Source of the DNA: Cladocopium goreaui
Taxonomy: Eukaryota > Sar > Dinophyceae > Suessiales > Symbiodiniaceae
Length of the DNA stretch: 64,000 bases
Assembly (NCBI GenBank): GCA_947184155.2
Contig: CAMXCT020000513.1
Location: forward strand, 411,453-475,452
Direction: 5' to 3'
The number at the start of each line of letters is the position of its first letter. Position 1 is the stretch's first letter. Position numbers and translations under genes: made by a program. The notes below the pieces were generated by a model that worked only from the letters and a program-made list of their open reading frames with translations, did no database searches and was not told where the DNA came from. Below are positions 1-64,000 of the stretch, one piece after another.

Positions 1-50
1 ATTGTGAAGTCAGAGAGAATTGAAGTAGTCAAACTGAGTCAAACCATTAA
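1..50 (+). other. 3' flank of an upstream family copy (partial)
   Basis: The first ~40 bases resemble the sequence starting at 49,250, which lies downstream of the stop codon of family copy II (shared start ATTGTGAAGTCAG, then a diverged AGTAGTCA/AGCAGTCA stretch). A weaker match follows copy I near 36,057. The simplest reading is that another copy of the tandem family ends just before this window. Only flanking sequence is visible, not coding. Confidence 0.45.
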
Positions 51-394
51 TGTTCACGTGCTATTAATTACCCCGAAACATGATAGGCATCAAACAAATA
101 TATTGAGGCCAAACGATGGCCTGGGGTCCCTGGAAATTTTCCAGCCCGAGTGGCGTTGGTCATGTACTGTACCTGTCTTGATTCATGTCCAGCTTTGCTG
201 ATTGTTGTGTGGATCCTACTGGATTGGTCAGGGCCACTTGGATTTTGACGGGTGCTGCTGTTGTTTCGCCGTTTCTCCAGAATTAGGTGGTGTTCAGGGT
301 GTCTTTTGGGAGTGTTTTGCAGGGTAATGTACCAGGTCGCAAATGGGTGACGCTGGGGTATCGATCCCCCCCTGGTCCGTGATATTGCGGCTAA
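51..394. other. Unassigned sequence
   Basis: No exon with family similarity, RNA gene or clear repeat was recognised here. Short open frames exist on both strands but lack recognisable motifs. Confidence 0.3.
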
Positions 395-795
395 ATAGGC
401 AGACAAATATTGGGGCTAAATAAGTAGACAAATAGATCAATAGATAGGCACATGGATACACAGATAGATAGATGTGTAAGTAGATGAAAAGAAAGATCGG
501 TAGATAGATGGAGGGATAGATCGCTAGAAATGAGACATGGAGAGGTAGAGAGGTGTGAGAGAGAGATCGATGGATGGATAGATGGATGGATGGATGGATG
601 GATAGATAGATAGATAGATGGAGAGTAGATCGAGAGAGGGAATTTATCGATAGCTAGATCGATAGAAAGATCGATCGATAGATGGATAGACAAACAGATA
701 GATAGATATCTAGATAGCTAGATGGCTAGATCGATAGATCGATAGATAGATAGATAGACAGATAGATAGATAGATAGATAGATAGATGGACAGAG
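395..795. repeat. GATA/GATG microsatellite tract
   Basis: About 400 bp built from GATA, GATG and GATC tetranucleotides with interruptions. The reverse strand stays open for 100 codons only because of the repeat (Ser/Ile/Leu-rich), so it is not called as a gene. Confidence 0.9.
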
Positions 796-1544
796 GTCAA
801 AGAACTTTGTTGGCAGCAAGCTTCAATGACAAGCTGACATAGAGCTATGCCGCTCCTTTTGCTTGAGAGACTGTGTTTTGCGCTGGCAGTTGGTAGTTAT
901 GCTTGCAGACTTTGAGTGGGAGAAGGGGCCGTAGAGACGGGTACTATCCAGGCTGCGCTTTGAGAGACAGCGGCAAATGCGATGTGGTTTGCTGAACGTG
1001 GACCGTCATGTCATCTGTCTTGTGCTACAAGCGTATGACAGCTAGAGAGCTAGATGTGAGATGGAGACATGGACAAGTGGATAAAGGCGTCCGCATATGG
1101 TGAGAACAAGAAACATGACAGATGTAATGCTAAGGAGAAGCGGCAGAATCAAAGCCGGCCTTGAAGAACGCATGCAGATTTTGTATTTTGTTAAGGAAAA
1201 GATTACAGAGGCAATGATAAGCAGATGCTGCGGTCTAACAGAACTGTAGCAGAGCAGGACATTTCCTTTTGGCCTTTGGCAGCTCTGCTATGGAATAGTG
1301 TCAGTGTCACATGCGATATCGTTTGCAGACCGTGGACCGTAACGTCATCAGACCGTGGACCGTAACGTCATCTGTTTCTGACGATACACGTTGATACAAC
1401 TGGGATCATCTGGGATCGTGGAAAAATACCATGGTCCGTGGCAGATACTTTTGCGAAGTACAGAACGCTATCATCGTGCAGCGTACAAATGGATATGGAA
1501 ACAGAAACCAAGAACCAAATCTAGAGTCTGCATGTTTAGATCAC
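796..1544. other. Unassigned sequence
   Basis: Nothing recognised apart from a short direct repeat at about 1,325-1,370 (GACCGTGGACCGTAACGTCATC given twice). No supported exon. Confidence 0.3.
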
Positions 1545-1890
1545 GGCCATGTTAAGCCGTGTTAGGCCTATGTGGGACCTACGTTAGGCTTATGTTGGTC
1601 CATGTTGGGCTCTTAGACGCCATGTTGGGGCCATATTCGTGCCATGTTGAGCTTATGTTAAGCCAAGAACGGCGTGTTCCTTTTGAGCCTTTACCCGGCC
1701 CAAAAGGAACACATCTTTTTTGGATCATGTCGGGGCCATGTTGGGCGTATACGGAGCCTATATGAGCCTATGTTGGGCCTATGTTGATCCCATGTTAGGC
1801 TCTTGGAGGCTATGTTGGGGCCATGTTCGAGCCGTGTTGGGCTTATGTTCAGCCAAGAATGGCGTGTTCCTTTTAAGAACTCCAATTTTG
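1545..1890. repeat. Degenerate CATGTTGGGCC minisatellite with a ~197-bp duplication
   Basis: Short degenerate units (CATGTTGGGCC / TTATGTTAGGC) fill the interval. At a larger scale the stretch from about 1,590 to 1,690 recurs at about 1,787-1,885, both ending in the shared AGCCAAGAA(C/T)GGCGTGTTCC. This is a nested tandem duplication; open frames crossing it are by-products. Confidence 0.75.
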
Positions 1891-2184
1891 AAGGTGTTAC
1901 GCGCTGGAATTGGCTGCGGCAGGGTATCGATTCCCCCTCCGTCCGGTTTCTAGCCAGTGAAACAAATAGATGGAGAAAAGTATATTGCTCGAGAGACTGA
2001 AGATACGTAAGCCACCCCAGAGTGTTTGCCACAAAACTTTCTGTGCAGTTGGGGCTACGCCACAAGTGGAGGATTTCAATGTTGAAGGTCTTACACGCCG
2101 GCAATTTGCTGTGAGCAGGGGTTTTCATTATCAGAGCTGGCTTTCGTTCCTCCCTTCTCAGGTTAAGGCGTGCACATGATATGC
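1891..2184. other. Unassigned sequence
   Basis: No supported feature. Several small overlapping open frames on both strands, none with recognisable similarity. Confidence 0.25.
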
Positions 2185-3330
2185 ATAGATGGGACAGGTT
2201 CCAGGTCATGTTTCAATCCTCCTAAGTTATCGGCGCAGCATTTGGCGCTCGGCATTTCTCAGAGGCTCCCCTGAGCTGCGAAATGGCAAGTGCCGCTGTG
2301 AAGTTACCCCCTCCAGGAGCCCCGGAACCATTCAAAGCCATTCGCGTCTAGTGCGTCGTACCGATTGGGTAAAAGATGGTGGATACGTGTATGATGTGTG
2401 CCCATGCGTTTATATGGATGTAAATTTGTACGGATACTGGACAAGTAATGAGTTGGTGAGTGTTCCCTTTCGTGGACGGCTCTCTTGCGAGCTTTGTGTG
2501 ACAGTTGCATCATCCTTTGCAGCACCAGGGGTTTCTTTGCTTTTGCAGCCCAAGGGCCGGTCAAACTTGCGCCAGAAACAATAGCCTGACATGATGGACC
2601 CTGAAGAATTTTGGTGTTGGTATGTACCAACAGGCAAACACCAGTGTCAGAATTGACCATGACTGGGGAAACTTTGGGCAGATCAGCCCTTCAGCAGCAC
2701 GGGGCTATCAGACAGCAATCGGCTACACCAAGCCCCGCCTCAACCGCCAGGTGTTCTGTGATAAGATCTTGTTGAGATCCTGCTGAAATCTTCTTAGAAT
2801 CTCTCAGAGGTCCTTCTGTGAAGGCCTCCAAGATCCTCCAAGACATCGTGCTAGAGGTGCTTGTGCGAAGGCTCTTGTGGCATGCTCTTTGTCAATATCT
2901 CGCCAGATCTTCTGCAAGGTCTTTCCATGCCTATCAGCCTATGGTAATCTTGTGACACTCTCGTAGCGATCCTGGCATTGAGATCTTGTAGAGGTCTTTG
3001 TACGAAGATCTTGCGGAGATCCTGGCCAATCCCCTTCGAATCTTTTTCGTCTTTGAGAGGTCCTTCTGTGTCGGCTTCGAAGACATCTAGAGGTGCTTGT
3101 GTGAAAGGCGGCTCTTGTGTCATGCTCTTGGGGTTCTTGTTTGAAGATCTTCTGAGATCCTCCACCAGGTCCTTCTGTGTCTATGACGATCTTGCGAGAT
3201 TCCGCCAGGGTTCCCGGTATGAAGATCTTGTAGGAGGTTCTTGTCTAAAGGTTTTGTCAGCAGGTGTTCCCACCAACACTTTGGGACCTCTTGCTGGGAT
3301 AATTTGTGCTGCGAGATTCCAGGGATGAGA
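2185..3330 (+). repeat. Dispersed long repeat, copy A
   Basis: Collinear over about 1.1 kb with 36,180-37,340 and in part with 37,378-37,985. Shared landmarks in order: GAGCTGCGAAATGGCAAGTG; a stretch with TGGTGAGTGTTCCC; a block with GGTCAAAC(T/A)(T/G)GCGCCAGAA; CACCAAGCCCCGC; then degenerate copies of a unit rich in GAAGATCTTG and GAGATCCTG. Copies A and B then run into a block with TTTGGCCCAAGA that also occurs at about 45,120. In copy A this leads straight into the first recognised exon of family copy I, so it may be 5' flank or an intron of that gene rather than an independent transposon. Confidence 0.7.
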
Positions 3331-3455
3331 CATGATGAGACCAGCTAGTTTTTACTTGGAATTGCCGTTGGCAAGCAGTTTCCCTCACATGGCTTTGGCC
3401 CAAGACGAGAGTGGTTTGGTGGCCAACCCTTTTCAACGGTGTAGCATGACTGAAG

Positions 3456-4139
3456 ATCACAGCGACTGGCTGAATTTTGCGGCTTCCTGTATGTCCGATG
3501 TACAGTGGGAGGTGGCTGCAATCCGACCAGAAGCAGTGCTCTCGCATCGCTCGTGCCCTTGGGGTGGCCATTTGATCAAGTTGGAGGCAAAGACACTTAG
3601 TCAATTTTTCGCCATCCCAGTGATTGCCACCCCTGAAGGTACATGTTCGCTTTCTCATGTTTTCCCAGCAAACTTGCGATACCGTCAGCCCTGAATTAAG
3701 TGACTTTGGTTGACCAATTCAATCATACTGGAGCACTGTGCCTTAGGGCCATAGGGTTCACCAAAAAAATCGGGGGACACACATGGACACCCAACTGTTC
3801 TTTGTACATGCTGGGTGAACCAGCTTCTCCTCCTCATTGGCGCACCGGAAAACGCTTACAGGAAACATTCCTCCTGTGGCTGGTAAATCAGCGTAAATCC
3901 CCGGTTTCTTTTTGATTTTCGCCGAGACCGAGTGACCTGAGGAATGTCTTCATCCAGAATGCTCCCGCAGATCCTGCCAATCTGTTTGTACGCCCTGAAG
4001 TGCGGGATATGTCTCCGGGGAAGTCCAGGGCGGACTTCTCGTGGCGGTGCCTGGAGACTTACGCGCCCGGAGATGCCTTGGTGGAGTGTACCAATTGCTG
4101 GTCCACGCGCTTATTCTCGGTGCCTCGGAAGGGACCGTG
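3456..4139 (+). CDS. Uncharacterised tandem family, copy I, exons 1-2 (5' part)
   Basis: Two exons, about 3,456-3,600 and 3,942-4,139, are paralogous to exons of copies II and III. Exon 1 reads HSDWLNFAASCMSDVQWEV then VLSHRSCPWGGHLIK. Exon 2 reads NVFIQNAPADPANLFVRPEV then SWRCLETYAPGDALVECTN. Copy II has the same two exons at 45,195-45,339 and 46,980-47,187. Function unknown: no catalytic motif recognised, apparently a dinoflagellate-type protein. The first ~30 bases of the following intron also match copy II (AGGGACC.TGG), but the next exon is not found until 33,134, beyond an antisense gene. Boundaries are approximate because exon phases between exons 1 and 2 were not fully reconciled. 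It could be a split functional gene or a broken copy. Confidence 0.65.
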
Positions 4140-4179
4140 GAACAATTTGTTAATGGAGGGGCGCGTGTGCCAATTTTCA

Positions 4180-4490
4180 TAGACTCTATGCATGTGTATA
4201 ACTATAACTGTGTATGATTTTGTTTGTATATATAACTGTAACGAATTCCGGCATAATAATAACAACAATAATAGCAATAATACTGACAATCAGAATAATT
4301 ATTAACAATATATAAGAACTAGAACAATAGTAATTATTAATGAAAATGGTAACAATAACAGCAATAACAACTACAGCAATAACAACTACAGCAATAACAG
4401 TACTAAATAAATAAATGCACACACACACACATATATATACATACAATTATATACATATAAATGTAATAATGATATATATATAAAATTAGG
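4180..4490. repeat. AT-rich low-complexity tract (AATAAC/AGCAATA)
   Basis: Runs of AACAATAAT, ACAGCAATAACAACT and CACACATATATA. It lies just after copy I exon 2, between that exon and the end of the antisense gene. Open frames on the minus strand here are Ile/Val-rich by-products. Confidence 0.85.
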
Positions 4491-4934
4491 TCATTCAAAG
4501 CAGGTCTCTACCCAAACCCAACCAGGTCTCCACATGTTCATCTTTGGAGCAGCCATTTTGCTCATTAGTTTACCCTAACCTATTAGGCATTGGTCAAAGG
4601 AAATGTTATAGCAAGGGGCCACAAACAACATCAGAGGTTAAGATCAAAAATCATCATGGTACATCTAATTTTTATGGAGTTGTCATTTTACTTTTTTGAT
4701 CACTGAGCTATGTGCTCTGCTGTGCTGTGGTTTTCCCTGGTGCATTGTGCCAGCAAGCGCAACTTTTTTCAAGCATCTCGGCTTCAGGGGGTCATGCCCC
4801 TGGGTTCAATTTGGGCACAGGCAAACCCAAAATCACACCTCAGATTCTTCAAGTTTTTTAAGGTGACCTCAAACTTTTACATTGAACTATGAGTTTGCCT
4901 CAGGGGGCATTTCTGTTGATGCCAGTATAGAATC
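4491..4934. other. Unassigned sequence, 3' of the long minus-strand gene
   Basis: Probably the 3' UTR and flank of the minus-strand gene that stops at 4,935. No further exon or repeat recognised. Confidence 0.3.
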
Positions 4935-7900
4935 CTAGAGTCCCAAGCGGTCGACTTCCTCTTTGGCCATTTTTTTGGCAAGTTCACGGTCTTTATGCTT
5001 CGAGTACACTTGCCTGTACACCCGGCTGTAGACACGGTTCCGTGTTGCAGGCTTGTAGCCATCCTTAGATTGTTCTGCACACAGAAGTATTGTATCAGTG
5101 GGAGATCAGCATATTATTAATTCCAATTTCCTAAAATTTATTGGGCCATGGGGTCCTAAATATATCATCCAAAATTGCTCAAAGTCCTTTGATATGGCTT
5201 GAAAGTTGAAACCATGCAGAAAAGAAGGGCCAAGTAGCCGATCCCTTCTCCTCATTCTCTTCTTCTTTCTTGCCCTTGTCTGCATTTTTCTTCGGACTTG
5301 TTTTTTTCTTCGGGGCTGCCTTCGCCTTTCCTTTTGGAACTGCTTTTGCTCGGGCATATGTCGTTGCCTTCACCTGCTTGCCAACCACTTTTGTCTTCGG
5401 ACTTGCTTTCGGCTTTGCTTTCGACTTTGCTTTGGACTTAGAGGCTGTTTTCGGATTCTTTTGGGAAGTGGGTGCCTTTGCTTCTGGAGTCTGCGCTTCA
5501 AGTCTCTGCCCACGCTCCTCAAGATTTACCAGGGTTTTAAAATTTATAACCATTAAACATTGCAAAGAAACCTATACAACATTTTCTACTTGTGAGGGCA
5601 ACATAGCTGCTGGAACTTCCTGTCATACAAACATGTTTATATGGCTTGCATACACAAGAAAAAACAATAATATTAATTTTTTGGAACTTCAGTCCTCAGA
5701 ACTGCCATGCGAGACCATGTCAGGTTCTTGATGTCCACCAAGATCCTTTGTAGCATCAGCAGGCAGAGGTTCCTGTCCAGCTGGGGCTAGCTCCTGCAGT
5801 TTTTGTTTGCAAAATGGAAAGCCTGCCTTCTAAACAATTCTGAAAAAAATGTTTTGTCTACAACAATGGTGTCCTCGTCCCTCATGCCACCTTCTTCAAG
5901 TCGGAGGGTCTTTTGGGAGTCCGGGGAGTCAAACACAGTCTTTTCTGTCGCTGGGGAGATCATCTCGAAGTCAGAGCTAGTGAACAGGGTGCCATTTGCA
6001 AACTTTTCCTGGGTCTCAAAAGCTTCTTGTACTTCATCATGCCCTATGGAGTCAGCAGTTGCAGTGGTGATGTAAGAATCAATGAGCTTGCCCAGCTTGT
6101 CCACAGTCTCCTCCCCCATGTTTGGAATGAATGTTTCCTATCTAATTTTAACCACTATGTGCCAAGTCACCCAAATAAAATAATTACATTTAAGTGCTCC
6201 AACTATCTATCCCATGTCACCCCTGTCCTTTTTTGGATACCTGGTCTTCTCTGCCTTTGAGCCATCATGATCTGATGGCTCACCCAAGCTGCCGGCAACA
6301 TCCAACGTCTTGGAGGCCACCTGCCAATGAGTGACAATATTAAGTCGAAAAGATTTCACATGATGTTGATGCATAAACAAACAAAGCAGTAGTAGGGTCA
6401 GTAGTCACAAATAAAAAAGCTGTGACCAAGTCGAACAAATGAGCTGCTGCACTGCTAGTTTCTGGCACTGCTGTGTCCACAAAGCTGTGGGAACGCTGAA
6501 GCCCCTTGCCACCCTTCTCATCCTCAAAGCACTTTGTGCCAACCTTCTCATCATTGAAGCCCTTTGAGCCACCCTTCTCACCCTCAACGCCCTTTGTGCC
6601 AACCTTCTCATCATTGAAGCCCTTTGAGCCACCCTTCTCACCCTCAACGCCCTTTGTGCCAACCTTCTCATCCTTGAAGCCCTTTGAGCGACCCTTGTCA
6701 CCCTCAACACCCTTCGAGCTAACCTTCTCATCCTCAACGCCCTTCGAGCTAACCTTCTCATCCTCAAAGCCCTTTGGGCCAACCTTCTCATCCTTGAAGC
6801 CCTTTGGGCCAACCTTCTCATCCTTGAAGCCCTTTGGGCCAACCTTCTCATCCTCAGAGCCCTTTGGGCCACCCTTGTCATCCTTAAAGGTCTTTGAGCC
6901 AACCTCATCATCATCTGAGACAACAGCAGCATCCTCTGAATCACCATGCTTGCGCTTTCCACCACTGTGCTTCTTCTTGCGGGGTTCCTTCTCGGTCTTA
7001 TCCTGGACACACAAATCACCAACAGTTCCAGTGAAACATGTACCAACAGAGGCACACAACAACAAGCATTCCAAGAGTAAAAAGCACAACTTGAAAAGCT
7101 ACAAAAGGTCCACTGGGCTTTTTTGACATACATAAAACACATCAGATATTGGCAAATTGTGGCACTCCTGCTTCTTCTTGTGTTGCTTTCCATCTCCATC
7201 ATCCTTCTTGCGTCTTTTGCTTTTTTTTTATCACCTCCACCTTCACCTTCATCTGCATCAGGATCACTATGGTCATCACCATCGCCTCTTTGAAAGTCGT
7301 CGAACATACCATCAAACTCGTCTTTCTTGAACTTTTTTGCTGCAGGCCTCTTCAAAGTCTTTGGGGGGTCTTCATCATCATTCGTTTCATTTTTTGGTGT
7401 CTTTCCCCTGGGTTTTTTGATTTTGGGCTCATCACTTTCATCCTTTGGTTCTTTTCCTAACTTCTTTTCTTCAGATGCCCTCTCATCTGAAGAACTTGCC
7501 AGCTCACAGCGCTGAAGCAAAGACGGTGCTGCACCTGTGGCAAGTTTGGGGTCCCATTTCTGTTTTCCAAAAGTTTCAAGTTGAAAACCAGCTTTGCAAA
7601 AAGCTTTGCAAAAAAGAAAAATAGCACAGCTATGATAAAAAGCTAGGCACGGCTGGAAGCAGGTTTGGCTGAAGCCTTTGGTGTAGTCTGTGAGGAAGAA
7701 GCCTTTGGCACCACACTCAATAGGCTCTGGTAGCTCTCAAGTTCAAACCGAGGTGTAACTGTAGCACACCCCTGGTAGCCAACCCCCAAGGTCCGGGATG
7801 GTGTCCCCATGACACCACAAAGCAGGGCTAAGATCCTTTTGGTGTTGGATTTCTTGAGCCCATGAATGCAAAGGGTGCATCTTAAAATTGGTGGGCTCAT

Positions 7901-8980
7901 GTCCACCTGATATTCATAGAAGAGTGGGTTTCCAATAATGCAGGGTACCCCAAAATAGATAGTACAGTTCATTGTCTCAGTGAAAATCCCACCAAAAAAG
8001 AATATATTTTAGGGTACCTCCATTTTAGGAAATTTCCATATAAACATCAACAATTTGACAATGTATAGACACTGGTATGTTAAGGATATGATCTGCAAAT
8101 TGTAAGTTTTCCACATATATTGCTAAATCACTAGATGGTAACAGCCAAGGGTCTATGACTACCAATCAGCGCACCAAGATGCAATCTATTGCAACCACGA
8201 AGATTGATGGTTTCGTGAAACCATGGGGCAGTTTTACCCCCAAACCAGCCAAGCATTCATTCCTTGGCACCCCAAATGCACTGCTTGCAGTGCAAAACAC
8301 TACACTAATGGCCTCAACCATGACCGGTGTTGTCACCAGTTTTCATCCAAAAACCTTTGCCTGAAGCTATCCCACAAATCATTTTAAGACGCGACTGCCT
8401 CAAAAGTTGGCTGCTAAATATGCTGAATGATTGTAGTTTAGATGTTCAAAATTCAATATGTTTCGAACATTGGGATCCTTCAGTTTCCAGGCCACCAACT
8501 AAAAGAGTTGATACATCTCATCCATCTTCCCCTCAAAGGTGTGGACCAACATTGCCACAGGTCGAATCGGCACCAAATCCTTGCCACTTCCGCTTTGGTC
8601 TGGCTGAAGCCTGGCATCCATGGAGGGCAAAGTGGAGCAAAGTGGCATCAGGTTTTTGATGATCACAAAACACAACCCCATGAAAAAATGAATCATGTTT
8701 TTGATGATCAAAACATCAAATTGGCAGAAATAACCTCACTGTAGTTCACTGTTGGATGTGTTGGTTTTGTGGGCTAAGAGGTTTGTTTACTATTTGCCAA
8801 ATGATCAGTGTAAATTGAAATATTTGAAATATGCTATGATCGGCTGTTTGGTTGATTTGGGGTCCCATATTTTTTTCAGCAGCCAAAGGCCTCAACCGCC
8901 ATGAGATTTTCAGATTCTCAGAGGTGCGTAGCTTTGTCAGCATAAGCTTGGCACCAAATGTCATAGCTGAGCAAGATGCC
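4935..8980 (-). CDS. C-terminal part of the long gene: Lys/Glu-rich repeats and basic tail
   Basis: Probable exons (-): around 8,500-8,620 and 8,860-8,980 (uncertain), ~7,665-7,870, ~7,165-7,534, ~6,440-7,002, 6,241-6,320, ~5,800-6,118, ~5,700-5,795, ~5,240-5,520, 4,935-5,074. The 7,534 exon is Lys/Glu/Asp-rich (LKRPAAKKFKKDEFDG). The 7,002 exon carries about thirteen copies of a 10-residue repeat of the type KGFKDEKVGP. The ~5,500 exon is Lys/Ala/Pro-rich (SKSKAKSKAKPKAS), like a nucleic-acid-binding or linker-histone-type tail. The last exon reads RNRVYSRVYRQVYSKHKDRE then LAKKMAKEEVDRLGL and stops at TAG. Such basic tails suit a nuclear, chromatin-associated protein, which is an inference. 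The last junction needs a GA donor. Confidence 0.6.
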
Positions 8981-11900
8981 TAGGAACTGAACTGCTTAAA
9001 GAAAAATGGTTTCAAACATTGTTCAACTTAAAAACATTGTAGAACAAAAACAACAATGATGCAAGAATATGGAAGATTATGGGGTTCACAGGTTGGCTCA
9101 GAAGAAACAAAAATAGAGAGGATGATGAAAGATGTGGTTGAACCCTTGAGCCCACCTTCTTTCTCTTGCTTTCCTTGGGCTGGTCGAGGACAAAGCACAC
9201 TTTCTTCTGCGAGGTAAATGTGATGTCATTCGACCCCTCCTGTTTGTCCAGCGAATGCATGGACAATTTCACATTGACCTCCCCTGCATTTTCCAAATCC
9301 TTGATGGCCTCTTTGTAGGTCAGCACCTGCAGTTTACTTCCACCCCCATGTTCTCAGAATGAACAAAAGCAAACTAAAAAAATGGGAACACCTGTAAAAC
9401 AATGATACCCAGACGTTTGTCACAAAAAATTGGTGGTCATTTGTACCCAAGCACCTTGCCCCAAATGTCCAATGCCTTCATATGTTGGGGCAGGCGACGG
9501 TCAGGTTCCAAGATGCAGAACTCAGAGGCTAGGGCAATTTTGTAGCCAAGCCAACGCCCTGTCACATCGCTTTGCACATCCATTGCTTCAGGACCCTCAA
9601 CAAAATCGCCTGATCCAAAGCCGAACAATTCGATTGGCCCCTTCACCTGGAAGCTTTCCTTCCTGTTGTCATTGCCACAAATCCACAGGGACTCTTGCTG
9701 AGAGTCATACACCAAGCGAAAGCCCCCACACGACAGTGCAAGCCTCAGGGAAAAATCAAACCACAGGACCCCATCCTAACCCATGATTTGGTGGCTGGGT
9801 ACCATGTCATAAGCCTGAACTAACTTAGAAAATATGTTTCAAATAAGATCAAAGGAGCTTGTCAGCAATGTTTGCCTCATGTTCAGCCACTTTGACACTA
9901 CTATCGATGCGGATCCTCTTGGACTCACTTGTGGCTGCATCGCCTCAATGTTGGAAGCAACCCTTGACACCTACTATCCCCCCAAAAAGAAAGTAAAAAC
10001 AAACACACATGTCCCAGTCACTGCTGCCCCCTGACGGAGCCGCATCAGATGCTCCACGCTTGATGCCATGTGGATTGTACTTTTTGTTGTGGGCCTCCAC
10101 CAAGTCAGCCACCTGCAACTGGAATGTGTCAATGCCAGACCAGTAGTCCACCAGGTTCTGCTTGATGGCCAGACCATTTGGCACTGCAACGCAAACTTGG
10201 AAGTCTGGCATGGCTACTTCATTGGCACTGTTCTTCAGATCTTGCACCACGCTTTCAAAGCATGGAAGCCCTGGCAACTTGAGCGATCCACTTCTGCACA
10301 TCGAGTAAGCTTTCTGGCCAACCACCGACGCACAATAGGCAGTGTCAGTGTGGCTGTGGCATGCAGTTGAGCATGCCCACTTCTTGCCTGGAACCCCAAA
10401 AAGCATTGAGGAATAAAACATGCACAAGAACTTTGAGCAACCAGCCAATTCCCACAGATGAAACATTACAAACGCCCAGCTCCCACACCCAATTCCCACA
10501 CAGTCCTCCTGCCAACTGTCCCATGGCATATGATGCTGGCCAGCCATCGAAGCCCAACAGATCAATCACCACATTGGATGTGTCCTCATCCATCGGGCTC
10601 AGCAAACCAGATGTGACCTTCTCAACGATGCTCATCCCACCAAGGTGCTGCAGGGTAAAAGCAGTGTGACTTTGAAGCAACAAATCTTGTAAGTTTAACC
10701 ATTTTAAACCAATTTGGGAAAACATACGTAATCTCTTTAGGCTAGACTGCCTGTTTGAGCTCCTGCACCCGTGTCAAACGGCCATCTGTTGCGAAGCGGC
10801 CATTGTTGCGCTCCACCTTCATCATTTCATTCCTAGCATGCAGCTATGTGCTGATAGCATAAATTATTGAAATAGTGCTATGGAATCTGACCCCTTTCTT
10901 GAAAGCATCTTGGCCAAAACTGAGCCAGGGAACCTTGGCAGCATGCTCACTGAAGAGACCACGCCACTCTTGTAGAGAGCACTCTTCAAGAAGCAGTTTC
11001 CCTTGTCTTTGCTGGTGATCATGAGGGCAGAATGATATCCTTCTCTGGTGCCATAGACAGTCGTGGGCTCGAAGAAGACAGACACTGGGCGGACCTGGGC
11101 CAACAAGGATGCTACACAGAAGCATGCTGCAAAACAAACCCACCACTATTGCAAACAAGTTGAGATTTGAACAGATCAAATCTAGCTGATGGTATTTGCT
11201 GCACAAAATCTCAATCTGTAAAGTTGTTAAAGCACCATGCCTTGAGATCTCTCTGGGCATCCATGAATGTGCACTGCAACTTGTATCGGAAGTCACGCAA
11301 GATCGCATCTGCAGAGGTGTGTGCTGCTGGATCTTCCTCTGCTTCTGCGTCACTTCCTGCTTTGTAGCTTTATCTTTTTTTTATTTGTTTGGGAGCCCGT
11401 TTCAACATAAAACATCAAAAGCTAACAGCAGCTGATTTTTTAAAACTATAGTCCTTCTTCTTGCTTCTTCACTGCACCCTGATCATCCTCCTCTCTGTCT
11501 TCATCTGCCTCATCCTTCTCTTCTTTCCTGACTGGACATCCCAACCATTTTTTGGGATTTGGTCTGACCAAGTAAATGCAAAGTATATCAAAGTATGAAC
11601 ACCAAATTTAGCCAAGCCACTTGGGAGAGCTCCGCAAATCTTGTGCCCTGTTTGGCAAAAGCACAAAAGCAACGGAAGTCCTTGGGAAGGCATGCAGGAA
11701 TTGTTGGACTTGTTCCACAGTGAAGAGGATCTTCTTTCCAGGCACTACACCTGCAGCAACATAGTTCACCCACAGCATGATGCGCTCGCTGTCAGGGCGA
11801 CGGATGCCAGAGCCGAAAGAGGTGAGTATCTCCTGGAGCCAGGGTTCATTCTTTGCAGCGAAGGTCGAAGCTTCTGCATCAGCTTCAACTCCTATTGTGG

Positions 11901-14900
11901 AGGTAGTTGTGAAGGAGAAAAACAAAAATAATAGTGGGCAGTGTTTCATCAAAAATGTGTCTGTTAATATTTCTTGCACCCAAAAAGTCAGTAAGAAGAA
12001 CTTATGTGTCCAAAACTGAAAATATGCTTTATGCACTCAAAAAGTCAGGGAGAAAAATAGATGTGTCCTTGTGCTGATTTGGGAAGGGTCACATCCCATA
12101 CAGGAATTGCTTCTTGGACGAACTCGTTCACCAGCTTCCACGCTGTACCATGCATTTTCTTGCAGGGAAAGTCAGACATGGTGGTTGTTTAAGGTATTGA
12201 AGTATCACACCTTTCTATTCCTTGGGTTCAGCCTGGTGAAACCGATATACCTACTATACCCTGTACTGGTTGATCATTGTTGACATTAGATATATCGAGG
12301 TATACCACTCTTGACAGGCACTTAAGGGATGAATCTCAAATCTGAAGCTTTGTCAAAGAAATCAGCATAGATCACAATTGGGTACCCCAAGAGTTCGATG
12401 GTATTTGGATGGTTTGTTTCAAAAACATGCTGAAATCAGTGGTAAAATCAATGTAATATTTACCCCAAATTGTGGTATAAACATAATTGGATATCTTCAA
12501 ATTTACCCCATACCCATGTATAAACAATATATTATTTAGGGTTCCCAAATCCTCAAATTTGTCCCTGTACCTATTATACATTAAATACAATATAATTATT
12601 TAATACATATTATATTATATTGTAGGTGATTTTGGAGGTATACCTAGATAAGATGGCCTATTGAAATTTCAATGTCTCGAAGCCTCCAAGCTGCGAACAA
12701 GGACTGAGCGAGCCCTTGAGGAGTTCATCTCAGCTGTTGCCAGGAACTTATCCTGCAAGCACTGGTCGTTTGCCACGTTGGTGCTAAAGAGATTGTAGGC
12801 CGCTTGCAAAGAAGTTTTGCTCGCATTGTTCACTGAAGACTGAGCTGATACCACATGATCTTCCTGCTGTTTGCCACATGCTTCCAAGACGAACCCAATC
12901 TTCTTCCAGTCAAAGTCTGGGTCAAGCCCTTTCCTTGGATGATTACAAAATGGATTATAAAAATTATAAAAAACCATACCCTGCTTCCCTGCTACTTGAA
13001 AAGCACCGTTGTGTAGACCAAGCTTCACTTGAGTTCGAAGCTCATTGTCCAAGGTCCTTGGTTCATGGATGCATGGATGGATCTTGGCATTTAAGACCCT
13101 GTGGCTTGGATGTTTACAACCCTTGTGATTTTCCTGTGGGGTTCGTTTTTCAAAATTAAAACAACATAAAATAATGATCATTGGTCAAAATTAAAACAAC
13201 ATAAAATACTAATCATTGGACAGGTTGTTTTTTTTTTTGGGGGGGGGCAGGGGCAAAGATGGACTTGGTATATCACCCAATGTTATTGATATCCAGGAAA
13301 TTCCCGAGAATCAATCTCTGTGTTGGGATTGGTGCTATTTCCAGAAACCCATGCTAGTTTGGAAAGCGTGTTATCTTTGGATGCCAAAAACAACACATTT
13401 TTGTGGTGCCCCTTATCCTTTTGTGGGCCCTATAGCGATAAATTTCAAAAACGAACCATAAAGATTGTCAACCTTCAAACATGGAGAGATACATTACAAA
13501 AAAGTTGTTATATAGAAACCATGGTTTCGGTTTTTTGGGGGGATATAGTTGCATACCGTTTTTATTTACATGGGGTTCCCCAACTGAACAAAATCAATGG
13601 GCAAGAGACCCAACAGATTGACATAAATAAAGAATGGATGGGTTTGGGATGAAATCCATGTCACCACATGTGGTGTACAATATTGTAAGTGACATGGGCT
13701 TTCATTCCCAGCTATTTGTAAGCAACATGAACTACATCCCCAAAATTGCCAATGATATGTTATGGTCTTAATTCCCCAAGCACTGCCAGTGACATGGTTT
13801 GCATCCCCAAAATTGCCAGTTACCAAAATTGCCAATGACCAAAACTGGAAGTGACCAAAATTGCCAGTGACCAAAATTACCAATGACGTGGTTTCCTCAA
13901 ATATTGCCAGTGACGTGGTTTGCATCCCCAAAGTACTGTGAGTGACGTGGTTTGCACCCCAAAACAATCCAAGTGTTGCGGTTTGAATCCCCAAAATACT
14001 GTGAGTGACGTGGTTTGGTTTCCCAAAATACGGTTGGTGACGTGGTTTGCTTTCACAAAGCCTGGTGAGTGATGCGCTTTTCAGAAACCACATCACTCCC
14101 TAGGCCCCAAGTGCAACCCCAAGTGTATTTGTGGCAACTCCCCACAACATGTTTTCAGTGTAATTTCACTTGTTGATTTTAAGACCAGAAAGTGATTCGG
14201 AATCTGAATTCCACATCACAAATCCTAGGTTTTTGAATAAGTCAAAATTGGGAAGCCCAAATTTCAAAATCCCAAAAATCTCGACATTCCCCATAGATGC
14301 TAGTTTGTGATGTGGAATTCAGATTCCACATCACGTTCACTGCTAAAATCTGTCTTGCCAAAAATACAGTCTTTGGCTGGTTTTAGCAAATCCTGTGCAG
14401 CCAAGGTTCCCGAGCTTCCACTGCGCCATGATGCTATTCAGCTCTGTGCCTTGACCAAGATACCCTTGAAGGAGGGGCCAAACATGGTTCATGAGGCAGC
14501 AGTTCTGGAGTAGCTCAACCATGCCAGCTTGGTCCCGCTGAGCCATCTTCTGACAAGGTAGCAAAAGATGAACATTGGGAATAATATAAATCTGATACAC
14601 ATGTTTTTTAGGAACCCCCTGCCTTCTGTTTGCTGGGAGCGTTCTTGCCCACCTTCCGGTTGAAATCTGACAGTGCCCGATCTGCCCACAACTCAATGGC
14701 ATCATCAGTCACTGTCTGGCAGCAAAGGCAGGGCATAAAAAGGTTGTCGTTTGTCAATTTCATGTTTGAAAGACTTGGACTCTGGGATCATTCATGTTTT
14801 AGGGCCCCAAAATTTTGAAAGGATATTATTACTATAATTACTCAGTAACCTTGGACAAAACAGTTTAAAATTTAAATGCCCACTGGGTCAGATGAAATTT

Positions 14901-17900
14901 GTTTGTTCATCTTTGAGGGGGCACGTTAAAAACCCTGCCTGGATATCCTTCCAAATCTTTGGCACATTCTCCAAAAGCTCGGTCCCAGGGACAAAGTAGT
15001 CACCCTCCATGTTCTCCATAGTCATGGCTGCAGGGCAAACGGAGGACACTGAACTCTAAGTTAACAACATGACATCTCATTGACTCTTGATTTTCTTCTG
15101 GTGGCCCTAAGGCTCCTTAAGGCCACTAGTGGTCCTAAGTCCTTTCAAGTTTGTTAGATTTGATCTTTAATATACACAAGAAAGTTGTTGGGGGCAACAA
15201 CATTGCAATAAGACATGGGGCCTGCATGCTCAGGCTTCGATTCACTGTAGCAGATTTTCAAAGCTTCCCAAAGCCCACTGGGACATCGAAGCAAGTTGTA
15301 GATCAACCGTCGCATGGAGTCAGTCACCCTCCAGCCCTTAGTTGAAATTTTGGAATAAGACATTGATGATTCAAAATTGAACTGAATTTTCTTTTAGGCA
15401 TGCATATATTAGAGACAAGGCTCGCGATGGTTTCCAACAGTCTTGTTGTAGTCAGCTATGCACCCATATAGGACATCACGAAGGGCACTCTTGCGAGCCT
15501 GTGGGGCAGATTGCTTGATCCTCACTGTCTCCTTGAAAAGCAGCATCATATCCAAGGCAGAGGGCTTTGTCTTCTCGGCAGTGCGATTGGCCAGGCCTGG
15601 GCTCAGGGGATTTGGAAAAAACAAAATTTGGCTGCAGTTCAATGGATAAAGAAAACCAAGGGCCTGGCAAAGTGTTTCATACAGGAAGTCCTCAGCCTTG
15701 GCATGCTTTGTGAAGTTGCACTTGATGTAGCGGAAAGTGGCAATTGTTTTTGCCATACCTTCATCTTCAGACAAAGCATCCTCTGTGATGCCCTTAGCTG
15801 CAGGATGGGCAAATCTTTTTCAATATCAGTCAATGATTCTTTGATATTCTTTGATTTTGATGGGGTTAGGATATGGAATGTAAAAAATTGAAACAGGTTC
15901 CAAGGATCCAAGTCAATCAGCAAAGCAAGGATGCCAAGCATGATGATGGCTTTGGTCTGGCCATCCACGTAGCCAACTGTGAACGGTTTGATAGTATACA
16001 CTGACCTGTCAGCCTCCACAGTTGTCATGTCAAACTTGATCTCTAGGCTTTCACGGTGTGCCTCATACCCCCGGTTCAGAAACGAGGGAAAGTGAGCACG
16101 GACTTGGTGATTGGCTGGCCATCGGCCCATCAAGCCATACTTGGCACTCTCTGCAAAACTCAGCATCCACAAATCCAGAATTAACCCATTGGAGCTGGTC
16201 ATGGGCACGTTCATGGCGGGCGACTGGATTGGGATGTGCTTGGCAACGCATTCCATATCAAAGATCTTCTGCATTGCCTTCAGGCAAGATGGTAAAATGG
16301 GATAAAGGGAGCTGGGCAGCTATGGGAATTTGTTTGATTGGCCCAAATGCCAGCCTAGGAACATCCATGAAACGATCTGGCCCAGCTTCGTCACGTCCAT
16401 ATTGAAGCCAAAGCCAAGCTCCCATGTTGGAATCTAAAGTGATCTGCAGGGCACAAGATTGTTTCATGTGTAAATTCCATGCTTAAAAAAATTAAAGGCA
16501 TCAGTAGCAGCTTCAAGATGTGACTTGTTTGGATCAAGCCTCCTCCATTCTTGAAATCAAAGTCTCCTTGATGGACGGTGGGTCTTGACCAGGTTCAATT
16601 GCCTGACAGGTAGGGGTCATACGAACACTTAAAAATGATTCAATCAATTTCATCAAAATTGATGCACTGATTTCAATTCATGTATATAATTGCATTGAGG
16701 CACCAGTCTTGGATCTCCACCAGTGTTGCCAGACTCCATGTTGCGAGGCTCTGGCTTCAGTATGCTCATGCAAAAGCGAGCGCTACCAACTACTTTCGAG
16801 TGGCTTGAAAGCAGCCTGTGTGCAATGGTGTAGTGCCATGCTCATGACATGCCCTCAAATAGACAATGTGGGCCCACACAAAACACAACGTTTGTTTGCT
16901 GAAATCTGAACTATATTTTCACCTCATACATGCCAAGCTAGTGGTAGCGATGAAAGGTTACCCTCATGGTATGGAGGGTGTGAATGTCTGGGTTTCCCAG
17001 AATCACAGCACCTCTCTGAATCCTAGCAATATTCAAAAGAAGGAATTCAATCCTTCGTGGGGGCACACGAGCCCTAGCAATTTGGCCAGCCAGCATTCGA
17101 AGATAATCAATGCCACGGCTATATTGGTGGTAGTTGGATTCAAGATAGTCTGCCAGATCACTTAGCACCTCTTTTCGATCATCATCAAGATAGGCTGCCA
17201 CACCTGCCAGTTTCAAACATATCTAATTTTGGGGGCAAACACTTTGGTCATTTGTCATCAATGGCCTGGGACTTGATTTGAGGCACAGCGACGCAGAGCA
17301 TTCGTGGTCTCATCGATTGCGTTTCCAGGCCATACTGCCAAAATCTGCTGGGAAAGGGTGACATCTGAGATAAAGCCCTTGACCATGAGGAAGACATCAT
17401 TGGGACTATCCCCGACAAACCGTGGAGGAATTCGATTCCCAACATCTGCCAGTAGGTGCTGTGGCAAACCTCATGCTGATGGGCAACCAGTGGTTACCTG
17501 GTGATTTGAGTTGGGTTCCCCTAGTTGTTGCTATCAGGTACCCCTCCAACTTCACCAGCCCAACCACCAGTTAATGACCAAAATAATATTAAAACTTGGT
17601 AATGTTATTTTTTGAAAGACATAAATTAGTTCTAGAAAATTGATTGAGCCAGGGCACAATCCCTTCTTGCAAACACAAAGCTATGGGGAATCTCCTTCAA
17701 GTCATGATTCAGCTTCCGTTTCCGGTATGCCCCTGACAGAGTTGAGTACTTTGCCAAAGAATCTGTCCAATTGCGAATGCTTGTGATGTACTCTGCATGG
17801 AACTCAATGCCAGCACGTGCAAAACCAGAATGTAGCCGTTGTTTCAACCACCTGAGCCACAGGCATTGAGGAGCAATGCAACTGAATGCAACTGGCTTGC

Positions 17901-20900
17901 AGAAGCAATGCTTTGGTGATGGCTGACACTTGGCTCAACTAAGGAAAATGCGAAACGATGTCATCAGGTGTTTGCCTAGGATGGTGCCATTGATGCACTG
18001 GGGTACATATGTTTGAAACCACAGATGGTGCCTGTGCAAAGACCATAAATTGAGTTAGGCTGCATGGATTCATCAGCTTGACGTATCAGCTTCGACACCA
18101 TTCCGAAGAATGCATCTAAGTACAATGGCACTGGCTGACAAACAGAGCTAACCCTAAAAAAACTGGTGTGGACTGAGTCAAGCACCCACGTCTTGATGCG
18201 TGTGTCCAACTGCCATGTGCTCATGGCCCATCGAGGCAAAGTGGCGGCTGCACACCATATGGCAGCAGTATCTGCCAAGGTGGGCATTGCGATATTCCTG
18301 AGGTTGAGTTCTACATAAACTGAAACACGTTTCATATCAATCCATACTATATGTTTGGGTACACTTAGATATCATTACTTCTAACAGGGCTCACAACCAA
18401 ACTTCATAAAGTTTACAGGGCAAATGATGTTGGACAGTTTTACCAAACAATCAAAATCAAGAATCCTTTGGCGTGTTGTCTGTAAAGACACGAAGGTGAT
18501 TTGGCCAGGGTTCATTGTTGCGTTGGCATTTAGCAAATGTCTTATCCAGGCTTAGGTTCAAGACTTCAAGGCTCCAGTCACTTCCTGTAGATTGCTCTGC
18601 ATCACATACATACACCATCACAGAGTGGCCATGCATGATGCATGCAGTGAACTCCAGTTCTGGCCGCTTCTTCGTTTCCAATGGCTTCGGTGTTCGCCCT
18701 GCTGCGAAACGAGGAAGGCGAAATTTGGACTTGTCCATGGAATCGATGATGCAGACAAGGATGTCACGTTGCTGCTTGGCTCTAGTTTTCATTTGGGAAT
18801 AGACCTGCCGGTCACTGAAAACTCCCCCCAGATGCCTCATGTAGCAATCACAGGCAGCTGCATGGTCATTGATGCCCTTGGCATTGCGAATGGCACTCTT
18901 GAGCTTGTGGCAAACTGCACACTGAGCATGTGTTGACTCAGCCCTGAATTTAATTTTTCGGCGCCAACCTGATGTTCTGAGGGTACGAAAGAATGTTGAA
19001 GCTGAAGCTATAGATTGTTGCTGTGCAAAACATTCAGCTTGGTAAAGACGGTACAGGTCTGAATAGGTACCTGGTGGAAGAAACCGTCTTGGCAGAGTTG
19101 AAGGATCATGATCCCCAATACCCATGTCCATTTCGAAAGAATTCGTCATCAGACAGTCAAGCAATCGTTTGCGACCTTCTTCTGTAGATGCCCACTGCTC
19201 TTTGGGGTTGAAGTGCATCCTCAATATGGAGCTAATGTCAATAAAAAAGAATTACTAAATACTGCCAATACAACAAGTCAGTGTCACAAGGCACTTCTGG
19301 GGCCATGGCTCATGGGGTAAAGTCTCTGCTATGCCCCAATAGGTCTTCCGCAAGAATGACAGCACAGATGCAGCTGCTGGGGCACTATGTGAGTGATGTC
19401 CTAGGTTCCCATGTGTTAAAAAATAGAAAACATAGTTTGGGGATAATCCCATGAATTTGGGATTCTGAAAAATAGCACATATCACCCTTTAGAACCTAGG
19501 GACCCACTATATACTCACATTCAAGGGCATATGCAATAACTAAAACACATATTGTGAAAAGGGGGCCAAGCTTCCAAGACTTCGGCCATCTGTTCCCTTG
19601 AAATTCCGTTTGCATCTCAGAATTCGCTCCTTGCCAATGCCCAGGATTTGGAGCCAAGCCTGTCTGCATACCTGAATACCTGAGGCCAGGGAATGATGTG
19701 GGCAAATAAATAGCAAATTTCAATGTGCAGTTTTTCCTTTGGATAAAAAACGGGCCACCTTGGATAAACCAAGAAGTTTTCCCACGACAACTGCTTGATG
19801 AACTGTTTGATGACGATGATGATGATGATGATGATGGGGACTCTGATCCATCATCCTCGGGTTCTCCCTCATCCATCATCAGGGAAGAGTTCTGCAAGCT
19901 CCACAACCTAAGCCACAGGGATTGCAGAAAGAAAGAAAGAAAGTAGAGAGGTTTAGAAACTGCTGCTTTCCAAGATATGGCAAGGGACAGGGAATCCTGT
20001 GAATTCTTGCTCAATGACCAGAATGTGACCACCAAGGTCATAACTGTTTTCAAAGTGAGATTGCGTTTGCACCTCGATTTGCAGCATGGCCTCTTCAATG
20101 CCATCTCAACACGTTCCAGTGATTTCCCATTCTGTTGATAACTGGTGCCACCACCTTCGCTGAGCTTTGAAGGCTTTAGCAAAACAATTTATACCAGGTA
20201 TTTCTCAAAAATGATGATTCCCAAAATTGCTTCAAGGGTTTAGCTTAAAAGGACATTTCGAGCACTAACCATGTTGAGAAATTCTTGTCCCCAAAAAATA
20301 GATCCAATTTTTGTGGGGTTCAGCCACATGACAAATAAACACCAAATCTGGGTATGACTAGACACTTTCAGTTTCCAGCTCCAAAGACTGCAGCTGATTC
20401 CAAGACAAATTGCAGATGGATTCCACCAATGGCCTCACCTTCTTGGCAGGTGGCTCCACAGCATCTTCAGATGATGAAGCACTGCCAGAGCTGCTGCTGT
20501 CATACTCAGATGACGAGGCGCTGTACCGCTGCAGTGCCATGTGTCTCAAAACGTCTCAAACAAGCTGTTTCAAGAAAGCATTCAATGCTATTAGATTCCA
20601 ATGAGTTATGTTCATCATATCTTGAAGATGTTGTAAAATCTCAAACTGACATATCCCCAAATATCTTTTGAAATTGCCAAAGTGGGCCATAAATGGCAAC
20701 TGCTTGATGACTTGTCCCACTTGCTAAGTCTGCATGCTAGAGCTGCTAGACAGAAATCTTGGAAACATGTTTTTCCTTTTGCACAAATCCAAACCTTTCG
20801 TCCTTTGGAGAGGGAGCCGGTCCTCACAAATCCAAAAACTTTGTATTTTGGAGAGGCAGTCGGTCCTCTTTGGTGACACTGTGCCAGTTCCATGCAGCAA

Positions 20901-23715
20901 GGTCACATGCAGAGAACCCTGCCAACCATGCACATGTACAGGCACGCAAGTTCATCGCATTCCCACCCAAGTCTTCAAGCTCCTTGGTCACATGCCACTT
21001 GGCCCAAAACAAGATGATACCCCCATGATATGTCTTATATTTATAATATTTTATAATATCATATTAAATCATATTATAAATTATTATACATATTATAGAA
21101 TCAATATTCCCATGATATACCCCTTTGAATGGAAATTGTGAAAATTTTGATGCTGATTCAAGCCAAGGCTCACGCTTTGTGAGGTGACGTACATTTAAGT
21201 GATTCATAGGGAAAGACTGAAACATCATCTTCTCCAAGTCTGCCAGGGGCAAATATGATCAAATATGGGCAAATAGAAGATTAACAAAAAGATAGGACAG
21301 TGGGAGAAAAGTTTGCGCAAAGGTTTTGGAAAACAAAAACCACCAGGCCTAGCATGTAGCGTCCCATGGCCATATGGTAGAACTCACCACACGGTGTGAT
21401 GCAGGGAACGTGGACAGAATGGCCCATCCTCTCAATGGATTGACTCAAATTCACCCATCCATGGTAGCCACCCTTCACACCTTGAAGATTGCCAGTGCCT
21501 TGGTAAGGATGGGATATATCTCTGACCACTTTGATGCCTGGATATGTGCTGCCGAGCTGCATGTCTCTGCCGTGGATTCGATATATGATCGAAGTTTTCC
21601 CGCTGAAGGCACCGAGAAACTTCAGCTGGATCCACCTGTCCATTGGTGAAGCATCCATGTTTTTAAAATGGTTTCCAAATTGATGGTGTTTCAATGGGGG
21701 ATGTTTGACAAAAGCCTGGCCTCCAATTGTTCCATCATTTTCCAATGTTTCAATGGCCACCGTGGCTTATTGTATTCAGGCCTCGGGTTTGCCCAGCATT
21801 GCTTCTAAAATGATACAATCTTTGAGGAAAATGACAACAAAAAATATTTGAATCATACCAAGAAGCTTGTGGTTCAGGGCAATGTCATCGCCACCCCTTC
21901 CTTTGGACCGACGGGTGGCCATATCCAGTTGAACCAGCTCATGGTCCATCGGGAACATCAATCGCTGCCTGGTGTGGAAAGAAATTCCCACCAAAATTGA
22001 TACCTGATAACCCCTAAGCCCCATCAAAAAATGATATTTTTTTCACCAAGATACGGATTAGGAGCCGGAACATCCACCTTGAGACGTTCCACCATTTCTT
22101 TCAAGACCCTCTCCAGTGTGGCATTGTTGTCAATGTCCTTGCGCAGGATCTTGCGATGAATCACCAATATATAGATGCGCCGTCGCTTGGCAACATCACC
22201 AAGGGCCAATGGGTCAATAATGACCTGATGGGAAAGCACACAGATAATAGTTATTAAGGGTGTCTTTGAATTGGGGAATGGAAATTATCAGATTGTACAA
22301 AGTAATGATATTGTTCAAAAAGGGCCAATAACATTAAATTATTATCAGACCAGATTGTTTCCAAACAAGAAAGCAATTAGTTTCAGCACTCAAAGGGGAA
22401 ACATATTGAAAGGTGGGCCAAGTTACCTTGGCATACACATAACCATATTGCTTGAGGCGGTTGAAGGCCTTCTCAGCCTGCAAGAATCAGGGGTTAAAAA
22501 CACCACCAGATGTGGATGCTAAGAACAACATGTTTCGAAACATACCAAACAGCATTACCATGCCTGGTCCCATACCCTCATCATTCCCAGCACGTTCTCG
22601 AGGCAGCTGATCCAAGGAGATGAGCGAGCAATTTCAGCCAGGCAGCCGAAGAATACTCGAGCTTCTTTTTCTTGAAAGTAGCGGCTAGAGTTATGAAGTA
22701 TCGAAAACCTTAGGTGAGGAAATGGCCATGTTCCAGAACAAAGTGGTGGAAAACCAGGGGTGAATCTTTTCTGAAACTTGCCAGGGGACGGCTTGCAACT
22801 GAATCCACATGAGTACGCATTCTTGTGCTGTGCAACTTCCGATGTGTCTCTACCTTCCATAGAAGTGAAGATCCTTGCTTGATTCAGTAAAGCAGTAAAA
22901 ATGCTAGAGAAACAAGAGTGCACACATCCCAGAGAAAACAACAAAACACTGCAAATGTAAAAGGTTTGAAACATTGCAGAAAAGTATCCTTCGTGGCTGC
23001 AGATTGCAGAGAATAAATTTCAGTGGCCCAATGGCATAGTCACACCTTACATTGGTTTCGATGACCAAAAAAGAAAGCCTAAGAAAGCATACTATCTGTT
23101 TTGTAAGTAGGGCCAAACAAACCAGGCAAGGGACGAAGACATGAGCTTGGACTTGTATGGTGCCATCTTGAGCAGTGAGAGGAATGCCCCTTCAGCGCCA
23201 CTGCAGTCTGACTGCAGGTAGATTGGATGCATCTTGTTGATAAAGTCTTGCATGCCTCAGGGATGTCCAAATTTGCAAGATACATTCAACATTCAACATC
23301 CCTTTAGTCCCAGAGTATTTTACTGATGTGTTGGGGCATGCTGAACCCCCTCCTGATTTGCGAAGCATGTCATAGCTCCAGTCGTCCATATAACTCACCT
23401 GTGCAGGCGTCCATCGAGGCTCGTCACGATGATTGTCAGACCTCAGATGTTGGCAAGTGAGATAGAAAAAAAGAGTGCAAATGGTGGGGCTTCAGGTTGG
23501 TGAAAGCTTGTAAAAAATATGTTATGATTGGAAAGGTACGTTCTCCTCTTTGCAATGGCAAGTGGTGTCATTGACAGAGATTCAGAACGACTGGACCCAA
23601 CAGAGTCATAGGAATACTCATCCATGTACTCATCATAGCTTGAGGAAGATGAGGATGCACTCTCATCATCATCAGGCTCCTCTGAAGATTCCAGTTCAAC
23701 ACGGCCTGATGGCAT
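4935..23715 (-). CDS. Very long multi-exon gene: DNA methyltransferase + DUF7869-like region + dinoflagellate-specific tail
   Basis: About 54 exons can be chained on the minus strand in one continuous frame for most of 18.8 kb; the chained part stops at a TAG (4,937-4,935). Order from the N-terminus: acidic Ser-rich leader; cytosine-5 methyltransferase (about 23.3-20.9 kb); a second Ser-rich linker; a DUF7869-like transposase-related region (about 20.1-17.0 kb); an unknown central part (about 17-9 kb); a Lys/Glu-rich repeat region and basic C-terminus (7.5-4.9 kb). Many junctions keep phase only if GC-AG or GA-AG introns are allowed. The in-frame TGA codons at about 16,539 and 12,671 are then skipped by GC donors; if those sites are not used, the region would be three genes. 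Domain identities are firm, the single-gene model is inference. Possible start Met at 23,715. The gene lies antisense within family copy I. Confidence 0.55.
6500..6925 (-). repeat. Exonic 30-bp repeat coding for (KG..DEKVG.)n
   Basis: About thirteen to fourteen 30-bp units lie inside one exon of the long minus-strand gene, each encoding ten residues with Lys-Gly at the start and Asp/Gly-Glu-Lys-Val/Gly in the middle. Because the unit is a multiple of three, length changes keep frame. The overlapping Arg-rich frame on the same strand is a by-product. Confidence 0.85.
9156..16443 (-). CDS. Central part of the long gene, unknown function
   Basis: Exons (-): 16,387-16,443, 15,935-16,268, 15,657-15,797, 15,439-15,596, 15,222-15,336, 14,939-15,027, 14,653-14,715, 14,402-14,549, 12,684-12,928, 12,068-12,158, 11,613-11,891, 11,454-11,531, 11,241-11,356, 10,892-11,094, 10,751-10,832, 10,509-10,647, 10,028-10,387, 9,858-9,943, 9,455-9,743, 9,156-9,326. 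All junctions keep phase. Typical stretches: KPFTVGYVDGQTKAII, QARKSALRDVLYGCIADYNK, DFDWKKIGFVLEACGKQ, VSVFFEPTTVYGTREGYHSA, LLGFDGWPASYAMGQLAG, SGDFVEGPEAMDVQSDVTG and GRWLGYKIALASEFCILEP. No catalytic or membrane motif recognised; the style resembles uncharacterised dinoflagellate proteins that often accompany DUF7869-like regions. Introns are 80 bp to 1.5 kb; the largest (12,929-14,401) holds a minisatellite and a fold-back repeat. It might be a separate gene if the GC donor at 16,539 is not used. Confidence 0.6.
12929..13739 (-). other. Large intron of the long gene, first part
   Basis: Intronic in the model. Contains a duplicated segment (TCAAAATTAAAACAACATAA, at about 13,147 and 13,186), a T8G8 homopolymer run near 13,230 and no supported exon. 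Confidence 0.4.
13740..14075. repeat. Minisatellite (GTGACGTGGTTTGCATCCCCAAA)n
   Basis: Degenerate tandem units of about 30 bp, alternating CCAAAATTGCCA(A/G)TGAC with GTGACGTGGTTTG(C/G). It sits in the 1.5 kb intron between the 14,402 and 12,928 exon edges. Confidence 0.8.
14192..14334. repeat. Inverted repeat / MITE-like fold-back
   Basis: The 24 bases at 14,199-14,222 are the exact reverse complement of 14,304-14,327, and the match extends outward with a few mismatches (GTGAT on both sides). The loop is about 81 bp. Each arm also contains its own near-palindrome around GAATTC. The size and intronic location fit a miniature inverted-repeat element; no clear target-site duplication was recognised. 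Confidence 0.75.
16540..20528 (-). CDS. DUF7869-like, transposase-related region
   Basis: Exons (-): 20,439-20,528 (Ser-rich, acidic), 19,989-20,131, 19,782-19,907, 19,295-19,384, 18,466-19,219, 18,186-18,297, 18,061-18,115, 17,656-17,851, 17,266-17,458, 17,012-17,203, 16,704-16,840, 16,540-16,602. Visible signatures: RPCCKSRCKRNLT (Cys cluster), a Ser tract from a TCA repeat, FLRKTYWGIAETLP, RFLPPGTYSDLYR, CAVCHKLKSAIRNA, IDSMDKSKFRLPRF, RVFTDNTPK, then across two introns EYRNAHLGRY and VGHTHQDVDAFFGMV, later HSFVFARRDC and DVFLMVKGFISDVTLSQQ. The D..., DN... and GHTH..D pattern matches an abundant dinoflagellate and metazoan family annotated as DUF7869, whose arrangement suggests an RNase H-like (transposase/integrase-type) fold; activity is not demonstrated. 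It may be a domesticated or still mobile transposon gene. Phases agree at every junction listed when GC and GA donors are allowed. Confidence 0.75.
20710..23715 (-). CDS. Cytosine-5 DNA methyltransferase domain (N-terminal part of the long gene)
   Basis: Transfers methyl from S-adenosylmethionine to C5 of cytosine. Exons (-): 23,540-23,715 (acidic Ser-rich), ~23,290-23,395, ~23,110-23,255, 22,973-23,045, 22,576-~22,890, 22,427-22,477, 22,055-22,224, 21,867-21,968, 21,349-21,635, ~21,170-21,239, 20,946-20,983, ~20,730-20,757. Family motifs in the right order: SAM-binding motif I SDCSGAEGAFLSL (23,173-23,211); KFILCNLQPRRILF; motif IV GFSCKPSP with the candidate catalytic Cys (~22,785-22,806); motif VI LENVLGM (~22,580-22,600); motif VIII AKRRRIYILV (~22,150-22,195); a recognition-domain stretch with GYHGW; VPCITPCGEFYHMAMGRYML (~21,350-21,410); MMFQSFP; motif X DLGGNAMN (~20,955-20,975). 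Motif IV reads SCK instead of the usual PCQ. Exon phases agree from motif VI to X with GT and GC donors; joins around motif IV are less certain. Confidence 0.85.
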
Positions 23716-24245
23716 TGAAAATTGGTGATGGAGACCTTTGTGAATAGCCCCCCACAAAATTGAAGGGGGCAAACATAAATCAAAAATTGCTACATCTATT
23801 CCATGGCACCACCTGTGCCACCAACTATTGCTGGGCTTCGGCTTCGTGTGGACATGGCTTGTAGGCTAACATGGCATCATATCAGAACAATGATAGAACC
23901 TGTATATGAGAAGTTCTTAACATATTGTCTTTGAAATTATTGGATATTTAGCACATCTGGCAGCTTCGATCTGAATGGCTGGGAAGAGGCCAAGGACCTG
24001 GTTCCACTTGAGAAAGGACCTGGTTCACATGGTCAATTTATATATATATATATAGTAGTATGAATTTATCACCCATGAATTGGGGGCAATTAGCCCCCCC
24101 CAACCCGGACAAGCCTTCAATTTCAGATGAGACGTAGAACATGAGCTGCGGACAAAACTCAGACATAGACAGACACACATACTCTCATACTTTCATACTT
24201 ATACGTACTTACGTACGATATATTCTTATGAGAAGTTTGGAGTCA
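23716..24245. other. Upstream region of the long minus-strand gene
   Basis: Probably the 5' flank of the minus-strand gene. It includes a short TA run near 24,040. No exon, promoter motif or splice-leader acceptor could be assigned with confidence. Confidence 0.3.
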
Positions 24246-24249
24246 CTGA

Positions 24250-25035
24250 CACGGGAAAGTCAAAACATGTTTTTCATTTTTTCGTTTTGGCTTTCATGGC
24301 GTTTATCATTTTCGTTTTCATTGTTTTTAATTTTAGAATTTTGTTTTCATTGTTTCATTTCTAAATTGTGTTTTTAATTTCAAAATGTGGTTTCCGTTTT
24401 TGTTTTCATGTGTTCATGTCGTTCATTAACTTCTCCCAGCTGCATTTTCCATTCCTGGATCTGTTGGCGCCATTTTGCGTCTTGGGCCAAAGGTTAAAAA
24501 GGTCCTTAGATCCCACGTCCAGGGTCCCAGGACCCAGGCTTCCGGATGTGGGCCGCGGTGGTCCCCAGCTAGCACCGGGTACCCAACTAGGAGGTCCGCA
24601 TTTGGTGGCTCAAATCCCGGAAATTGCCAAACTACAAAAGACTAAAAAAAGTTTTTTTTCAGTTTTTCTTTTGTTTCTTCATTTTGTTTCGCCTTCTTTT
24701 TCTTGCATTTTTTCCATCATTGGTGTCTAGAGATCTGTTTCTGAAGACGATGTTTGTATTTTTAGCTGCTTGTTTTCAATTTGGTTCTCTTGGCTCGGAA
24801 ATTTGAACTAGTATGCAAGACATGTACTACTTGTAAAACTGTTGAAAACATGTTAAACCATAGGGAACACATTCAAACCAACCAAAGAAAAAACAAATTA
24901 GGACATGAAAAAAAAGAAAGCAAAAAAGCAAATGAAAACCAAAATGAGAAAATGAAAACGAACATGAACAAAATGAAAACAAACAACGAAATTTTGCAAA
25001 ATTATAAAACGTGACGAACGAAATAAAACAAAACA
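24250..25035. repeat. T-rich arm and A-rich arm facing each other
   Basis: About 24,260-24,440 is a T-rich tract of TTTTCGTTTTCATTG type, and about 24,880-25,030 is an A-rich tract of AATGAAAACGAACATG type. The second resembles the reverse complement of the first, so the pair forms a loose large inverted repeat around a GC-rich centre (24,470-24,620) of unknown nature. Low complexity weakens the claim. Confidence 0.45.
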
Positions 25036-25239
25036 AGATGTAAGCCAGGAACCCGAATGTATTCACGTTCTTGGATCACGAGTACAAACCTCTGCAATAG
25101 GAAAACAAACCTTTTTTTTCTCACGCGTCGTGCGCTCACATCGTCTCAGCGAAGGCACCTGATCAACAGTTCACAAAGAGACAGCTAACGCACAAAGGCG
25201 CGCATGGAAAACATCGCTTGTACATATTTTCCCTGTTAC

Positions 25240-25402
25240 CAGTCTGCAGTGTGGAGTGTAAAGTGTAGAGTGTGGAGTGGAAAGTGTAGAGTGTGGAGTG
25301 TGGAGTGTAAAGTAAGGAGTGTGGAGTGTAAAGTGTGGAGTGGGGAGTGTAGAGTGTGTAGAGTGTGGAGTGTCTGGAGGGTGTAGAGTGTAAAGTGTAG
25401 GA
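25240..25402. repeat. Short minisatellite (GTGGAGTGTAAA)n
   Basis: Tandem GTGGAGTGTRRA-type units of 9-12 bp immediately before the 41-bp array. Confidence 0.9.
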
Positions 25403-27008
25403 CGTCCCAGTACTACTTTGTACTACAAAGCTTGCACAAAGCACTTCCCAGTACTACTTTGTACTACAAAGCTTGCACAAAGTCCTTCCCAGTACTTCTT
25501 TGTACTACAACGCTTGCACGAAGCACTTCCCAGTACTACTTTGTACTAGAAAGTTTGCACAAACTACTTCCCAGCACTAGTTTGTACTACAAAACTTGCA
25601 CAAAGCACTTCCCAGTACTACTTTGTACTACAAAGCTTGCACAAAACACGTCCCAGTACTACTTTGTACTACAAAGCTTGCACAAAACACTTCCCAGTAC
25701 TACTTTGTAGTACAAAGCTTGCACAAAGCACTTCCCAGTACTACTTTGTATCACAAAGCTTGCGCACTTCACTTCCCAGTACTTCTTTGTACTACAAAGC
25801 TTGCACAAAACACTTCCCAGTACTTCTTTGTACTACAAAGCTTGCACAAAACACGTTCCAGTACTACTTTGTACTGCAAAGCTTGCACAAAACACTTCCC
25901 AGTACTACTTTGTACTACAAAGCTTGCACAAACCACTTCCCAGTACTACTTTGTACTACAAAGCTTGCACAAACTACTTCCCAGTACTACTTTGTACTAC
26001 AAAGCTTGCACAAAGCACTCCCCAGTACTACTTTGTACTACAAAGCTTGCACAAACTACTTCCCAGTACTACTTTGTACTACAAAGCTTGCACAAAGCAC
26101 TTCCCAGTACTACTTTGTACTACAAAGCTTGCACAAACTACTTCCCAGTATTACTTTGTACTACAAAGCTTGCACAAAACACGTTCCAGTACTACTGTGT
26201 ACTACAAAGCTTGCACAAACTACTTCCCAGTACTACTTTGTACTACAAAGCTTGCACAAAGCACTTCCCAGTACTACTTTGTACTACAAAGCTTGCACAA
26301 AAAACTTCCCAGTACTACTTTGTTCCACAAAGCTTGCACAAAGCACTTCCCAGTACTACTTTGTACTACAAAGCTTGCAAAAACTACTTCCCAGCACTAC
26401 TTTGTACTACAAAGCTTGCACAAAACACGTTCCAGTACTACTTTGTACTACAAAGCTTGCACAAAACACTTCCCAGTACTACTTTGTACTACAAAGCTTG
26501 CACAAAGCACTTCCCAGTACTACTTTGTACTACAAAGCTTGCACAAAGCAATTCCCAGTACTACTTTGTACTACAAAGCTTGCACAAAGCACTTCCCAGT
26601 ACTACTTTGTACTACAAAGCTTGCACAAAGCACTTCCCAGTACTACTTTGTACTACAAAGCTTGCACAAAGCACTTCCTAGTACTACTTTGTACTACAAA
26701 GCTTGCAGAAACTACTTCCCAGTACTACTTTGTACTACAAAGCTTGCACAAAGCACTTCCCAGTACTACTTTGTACTACAAAGCTTGCACAAAGTCCTTC
26801 CCAGTATTTCTTTGTACTACAAAGCTTGCACAAAGCACTTCCCAGTACTACTTTGTACTAGAAAGTTTGCACAAACTACTTCCCAGCACTAGTTTGTACT
26901 ACAAAACTTGCACAAAGCACTTCCCAGTACTACTTTGTACTACAAAGCTTGCACAAAGCACTTCCCAGTACTACTTTGTACTACAAAGCTTGCACAAAGC
27001 ACTTCCCT
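25403..27008. repeat. 41-bp tandem array, about 39 copies
   Basis: Unit about TTCCCAGTACTACTTTGTAC followed by TACAAAGCTTGCACAAAGCAC. Copies differ mainly at the end (AAGCAC, AAACTAC, AAACACG). Each unit contains the perfect palindrome CTTTGTA-C-TACAAAG and an AAGCTT site. The unit has no stop in any plus-strand frame, and 41 is not a multiple of 3, so all three plus frames stay open for 360-480 codons. These frames are therefore not evidence of a protein. Confidence 0.95.
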
Positions 27009-27059
27009 GCCACGCAAAACGGCATGACAACCTGCTTGGAAACCCTCAAAAAGGAGAGG

Positions 27060-27120
27060 TTTCGCAGCTTCCCCCATAGACGCGACGACGACGCGACGAC
27101 GACGCGACGAGCAACTCAAG
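27060..27120. repeat. Short GACGACGCGACG repeat
   Basis: About four 12-bp units, GC-rich, between the 41-bp array and an AT tract (27,235-27,275). Confidence 0.8.
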
Positions 27121-27278
27121 GCGAACAAGGGTCCAGCCCCCAGACCCCCAGACTATAAACGGGAACCCTTCGTGACGCATTCGGGAAAAACATCATGAAA
27201 AAAAAACTTTTCCAGTCCCCAGCTTCCCCGGCAATAATATATAATAATAATAATATATATATATATATATATTTTTTA

Positions 27279-27445
27279 ATAAACCATACCCATACTTTCT
27301 CATGTATAGTATCTCTCCTTTCTAGGTCACTTTCTAATGTTGTTTACTTTTGGCTCAAGATGTCAAAAAAGGGCCCGCTGCCCCTTGGTGTCGCTGTGTT
27401 TGTTTTCTTGCGCTTTTGGGGGAGTTAATCAACGTGTCAACTGGT
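27279..27445 (+). repeat. Direct repeat, left copy, with spliced-leader-like core
   Basis: Aligns in direct orientation with 32,873-33,050 over about 170 bp. Shared blocks: CTTTCTCATGTATAGTATC, a TTTTGGC(T/C)CAAGATG block and TTGGTGTCGCTGTGT. TTTTGGCTCAAG at 27,348-27,359 equals the last 12 bases of the conserved dinoflagellate spliced leader. The two copies bracket a decayed copia-like gag, so they may be LTR remnants or two insertions of one retroposed sequence. Confidence 0.65.
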
Positions 27446-27925
27446 TATCGTCCGCATTGGCTTTTTGATTGTTGGTGCTTGTGTGTTTTGAACCCCAAAA
27501 TCAAATTTCACACAGCGGTGGGGTGCCGTAAAGTTTGAAACGCGCATGGATCCCCGCCTTTGCTGTTGAAAGCTCACGACATCATTGATTGAGTTCATCA
27601 TAGTTTTTGCCTAAGCTCTGTTTTCTGCACTGCTTGGTTTTAAGATCCCCCTTGGTTGAAGCCCTATTGAATGGAAGAACCCATGTCCCGCATGAAATGG
27701 AAAAACCAGGATCATTTCATAAACGGCCCATTTCGGAAAACTGAGCAAAAAACCTTTAAATTTTGGTGCCATGTTGGGCCATCCATTTCATACAAGGGGG
27801 GGTGGTGAATCCACTACTATATAAAGCTGTAGTTTTCTTTGGACCCAGTAGCCCCAAAATTGGCGTTTCCATAATATAAATGTTACTCTTTTTTCCACAC
27901 CTGCCAGGCGAGGGTTGTTAGATTT
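27446..27925. other. Unassigned sequence
   Basis: No exon recognised. It includes recurring short words such as CCATTTCAT and CCATAATATAAA, which return further downstream. Confidence 0.3.
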
Positions 27926-28025
27926 TCTCAGAGTTGTTCTCCTCCTTCTCCTTCTCCTTCTCCTTCTCCTTCTCCTCCTCCTCCTTCTTCTCCTTCTCCT
28001 CCTCCTTCTCCTCCACCACCTCACC
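27926..28025. repeat. CTTCTC polypyrimidine repeat
   Basis: A CTTCTC/CTCCTC tract of about 100 bp. The poly-Arg and poly-Leu frames crossing it are artefacts of the repeat. Confidence 0.9.
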
Positions 28026-28129
28026 CTTCACTTCCATGTCCACTTCCGCCTTGCCAACTCTTCGCCAAGCTCTTCGCCAAGCTCTTCGCCAACTTCCGCA
28101 CGCAGTGGCCACTGCTGGACCTCAACTGC

Positions 28130-28328
28130 AAGGGTGTGAGCGCACTGGGCACCGCTGGACCTCAACCTGGGACCTTCCGAGCTCAGTGAGCACCGCTGGA
28201 CCTCAACCTGGGACCGTCCGAGCTCAGTGAGCACCGCTGACCGCAACCTGGGACCCTCCGAGCTCAGTGAGCACTGCTGGACCTCAACCTGGGACCCTCC
28301 GAGCTCAGTGAGCACCGCTGGACCTCAA
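28130..28328. repeat. Second 41-bp tandem repeat, about 4.5 copies
   Basis: Unit about GAGCACCGCTGGACCTCAAC then CTGGGACCCTCCGAGCTCAGT. The unit length matches that of the array at 25.4 kb but the sequence is unrelated and GC-rich. Confidence 0.85.
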
Positions 28329-28745
28329 CGGCCAGATAGAATGCCAGAAGATATGCCAGATAGAATGCCCGATAGAATGTCAGAAAGAATGCCAGAAGAT
28401 ATGCCAGATAAAGTGCCAGAATGTTTGCCAGATAGAATGCCAGAAGATATGCCAGATAGAATGCCAGAAGGTATACCAGATAGAATGTCAGATAGAATGC
28501 CAGAAGGTATGCCAGATAAAGTGCCAGAATGTTTGCCAGAACATATGCCAGAAGATTTGCCAGATAGAATGTCAGAAGATATGCCAGAAGATATGCCAGA
28601 TAGAGTGCCAGAAGATATGCCAGAACATATTGCAGAAGATATGCCAGGTAGAATGCCAGAAGATATGCCAGATAGAATGCCAGAAGACATGCCAGATAAA
28701 ATGCCAGTAGATATGCCAGAGAAAGTGCCAGCAGATTTGCCGGTA
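28329..28745. repeat. Tandem repeat reading (MPEDMPDR)n
   Basis: ATGCCAGAAGATATGCCAGA-type units of 12-24 bp, about 17 copies. Units are multiples of three, so the plus strand is open for about 200 codons and the minus strand is open too. No flanking exon supports coding. Confidence 0.85.
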
Positions 28746-29502
28746 ACAAAACGTATAGATGTCATGTTGGGGCTAACTCGAAGTAAAGTAATTTATATAA
28801 TCATTTTTTATGTGGTCTGGAATATGGTTACCATAATATAAAAGTAATCAGGTCGGATGGAGAATCATTAAAATTCAATCAGGGTTGATGTGTCAATTAT
28901 GTAGCCTTCCATTTCAAAACAATGATGATCCACCTGCCTTTGTGATCCATTGGGGTTTCGGTTCTGGATCTTGGGCCCCCAAATGGGTTTTATGAAATGG
29001 AACGTCTTGAAATATAACATAAACCCAATTCGAATTTCATTGGGAACACCTGATAGCAGTTCCATTTTATAGAAGGGGAACTTCACAAGCACCTATGTTG
29101 TTTATAAAACGGATGGTTCGAGTGTGATAACGTCTCCTAACATAAGCAGTAAAGATATCTTCGAACGACCCCCTCAAGATGCAACCCGTTCCACAATATA
29201 TAAATCAAATTTTCTTGGTTTCAAGATTTCTTTTTACGCCATTTCCATAACATAGTGAGGGGACATTTTTTTGCATATCCGGTCCTTTGGGTAGCACAAC
29301 AGTGATATTCCATAATATAAAACACCCAAAAAGGATCCATTCCATAAAAAAAACCCGCGCCCCACGACTACATAAACCAAATTTTTATGGAATTGTGGGG
29401 TAAGGGTGCTTACCCATCAACCAAGGGGGATGTTTTAAGCATTCTGGACTTACAGGTTTACGTGTCCTTTGCTAAACGGATCTTGCAGGACGTTAGAAGA
29501 AC
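28746..29502. other. Unassigned sequence before the gag remnant
   Basis: Contains repeated short words (CCATAATATAAA at about 28,828 and 29,312; TTCCATAA). It may be the 5' untranslated part of the retroelement remnant. No coding exon recognised. Confidence 0.3.
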
Positions 29503-31530
29503 ATGTCAGAACAGAACTCGTCTTCGTTGAGCCTTTCTTCCGACTCAGTGGATGTTCCTGGTTGTACGGTGACAGCTCATTCATCGGCTAGCCGAAGTTC
29601 ATCAGAGACTCCCACGGGGCGATCTGCGAAAGCCAACTCAGGAGTTTTGATCTTGTAAGACGGAACATGTCCGAAGTGATCAAAAGTTTACCGAAGCTTC
29701 AAGATAAAGGAGAAAGTGTTGCAGCTGTTCCCTCAGTCCACGCAGCCGGTTCGATATCACAGTCTTCACAATTCCCATCAGACGATCCGTCAATGCGACC
29801 TAAAGTTTCGGTTCACAACGTCATCGAGCTTCAAGACCAAAGGTCTCAGCAGTTGAATGTTGGGGTTGAGTCATTGGTTTTTGCAAACATGGTGGCAGAA
29901 CATGGCAGAACCCCGTAGGATCATACAAGAGTGTGAAGACAAAGTTCAGGGTTTGGGTTTGGAGATATAGCCTAGGAGATCTATAGGCAGGCTTGTGTTC
30001 GCATCCAAGAACTTGTGAACGTTGCTGAGGGTTTGTATCACACCAATTGCAATCAGGCCTCTAGCATGGATCAGCTTTCTATGGAAGTCCAGTCAGCTCG
30101 AGCTCAGCTTGAAGACCAAATCCATCAGAATAAGTTCATGGTGAATATCCTGAATCAGAATCAAAGCATGATGTTGCAACTTTTCCACACCGAGCCCAGG
30201 ACGTCAAATGTCCAGAACCTGCTCGGCCACAAAGATGCAGAGCTTTCCAGTTTGATGGCTGAAGTGACTTTGCTACAGCCCAACAATTCCCGGCTTAAGG
30301 AGAGTGGCTGCGCTAAGCACCGCTCCAACTGTCGCGGCGTGTGCAGGAGTGCAGGTATAGCAGGTTCCTCCGAGTTGTGATGTCGTCGGGCCCAATACTT
30401 CTGATGGTGTCGTTGGCCATTGGTCTTTTTTGAGCGACGCATGGACTCCATGATGATGTATGCCGTTCAGAGTTTATCGGACAGACCGAGAAACATTGGG
30501 CATAGTGGCATGGACCCAAACACAGGAAACCCCAATTCTGGCAATCCACCTCCCGCCTTCAGGTCTTCAAATGCCACCTGGATTTCCTTGACCCCCGCCG
30601 GATGAATGTGACTGACCTGATGATGAGGAGGGTGAATCAGATGAGATGGTAGCTGAAGATAAATCTTGAAGGGATACTGAAAATTCCTGTGCGCTGCAGG
30701 AGCGGAGTTGGAACTTGTTCCTAGCATTGCAGCCGATTTCCGGTTGTGGAAAACACACCGATGTTGATATTGGGTCGTTTGGATATCAGCGGAATCGACT
30801 ATTTGACTTCATCGGTTACCCAGGCCGTCAGAGCAGACTCAGCGCAGCAATGTGCGGACTCCTCAGGTTTGGTCCGCAGGTTAAATCGTGGGTTGGCGTC
30901 GGAATTGATCAAGAGCATGAAGAGCGTGCCAGAATTTCAGTTTAAGGTTCAGGGTTATGTCGAAAGCTGCGCTCGACAGGGAGTAGCTCCTCGTGGCAGA
31001 GCCGTTGTTCACATGATTTCCAGGCATTTTGACTTTGATCGTGTCCGAGGGTCGCTGCTTACTCAGCCAGTGTTTTTGGTTGAATTGAACGGACGGATAC
31101 CCAGTGTCCGATTTGCAGGTTTTCTCGTCCAACCTCATTGTCATGACAGTTCTCAATTAAATGCCAACGGAACAATGGCCCAACCAAAGGATGCTTGAGA
31201 ATTCCTTCTGCGATCTCAGGACTGTTCGTCGTTTGGAAAGAGTGATTGATAAAATCAAAAATTCCATTGAAAACCGCATGAGGGGGGAATTTGACTATTT
31301 GTCGGATAAGTTGCAGGAGTTCTTGGTGCAGTGCAGGAACGTGAGGATTTGAACGCCCGTTCAAAAGAACAGTCCTTGCGAAGCCCCAAGAAGGCCAATC
31401 AGCTCAAGCGGAGAGCCCCTGTGGTGACCGGTTACTCCTCCCGTAGCTGCAGCGGTTAGCGCGCCGAAACCTAAAGGTGGTCCAAATTCAAGTAGCTTTC
31501 AGTGATGAACGACTTGTTGGTTGCAATTCG
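29503..31530 (+). pseudogene. Decayed Ty1/copia-like gag
   Basis: The frame starts MSEQNSSSLSLSSDS and is interrupted by several stops and frame changes. Recognisable gag blocks of dinoflagellate copia-type elements follow: a helical block (SMDQLSMEVQSARAQLEDQI), then MKSVPEFQFKVQGYVESCAR, QGVAPRGRAVVHMISRHFDF and DRVRGSLLTQPVFLVELNG near 30,915-31,095, and in another frame PTEQWPNQRML and RTVRRLERVIDKIK near 31,160-31,260. No intact protease, integrase or reverse transcriptase was found downstream. It is a dead element, lying between the spliced-leader-like direct repeats. Confidence 0.7.
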
Positions 31531-32872
31531 CCAACAGGGGGGATGGCTTGTGTTGGAAGTTTCCTGTGCCGCAAGTAAGTTGTAAAAGGATGCGCCGCTC
31601 TAAGAGCGCAGCCGCATGATCTTTCAAAGATCATTCGTGGGTTGCCCCAGTCCTGGACACATTGGCCGGCATCTTGAGTGTCGGCTGTTAAACAACTTGA
31701 TGAGGTGATCCCATCAAACTAGTTGGTCCTTCTTTTGTGATGGCCAACTTTTACCTGTCGCTTGGTTCGACGGGTAAGTCCTGTCGTAGATGACCAGCGC
31801 ATTCTGTTCCCTAAGCCTGGTTTATGCAAGCTTGTGTCTCTGTAGGACTCTCTAAAGCTAAGCCAACATCCCCATAGAGCTCAGGTGGATTTTGTGTACG
31901 GGCCGTCACTAAGTTTCAGCCTGAACTTCCTTGACCTTAAAGCAGCGGCTTCACAGTGGCTTGTACTAAGTATATTGTCCACTTTGCATTCATGATGCCC
32001 TTCGGTTTTGTGCCAATGGCCGATATTCTTGGACTTCCTGTGGATTCGCCGCAAAGGGTTCTTTGCTAAGCATTGGGCTTGTCACAACTGCACTGGTGGA
32101 AGTTGCGTGCCTAGCCACTTCGTTCACCATACAAAGGTTTGCCGCCAACAGTCCAAACTAAGTTTGACTTGAAGGTTAAGCCAAGGTGGATGTAACTAAT
32201 TTCCATCTACTGCTTAAAGTTTCAAGTAAGCCGTTCTTTGCTAGCTTCGTTTGCAGTTCGATCCACTGGATTTTTGCCCAGCGATGTCCTTGGATTTCTT
32301 TGGACTTTCACTGTCTTTCTTCAGCCTTGTGTTCGCGCCTACTGGGGTCTGGCTGTTTCCAAGACTTACATGTCACAGACATTTTGTAAAGAGTTTAGCA
32401 TCTCGTGACCTGGATTCAGCATATACTTTTGTTAGTAGGAGCTTTGGTAGCTATTGTATAGACGACTGACTTACTTGTGCTCAAGTCAGATAGTCATCAC
32501 ATGGGCGCAGCAAAGCTTCATCTATGCTTTTCCTAGTGTCGGTTTTTCCGAGTCATCTTCGCTTGGATTTCCTGCATCGGTAATTGAATGGCATCCATTA
32601 AGGATCGCATTGAGTCTTCTTTGGATTTCCGTTTTCCCCGCGTAATGGAGACTGGCTGCCGCGTCGCCGCTCCCACACTCGAGCATCGGCAATTAAGCAT
32701 CCGTTCGGTGCACGCACAGCAATCGTCAGGCATGGTTCAGTGAATGTCTTGCCATTCTTGCCTGTAATTAGCTGAGCTATGAGGCAGTTGAATTCTGTGA
32801 TTCATCTCCGGTAGGTTGTAATTCTGTGATTCACCCTGTGCAGTTCATAATAAGGGGGTTGAAAGTTTTGGG
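31531..32872. other. Degenerate downstream part of the retroelement region
   Basis: No open frame with recognisable pol motifs. A possible decayed zinc-knuckle/basic stretch lies near 31,580-31,650. Otherwise unassigned. Confidence 0.3.
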
Positions 32873-33050
32873 GATTAACCATATTCGTACTTTCTCATGT
32901 ATAGTATCCTTCCTTTCTGGGTCATCACTTTCTTCTAATGTCGTTTACTATTTTGGCCCAAGATGCAAAATCAGGTCCGCCGCCCTTTGGTGTCGCTGTG
33001 TCTGTTTCCTTGCGTTTTTTTTGGGAGTTATAACCAACATTTCAACTACG
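32873..33050 (+). repeat. Direct repeat, right copy, with spliced-leader-like core
   Basis: Partner of 27,279-27,445. ATTTTGGCCCAAG at 32,950-32,962 is one base off the end of the dinoflagellate spliced leader and is preceded by CGTTTACT, close to the CGTAGCC of the leader. It ends about 80 bp before exon 3 of family copy I. Confidence 0.65.
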
Positions 33051-33133
33051 AGCACACATATATGATTGTATAATATAGAGGTGTATATCTGGCACTCTTC
33101 TGCCCTCCTACAAGGGCCTTGTTGGTTGCCCAG

Positions 33134-35823
33134 GTGCTGTTTGGCCACTCCCTCAGCACCACGCGATTGCATTTTTTTCAGAGAATGCGAACAGTATCCC
33201 GCCTTGCGCTCTATAAAGACTTTCCTGAAGCAGGACAGGGTCGGGTAGATGACTTTAGAGATCTCGGTCCAGACCTCTCAACATTCAACATCACCTTCAG
33301 ATGGGGCTACAATGATTAATTCCATCTCAAGTGCCACCTCTTTAAAACTCCTGTGTTGATCCTTGCAGGAGATTGCACACAGGTCGCAACCGAAACCATT
33401 GCGATTGTCCGTCGCTTGCCACACCCTTCATGCAACAGGTACCGCGTGGTGTTTGTCTTCAGCACCCCCGAAGACAATGTCCCGCGCAGATCCTTGTGTG
33501 ACCAGCATTTGCCTGCTTTCATTGACATGTTTGATCAGATGCTGGAGAGGGTGGTGAATGGCCCTGGTTTTCTTGATATGCGGAGTGTTGATGCAAATAT
33601 GTACCTGGTCCTCTCGCTGCGAGCCTTCAATCGTGGGCCACCGATGATTCCCCACAACAGCCCGTGTTCAGAGGAATCTTTCCACATTTCGGTTGGCGAA
33701 CACCTTGGCTTGCTGTCTTGGATCCGTTTCAAGCCTCATGAGAAATTCTGCTTGCGCGAGTACTTGCGGTGCTTCATGGAGCGGCTGGGGTACCAGTTGA
33801 AGATCTATGAGGTCATGGATGGTCGCAAGCTTGTCCCCTACCAGTGTGCCGTTGTGCGGTGGGAGTGGAGCCAGTTGAGAGCGTCTTTCCACGAAGCCTT
33901 CTTGGTGCAGAAAGTAGCTTACCGCCGTGCCAATGGGGGACCGAAGAGCCCGAACTTGGTTGAAGCTGGGCTGGGCCGTGTTCCAAACAACATGTCGCAC
34001 TTATTTTCGTACACTTTCTACACACAGCAGAGAGAGAGAGAGATACACACACATATATATATAATTATATATACACAATACGCACATACACACATACACA
34101 CATACATACATACGTACGTACATACATACATACAGACAGACAGACATACACACAGACACGCAGACATACAGACAGACAGCCAGCCAGCCAGCCAGGCAGG
34201 CAGGCAGGCAGACAGACAGAGACAGAGACAGACAGACAGCCAGCCAGCCAGCCAGGCAGAGACAGACAGACAGAGGACAGAGACAGAGAATAATATTATG
34301 TTCTAAGGAATAACTCATCATTTCATGATGCTGGCTGCTTTTCCAAAGCTATCTGATGCTCTAAAATGGACCACCTTTAGCTGAATTTAGCGCACGCATG
34401 TCTGGAAGCTGGTGGTTTTAGCAGCCGTGATCAAACCGTGAGACAACCGTAAGACACCGTGAGACCCCCCGAACGTCATTGTTTTTTTTTGCATTGGCGT
34501 CATGGTTTTACCGTGAGCCAGCCGTGAGCCAACAGTGACTAACGACTACCCTGTGCGTCTCGTGGAATAGACACGAGAATAATGATGGTGAAACATATGT
34601 ATATATATACATATATATACACGTACACACACACACATATATATATATATACATATACACACATATTTATTCTCACACGCACACACTATATATATATATA
34701 CACATATTTATTTATATATACATATGTATACATATTAAATGAATCATGTGTGTATATATATATATGTGTGTGTGTATGATCAAAGGAAGTTAGCTCGCAA
34801 ACTTCCGCATTACAAACAAATATGTTTATTTTTCCTAATTTCACTATTTCACCCACAAAGGTAGCCATAGCGGCTGGTAGGTGGAAACAGTATTGACAGC
34901 AACAGTCCGGAACTGTTCAATGCATGTCAAACTGTGAGGGAGCATGTGAGTTCGCGGGTGAAACCATGTAAGTGTGCGCATCATTGTCGTGCTTTTACGG
35001 GTATGGTGGCCCCAGGCATCGCGAAAGGTAGGTCTGTCTTTACGCGATTCGGGACCTCGATCTGGAAAAGGTGTTGCAAAAATGTGCACGAGACTGTAGT
35101 GAACTCGATTTGCAGTTGAACATGTTCAAAAACTCAGGAGGCTTTGGTGCAGAGCCAGGTCAGGTTCAACAGGGTTCCGGAGAAGGTTCCGGACACGGTT
35201 CCGGAGAAGGTCTGGGAGGCTTTGGTGCAGACCAGGAGTTGCGGCCATTTAACTCACGGAAACCCAGCTGAGGGGTTTCCAGCGCTTGGCTTCGCAGCAC
35301 GCTTCAGAAAGATTTGTATAATAAAACGTTGCGGCTGTTGTGGATACCACCGAAGCATAGTTTAAGATTGTTTCATTTGCATCTCAACACCATGTGTTTT
35401 TTCGCTGATGCACGTCACAACCTCAACGCTTCACTGCTTTTGCAATCTTTTGCACCGCGGAAATTGTCTATATAAACCATTGATGCTTTATATTTATAGG
35501 TATTGTTTTGGGCACTACTGGAAATGTATTGTATTGTTCGTTTCTTAGATTCTCTGGCCTGACCAGCCGAGTTCCCGTTTTTTGTTTTGTTTCGGCATTG
35601 TTGAAAACCCCAAAAACGCCAGGAAGATGCGACTCCCCATTTCTTACCCGGTGTTCATCAAGGTGATTCCGATTCCCAGTTCTCTGTGCCCAAGCGAAAT
35701 ATCACGGTGCGCAAGACGTTCGTGGAGCTCCACGAGGAGGAGGACGAGTTGTCCAACCAAAAACTGTCCAAGCAGCTGAAACGCAGCATTTCTACCGGGG
35801 AAATCACGGCATGCTTTGTGTAG
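33134..35823 (+). CDS. Uncharacterised tandem family, copy I, exons 3-5 (3' part)
   Basis: Exon 3 is 33,134-33,244 (VLFGHSLSTTRLHFFQ, RLALYKDFPEAGQ), exon 4 about 33,383-33,964 (RLPHPSCNRYRVVFVFSTPE, RVVNGPGF, ERLGYQLKIYEVMDGRKLVP), exon 5 35,623-35,823 (HFLPGVHQGDSDSQF, TVRKTFVELHEEEDE, LKRSISTGEITACFV, then TAG). These align with copy II 47,829-47,934 and 48,074-48,828. Exons 3 and 4 join in phase with GT-AG. The 1.66 kb intron between exons 4 and 5 is missing from copy II, where the same codons are contiguous. Function is unknown. The conserved reading frame and synonymous-looking differences suggest recent constraint despite the 29 kb separation from exons 1-2. Confidence 0.75.
34027..34290. 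repeat. Microsatellite cluster (CACATA, CAGA, CAGC)
   Basis: ACACAT, then CATACATA, CAGACAGA and CAGCCAGC/CAGGCAGG runs inside the copy I-specific intron. Frames running from exon 4 into it are artefacts. Confidence 0.95.
34585..34790. repeat. AT/CA microsatellite
   Basis: ATATAT and ACACAC runs, again inside the copy I-specific intron. Confidence 0.9.
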
Positions 35824-36179
35824 AGATTAATTTGGCACCTTGCCAGCGTATAGGATTATGCTTTTGGCTGATTCTAGATGATGTAGATGCGCATGGAAAC
35901 ATGGCAAACCATTTCAAATTGGATCATTATGGAGAACAATATTTCTTTACCATTTGGACGGAAAGTAAACTCCAACATCTGGCAATTGGCCAAAAGTAGA
36001 TGAACTTGTACAGCCAGGGCGTGTGGAGGCCATGATCTCCTCCAGGGAGATCCTGTGAAGATTGTGCGGTGTAAGACCATTTAGTATCCATGGAGATCCA
36101 TGTGGTTTTTATTGTCACGAAATCTCTTCATATCTATAAGGAATATAGCTGTAAAGATGATATGTATACAGTAGATGGT
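35824..36179. other. 3' UTR and flank of copy I
   Basis: Begins AGATTAATTTGGC, matching AGCTTAATTTGGC after the copy II stop. The later block GCAATTGGCCAAA...GTACAGCCAGGG is shared with 49,155-49,210, so homology between copies extends beyond the coding region. Confidence 0.6.
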
Positions 36180-37345
36180 TTTGGTTCTAGGTCATGTTTT
36201 TCAATTTCCTTGGTTCAGCGCCGAGGGCCTGGTACTTGGTACTTCTCAGCCGCTCCGCAGAGCTGCGAAATCGCAAGTGCCGCTGTGAAGTTAACTCCCC
36301 TGCCGTCCTGAAGCCTCGGAACTATTCAGAGCCTGGAAAAAAATCCAGTGCGGCGCATGATCCGAGGAATTTCTTGATCAGTTTGGATCGTACCGACTGG
36401 GTAAAAAATTGTAGATACGTATTTGTGTGCGCGTGCGTTTATCTTGGTGTATATTGTAAAATATTGTATAATATCCCATATAAGCAATGAATTGGTGAGT
36501 GTTCCCGTTCGCGGACGGGTCTCTTGCGATCTGTTGCTTGCGTGATAGATGCATCGGTTTTTGGCTTTTGCAACCCAAGGGCTGGTCAAACAGGCGCCAG
36601 AACCAGTAGCTTGCAATGATGGGCAAACACCGGCATCAGAACTGACCTTCAGTAGGAGGGGAATATCAAACAGCAACCGCCACACCAAGCCCCGCTTCAA
36701 CTGCGAGGTCGTATGTGATAATATCTTGTGGAGATCCTTGTGAAATCCTCTGAGGTCCTTCTATGAAGATCTTGAAGATATCGTGCTAGAGGTTCTTGTG
36801 TGAAAGCTCTTGAAGATATCGTGGCATGCTCTTTGGTGTTTCTGTTTCAAAATCTTGGAAGATCCTGTGCAAGTTCCTTCTATGCCTATCATAGCCGATG
36901 GCAATCTTGTGAGGTTCTTCTAGGGGTCCTGGTATGAAGATCTCGTAGAGGTCCTTGTGCAAAGATCTTGTGGAGATCCTGGTGAAATCCTCTTAAGGCA
37001 GTCTTAGGGGCCCTTCTATGAAGACCTCGAACACATCTAGAGGTGCTTGCGTGAGAGCTGTTGTGGGACTCTCTTGGGGAGAGGTGCTTGTGTGAAAGGC
37101 TCTTGTGCGATGCTGTTGGTGTTCTTGTTCTCGTTTGCAGATTGTAAAAGATCCACCACAAGGTTTTTCTATGTCTATGACGATTTTGCGAGATTCTGCC
37201 AGGGATCCCGGCATGAAGATCTTGTAGAGGTCCTTGTCTAAAGGTTTTGTCAGCAGGTGTTCCCACCAACGCTTTGGGGTCTCCTGCTGGGATACAGTAA
37301 TTTGTGCTGCAAAATTCCAGGGGCAGTGAGAGTTTCCCTCACGTA
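36180..37345 (+). repeat. Dispersed long repeat, copy B
   Basis: Collinear with 2,185-3,330 (see copy A), including the degenerate GAAGATCTTG/GAGATCCTG units. Ends in AGTTTCCCTCACGTAACTTTGGCCCAAGA, the block that precedes exon 1 in copy I, but here no exon 1 follows. Confidence 0.7.
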
Positions 37346-37377
37346 ACTTTGGCCCAAGAGATTGGTTTGGTGGACAC

Positions 37378-37985
37378 GCCGGGCACTTGGCACTTCTCAG
37401 CCACTGAGCTGCGATGAGCTGCGAAGAGCTGCTGTGCCATCTCGAAACCTTTCGGGCCGCCTGGAAAAGAATCCCAATGCAGCGCATGATCAGAGCAACT
37501 CTTGGATCAATATTTGGATCAGGTCGATTAGGTGAACGATTCTGGACGTGTAGCATGCGTGTGTATTGCTTTATTCCACTGTCCGCTGTTTTCACTAAAA
37601 CGACCTGACGAAAACATGGACCGGTGATGACCGGTGAACGTTCTGATTGGCTGCACCATGGCTGCAAGGTCTCTTGCGTGCTTGACAGTTGCATCATCCT
37701 TTGCACCAACATTCAAGACTCGGGATGTCATCCGGATTCCCTGGCTGCCTTTTTTTAGATCAGGGCCAGGCAAAACAGGCGCCAGAAGCAAAAGCAATGA
37801 CGGGCCCTTAAGAATCCAGGTGTTGGTCTGCACCTAAGGTATAACATGGTATAACATCATGGTATAACAATGTATAACATGGTATAACGGTATAACGGTA
37901 TAACTGACCATTATTGGGAGAAACTTATAACTTTGAGATGATTCGAACTCTTCCGCCCTTCAGCGGCGGGTATCAAACAGCAACC
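37378..37985 (+). repeat. Dispersed long repeat, copy C (partial)
   Basis: Repeats the first half of copies A and B: GGCACTTCTCAGCCACTGAG, GCAGCGCATGATC, GACAGTTGCATCATCCTTTG and GGCAAAACAGGCGCCAGAA. Contains a small GGTATAAC array (37,834-37,905). It begins directly after the end of copy B, as if one copy inserted into or recombined with another. Confidence 0.6.
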
Positions 37986-38286
37986 ACGACAACAAACCCA
38001 GCTTCGACCCCCCTGCATTGTGCAGTGGTTTCAAAGATGGGGATGGGTCAACTAGCTCAACATGCTCAACGAATCCCCGACAATTCTCCAAATCTTGGCA
38101 TTCTTTTCGGTCACAGGACTTGTTTGGGCTCTCCAAGTGCTCACACTGGTTTCTACGAAGGTTTGTCCGATTTTAATGTTCATGCATGTATCAATATGTT
38201 CATATATGTTCATAAATTTTCCAGGTCCATCACTGGAAGGCCAATTTTTCCGACATTTTTCAGGGGCCATGGCATCATGACGTGGC

Positions 38287-41200
38287 ATGGAGTCGCCGTT
38301 GGCCTCCCACTTTTCGGCGGAAGTGGCACTCGAGGTTCGGGGTGGCTACAAACAGGATTGTATGGAAGGTGCCATTTGCGTTTTTAATCGGTTTTATCCA
38401 TGCAATGCCATAATCAAACTCCTGCTTTGTTCCAGGAACAACATATCAAGAAGTAATTGCGCAGATTGTGCGTACCTGAACTGGTGGTATGGAACTCTCT
38501 TTATATTTCGTGGCAAAGTATTTAATTGAAGAAGTATGAAGTTGCCTTATGGATCTCTCCCTGGATTGGGTGGAGGCTTGGAACCATTCCAACCTCATCG
38601 ATGTCTTCGAAGATCTTCGAAGGGACCATTTTAGTTTGGGGTTCCATGTTGGATTCAGCCAATCCCCAATATTCCCCAATATTGTTGACTCTAGCAATAA
38701 TGCATGGTATGCATGGTCAAGGTTTGCCCTGATTCTTATATCATCTTATATCGTTGTTGCTGGTGAACGGCGAAACAGCACCCTCATCGTATGAATTCGT
38801 TGGTTGAAAAGTTGATAAGCCAATTTTTAGTTCACCATTTTTTTTTGTTGGTCAGTTATGGTCAGTTCACCTTTCACGAGTGTCCTTATGTGACCTTAGT
38901 GAAATGAATTTGATGAACCTATAACAGTTACAACATCCCATAACAATATAATATATCATATATCATTAAAATTCATTAAATGGTATAGGTTCATCTTAAA
39001 TTCCCAGTAAAATAGTGGTATATCTTACCCATCGTCATCTATCATCCCAGAACAATCAATGGTTCAACCGTCCCAGTGACGCTAGGCCTGGGCTTTGCTC
39101 CAAGCTGCGCCAGATGTGGCGGCGCAAAACGTGGCGCTAGTGGCTCCGGCCACAGCACTGGCTGCCAGGCACAGGGAATCACAGGGGACATCAGGGGACG
39201 GGGGTTTTTCAATCGACTAATCATATAATCCAATAAGTGGGTACCCAAGTCATCCAGAGAAAGATAGATTTCCGAATTTTTTGTAGGGTTTATGGGGATT
39301 ATAACTCTAATCAATGGGGTTTAGACACCAACTTACAGCATGAGTAATATGATAATATGGACACAGCTGACATAACTGACATAACAGACATAACATAAAT
39401 GAAATATATGAATGATGACGCATCCAAGTTCCAAGGATCCCTTTTCACCAACTTTTTTTGACGCTCCTCACCCGTTGTGCCTTCGAACTTGCCTCACCAG
39501 TCTGCCGAACTTGCGAAGTGGAGATGCCATTGAGGAGCACAGTTTCACTGGTGAGTGCCTTGGTGCCACCTTGGTGCCACCTTGGGCATCCCAGGTTGAA
39601 TAATCATGCTTATACATGTTTATTTTTTTTAAAAAAAATCTGCTTATATACATGCTTGATTAATGGATAGATATGGATAGCAGTTACGGGTGATGACTGA
39701 AGATCGTGGAACAAACTTCCAGGAGAGGACCTTGGAGCTTCTTAGTCAGCTCCTCGGAGGGATGTTTTCATTTCTGAAGGACAGATGATGTTAGATGATG
39801 TTAGATGATATTGGATATTATTGGATATTATTGGATATTATTGGATATTATTGGCTATTAGATGTACACATTCAGAATGATCATTAACTTTCTAAATCAT
39901 TCTATATATATATATATAGGCATATGACATATGTAATAAATTGTAATATAACATAACATATATATAATATTATATAATCATATATGGATTTGCTCGTCAT
40001 ATCCATCAGCATCTTGATTGCTGGAGGTCGCACTTGTCCTGGTCCCCTCCAGGAGGCCGAGGCAGCTGAAAATAGATTGGCACCTGGAGGTTTTTTTATT
40101 AGGGTCCCATCTCCCAAGTGGATTTTATTAAAAAAATATATTGTTAAGGTTTTCATTGGAATATTAGGGGAAAGTTTCGAAATCCAGTTTTTGGCAACAT
40201 TTTATATAGATTTTAATAAGAGATTAAGACAAAAATTGAAATCAAGTTTTTAAATTTTTAGTATTAAGGCGTTCATTGGAATATTAGGGGCGCCCTAATA
40301 CACAATGCCCCGGGATAATAAAAATAGATCACCGTGTTTGCCATTTGGGGGGGCCGTTTTAGTAGTAGGGAGAGTTGATTACCATCATTTGCATTCATTT
40401 GCCATCATGTGCCATGATTTCATGATTTTCCTGAATCACGGATGATGCGTAGTTGACTTTCCAGCATTTTCCACCTTGGATTTTCATGGGTTTTCCCGGG
40501 GAAGATGCTGGAAAACCGGCCAGAGCCCCAAGAAAAGGTTCCGCTGCTCACTCTGGAGCAGACCTTGCAGCGCAGCGGCAAAGGAGGCCACCGGGGTACC
40601 ATGATCCAACTGATATGGGGAGAAATCATGAGACATCCGGGTGAATGACCCATAGTATCAATAAGCATCCCATTCCTTCATTGAAATAGATCGCTGGTGA
40701 ATTGGGAAGACCAAGCTTGACAATACTCAAGCAACTTTAAAGGAGTATAGGCCGTAAAAAGATGTAAAAAGGGGAAGCGAAGCGATACAGTCCAACAAAG
40801 CAGGAAATCACCGCCTAGATTCAAGCCATGGAGTCTTTGCACCTCATGAGACGCAGCCAACAATGAATTGAGTCTTTACCATTCTTTACCCTCAAGGCCC
40901 TCGCTTAGGGTACAGGATGGGTCAAAACTAAATGGTCTATAAATATCTTTCAATAGTTTTTGCATGTTTTTGTTGTTCAATAATCTTTTGTTCCTGTAGC
41001 GCAAACCATCGGAGGCCGGCAAAAACAACGAGAGCTTTTTTCGGGCCTTGGGTCATGACCCGCCCAGGCGATGTGCACTTCATCCACTTTTGGCGAAGTC
41101 TTGGGGAGGCGACCGTGTCATGTGGAGAACTGTAGGGCTGCAGGGGCAGTTCTGCAAGTTTTAAGGAGAGTGACTGGGGCCATCAAAATGGGAGTTAATC

Positions 41201-44200
41201 CAACCTATCCAGTTGGATAGGTGATATCAATATGGATATATATATATATGGATATTAAATAGATCAATCTGAATACAGTAGTAAGAGTGTTAAATTTGAA
41301 GGCCATCTACCTATCTATTTCTGACGGTTAAAATCCATTATAATCCCATCCCTCTAGTATTAAGCAATTAAACACCCCCATTGTATGGTCCCAAATATGT
41401 GGTTCCTACTATCCCTACACCCACCATGGTTTTGGGGATGGGATTCATGGCATATGGTTGGTTAGTTGATATCCCATTGAAGCCCGTTAAATCCCGATTA
41501 TCCTATCAATGTCCCGTTAAATCCACATTATGACTAATATTATATTATAATATCAGTATATTTCAACATCAGTATATAATAGTGTATATATATATATATA
41601 CATATGATTACATATGTACATATGGTCCCGCCCGGCGCCCAGCAACCCTCCCCAGCCCCCCCCTAGCAACGGGGGTGGCCAGCATCCGTCAAGATCTCAT
41701 ATGCTCATATGCTATACTTACGTGCTGGCCTCGTGCCACCTATGCACTATCTACATGATACCTCTATAACACCCCACCCATCCCACAGGGGGGGGGGCGG
41801 GGGTAAAGTAGACCCTAGATACATGCTGGCCACATACGACCTACTTACTGCATTACACACTAGTTGTGCCAGTGACACACTACCTAGCCCCCACCCACCC
41901 CACAGGGGTAATGTAGATCCTACATCGATCATTTATATGCCAGCGACATGTCAACTATATCCGACACAAAGCCTCCAACATACAGCGTACATACAGGACC
42001 ATGACCATGAGGGGGGAGGGGGGGTTGCAGGGCTGAGCCATATATACATAATTGTATATACATATATGTGACTATGTGTGTATAAATAAAAAATATATAT
42101 ATATATTATATAATCATTATATTACATATAATCATTATATATATAATCATTACATATATATAATCATTATATATATAATCATTATATATATATAGTCATT
42201 TTGTATATAATTATTATATATATGTAATCATTATATATATATAATCATTATATATATAATCATTATATATATAATGATTATATATAATGATTATATACAT
42301 ATAATGATTATATATATATAATCATTATATATATAATCATTATATGTATATAATCATTATATATAATCATTATATGTATATATAATCATTATATATATAT
42401 AATCATTATATATATATAAATTATATGTATATAATCATTATATATAATCATTATATGTATATATAATCATTATATATATATAATCATTATATGTATATAA
42501 TCATTATATATATAATCATTATATAATCATTATATATATATAATCATTATATATATATAATCATTATATATATATAATCATTATATATATAATCATTATA
42601 TGTATAGAATCATTATATATAATCATTATATGTATATATAATCATTATATATATATAATCATTATATATATATAATCATTATATGTATATAATCATTATA
42701 TATAATCATTATATGTATATATAATCATTATATATATAATCATTATATATATATAATCATTATATAATCATTATATAATCATTATACAATCATTATATAT
42801 ATATAATCATTATATATATATAATCATTATATATATAATCATTATATGTATATAATCATTATATATAATCATTATATGTATATATAATCATTATATATAA
42901 TCATTATTTATAATCATTATATATATATATAATCATTATATATTTATATTATTTATATACTACTTATATGATATATATATATAATCATTATATATAATCA
43001 TTATATAATCATTATATATATAATCATTATATATATAATCATTATATATATATAATCATTATATATATAATCATTATATATATATAATCATTATATGTAT
43101 ATAATCATTATATATAATCATTATATGTATATATAATCATTATATATAATCATTATATATATATAATCATTATATATTTATATTATTTATATACTACTTA
43201 TATGATATATATATATAATCATTATATATAATCATTATATATATATAATCATTATATATATATAATCATTATAATCATTATATATATATAATCATTATAT
43301 ATATATAATCATTATATACATATAATCATTATATGTATATAATGATTATATATAATCATTATATGTATATATAATCATTATATATATAATGATTATATAT
43401 ATATATAATGATTATATATAATCATTATATGTATATATAATGATTATATATATATAATCATTATATATATATAATCATTATATGTATATAATCATTATAT
43501 ATAATCATTATATGTATATATAATCATTATATATATATAATCATTATATATATATAAATTATATGTATATAATCATTATATATAATCATTATATGTATAT
43601 ATAATCATTATATATATATAATCATTATATGTATATAATCATTATATATATATAATCATTATATAATCATTATATATATATATATAATCATTATATATAT
43701 ATAATCATTATATATATATAATCATTATATACATATAATCATTATATATAATCATTATATATAATCATTATATGTATATAATCATTATTTATAATCATTA
43801 TATATATAATCATTATATGTATATAATCATTATATATAATCATTATATGTATATAATCATTATATATATATAATCATTATATAATCATTATATATATATA
43901 ATCATTATATACATATAATCATTATATGTATAGAATCATTATATATAATCATTATATGTATATATAATCATTATATATATAATCATTATATATATATAAT
44001 CATTATATATAATCATTATATGTATATATAATCATTATATATATAATCATTATATATTTATAATCATTATATGTATATATTCATTATATATAATCATTAT
44101 ATGTATATATAATCATTATATATATATAATCATTATATATATATAATCATTATATGTATATAATCATTATATATAATCATATTATATATATATAATCATT

Positions 44201-44690
44201 ATATATATATATATACATAATCATTATATATATAATCATTATATATATATACATAATCTATATATATATAATCAATCATTATATATATATACATTATATA
44301 TATATATAATCATTATATATATAATCATTATATATATAATCATTATATGTATATAATCATTATATATAATCATATTATATATTTATATATATATATACAT
44401 AATCATTATATATATAATCATTATATATATATATACATAATCATTCTATATATAATCATTATATATTTATATTATTTATATACTCCTTATATGATATATG
44501 TATATATATATATATATATTTGCGCCAATTTTGAAACCCACAAGATGATCGCAGGCGCCTGGCCCAGGTCAGTCTAAAGGCCGAGCTTTCGGATGGCTTC
44601 GAGGCGGACATGGTGCCTGAGCACACCCTGCCCGGGGCCATGGCGTGGCCGCGTTGGCATAGAAAACTCCACAAGGAAAAGGAACATCAA
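38287..44690 (+). CDS. Uncharacterised tandem family, copy II, upstream exons
   Basis: Candidate exons lie in the same direction before the conserved part of copy II: ~38,549-38,627 (LSLDWVEAWNHSNLIDVFED), 39,436-39,550 (LRTCLTSLPNLRSGDAIEE, GT donor), 40,027-~40,075 (RTCPGPLQEAEAAE), 40,505-40,640 (VPLLTLEQTLQRSGKGGHRG), ~40,999-41,055, and 44,545-44,690 (RRRLAQVSLKAELSDGFEAD, ending KEKEHQ). Phases agree for 39,550/40,027, ~40,075/40,505 and for 44,690 joined to exon 1 at 45,195. The first pieces are weaker. Function unknown. The intron before 44,545 contains the AT satellite. Confidence 0.45.
39780..39860. repeat. TTGGATATTA tandem repeat
   Basis: About five 11-bp units after a short GATGATGTTA run, in an intron of copy II. 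Confidence 0.85.
41600..42060. repeat. GC-rich duplicated block before the AT satellite
   Basis: About 110-bp units: a stretch with CACCCATCCCACAGGGG and GTAGACCCTAGATACATGC recurs as CACCCACCCCACAGGGG and GTAGATCCTACATCGATC. Contains long C and G runs. No exon recognised. Confidence 0.6.
42080..44515. repeat. AT satellite (TATATAATCATTATA)n, about 2.4 kb
   Basis: Nearly uninterrupted ATATATAATCATTAT units of 12-18 bp, with GTATATAATC variants and a larger repeating pattern (the ATTTATATTATTTATATACT word recurs near 42,940, 43,180 and 44,470). Most units read AATCATT; a minority read AATGATT (near 42,270-42,305 and 43,340-43,445), that is, in the opposite orientation. Lies in the intron before the exon at 44,545. 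Confidence 0.95.
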
Positions 44691-45194
44691 GTAACTGCCT
44701 GTACTAAAATGCTGGGAAATGGATGGAAATGCTGTTGGCTCTTTGTTTTTGGATGTTTTTGGGGCTGGGGGTTGGGGTCAGAGACGAGGCTCTTTGTTGA
44801 GCCCTGTATATAAGCCGAGGCCCATTGGCCCCTTGGGTCCAGCCAGAAGGGAAGCTGAAGCCCGGCTCCTGGATGCAGATGTCTTGATTCTCTAATACTT
44901 TAAGATTTTAAAGATTCTTTAAATATCTTTGAGTTTTTTCATCTTGAAACTGGGATGATGATCCTGTATCCCAATTAGTTGAAAGATGCTGAAACCGCCA
45001 ACTAGATGAATCTAGGTTGCCTCCATGTTTTTTTCCTGTCCTGCAAGGCTCCAGGGACATGACTGAGACCGGCTTTTCCTTGGAATCGTTTTTGGTCATG
45101 TCAAGCAGTTTCCCTCACGGTGCTTTGGCCCAAGACACGGTGTGATCGACTTCACCACCTGCGACCAACCCTTCAACGGTGTAGCATGACTGAG

Positions 45195-48100
45195 GATCAC
45201 GGCGACTGGCTGAATTTTGCGGCTTCCTGTATGTCCGATGTACAGTGGGAGGTGGCCGCAATCCGACCAGAAGCAGTGCTCTCGCATCGCTCATGCCCTT
45301 GGGGTGGTCATTTGATAAAGATGGAGACAAAGACACTTGGTTAATTTTTGGACCCAGCCTCCCCCCGGGATCACCCATGTGGCCGAATGCCATGCCCCAG
45401 GGATGCGTTTGCCTCGGGTTTGCATTAATTACTTTACAAACGAGGTCAAATGATGCTTTTTTTTTCAGATCAAGGCATGTTAGGCATGTTTGCTTTCCCA
45501 TGGAATTTTAACAGCAAGTTGCAGGATTGTCAAACCTGGATTCATTGAAGGGTGAGCCATCGTCAGCCTGCCTTAAACCAAACGATCCAATGTGCAATGT
45601 CCACATCGTACTAATAACCCCTCCTCAAACATTAACTAAGGGAACCTAAATATGATGTGGCCAAACAAAGGTCTGGGTCCATGGCATTTTTTGACATCTA
45701 GGTGTTGCGGAACAAATTGCCTAATTGAAGACACATACATATATTATATAAGTGTAATTTTGGGACCCTGCAAGTTGCCTAAATGAAAACGAATACACAA
45801 CCTCAATTTGCAATCCAAGTGCTGCACAAATGGCCTAATCGACAACAAATACATGTTGGAAGAGCTTTTGCGTTTTAAACATTGCGAAACAAGTTGCCTA
45901 ATTAGAACACGAATACATCCCGGGAAAGCTTTTGCATTTTAGTATTGCCGAACAAAATGTCTAATTGACAACAAATACATGTTGAGAAAGCCTTTGCACT
46001 TTAGTATGGGGAGCCATTTGTTTGGGGAATTATTTAGAATTCTTTAGATGTATAATGATGTATGCAGTTTGTTTTGTTTGGTTTGGAATGGTTTGGATTT
46101 CTCCCTTTCCACTTTACTGGTTTTCTGCTTCTTTGTTCTTTTGCTTCTCTGCTTGTTTGCATTTTTCCCTTTTCTTTTGCTTCTCTGCATTTGTCTCTCT
46201 TCTGCGTTTCTGCTTCTCTGCTTTTTCTTTTTTTTGCTTTTCCATCTTTCTGCTTCTCTGCTTTTTTTTGCTGTTCTGTTTTTCTACCTCTTTCCTTTTT
46301 GCTTCTCTGCTTTTCCGCTCCTCGGTTTCTTCTTTTGTTTTTCTGCTTTTTCTGTTTTTGCCTGTTTGGTTTCTTTCCTTTTTGGCTTCGCCGCTTGTTT
46401 GTTTTTCTGCTTTTCTCTGCTTTTTGGCCGTCCTTTTTCTTCCCTGTTCTTCTGCTTTCTTCCAAGTACAACTACAGCAAGAACAACAAAAGCAACCAGA
46501 GCAACAAAAATAACCACAACCCAAAGAAGGACCCCGTCCAGCCGTTTCTATTCTGTTACTTCAAAGTTCTCGCTTTGATCTTTTGGGTTTCTTTGCTTTG
46601 GCGTAAAGACTATGAAGCCAATGATATGTAATTTTGATGTTTGTTGTGGTTCCGAATGGTTCCGAGGAGGTTCAAGGCTACCCCCTTTGCAGGCTGCTTT
46701 TTTTCCTCTGCATTTTAGAATAGGAGATGAATGAAGACATCGATGCATTCAGACATATTCAGACATTTCAGACCTTTCGGGATTTTAATTCAGATCTTTG
46801 AGGTCAGATTCAAAAAATCAGGAAGGAAAACAACTGAAGACAACTATAGGGTAAAAACCCGTTGGCGTACTTTAGTGTGGGGTGGTTTATGGCGGTTTTA
46901 CTATTTTGGCCGGAGGGTTTGCATATTTAATTTATACGTTATTAGTGGCGGGGATTGTTAATCCGACGTGAACATTGAGGAATGTCTTCATCCAGAATGC
47001 CCCTTCAGATCCTGCTAATCTGCTGGTGCGCCCTGAAGTGCGGGCCCTGTCTCCGGCATATGCCAAACCCGAGAACCCAGCGGAGTACTCGTGGCGGTGT
47101 CTGGAGACATATGAGCCGGGTAATGCCTTGATGGAGCGCACCAACTGCATGTGGGCCATTCGCTTGTTGTCAGTGGCTCGGATGTGACGTTGTGGGATAG
47201 GGACCATGGGGAGAATTATGGAAAGAAACCAGAACACATCGGTAACTTCAGGAGGGTCAGATTCAGAAGTTGCTGGCATAACAAGCATCAAGAGCAAGTC
47301 GGATCAAGTACGGAGGCACAAACGCGCCGGCACGTGCGACGGTCAGCGGGTAAAATTCAAAAGGGTCGCACAATTTTACCTGACTGCAGCCAACCGCCTT
47401 GCAGGATCTTGCAGGTAGCTCTAGTGGTATGATCCCTGTCATACCAATACCAGGGGCGCGTTGGGATTGGGATCTTGCCACATTGATTTTAAGGGATCAT
47501 CTCAGTTGTCCCTGGCCGGGATTCTCCTTTCTGCCTTTCCATACTTGTTCCGACATTTCCATGTGCGGTGAGTACGTCTTTGAGAAATGATGCTCTCCCG
47601 ATTTTGTGTCTCAAGCATGCCGCCGTCCGTGATTCATGGTATTTATGGGATGGTCAAATAGTAGAACACTGTAGCAAAAAAGAAAGTGGTTTCTTTTTGT
47701 GAACTGTTTCTATGACATTTTTTTCCATGGTAGTTGCTTCTTTTCCACGTTGTCCAAAGATGTCCAAAGGCATTGTTCAGCTTTGAATCTAGCGAGGATC
47801 CACCAGCCAAGCTTCCTGTACTGCTCAGGTGCTGTTTGGTCACTCTCAGGGCTCCACCAGAGAGCACTTTTTTCAAAAAGTACGAACAGTGACCCGCCTC
47901 GCTCTCTACAGGGACTTTCCTGAACCAGGACAGCGTGCCGTGATATCCCATAGTTTGGTGGTTTTAAAGATCACGACGTGACTTCACATAACTAATTTGA
48001 CATTCCCAAAGTGGTTGGGTTGAGACACTTCACCACACATGTTCGAACCCTGAAGGAGATTCCACCTATGTAGGAACAGAAACCATTTCAATTACCCGTC

Positions 48101-48828
48101 GTTTGCCACACCCTTCGGGCAGCAGGTACCGCTTGGTGTTTGTCTTCAGCACCCCAGAAGACAGCTGGACACATGCATCCTTGTGTCGCCAACACTTCCC
48201 TGCTTTCACTGACATGTTGCGCAAGATGTTCGAGAGGGTGGTGAATGGCCCCGGCTTCCGTGATATGCGGGAGGCTGATGCAAAGATGTACTTGGTCCTG
48301 TCCATGCGAAACTTCAATCGTGGACACCCTCTGGTCCCGCAAAGAGATCCTTCTTCGGATGAATCTATCGATGTTTCGGCTGGCGAACACATTGGCTTGG
48401 TGTCTTGGACCCGTTTCAAGTCTGATGAGAATTTCCCCTTGAGTGAGTACATGCGGGTCTTCATGGAGCGACTGGGGTACCAGTTGAAGATCTTTGGGGT
48501 CATGGATGGTCGCAAGCTTGTCCCCTACCAGTGTGCCGTTGTGCGGCAGGAGTGGGATGAGTTGAAGACAGCTTTCTATCAGGCTTTCAAGGTGCAGAAA
48601 GCCGCCTACCGCCATGGCAATGGAGGAAGCAAGAGCCCCAGCTTGACTGAAGATGCTTCCCCCCGTTTCTTGCCTGGTGTCCATCAGGGTGAGCTGCAAG
48701 CTCCACCAAAGCTCTTCAACACCACGGTGCGCAAGACATTTGTTGAGCTCGAGGAGGAAAGGCCGAAGCGGTCCACGCATTTGAAGCGGAGCCTCTCCAC
48801 AGGGGAAGTGATGACGTGCTTTGTGTAG
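45195..48828 (+). CDS. Uncharacterised tandem family, copy II, conserved exons (most intact copy)
   Basis: Exons: 45,195-45,339 (DHGDWLNFAASCMSDVQWEV), 46,980-47,187 (NVFIQNAPSDPANLLVRPEV, then YEPGNALMERTN), 47,829-47,934 (VLFGHSQGSTREHFFQKVRT), 48,074-48,828 (TETISITRRLPHPSGSRYRL, HIGLVSWTRFK, ERLGYQLKIFGVMDGRKLVP, TVRKTFVELEEE, LKRSLSTGEVMTCFV, TAG). Exons 3 and 4 join in phase (CAG-C | GA-ACA). The last exon is one 250-codon frame. No known domain recognised; no transmembrane segment or signal peptide visible; soluble, with a basic C-terminus. The family lies in tandem on one strand, which is usual for dinoflagellates. Exon 1/2 phase is not settled. Confidence 0.7.
45704..46008. repeat. 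Degenerate ~63-bp tandem repeat, about 5 copies
   Basis: Units share AACAA(G/A)TTGCCTAATTGA, AACACGAATACAT and AAAGCTTTTGCATTTTAGT. Located in the intron between exons 1 and 2 of copy II. Confidence 0.75.
46090..46455. repeat. Polypyrimidine minisatellite (TTTTGCTTCTCTGC)n
   Basis: Plus strand almost wholly T/C/G with TTTTGCTTCTCTGCTTG-type units. All three plus frames (Phe/Leu/Ser-rich) and minus frames (Lys/Glu/Arg-rich) stay open. Located in the copy II exon 1-2 intron. Confidence 0.9.
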
Positions 48829-49490
48829 AGCTTAATTTGGCTACTGCTCTGCCAGTAGAACATTTTGTTTGGCCGATTGTGGGGAATTTTTTGAGATACT
48901 GTCACAGAGCAGTACTTGCAGACACTGGAGGTGTTTTTTTGCTTAATTAATTATTCGGAGGAGGTTCTGTGGAGGCTTCAACTGGGAGGGCAACATTTAC
49001 AATTGGTTCAAGTGGCATGCAAAATGTAGAGCAACGTGGTAAACTGGTAAACTCAATGCCAAAACCATCCCTGACTTTGCCATGTTAGGGTCTTACAAGC
49101 TTAAACACAGGGTTCATCAGTAGGTTGGCCATGTTTGAACATGGAACATCTATGAACACCTCGCAATTGGCCAAAGTGGATGCACGGAGGTACAGATTGT
49201 ACAGCCAGGGCTGCGCGGAGGACAGAACCTCCCGTGAGATCCTATGGAGATTGTGAAGTCAGTGGGAATAGAAGCAGTCAGACCATCGCATGGCTAGGCC
49301 GGGTAGGCCGGGTAGGCATTGGTCCCAAAAAGGATGGAGCTTATGGAGGTAGGACCAGGATGGACCAGGTAGGATGCAGCATTTTGTGCGTTTTGTTTTC
49401 CCCCTTTCTCCATGATGGTTCAATTGCATTCAATTGCATGTTTGTTTTTTTCTTTAAACTGTAGGTCCCAAATATTTGGGCAAGGAACAT
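48829..49490. other. 3' UTR and flank of copy II
   Basis: Shares AGCTTAATTTGGC, GCAATTGGCCAAAGT and GTACAGCCAGGG with the copy I flank, and ATTGTGAAGTCAG with the first bases of the window. No exon recognised until about 49,490. Confidence 0.5.
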
Positions 49491-51480
49491 CCACGATTGC
49501 AATGGAAGAGTTGTCGATGGCGTTTTCCATTGCTGGATGGTATGCCGCTGGTTTCCTATGCCGCTGTTCTTGGGGGGACATTCTCATCATTCTCATATTA
49601 ACACCTCTACCTCTACCAGGGAGCCAAAGAGTCCACAAGCCCTCATATTTAGCAATCCAACAACCTCACACGCAATGGTTAGCGAGTTTAGTGAACAAAA
49701 CATATCAAAACATAGGTATACCATGCTGCTAGACCATCATGGAAATAGTGATTTTGGATGATTTTGGTATGAGTTGGTATGAGTTGGTATGCCATGGTAT
49801 GCCAGTGTCACCGAGATGTTTCAATCCCACTGAGTCATCGGCGAAAATGCGGAGCCTCTCGGGCCTAGCCTCTAGCGCTCTAGCGGCCCAAAAAAGAAGC
49901 GGCAGGAGCAAAGCAGTTCTTGGATATGATAGTGGAAGGATGCACAGATACGAGCGGTATTGGATTCATTCCATGATTTTGGTGGTCTTGATAAAGAGGA
50001 AACTATAGTTGACACGTGTTAACATGCTATAAACCAACATCAACCTACAGTAACTATCAATTGGTGAGGCTTCTGGTTTGCCAGAGGGCCTTGTGCTTGA
50101 ACACTTCCTGCCCCTGCCGCAATCTTTTGGACTTCTTTCCCTGGCCCAAGAGAAACGCGGTCGATAGGTCCCCTGAACATTGCTTGTGGCCCGGGAACCG
50201 ACGCAGCATGGTGCCCGACTTCAGCGCTTGGATGAGTGTCGCCCCTTCTTGCATGTCAGATGCAGATTGGGAGGTGGCTCTGTTCAAAACGGCATAGAAT
50301 TACGGTACATTCGCTATTGCCCCGAAAAAATGTGCTTTGATGGGGAACAGGATGAGAGTCCATCATCAAAAGAGTTTGGGGCACCCTATTTCCAGACAAA
50401 CCGAGGTGGCCGCTGAAACATCAGAGGCTGTGCTTTCTCATCGCTCCTGCCTCTGGGGTGGTCGCTTGATCAAGATGGAAGTGCCGATGCTTGGATGTGG
50501 CGCTTTCAGACAGTCTTTTGGATCCCCACGGGTGCTCTTTGAAGGATATGTGTTGGTTGTTGAAGCTGTTCAGAGGGGTTCTCTAACAACCGTGGAGAAT
50601 CCCCTGGTTGATTCTCTATGATTCTCTAGAAGCCATGAGGGGCCGTGGGGAATCCCATGGTATATTATGCACAGCCCACGGCGTATAGCATGCGATCTTT
50701 TGATATTCTTTTGATCAATGATGGTGCCAAGCTGCTCGTTAAAAGATGTTTTAAGGAGCCTCTTCATTGAGGACGCTCCTGGGGATTCCAAGAACCTGTT
50801 TGTTCGACCTGAAGCTGGGCCGTGCTTGCAATGTGTTTTACTTTTCCATACTTTTTTTTTGGTCAGAACTGAAACCAACAGCCCCACATTTGTCCCCAAC
50901 CATCCCGTGACCCACAAAGGTTGTTGGGCAAGGCTGCCCTTGCGAAGATTTCCACGCGGAAACCCCTGCATTTGAACATCTACAGTAGTAACCCCATCCA
51001 AAAAATGGAAACGCATTTTGCTATCCAGTGGTTTGGAAGGGGTGGTTTGGTTATTCATACTCAGTAAGTCCAGAGCATATCCCGAGCCACATTCAGAGTT
51101 TCCCAACCACATGATAGACTTATCACATTTCGGTCAGATTTTACTTTTCCATCCTTTTTGGTCATTGGTTTAAGGGCAAATTCTCAGGAGACCCCCATAT
51201 TTAATGGATTTTAACGGTAAATTTCATGGTTTCCTATGGTTTCCTGTAAATTTTCCCAAGAAAACCAATCCAACGCATCTGAAAAATTGTTTTTTGGCAA
51301 AACCCGGTGGTTTCACCGGCAGATTTTAAACGACCTCCCTCCAGGAGGTCTTCGGCAACTTGTCGCCGGGCCCGTTGGAGACGGGGCTGCGACACCTGGC
51401 CACCTTTGCACCGGGGGATGCGCTGTTGGATCGCAGCAACTCTATGTGGATGCTGCGGGTGGCTGCTGCGCCCCGTTTTT
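49490..51480 (+). CDS. Uncharacterised tandem family, copy III (diverged)
   Basis: Exon 1 is split: ~50,100-50,273 (VPDFSAWMSVAPSCMSDADW) and 50,406-~50,495 (VAAETSEAVLSHRSCLWGGR). Exon 2 is also split: 50,756-50,813 (SLFIEDAPGDSKNLFVRPE) and 51,348-~51,475 (VFGNLSPGPLETGLRHLATF, APGDALLDRSNSMWMLRVAA). Both extra introns are absent from copies I and II. Candidate upstream exons near 49,490-49,580 and 49,830-49,915 are weak. Exons matching the rest of the family (GYQLKI..MDGRKLVP) were not found downstream, so copy III is either truncated or has diverged beyond recognition. Confidence 0.6.
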
Positions 51481-52284
51481 TCAAGCGGCCGTTCGAAAGC
51501 GGGATGATGGGCTTGCGGCAAACATAGGCAAAGCACCAATCTTGAGCTTGATCTTGATATCATACACCATTAATCACCATTAAATTATATATATATATAT
51601 TATATGCATAATTCTATAATTGAAAATATAGACAGATTCGATTATGTTAACTAATGATAGATAAATCTCGCTGATGTTGCTGCGTTCTTGGAAGTTGGAG
51701 AGATTTGTTGGAGGGTTGAGTTGGTTTTGCACGGATGTTGGCCACGTCAACGTGTCCAGCGTTGTGGATATCATCAATGGCAGAGAGCTGTTACCAGAGG
51801 ATATGTAAGGCCATGGGCCATGCAAGAATACCAACGTGAGTGGGAAAAGCAGCAAGAAGCAGATACTAATGTGGCAAACCCATGCCAACCCAACGATAAG
51901 TCGTTCCAGTACCCAACCATCTTAAACAGGGGCACACTAGTGGCTTGACCATGCTTGACCACATTACTGGCTCCTCTCCGTATCAAAGGTTAATTTGTTG
52001 GATTGAGTCCTTGTAGCATGTGCTTGTGCTGAAAACACGCCCAGCTGGGCTTAAAGCTGTCAAACACTGTAGCTAAAGCTGTCAAACACTGTAGCTACAG
52101 CCAAAATTTAGGTTAATGGAGAGTAGTATTGGAGACATCTTTATTTTTTGGAAATTGAGCTGGGGCTTGGAAAACGATAATACACTCTTCAAAAAATGAT
52201 AACTTTTGCTTATATACGAAAACCTGAAAAACGATCATACACTCTTCAAACATTGATGACTTGGAGCTACATACCAAATATTGA
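51481..52284. other. Unassigned sequence with short duplications
   Basis: A plus-strand frame at 51,688-51,948 (EYQREWEKQQEADTN) is open but has no recognisable family. Around 52,050-52,100 a 23-bp unit (AAAGCTGTCAAACACTGTAG) is doubled, and 52,145-52,255 holds a ~60-bp duplication containing ATACACTCTTCAAA. Confidence 0.35.
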
Positions 52285-52510
52285 CCGTGGCCCATATGCT
52301 GTACATACTGTACATACTGTATCATTCTGTACATGCATACTGTACATACTGTACATACATACTGTACATACATACTGTACATACATACTGTACATACATA
52401 CTGTACATACATACTGTACATACATACTGTACATACATACTGTACATACTGTACATACTGTACATACATACATACGTACGTACGTACGTGCGTAGGTACG
52501 TAGGTACGTA
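52285..52510. repeat. TACATACTGTACA microsatellite
   Basis: TACATACTGTACATAC units then CGTA runs. Each TGTACA is palindromic. Open frames on both strands are artefacts. Confidence 0.95.
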
Positions 52511-52840
52511 CATACATACGTACATACCTACTTACATTACATTGCATTACATTACATTTCATTACCATACATCACCATACATACATTACATTACATTGCA
52601 TTACATTACATTACATAGCATTGCATTACATTACATTACATCACCATACATACATTACATTACATTGCATTACATTACATTGCATTGCACTGCATTACAT
52701 TACATTACATTGCATTACATTACATTGCATTGCACTGCATTACATTACATTACACATACATACATACATACATACATGCATACCATGCATACCATGCATA
52801 CCATGAATTCCATGCATTCCATGCATTCCATGCATTCCAT
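52511..52840. repeat. CATTACATTGCATTAC microsatellite
   Basis: CATTA/CATTG pentamers followed by CATA tetramers and four CCATGCATA/CCATGCATT units. Confidence 0.9.
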
Positions 52841-53580
52841 ACATACCATACATTACCATACATTACCATACATTACCATACATTACCATACATTACCATA
52901 CATTACCATACATTACCATACATTACCATACATTACCATCCATTACCATACATTACCATACATTACCATACATTACCATACATTACCATACATTACCATA
53001 CATTACCATACATTACCATACATTACCATACACTACCATACATTACCATACATTACCATACAGTACCATACATGACCATACATTACCATACATTACCATA
53101 CAGTACCATACAGTACCATACATTACCATACATTACCATACATTACCATACATTACCATACATTGCCATACATTACCATACATAACCATACATAACCATA
53201 CATAACCATACATAACCATACATTACCATACATTACCATACATTACCATACATTACCATACATTACCATACATTACCATACATTACCATGCATTACCATA
53301 CACTACCATACATTACCATACATTACCATACATTACCATACATTACCATACATTACCATACATTACCATACATTACCATACATTACCATACATTACCATA
53401 CATTACCATACATTCCCATACATTACCATCATTACCATACATTACCATACGTACCATAATCTTACCATACATTACCATACATTACCATACATTACCATAC
53501 TTACCATACATAACCATATACATAACCATACATAACCATAATAACCCTACATAACCAACATAACCCATAATAACCATACA
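52841..53580. repeat. CATTACCATA 10-bp tandem array, about 65 copies
   Basis: Very regular 10-bp unit with scattered single-base variants (CACTACCATA, CATAACCATA, CAGTACCATA). The array decays at its right end. Confidence 0.95.
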
Positions 53581-53629
53581 TAACCATACATACCCATACA
53601 TACCTACATACATACATACATACATACAT

Positions 53630-53664
<35 letters not shown>

Positions 53665-53670
53665 CACACG
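53581..53670. repeat. CATA and CAGA microsatellite
   Basis: CATACATA followed by about ten CAGA units. Confidence 0.95.
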
Positions 53671-53719
53671 TAGAACTTTGCAGGACAGCTGCAAGTATGC
53701 AGGGCAGGATCGCAAATCC

Positions 53720-56700
53720 AAGTGGATTTCAATATATTTCAACAATTTTCCGGCCACATCGACCACAGATCAAGTTCCTTTTCCAAAGGAGCTCTGGATC
53801 CTCACGGACCTGGAGCTTCAGCAGCTTTGAGCTCCACGGTTCCAGATGGAGAAACCCTATCGAAGAAGTTTGGAGGTTTGGATGTTGAAATGGTGTTGAA
53901 TTTGAAGGTTTCCGTAAACAATTTTTTATGTCCAGAGTTTTTCATTTCACAGGAAAACAGCTGGCAGTTCTGATAGTTTCGCAGGAACCACAGGGCTTCC
54001 TCGCATCCTTACATTGACCGCTCTGGATGCTTTGGCCAAGAAGTCAGAAGGCCTTCCTCTCCATGCTTCGTGTTGCTTTCTGCTGTTGCACTCAGACAAC
54101 ATTCAAAATGTTTCATGCTCATTGACAGGCCAGATGCCTGGCATAATTCGGGAGGTCTTGACCAGACTCCTAGGAACACTTCGCACAGAGTTGCAGAGCC
54201 TCCTGGACAGGTGGGGATCAACAGCATTTCATGAATTCCACGTAACGTCACCGCAATGTGCCACTCGAAACTGGAGGCCAGGTGGAAACAACAAACCTTT
54301 GACTCCAATGCCACTGAGCCCACAGCATCGCCTCCAACTCCGTGGTTGGCAGGCGGGTTTCAACATGGAAATATGTTTTGAAATAAGGATGATTTGTTTC
54401 ATTTATATTGTTAAACCTCATTGTTTCCATTTTTGGAGGATGAAGCAATGAATTCTAGGAGATTTGTGAGATTTGTTGGTGAAAGGCAATCTTGATTCTT
54501 GGATGCCACGCGAAGAACGACAAAGAAACTGCAGAAATGCTCCTCTCAGAGCTCTTCTGGCACCTCAGGCAGGGGATTGCGTGATTGTGAGGGTTGATCT
54601 GTCAAGGCAAGGAAGGCAAAGAGGTTACATTTTGGTGGAGAGATGTTTGGGTCTTGCCGCTGTGAGAATCTGCGCGAATCAGAATCCTACTGACTCTGGG
54701 CATGAACAGGACTCCGCATCTTCCAGATGTGCGTTGGGGATCTCAGAAGCACCAAATCTGGAGTGTTTTTGAAATGTACAAGGACTAGGCTGAACAGTAT
54801 CCAAGGCTGAACAGTATCCAAGGCTGAACAGTATCCAAATCTTCCTTTCACTACCAAGGTGACTATCAAGAACTTCTCGGCTGCCTTCTCTGTGCTAGTT
54901 TTCAAGATCTAGCAATGCGACACCTGGTCCCTGCATTGGGCCGGTATGACTGTGCCTTGGATTATTGGTGCACCTTGTCCTTGGTGTCTTCAACTGAACT
55001 GTTGCGAAGAACAGTGCTACTACAAGCGAGGCAACAACCAAGTCAGTGCGTCTCTCTTGGCCGGGTGCCAAGTAGTCACAGGATGTCACAGGATGTCACA
55101 GGAAGATTGAGCTGTATGCAGGTGAGTTTTGTGAGAATTTCGCTGTGAGTTTTGTAAGTTTCCTAAGGTCATTTGCAGTTTTCTCTTCCGCCATTGGATT
55201 TGTCTTTCAGCTCCGCCGCCCCATGCTGTGCAGCTGCTGGTGGCAGTGGTGCCGTACCTGGGGCATAATTCTGCATATGTTCGAGGCTCTCAGCATTCCG
55301 TGGTCGTGGGTTTCTGTGAATAACATAGGTTTCATAGGTCTCCTGACTCTTTGGCTCGGTGTGGTGTGTCGCCTGTCAGCTTTCGTAGGCACAGCTTCCT
55401 GGGGATTCTACGAACTGATGGAAGTTGCGAAAGCCAATGGAGCCATTGAAGTTGGAGAGGAGTGCGGCAAGCGACTTGGATGGTACTATTCAGCGTTTAG
55501 CGCTCCGTGCGGTTTGTCATCATATCATATGGGTGTGTCGGAAAATGGGCAATGCCCCAGGAAAAGAAGTTTTAATGGGTAAAATGACGAGAAACCATGG
55601 TAGTTTGGGATATGTAGCCTCAAAACCATATTGGTACTGACTCAACTGACATTCAAAAGATGGTGTTCCCAGATTCTGCCAGATGCTTCCAGGCTACTGC
55701 TCGATTTGCATCGATTTTTGGCCACCAACCGTGAATGCCAAAAGATGCGAAGACGATTGCGACCCATCTACCAATCCTATGACACCTCGAAGCTCCGCGT
55801 CAAAAAAAATTGCTGAAAAGAGCACCGCCAGAGATCTTTGCAAAGAGAACTTGAAATGGTGAATCCCGGTGAATGGTAAGTCAGACTCAATTACAGCTCC
55901 AGCTTTGCAGGACAATATAGGACAATGTTGAGCTGCAACAGAAGTTGAAGTTAGCTGATTTTTCATAATTTTTCTTCAGTGGCCAATGACACCTGCTGGG
56001 TTTGGCCCAGATAGAAGTATATAGTCTTTCCAGGTTCATGATTTTCAACCTTCTTCACATAAAGTAGCAAATTACACAAAACGCAACTCTTAGGCCTGCC
56101 ATTCGTTCCTGCAAGTTTTCTGTTTTGTTGATTTTTGTTGTGGATATCTCGAAATTATCAAGTTTGCTAACGAGATGCGAAACAAATCTGGAGGCAGTAC
56201 TTCGTACCTATGAAGTTGAGATAGTTGAGGCAATAGGAAGTCTATGGAAGTCTTAAGTTCACCTGAGAAGAGAAGCTCCTTTCAGTTGTCGTCAAGTTGT
56301 CGTGTGAGGTCTGCATTGGAGGCGTTGACGCAGCTGTCAGAAGTCCTTCCATCAGCTGAAACTGAGAAGGAGATCTTGCAGCCGTTGCACATCTTTGCAA
56401 ATGGAGACTTCAAGACGCGTCCTTGGATCTTTTAGATCTCTTGGATCTGTTGAGTCTTTTAGATTTTTTAGATGCCTTGGTTTGGGGGGACAAGATCAGT
56501 AACTATAGCTGGTGCAGTGATGTCTCTCCCAAGGCCTTCTCACACGTTTTTGGAGCTGCTGAAGGAGGAGGTTGCAAAGGAGCCTCGGAACACTGAAGCT
56601 TTTGGTGTGTTATTTCGGCTTGTTCCTTGGGCGTCTTATTATTAGTATTGGTATATTATTGTATTGGCATTGATTTTTATTGCTGTTTGATGAATTTATA

Positions 56701-57402
56701 TCTGATCCCATTTCTTGACAAACCTCAGAACGCTTCACAAGGAGATGGAGAGCATTTTCGAGGGAGAGGATGCAAGCCAATACGCTTCATCATCTGAGCA
56801 CTGGCAGGCGGGTCCCAAGGGTCCCCCATCGGCAAAAAAAGGCACCAGAGCTGTCGAGTCGCAGCACAGGAAGCTCAGCTTGCAGCACTACGTGCTGTCC
56901 AGCAACTTGAAGGCGGACCATGGCGATGGTTGCAGCCTTCACATGTGATGAAAGCCTTTTGTCACAGTCTGGAACATGGGGGAATTCATTTGTGAAACAT
57001 GTGCTTTTTGAAGGTTGCACGTCATATCCCTATTGTTCTGTGAACTGGGTTATCCTCTCCATATTCAATCCCTTCAAACAATAATCGTTGGATACCATTA
57101 GAACTACTATATTATAATAGTGACGTTGATATTATAGTTATGGCCCTACGGCACCTCACCTTCCAGTTGACTGCCATGTGTGCATGGACAGGTTCCAAAG
57201 ATGAAGTTCCAGATCTTGTTGCCGTGGATGCTGCGGGTGGAGCATCAGGGTTGCTGCTTGGCTTCAACGTGACCGCATGATATATGAGAATGGGGTACAC
57301 CCCCAAATGGCCATTCGGTAAGAAATATGATTCATGATGATAATTTGTTAATCCCTGGGATTTTTGGAATGTCCTATTCTCAGATAATGAATATGATTTC
57401 AG
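53720..57402 (+). CDS. Probable N-terminal (helical) part of the TRM3/TARBP1-like gene
   Basis: Plausible exons in the same direction as the SPOUT exons: ~53,740-53,875, ~54,130-54,212 (GQMPGIIREVLTRLLGTLRT), ~54,488-54,583 (AKNDKETAEMLLSELFWHLR), ~54,908-55,045 (MRHLVPALGRYDCALDYWC), ~55,200-55,480 (a Trp/Leu-rich frame), ~55,670-55,860, ~56,240-56,420 (RSALEALTQLSEVLPSAETE), ~56,515-56,605, ~56,727-56,930, ~57,190-57,270. They look helical, as expected for the long ARM/HEAT-type N-terminus of TRM3/TARBP1, but individual exons were not matched to the family. The 5' end is unknown; some pieces could belong to another gene. Confidence 0.4.
54780..54838. repeat. 17-bp tandem repeat, three copies
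   Basis: GGCTGAACAGTATCCAA repeated about three times, probably in an intron. Confidence 0.9.
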
Positions 57403-58980
57403 ATGTTTTGATCAGCGCAGAGAACAAAGTGCTGTTGAAGTTCACGCTGCGGAGGCAACGAAAGTTTGTGCCTCCAGCGCCGCCACGTTTGCCAGATGAT
57501 TCAGGTTCGCCCGATGTCGTGCTGGACGGTGTTGAATTCACGTAGATCAGATGCCTGGGGTGTGCAGGTAGCATTTCGGTATCAAAGCGTGCCCCTTTGT
57601 TGGTGCTGGCCTCTCTTGCTGCTTGCCTAATCAATTGGTTCTTACTGTATGTCTTGAGAGCACATCATGTTTTGATTCTATCCCACCGAGCTGAGTCATT
57701 CTCAAATTCTGAACACGTGTGAGGTTGACAAATTGCCAAACTTGGCTGGTCTGTGCCGGACGTGCGAAGTCTTTCATTGTGAAGCCTTATGTTTGCCGAA
57801 CTTGAAGGCTTGGTGGGCATGTGGGCGATTTTCTTTTGCATCCACAGTGCAAAACGTCCAGTGCTAGCTCATAGGTGAATGATATTGATGAAGATCAATG
57901 CAGATCAATGCATATTGTAACCGTGTTGTTTCCATTTTGTTTCCCTCCTAAACTGTCAGGGATTCCGCTGCCAAGCGTTCCAAGGTGACGTCGGAGCAGG
58001 CCTTCCAGTCCATCTCCGTGACAGCTGAAAAATGGCTGCCGCTGCGAGGAGTCTGTAGCTCAAAACCTGAGAAGTCTTTGCTTAACGGCTTAACCGCGTC
58101 AAAGATTTACAGAGAGTGAGGGTACCCTAGGAATTTCGGAAGCAAGGAAAGAATGAAGATGTAGATGATGTAGACCATCTCAGATTGTCAGATCCATGCA
58201 AGCGCTTCAAACAGAAAGATGGTCACGTTGCTGAAAGATGTTGCGTTGGATCTTCAGCTCGGTCGATTCACTTGAGGTACCCAAGCCGAAGCTAAAGGAA
58301 GAACTTTTGAAACTTCGAAAAAGTGGATACGCATTGGTGGGTGTAGAACAGACGCACACCAGTGTGCCGTTGGACCAGCACTCGGCTCAGACGGGGGTGA
58401 GATATCATGTGATATCATACATAACCGGCATTGATTCCCACAGGTTCGTTTTTGGATGTTTTTGGCATGGGCTGAGGTGGAATTTTTCCGAGAACACAGC
58501 TATTCTCCTAGGTGCCGTGCGCAGGTAAAGTGGAAACAGTGGCAGTGGCGATTTCTACCTTTCCTGCGCGTCGCTCAGGTGCCGAAAAGGAGGGCATTGA
58601 TGCAGATCTGTTGCCACTGCTCGATGGTTGCGTGGAGATCCCACAGCAAGGTCAGCTGCGATCCTTGAATGCGTGGCACCCTAGTTAGGCCCTAGTGCCC
58701 TAGTGGTTTCGCAGCTTGTACAAATATATGGTGATGGGTCAAACAACCCTGTACCCCTCAGGAACATTGAAATGGGGGGCAAATAGATGTTCAACACTGA
58801 CAGCACCCAAAGCTAGTAGTTTGGGTTTTGACCGATGCCACCAGATGTGGCAGTTCATTCACATTCCACCCAGTCCATCCCAGTCCAAGAACCTCAGCAT
58901 TTGACTTGGTGACTTCCAAGGTTCATGTCAGCGGATCAATTGTTATTTGGGAGTACGTTCGCCAGGCCATTACTGGTTAA
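57403..58980 (+). CDS. TRM3: TRM3/TARBP1-like tRNA guanosine 2'-O-methyltransferase, SPOUT domain
   Basis: Family role: methylates the ribose of G18 in tRNA using S-adenosylmethionine through a knotted SPOUT fold. Exons: 57,403-57,504, 57,568-57,617, 57,724-~57,805, 57,960-58,050, 58,277-~58,396, ~58,477-58,511, 58,579-58,670, 58,921-58,980. In order: [20 protein letters not shown] then [13 protein letters not shown] (SpoU motif 1 with N and R), [49 protein letters not shown] (motif 2), [14 protein letters not shown] and [15 protein letters not shown] (motif 3 and C-terminal end), then TAA at 58,978-58,980. Two introns begin with GC (57,618 and 58,671) and end AG; nothing else keeps the conserved sequence intact. 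The domain is full length with no missing key residue. Confidence 0.92.
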
Positions 58981-61619
58981 TCGTATCAATCGTAAAGAAA
59001 GGATCGCTTTCTTTGGTGCAAGATGTGCAAGTCGTAGATGTCGGAGAATTCTTCGGCAAGATTCACATTCTCAAATTTTCTCAAACCCAAAGCTGAAGGC
59101 TTAACGTTTTGCCCTGTGACATGAAGTGCAGGCGCGAAGCCGCGCTGTAACAGCGAACACTTCTGACACCTTGACAACCTAAGCTTAATCTCAGCAGACA
59201 GCTGTTTTGAAAGTTTGCTGATCGACCGATCGCAGCGAGTTGCGAAAAGGATGATCAGGTGCAGACGGTACCTGGTTTTGCGCGGTTCGTGTATTTGTGG
59301 AAACAACCATCAATGAAGTCCAGAAGTTGCTGCAGTGTTGAGTATGGCTCCGTGATTCAATACCCAGATTGCGCATGAAAGTCATCCTTCCAAACACTGA
59401 GAGCCTTCACATGCTGAAACTTGAGATTCCAAGAGCACATACACCTCAGAACTTCACTCAGAACCTACCTGGAACCCGGTATTGCTATATTTTGCTGAGT
59501 CCCTTTCTGAAAGCCTGAAGCCATTTTGCTATGTTGTAGGCAGTGCTTGTACCTCCATTGTCCGCAAGAACTGTGAGCTTCCCTCATTCGATGCCATGGA
59601 GGACTATTGTGGAGACTTAGTTGAGGTGCGCATCCTAAGACAACTCATTTTTTCTTTTTTTGCCACGCCTGTTGGTGAGCAGTCTGCTATTTAGCTGTGA
59701 TTGTTGATATTTTCCCCTCTTTCAAAAAAAGAAATCAGATTTTTCAGAAGTGTTCAGCTAAGCTGAAGTAGCTTGGAAAATCTTGTAAACACCTTTGTGA
59801 CTGGACAGGAAATGGAAAACTGGTTGTCAAGTGATGACTTTGACCGCTGAGAACTCAGTTTTCGCTTCATTGCACCACTTCGCTAGTCGAAGCACCGAGC
59901 ATCGAGGCGCATGGCGTGAATGCTATGCGCGTGCCACAGATGTGCAGAATGGGTTCCTTTTCATCCTCTTTTTCCTTGTTTTGACCGTATGTTCCACCAC
60001 TTGCACTCAGGACCGCGCTTGCAAGGGGTCAACCGGACGATCAGACAGAAACATTTCTGAGGCACTTTATTTTGCTCAAGCTGCGTTTGTTTTGCCACCG
60101 TTGTGATTGCAAGCGAGCTGCGAATGGCGGAACTTTTGCCAGACGCTTCTTCTGCAAACAGCTGCCAGCTTACACAACCACTTGCCTCTTGGCGCGCCAG
60201 GATCCAAGAAAGAGAATGAAATCATGCTGTTGGACCTTTTGTCATTTTGCACTGCTCCTCACTTGCTGAATAAAAAACAGGTTGGAGCGAATGATTCCAG
60301 CACCTGATGCGGAGTTTCTCTCTCAGCGAGTCTGACAGCTTGACTTTGAACTAAAGCTTGGACAATGCAGGATTTCTGACATGGAAACAGGGTGAAGGAA
60401 GAAACCTTTCCTTCAATATGTCCTTCCAAAATTGGCCACATTATTGAGGTTCGTGAGGGGAGCCCTCGAAGCAGTGGGTGTTGAAGACCCTCGTCGAGCT
60501 GGTCTACAGGAGTGAAGTCTATCCAACATTTCAACCCTTTCCACAATTCCTAGGAGTCTTATCCTCTTCTGCTTGCACATCATCCTGCGCCCTGCTGGGC
60601 CTTCATACATTCAGAGAGCCCTGGAGATCTTGACCAGGACTTGGAACACTTTGAAGCAGCACTGGTGGTGGTGCACGTCTCATACATGCTCTGCACATTG
60701 GGTTCAGATGCAGTGCAACTGTCGTGTGCAACAGAAACATGCCACACCATGCTACACCATGAGTGGCATTAAACCCAGGTGTACACGCATTTGGCGCACT
60801 GCGCTTCTTTATTGGAGAGTGAGATGCCAGGACAGGAATGCAGCGTGAATTTCAAAGCCAAGATTATTATTTTTGATTTAGAAACGAAGAAAACATTCTC
60901 AAAGACAGTTTTCCCTGGTCGAAAGGCAAGTACAGTAAGTGCCATGCATTTTCAACAGCAGCAGGATAGATGTTGTGCAGACTTTGAGAGCTCATTTACT
61001 TGTGCAAAACATCCGGACACTTCGAAATTCGCAGTTTGTACAAAACAAGACTCCATCAAGTAGAGATGCGGTCTTTGCCTAGTAACCCTAGTAGTGCATT
61101 TGCTCTTGCAGTTTTCATGGTGAAGAAACCTGTGACACTTCAGGCTGAGATTGTATAATGATTTGCATTTCACAAAAGACCTTTGGTTTTCCTAATTTTC
61201 TGCTTGTGAGGAATGGCTCATGCTATTCTGACTGGAAAGATTGACCCACGAGGTGCATGACCAGCTGTCCATAAGTGCAGCGGGTAAAACAGGGCATCCT
61301 TTCTTGGGGGGAGCTGGTGTACTCGTATTCTTTTGGAGTGGCAAGCGCTTCATTTCGTAGTCTTGTGGCGCATTGTGAAATACATGAGGACATCAATAGA
61401 CATCGTAGGCCAAGACGTTCATTCCTGCTACTGTTTATTACAATCTGCCGAATCTAAGTGCCGCCATAATTCAAGACGACCAAGAAATCTCTTCAGTCTG
61501 TTTTTTTTTAAAGATGCCTCTGGCATCATAGCCTTGCCTGGCTGACATAGAAAGACTTCTGACTTTGCATTGATGGCCGCTATCTGCAGCTTGGCTCATA
61601 AATCCGGCAGGATATGTAG
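58981..61619 (+). other. Region with weak exon candidates only
   Basis: Short plus-strand frames that could be exons: about 59,540-59,625 (VRKNCELPSFDAMEDYCGDL), 60,110-60,250, 60,440-60,510 (LLRFVRGALEAVGVEDPRRA) and 60,590-60,660 (GPSYIQRALEILTRTW). None could be chained in phase or assigned to a family. Likely an intron-rich gene on the plus strand, but unproven. Confidence 0.3.
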
Positions 61620-61740
61620 ATATACGTAATACCAATATATACATATATATATATATACAAAACTACAATATATTTACATGTATGACTTATGTGTGTATAT
61701 ATATATAATACATAGTTCTATATGTATATGTATGTGTATA

Positions 61741-61775
<35 letters not shown>

Positions 61776-61790
61776 GTAGACGTAAATATC
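61620..61790. repeat. TA/TATG microsatellite
   Basis: ATATATAC, GTGTATATATA and TATGTATG runs. Confidence 0.95.
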
Positions 61791-62239
61791 ATGGACGAGC
61801 AAGCAAAATGTTTAGGAGTTGCTGCACCAGCCAATAGAGGATAAATCCACATACTATGCACTGTGCACCTATATTCATCTTCGCTTTACCTTTTTCGCGT
61901 CATCTTGCAAGCGAAAACGTGCTCTGCGAGGCAAGGACATATGCAACTCTGAGTTTTCCAGATAAGATGCGGTCTAGAAAAAGTGACACCGATTCGATTC
62001 TTCAGCTGCTTGCATTGAATTCTTGTTGTGCACGGTAGGGACGCGCTATGCGTGGCTGGAAGGTGCATGCCAAGTAGATATGCATTCTGAATTCTGAATT
62101 CGGAATGTGGGGTCCTGCAAGCATGCACGCATACAGAATTTTTAAATGAACCATGGTATCCATAGAGTGAAAGCCAGCACTGATTGGTTCGGACGGGTTG
62201 GGCCCTCTGTTGGAAAACCATTGGAGTATCAGATTTATT
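61791..62239. other. Unassigned sequence
   Basis: A short GAATTCTGAATTC duplication near 62,085-62,105. Otherwise nothing recognised. Confidence 0.3.
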
Positions 62240-63099
62240 TCATTGGAAGACTGAGGTAGCCACGGCCTTGGCTGCCATCAACTGGCCCAATGCATGGGCA
62301 GAGTTGAAGGCAGTGCCCCAACTCATAGATTTGAAACTGTCCCAATTCCAAAGATTTCCAAAGCGTGTTGTAACGCAAAATTGCTTCCAACTGGCTTCAG
62401 GCATTGAAACAGGAGCCTGTAACAGATTGGGCAGATTTGACGCCGGACACATAGCATTCAACAGCCTGGCCATGTGCGAACAAAATACATAGAACCAATG
62501 TGTGTCATTTGGGTTTTTCAGGGCGAAGGATGAGCCTGATTCCAAGCAGGCGCAGCCGCGCAGTGGCATTCGTACCGAGATGTTAAAGGCCTGATTTGTC
62601 TGTCAGGATATGGACAGCTTAAAAAAGCAACTGGAGGACGAGAAAAGAAGTCGACTTGTGCAGGAGGCTGGATTCCTACAAGCATGAAACTGGATTGAAG
62701 CTGGTGCAAAGTTTCGTTCCGTTGTTTTTGTATTCACGAAATCATGAAACTGTTTACAACAAGAAAGTATTTTCCCAGGCTGCAGCAACTGAAGCTATCA
62801 GAAATGTGTTCGGAACCCAGTGCTTCTCATCCTTGCTCCAAATACGTTTCGTGTTATCAGCTTTTATCAGCTTTTATCCGCTTCAGGACAGAACAGATGC
62901 AGCTGCGGAGACAAGCGGAGAAGACAACAGCGGAGACCAGGTCAGAGTCGCTGAGTCAAAGTCGAGTCAAGTGGTCCGCACCGGCCGCAGTGGCTGACAC
63001 GATCCGCCAGGTCAAGACTGGACAGCGCGCTGCATGACCTTGCGGAGGAAAAAAACGAAGTCAAGGACCCGAGTTCAGTTTTTCCAATAAAAGATGAAT
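62240..63099 (+). CDS. Possible coiled-coil protein, 3' exons
   Basis: Candidate exons: ~62,242-62,350 (TEVATALAAINWPNAWAELK), ~62,520-62,587 (AKDEPDSKQAQPRSGIRTEM), ~62,607-62,660 (DMDSLKKQLEDEKRSRLVQ) and ~62,888-63,099 (EQMQLRRQAEKTTAETRSE, ending either at TGA 63,035-63,037 or, in the frame LDSALHDLAEEKNEVKDP, at TAA near 63,099). Heptad-like charged helices suggest a coiled coil. Weak splice signals and no family assignment; it could equally be two fragments. Confidence 0.35.
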
Positions 63100-64000
63100 A
63101 ATGTATATAAATTTATGTAAATACAGTTAAATATGCACTATCATAGGCACTTCACTCCAGTAGTTCCAGGAGCAGATTTTGTATTCACCATGCTGCAAGA
63201 AATGTTCTTCCTTTCGAAGGACCTGAGAGAAGCTCTGCAGAAGCAGGGAAACGGAACAGTTGCAGTCGTAGTCTTACAAATGCCTTTTGCTGTGTAACAT
63301 GTGTTAAAGCGCAAAACACCATGCAGCAAAAAGAAGCATAGAGAACAGCTCTAAATAGGTTTCCACTGGGATGTGAAACACGGTAACGAGGTATGGCTGG
63401 TATCCAGCCACTGGCAGCAGAGATCCCAGTTCCCATGGCATCCCATGGCTGGTTTTGTGGGTGAGCAGGGGTTTACCAGGAGCATGACTTGCAAGCTTGG
63501 AGTGTTGGTGGAGCATAGATCATACACCTACAGATATGAGATATATGAACTTGTCGCGGTGCTTCTTAATATTGCACCACCGTCCTTTAATCAATAAAAT
63601 GGATACGTTCTTGACGGACTAGGTGGACCATGGCATTGCTTGCTGCACTGGTCGGCATGTTCGGGTTGCCAGATCCTCAAAGCGGACCCTGAGCTTGATG
63701 TCAGTCAAGACGGGAGTGCTGCTAGGGGGAGCCGCATGGTGGCAAGTTCATAAGATTTCATCAGCTCTCTCCTTCAGCATGCAACGGCTGAGGGTTGGAA
63801 CAGATGCGCTGGTGATTGCCTTCCATTCAGTGGCCCTGCCAGTATTGAGTCGATTCAACACTTGTCCTGGCAACGAGTTGGGCGCTCGTTGTCGTATTGT
63901 TTAGCCGAGGCAACATGTATTTGTGGCGCTACATCGCCATGTCTTTGTTTGTATAATATGTGGATCTCCATGGTGTAGGATTCGTATGAGAGTTTTTGAG
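63100..64000. other. Unassigned sequence at the window end
   Basis: Several short open frames on both strands (for example 63,623-63,904 plus) without recognisable motif or codon pattern. No repeat seen. Confidence 0.25.

What the first reader, a model, noticed from the sequence alone, without database searches (positions are those of the whole stretch)
4935..23715. Cytosine methyltransferase fused in frame to a DUF7869-like transposase-related region in one ~54-exon gene
The motifs of a C5 DNA methyltransferase (I, IV, VI, VIII, X) are followed on the same strand, through phase-consistent exons, by DNTPK...GHTHQDVD signatures and then by a long unknown region with a basic tail. If transcribed as one mRNA, a DNA-modifying enzyme and a transposase-like module form one protein of roughly 2,500 residues. 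Capture of cytosine methyltransferases by mobile elements is known in eukaryotes, including retrotransposons in Symbiodinium, but this combination with a spliced DUF7869-like gene would be a different arrangement. It could be a self-methylating transposon or a domesticated chromatin factor.
Basis: partly seen in the sequence, partly recalled or inferred. Interest (0 to 1): 0.9.

Follow-up and report, generated by a model that had tools for sequence, protein, structure and literature searches.

The report
Transposon carrying a DNA methyltransferase gene
A coral-symbiont alga carries a 19.6-kb element that looks like a jumping DNA transposon and holds two intron-rich genes side by side, one for a DNA-methylating enzyme and one for a transposase-like protein, which suggests that the element may mark its own DNA.

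The parts
4482..24039 (-). Whole element (about 19.56 kb), transposon-like unit
   Evidence: Where compared, copies C2596 and C280 (99.4-99.6%) match the window only inside about 4457/4478 to 24046/24049 (the extra bases are shared AT-rich sequence) and then meet different flanks
23994..24039 (-). 5' terminal repeat, AAATTGACC..., with two CAGGTCC repeats (pattern starts at 24022)
   Evidence: Exact CAGGWCYN13ACCAGGWCY match; aligned with 6 other ends
4482..4529 (+). 3' terminal repeat, inverted relative to the 5' end (pattern starts at 4501)
   Evidence: Exact pattern match on the opposite strand; similarity to the 5' end reached by 2 of 1000 dinucleotide shuffles
20824..23715 (-). Gene 1: C5 DNA methyltransferase, spliced (10 exons in the model, boundaries uncertain), stop TGA at 20826-20824
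   Evidence: Pfam DNA_methylase 2.9e-8; gene model; purifying selection across paralogs
23188..23211 (-). Motif I, SDCSGAEG
   Evidence: SDCSG invariant in alignment A3
22789..22806 (-). Motif IV, GFSCKP: Cys kept, Pro before it is Ser here (GFPC in paralogs C1101, C1153, C5818, C1417, C458)
22585..22605 (-). Motif VI, CLENVLG
22165..22188 (-). Motif VIII, KRRRIYIL
20950..20967 (-). Motif X, GGNAMN (the true one)
20541..20823 (-). Spacer between the two genes (283 nt); an AG after TTTCTTGAAAC at about 20565 could accept a spliced leader (inference only)
   Evidence: spacers of 316-383 nt in five paralogs
4935..20540 (-). Gene 2: DUF7869 protein with a long tail, spliced, starting MALQRYSASSS
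   Evidence: Same N-terminus in D. trenchii P0006 and P0007 and in paralogs C1101 and C1153; stop at 4935; that it is one gene throughout rests on annotated relatives, not on cDNA
18186..19219 (-). DUF7869 core, including HAQCAVC at 18930-18910
   Evidence: Pfam PF25273 3.4e-15
18730..18750 (-). First predicted catalytic Asp, IIDSMDK
   Evidence: D264 of P0005: D in 105 of 106 rows, gap in 1
18466..18483 (-). Second predicted catalytic Asp, TDNTPK
   Evidence: D351 of P0005: D in 105 of 106 rows
18187..18207 (-). Third acidic position, GHTHQD (E390 of P0005 is Q here, D391 kept)
   Evidence: D391 is D in 106 of 106 rows, E390 is E in 105 of 106
4935..5517 (-). Basic C-terminal tail ending SRVYRQ...DRLGL
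   Evidence: similar ends in C1153 (E 2.3e-8) and C1101 (E 1.3e-11)

Best explanation
This is a DNA transposon of about 19.6 kb in the dinoflagellate Cladocopium goreaui, one of a family with at least seven lineages in this genome and relatives in Durusdinium. It carries two separate, intron-rich genes in a fixed order on one strand: a divergent C5 DNA methyltransferase and, 283 nt downstream, a DUF7869 protein whose core is predicted to have the RNase H-like fold of DDE transposases. Shown: the unit, its ends, the two frames, their conservation and the fold prediction for a relative. Inferred: the DUF7869 protein binds the paired CAGGWC repeats at the ends and catalyses cutting and joining, often into TA-rich DNA. 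Inferred: the methyltransferase marks the element's own DNA, so that a new copy blends into a heavily methylated host genome, or has its ends protected or tuned.
For: Discrete unit: copies C2596 and C280 are 99.4-99.6% identical to the window inside the unit (parts compared: both outer portions, not the middle) and do not match it in the 0.6-4.5 kb of flank fetched on each side. Ends: an exact bipartite motif in inverted orientation at both ends of the window, C2596, C280, C1101 and C1153 copies, 19.0-20.6 kb apart; no other exact hit in about 326 kb scanned, and none with 0 or 1 mismatch in 5 x 0.4 Mb of random sequence on both strands; genome-wide 34 exact hits against 13 for the reversed control. 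Prediction met: C458 seemed to lack the methyltransferase; an exact terminal motif was listed about 17 kb upstream of its first DUF7869 exons; the stretch between showed the methyltransferase (E 2.4e-22). Two conserved genes: pS 0.69-0.79 against pN 0.30-0.37 for the methyltransferase (6 pairs), pS 0.73-0.80 against pN 0.17-0.24 for DUF7869 (7 pairs). Fold: model with pLDDT 84.8; the 30 best-ranked VIA rows are all transposases or integrases: SIV integrase 9.8, Metnase 9.8, Mos1 9.4, IstA 9.3, TnsB 8.5.
Against: No transcript, excision event, empty site or enzyme assay was available. The target-site duplication is unresolved: C280 shows TTTTACAT or ACAT on both sides, other targets lie in (TA)n. 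TIR similarity is modest: 2, 31 and 32 of 1000 dinucleotide shuffles reach it in three copies. The reversed-control pattern also gives 13 genome hits, so up to about a third of the 34 may be chance, and 21 of the 34 were not examined. No exact 3' motif was listed for C3890/C5818, C1417, C2391 or C458, and their 3' ends were not fetched. The 5' motif of C1417 has 2 mismatches and of C2391 has 1, and hits of that quality also occur at unrelated places. The window subfamily departs at two conserved sites (SC for PC; Q for E390). The C280 copy lacks about 100 bp over the IIDSMDK exon. Foldseek gave no row at E <= 0.001, and the model is of P0005, not of the window protein.
Confidence: 0.82

Rival explanations
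1. One fused gene: the methyltransferase and DUF7869 parts are joined by splicing into one protein of about 2,500 residues.
For: Phase-compatible exon chains can be drawn (score 3417.9), and two D. trenchii gene models (P0002, P0004) join a methyltransferase piece to the same DUF7869 gene.
Against: Stop after motif X in 6 of 6 lineages, with no common splice donor before it that I could see by eye, and ATG restart in 5 of 6. D. trenchii P0006 and P0007 start at MALQR. The joined models skip the conserved MALQR exon, as an automatic join might.
Confidence: 0.06
2. Ordinary head-to-tail host genes copied by segmental duplication, not by transposition.
For: Unidirectional gene clusters are the rule in dinoflagellates (PMC11453091, passages). 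C513:27x kb and C2596 share one 3' flank, so some copies are the same site.
Against: Window, C280 and C2596 have different flanks that start at the same place on both sides. The ends carry a shared inverted motif also found at both ends of diverged copies C1101 and C1153.
Confidence: 0.08
3. The unit is mobile, but another element supplies the transposase; DUF7869 plays another part (for example packaging or DNA binding).
For: Q replaces the near-invariant E390 in the window subfamily, and the C280 copy lacks part of the DUF7869 core yet sits at its own site.
Against: Predicted DDE-type fold with nearly invariant acids, and strong conservation of the gene across lineages.
Confidence: 0.12

Closest known systems
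SymbioLINE-Dnmt and SymbioDIRS-Dnmt3 retrotransposons of Symbiodinium (PMC5890265; abstract, part 1 of 3 of Results, and passages seen)
   Same: Mobile elements of the same algal family that carry a C5 DNA methyltransferase
   Different: Those are intronless and have reverse transcriptase; this unit has several dozen predicted exons in two genes, inverted terminal repeats and a DUF7869 gene with a predicted DDE fold. That paper counts exon-rich methyltransferases apart from the retrotransposon ones; some may sit in units like this.
Fungal DNA transposons that carry a TET/JBP dioxygenase (PMC12730594; start of abstract in a listing, and passages seen)
   Same: DNA transposons with a transposase gene plus a DNA-base-modifying enzyme as a second gene
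   Different: Fungi, transposases of the hAT, Harbinger and Plavaka types, and an enzyme that oxidises 5mC rather than making it
HarbingerS and MuDR elements with a SET histone methyltransferase (cited in PMC12730594, passage seen)
   Same: Capture of a chromatin-modifying enzyme by DNA transposons
   Different: Histone, not DNA, methylation; other transposase families
DNA transposons with a DNMT in marine viruses (one sentence in PMC5890265; its reference not seen)
   Same: A DNA transposon with a DNMT is said to exist
   Different: Viral host; transposase type and anatomy could not be compared
Mos1/mariner, SETMAR, IstA, TnsB and retroviral integrases
   Same: Predicted fold and order of three acidic residues
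   Different: No sequence match of P0005 to any PDB chain at E <= 1; the GHTH[E/Q]D motif belongs to DUF7869

Membership tests
TIR DNA transposon (class II) | Discrete unit with the same ends in unrelated flanks | tested here: met
   Window, C280 and C2596
TIR DNA transposon (class II) | Terminal inverted repeats | tested here: met
   Imperfect; exact bipartite motif inverted at both ends of 5 copies; shuffles reaching the similarity: 2, 31 and 32 of 1000
TIR DNA transposon (class II) | Target-site duplication of fixed length | tested here: inconclusive
   C280: TTTTACAT or ACAT on both sides; others in (TA)n
TIR DNA transposon (class II) | Empty site without the element | not tested
   Not searched; the flank searches that were to lead to it did not complete
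DDE transposase/integrase superfamily | RNase H-like fold | tested here: met
DDE transposase/integrase superfamily | Three acidic residues after strand 1, after strand 4 and at the helix after strand 5 | tested here: met
   D264, D351 and D391 by sequence and DSSP order; geometry in the model not measured; E390 is Q in the window
DDE transposase/integrase superfamily | Strand cleavage and joining | not testable with these tools
   Needs protein
C5 DNA methyltransferase | Motifs I, IV (Cys), VI (ENV), VIII and X (GN) | tested here: met
   Invariant in alignment A3 of 4 lineages; Pfam above cut-off in the window and in 3 of 4 paralogs scanned, C1153 missed; Pro-Cys is Ser-Cys in the window subfamily
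C5 DNA methyltransferase | Methylates cytosine | not testable with these tools
   No assay
DNMT5 | Sequence closest to DNMT5 | tested here: inconclusive
   Only PDB hit of profile A3 at E <= 0.1 is 7r76, named DNA repair protein Rad8 (which I recall as Cryptococcus Dnmt5), E 0.0074; no tree made
DNMT5 | C-terminal SNF2 ATPase | tested here: not met
   Stop follows motif X; dinoflagellate DNMT5s are said to have lost it (PMC12344493, passage)
SymbioLINE/SymbioDIRS DNMT retrotransposons | Intronless DNMT next to reverse transcriptase | tested here: not met
   DNMT frame is broken by introns; no reverse transcriptase among the 10 minus-strand ORFs of the unit scanned, plus strand of the unit not scanned
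Fused DNMT-DUF7869 protein | Continuous frame across the two domains | tested here: not met
   Stops in 6 of 6 lineages

The most novel reading that the evidence does not exclude
A new superfamily of eukaryotic DNA transposon, with DUF7869 as its transposase, in which a dedicated DNA methyltransferase is a fixed second gene that acts on the element's own DNA. A testable guess is that it marks the CCAGG (Dcm-like CCWGG, label recalled) present in all seven ends aligned, coupling methylation to recognition of the ends. The many further DUF7869 genes in this genome would then be other families of the same superfamily.
Probability: 0.4. Interest if true: 0.9.

Novelty: new variant of a known kind. 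Interest (0 to 1): 0.77.

Why it matters
Transposons are usually the targets of DNA methylation. Here an element with the anatomy of a DNA transposon, not a retroelement, keeps a methyltransferase under purifying selection through deep divergence, in a lineage reported to be methylated at most CG sites. It gives DUF7869, which no paper in the held library names, a likely function. It shows that exon-rich methyltransferase genes in these algae can be transposon genes, which affects how their methylation machinery is counted. It also warns that automatic gene models can fuse the two genes, as two D. trenchii models apparently do.

Tried and rejected
Single-frame ORFs against Pfam gave nothing useful; hand-joined exons were needed. 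Ab initio exon search could not decide one gene or two. Spliced-leader relic search in the window: 3 hits with up to 3 mismatches, 3.17 expected, so no evidence. Absence of the methyltransferase at C458, which I first accepted, was wrong. PDB sequence searches with P0005, P0004 and the C1153 methyltransferase composite gave no hit at E <= 1. AlphaFold of the long tail (P0004 first, 6 rows) failed, pLDDT 29.6, and was not searched. The protein search with the methyltransferase region gave only P0004, but it considered only proteins of about 580-1850 residues, so shorter stand-alone relatives would be missed. My shuffle test (0 of 1000) included the flanking TA run and was replaced. Papers on a DNA transposon with a DNA methyltransferase in dinoflagellates: none seen in the listings; subscription papers are not covered.

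Full report
What was checked. The finding claims one gene of about 54 exons fusing a cytosine methyltransferase to a DUF7869 region. Hand-joined minus-strand exon pieces score as Pfam DNA_methylase (E 2.9e-8) and DUF7869 (E 3.4e-15), so both domains are present. An unnamed protein of Cladocopium goreaui (P0003) matches the window gene almost letter for letter piece by piece, and its contig length (93,862) equals that of contig C2596 of the held genome G000. The window lies at G000 C513:411453-475452.

One protein or two. The true motif X is ELEDLGGNAMN at about 20.97 kb, followed in frame by a stop ending at 20824. The next coding piece begins at an ATG at 20540, MALQRYSASSS. Two Durusdinium trenchii proteins (P0006, P0007) start at the same place, MALQRFSASSS. 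In paralogs from the same genome the methyltransferase frame stops shortly after motif X in C1101, C3890, C1153, C1417 and C2391, and the DUF7869 frame restarts with ATG in C1101, C1153, C1417 and C2391; C3890 has TTG at that place. With the window that is 6 of 6 stops and 5 of 6 ATGs, with spacers of 283 (window), 316 (C1101), 329 (C3890), 383 (C1153), 355 (C1417) and 341 nt (C2391). The linker of the seventh lineage, C458, was not read. My exon search gives nearly equal scores to one gene (3417.9) and two genes (3414.3), and with a lower start penalty it cuts the region into six genes, so by itself it is no evidence. Two other D. trenchii models (P0002, P0004) do join the parts, skipping the MALQR exon. 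I read these as automatic joins, but only cDNA can settle it. That gene 2 is one gene down to about 5.8 kb rests on annotated relatives; the basic end rests on the exon model and on similar ends in C1153 and C1101.

A conserved pair. A search of G000 with P0006 found the DUF7869 long-tail gene at 12 places on 11 contigs (46 of 375 candidates were scored, so this is a lower bound). I group them into 7 lineages: the window group (C513 twice, C280, C2596), C1101, C1153, C3890/C5818 (99.5% identical over 5.6 kb), C1417, C2391/C5925 (grouped by equal scores) and C458. The methyltransferase lies upstream on the same strand in 10 of 12 places; in C3890 only its second half is seen, because an N gap precedes it. 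The other two places could not be judged: an N gap at C513:283k, and an unfetched upstream part at C5925. All 7 lineages have it. Synonymous sites are near saturation while nonsynonymous ones are not, for both genes, so both reading frames have been kept by selection. The composites used for this count skip uncertain junctions and contain a few misplaced pieces.

Ends of the unit. Copy C2596 matches the window at 99.6% over 15620-24049 and 4457-7611; copy C280 at 99.4-99.6% over 15699-18646, 18746-24046 and 4478-6002. Beyond about 4457/4478 and 24046/24049 neither matches the window in the flank fetched. The middle was not compared base by base. The flanks differ: AT-rich DNA for the window and C2596, non-repeat DNA for C280, where TTTTACAT (or ACAT) stands on both sides. 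C513:27x kb shares its 3' flank with C2596 and is probably the same insertion. Seven termini from four lineages align without internal gaps and share CAGGWCY-N13-ACCAGGWCY. In about 326 kb of window and fetched loci (some of it overlapping copies) this pattern has no exact hit other than at these ends; hits with 1 or 2 mismatches include the expected 5' places of C2391 (1) and C1417 (2), but also unrelated places in L001, L002, L006, L023, L032 and the window. Genome-wide there are 34 exact hits against 13 for the reversed control: 13 of the 34 lie at units examined here, 2 more are identical to the window's 5' motif (C1605, C5849; not examined), and 19 are unexplained. Both motifs of one unit lie 19.0-20.6 kb apart in five copies.

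A prediction that held. C458 first appeared to lack the methyltransferase within the roughly 20 kb fetched. The genome-wide search placed an exact terminal motif at C458:903,929. Fetching that stretch showed the methyltransferase there (E 2.4e-22), about 10 kb further from DUF7869 than in the window.

What the methyltransferase is. Motifs I, IV, VI, VIII and X are invariant across four lineages, including the motif IV cysteine. In the window group the residue before that cysteine is Ser instead of Pro, so its activity is uncertain. A four-sequence profile finds only one solved chain at E <= 0.1, 7r76, at E 0.0074, which I recall as fungal Dnmt5. A divergent dinoflagellate DNMT5c group has been described (PMC9998398, passages). 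The genome holds at least 125 matches to DNA_methylase, mostly in single long frames, in line with the published retrotransposon methyltransferases (PMC5890265).

How it most likely works. The DUF7869 protein would recognise the paired CAGGWC repeats and move the unit, often into TA-rich DNA; introns do no harm because a DNA element is not copied through mRNA. The methyltransferase would act on the element's own DNA. In a host reported to be methylated at most CG sites (PMC5890265, abstract), an unmethylated newcomer may be conspicuous, and bringing an enzyme along would remove that handicap; alternatively methylation may tune access to the ends, since all seven ends aligned contain at least one CCAGG. 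These steps are inference.

Known or new. DNA methyltransferases in retrotransposons of the same algae are published, as are TET/JBP enzymes in fungal DNA transposons. A DNA transposon with a methyltransferase is mentioned for marine viruses in PMC5890265, without detail that I could see. A cellular DNA transposon that pairs a DNA methyltransferase with a DUF7869 gene was not seen in the listings. I rate it a new variant of a known kind; if DUF7869 proves to be a transposase of its own class, the rating should rise.

Noticed in passing
G000, at least 150 places, for example L001-L008: DUF7869 is a large family in this genome, mostly in long frames without introns across the domain; some copies come as pairs of opposite genes about 4 kb apart (C3328, C1785), possibly other transposon families.
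   Followed up: partly
G000 C280:111000-120000 (L030): This near-identical copy lacks about 100 bp (window 18647-18745) over the IIDSMDK exon, so it is a decayed copy that still has both ends.
   Followed up: partly
G000 C1605:4027 and C5849:204891: Two more places carry the window's exact 29-base 5' terminal motif; further copies or fragments.
   Followed up: no
G000 C1112, C1333 and C3964; C79 and C5618: Other repeated variants of the terminal motif (CAGGTCTTTCCTTATATGCAACCAGGTCT, CAGGTCTTTATCCAAATGCAACCAGGTCT), perhaps ends of related or non-autonomous elements.
   Followed up: no
window 25405-27007: A 41-base tandem repeat of about 39 copies, open in several frames on the plus strand next to the element; its Pfam matches are below cut-off and look like repeat artefacts.
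   Followed up: no
window 42100-44518: A 2.4-kb block of TATATA/ATCAT repeat; several ends of the element sit next to shorter (TA)n runs.
   Followed up: no
window 6497-6912: A 30/60-base tandem repeat inside the DUF7869 gene tail encodes a repeated KGFKDEKVGPKG-like charged stretch in one model; the public model P0003 reads it in another frame as an RRLAQRA repeat.
   Followed up: partly
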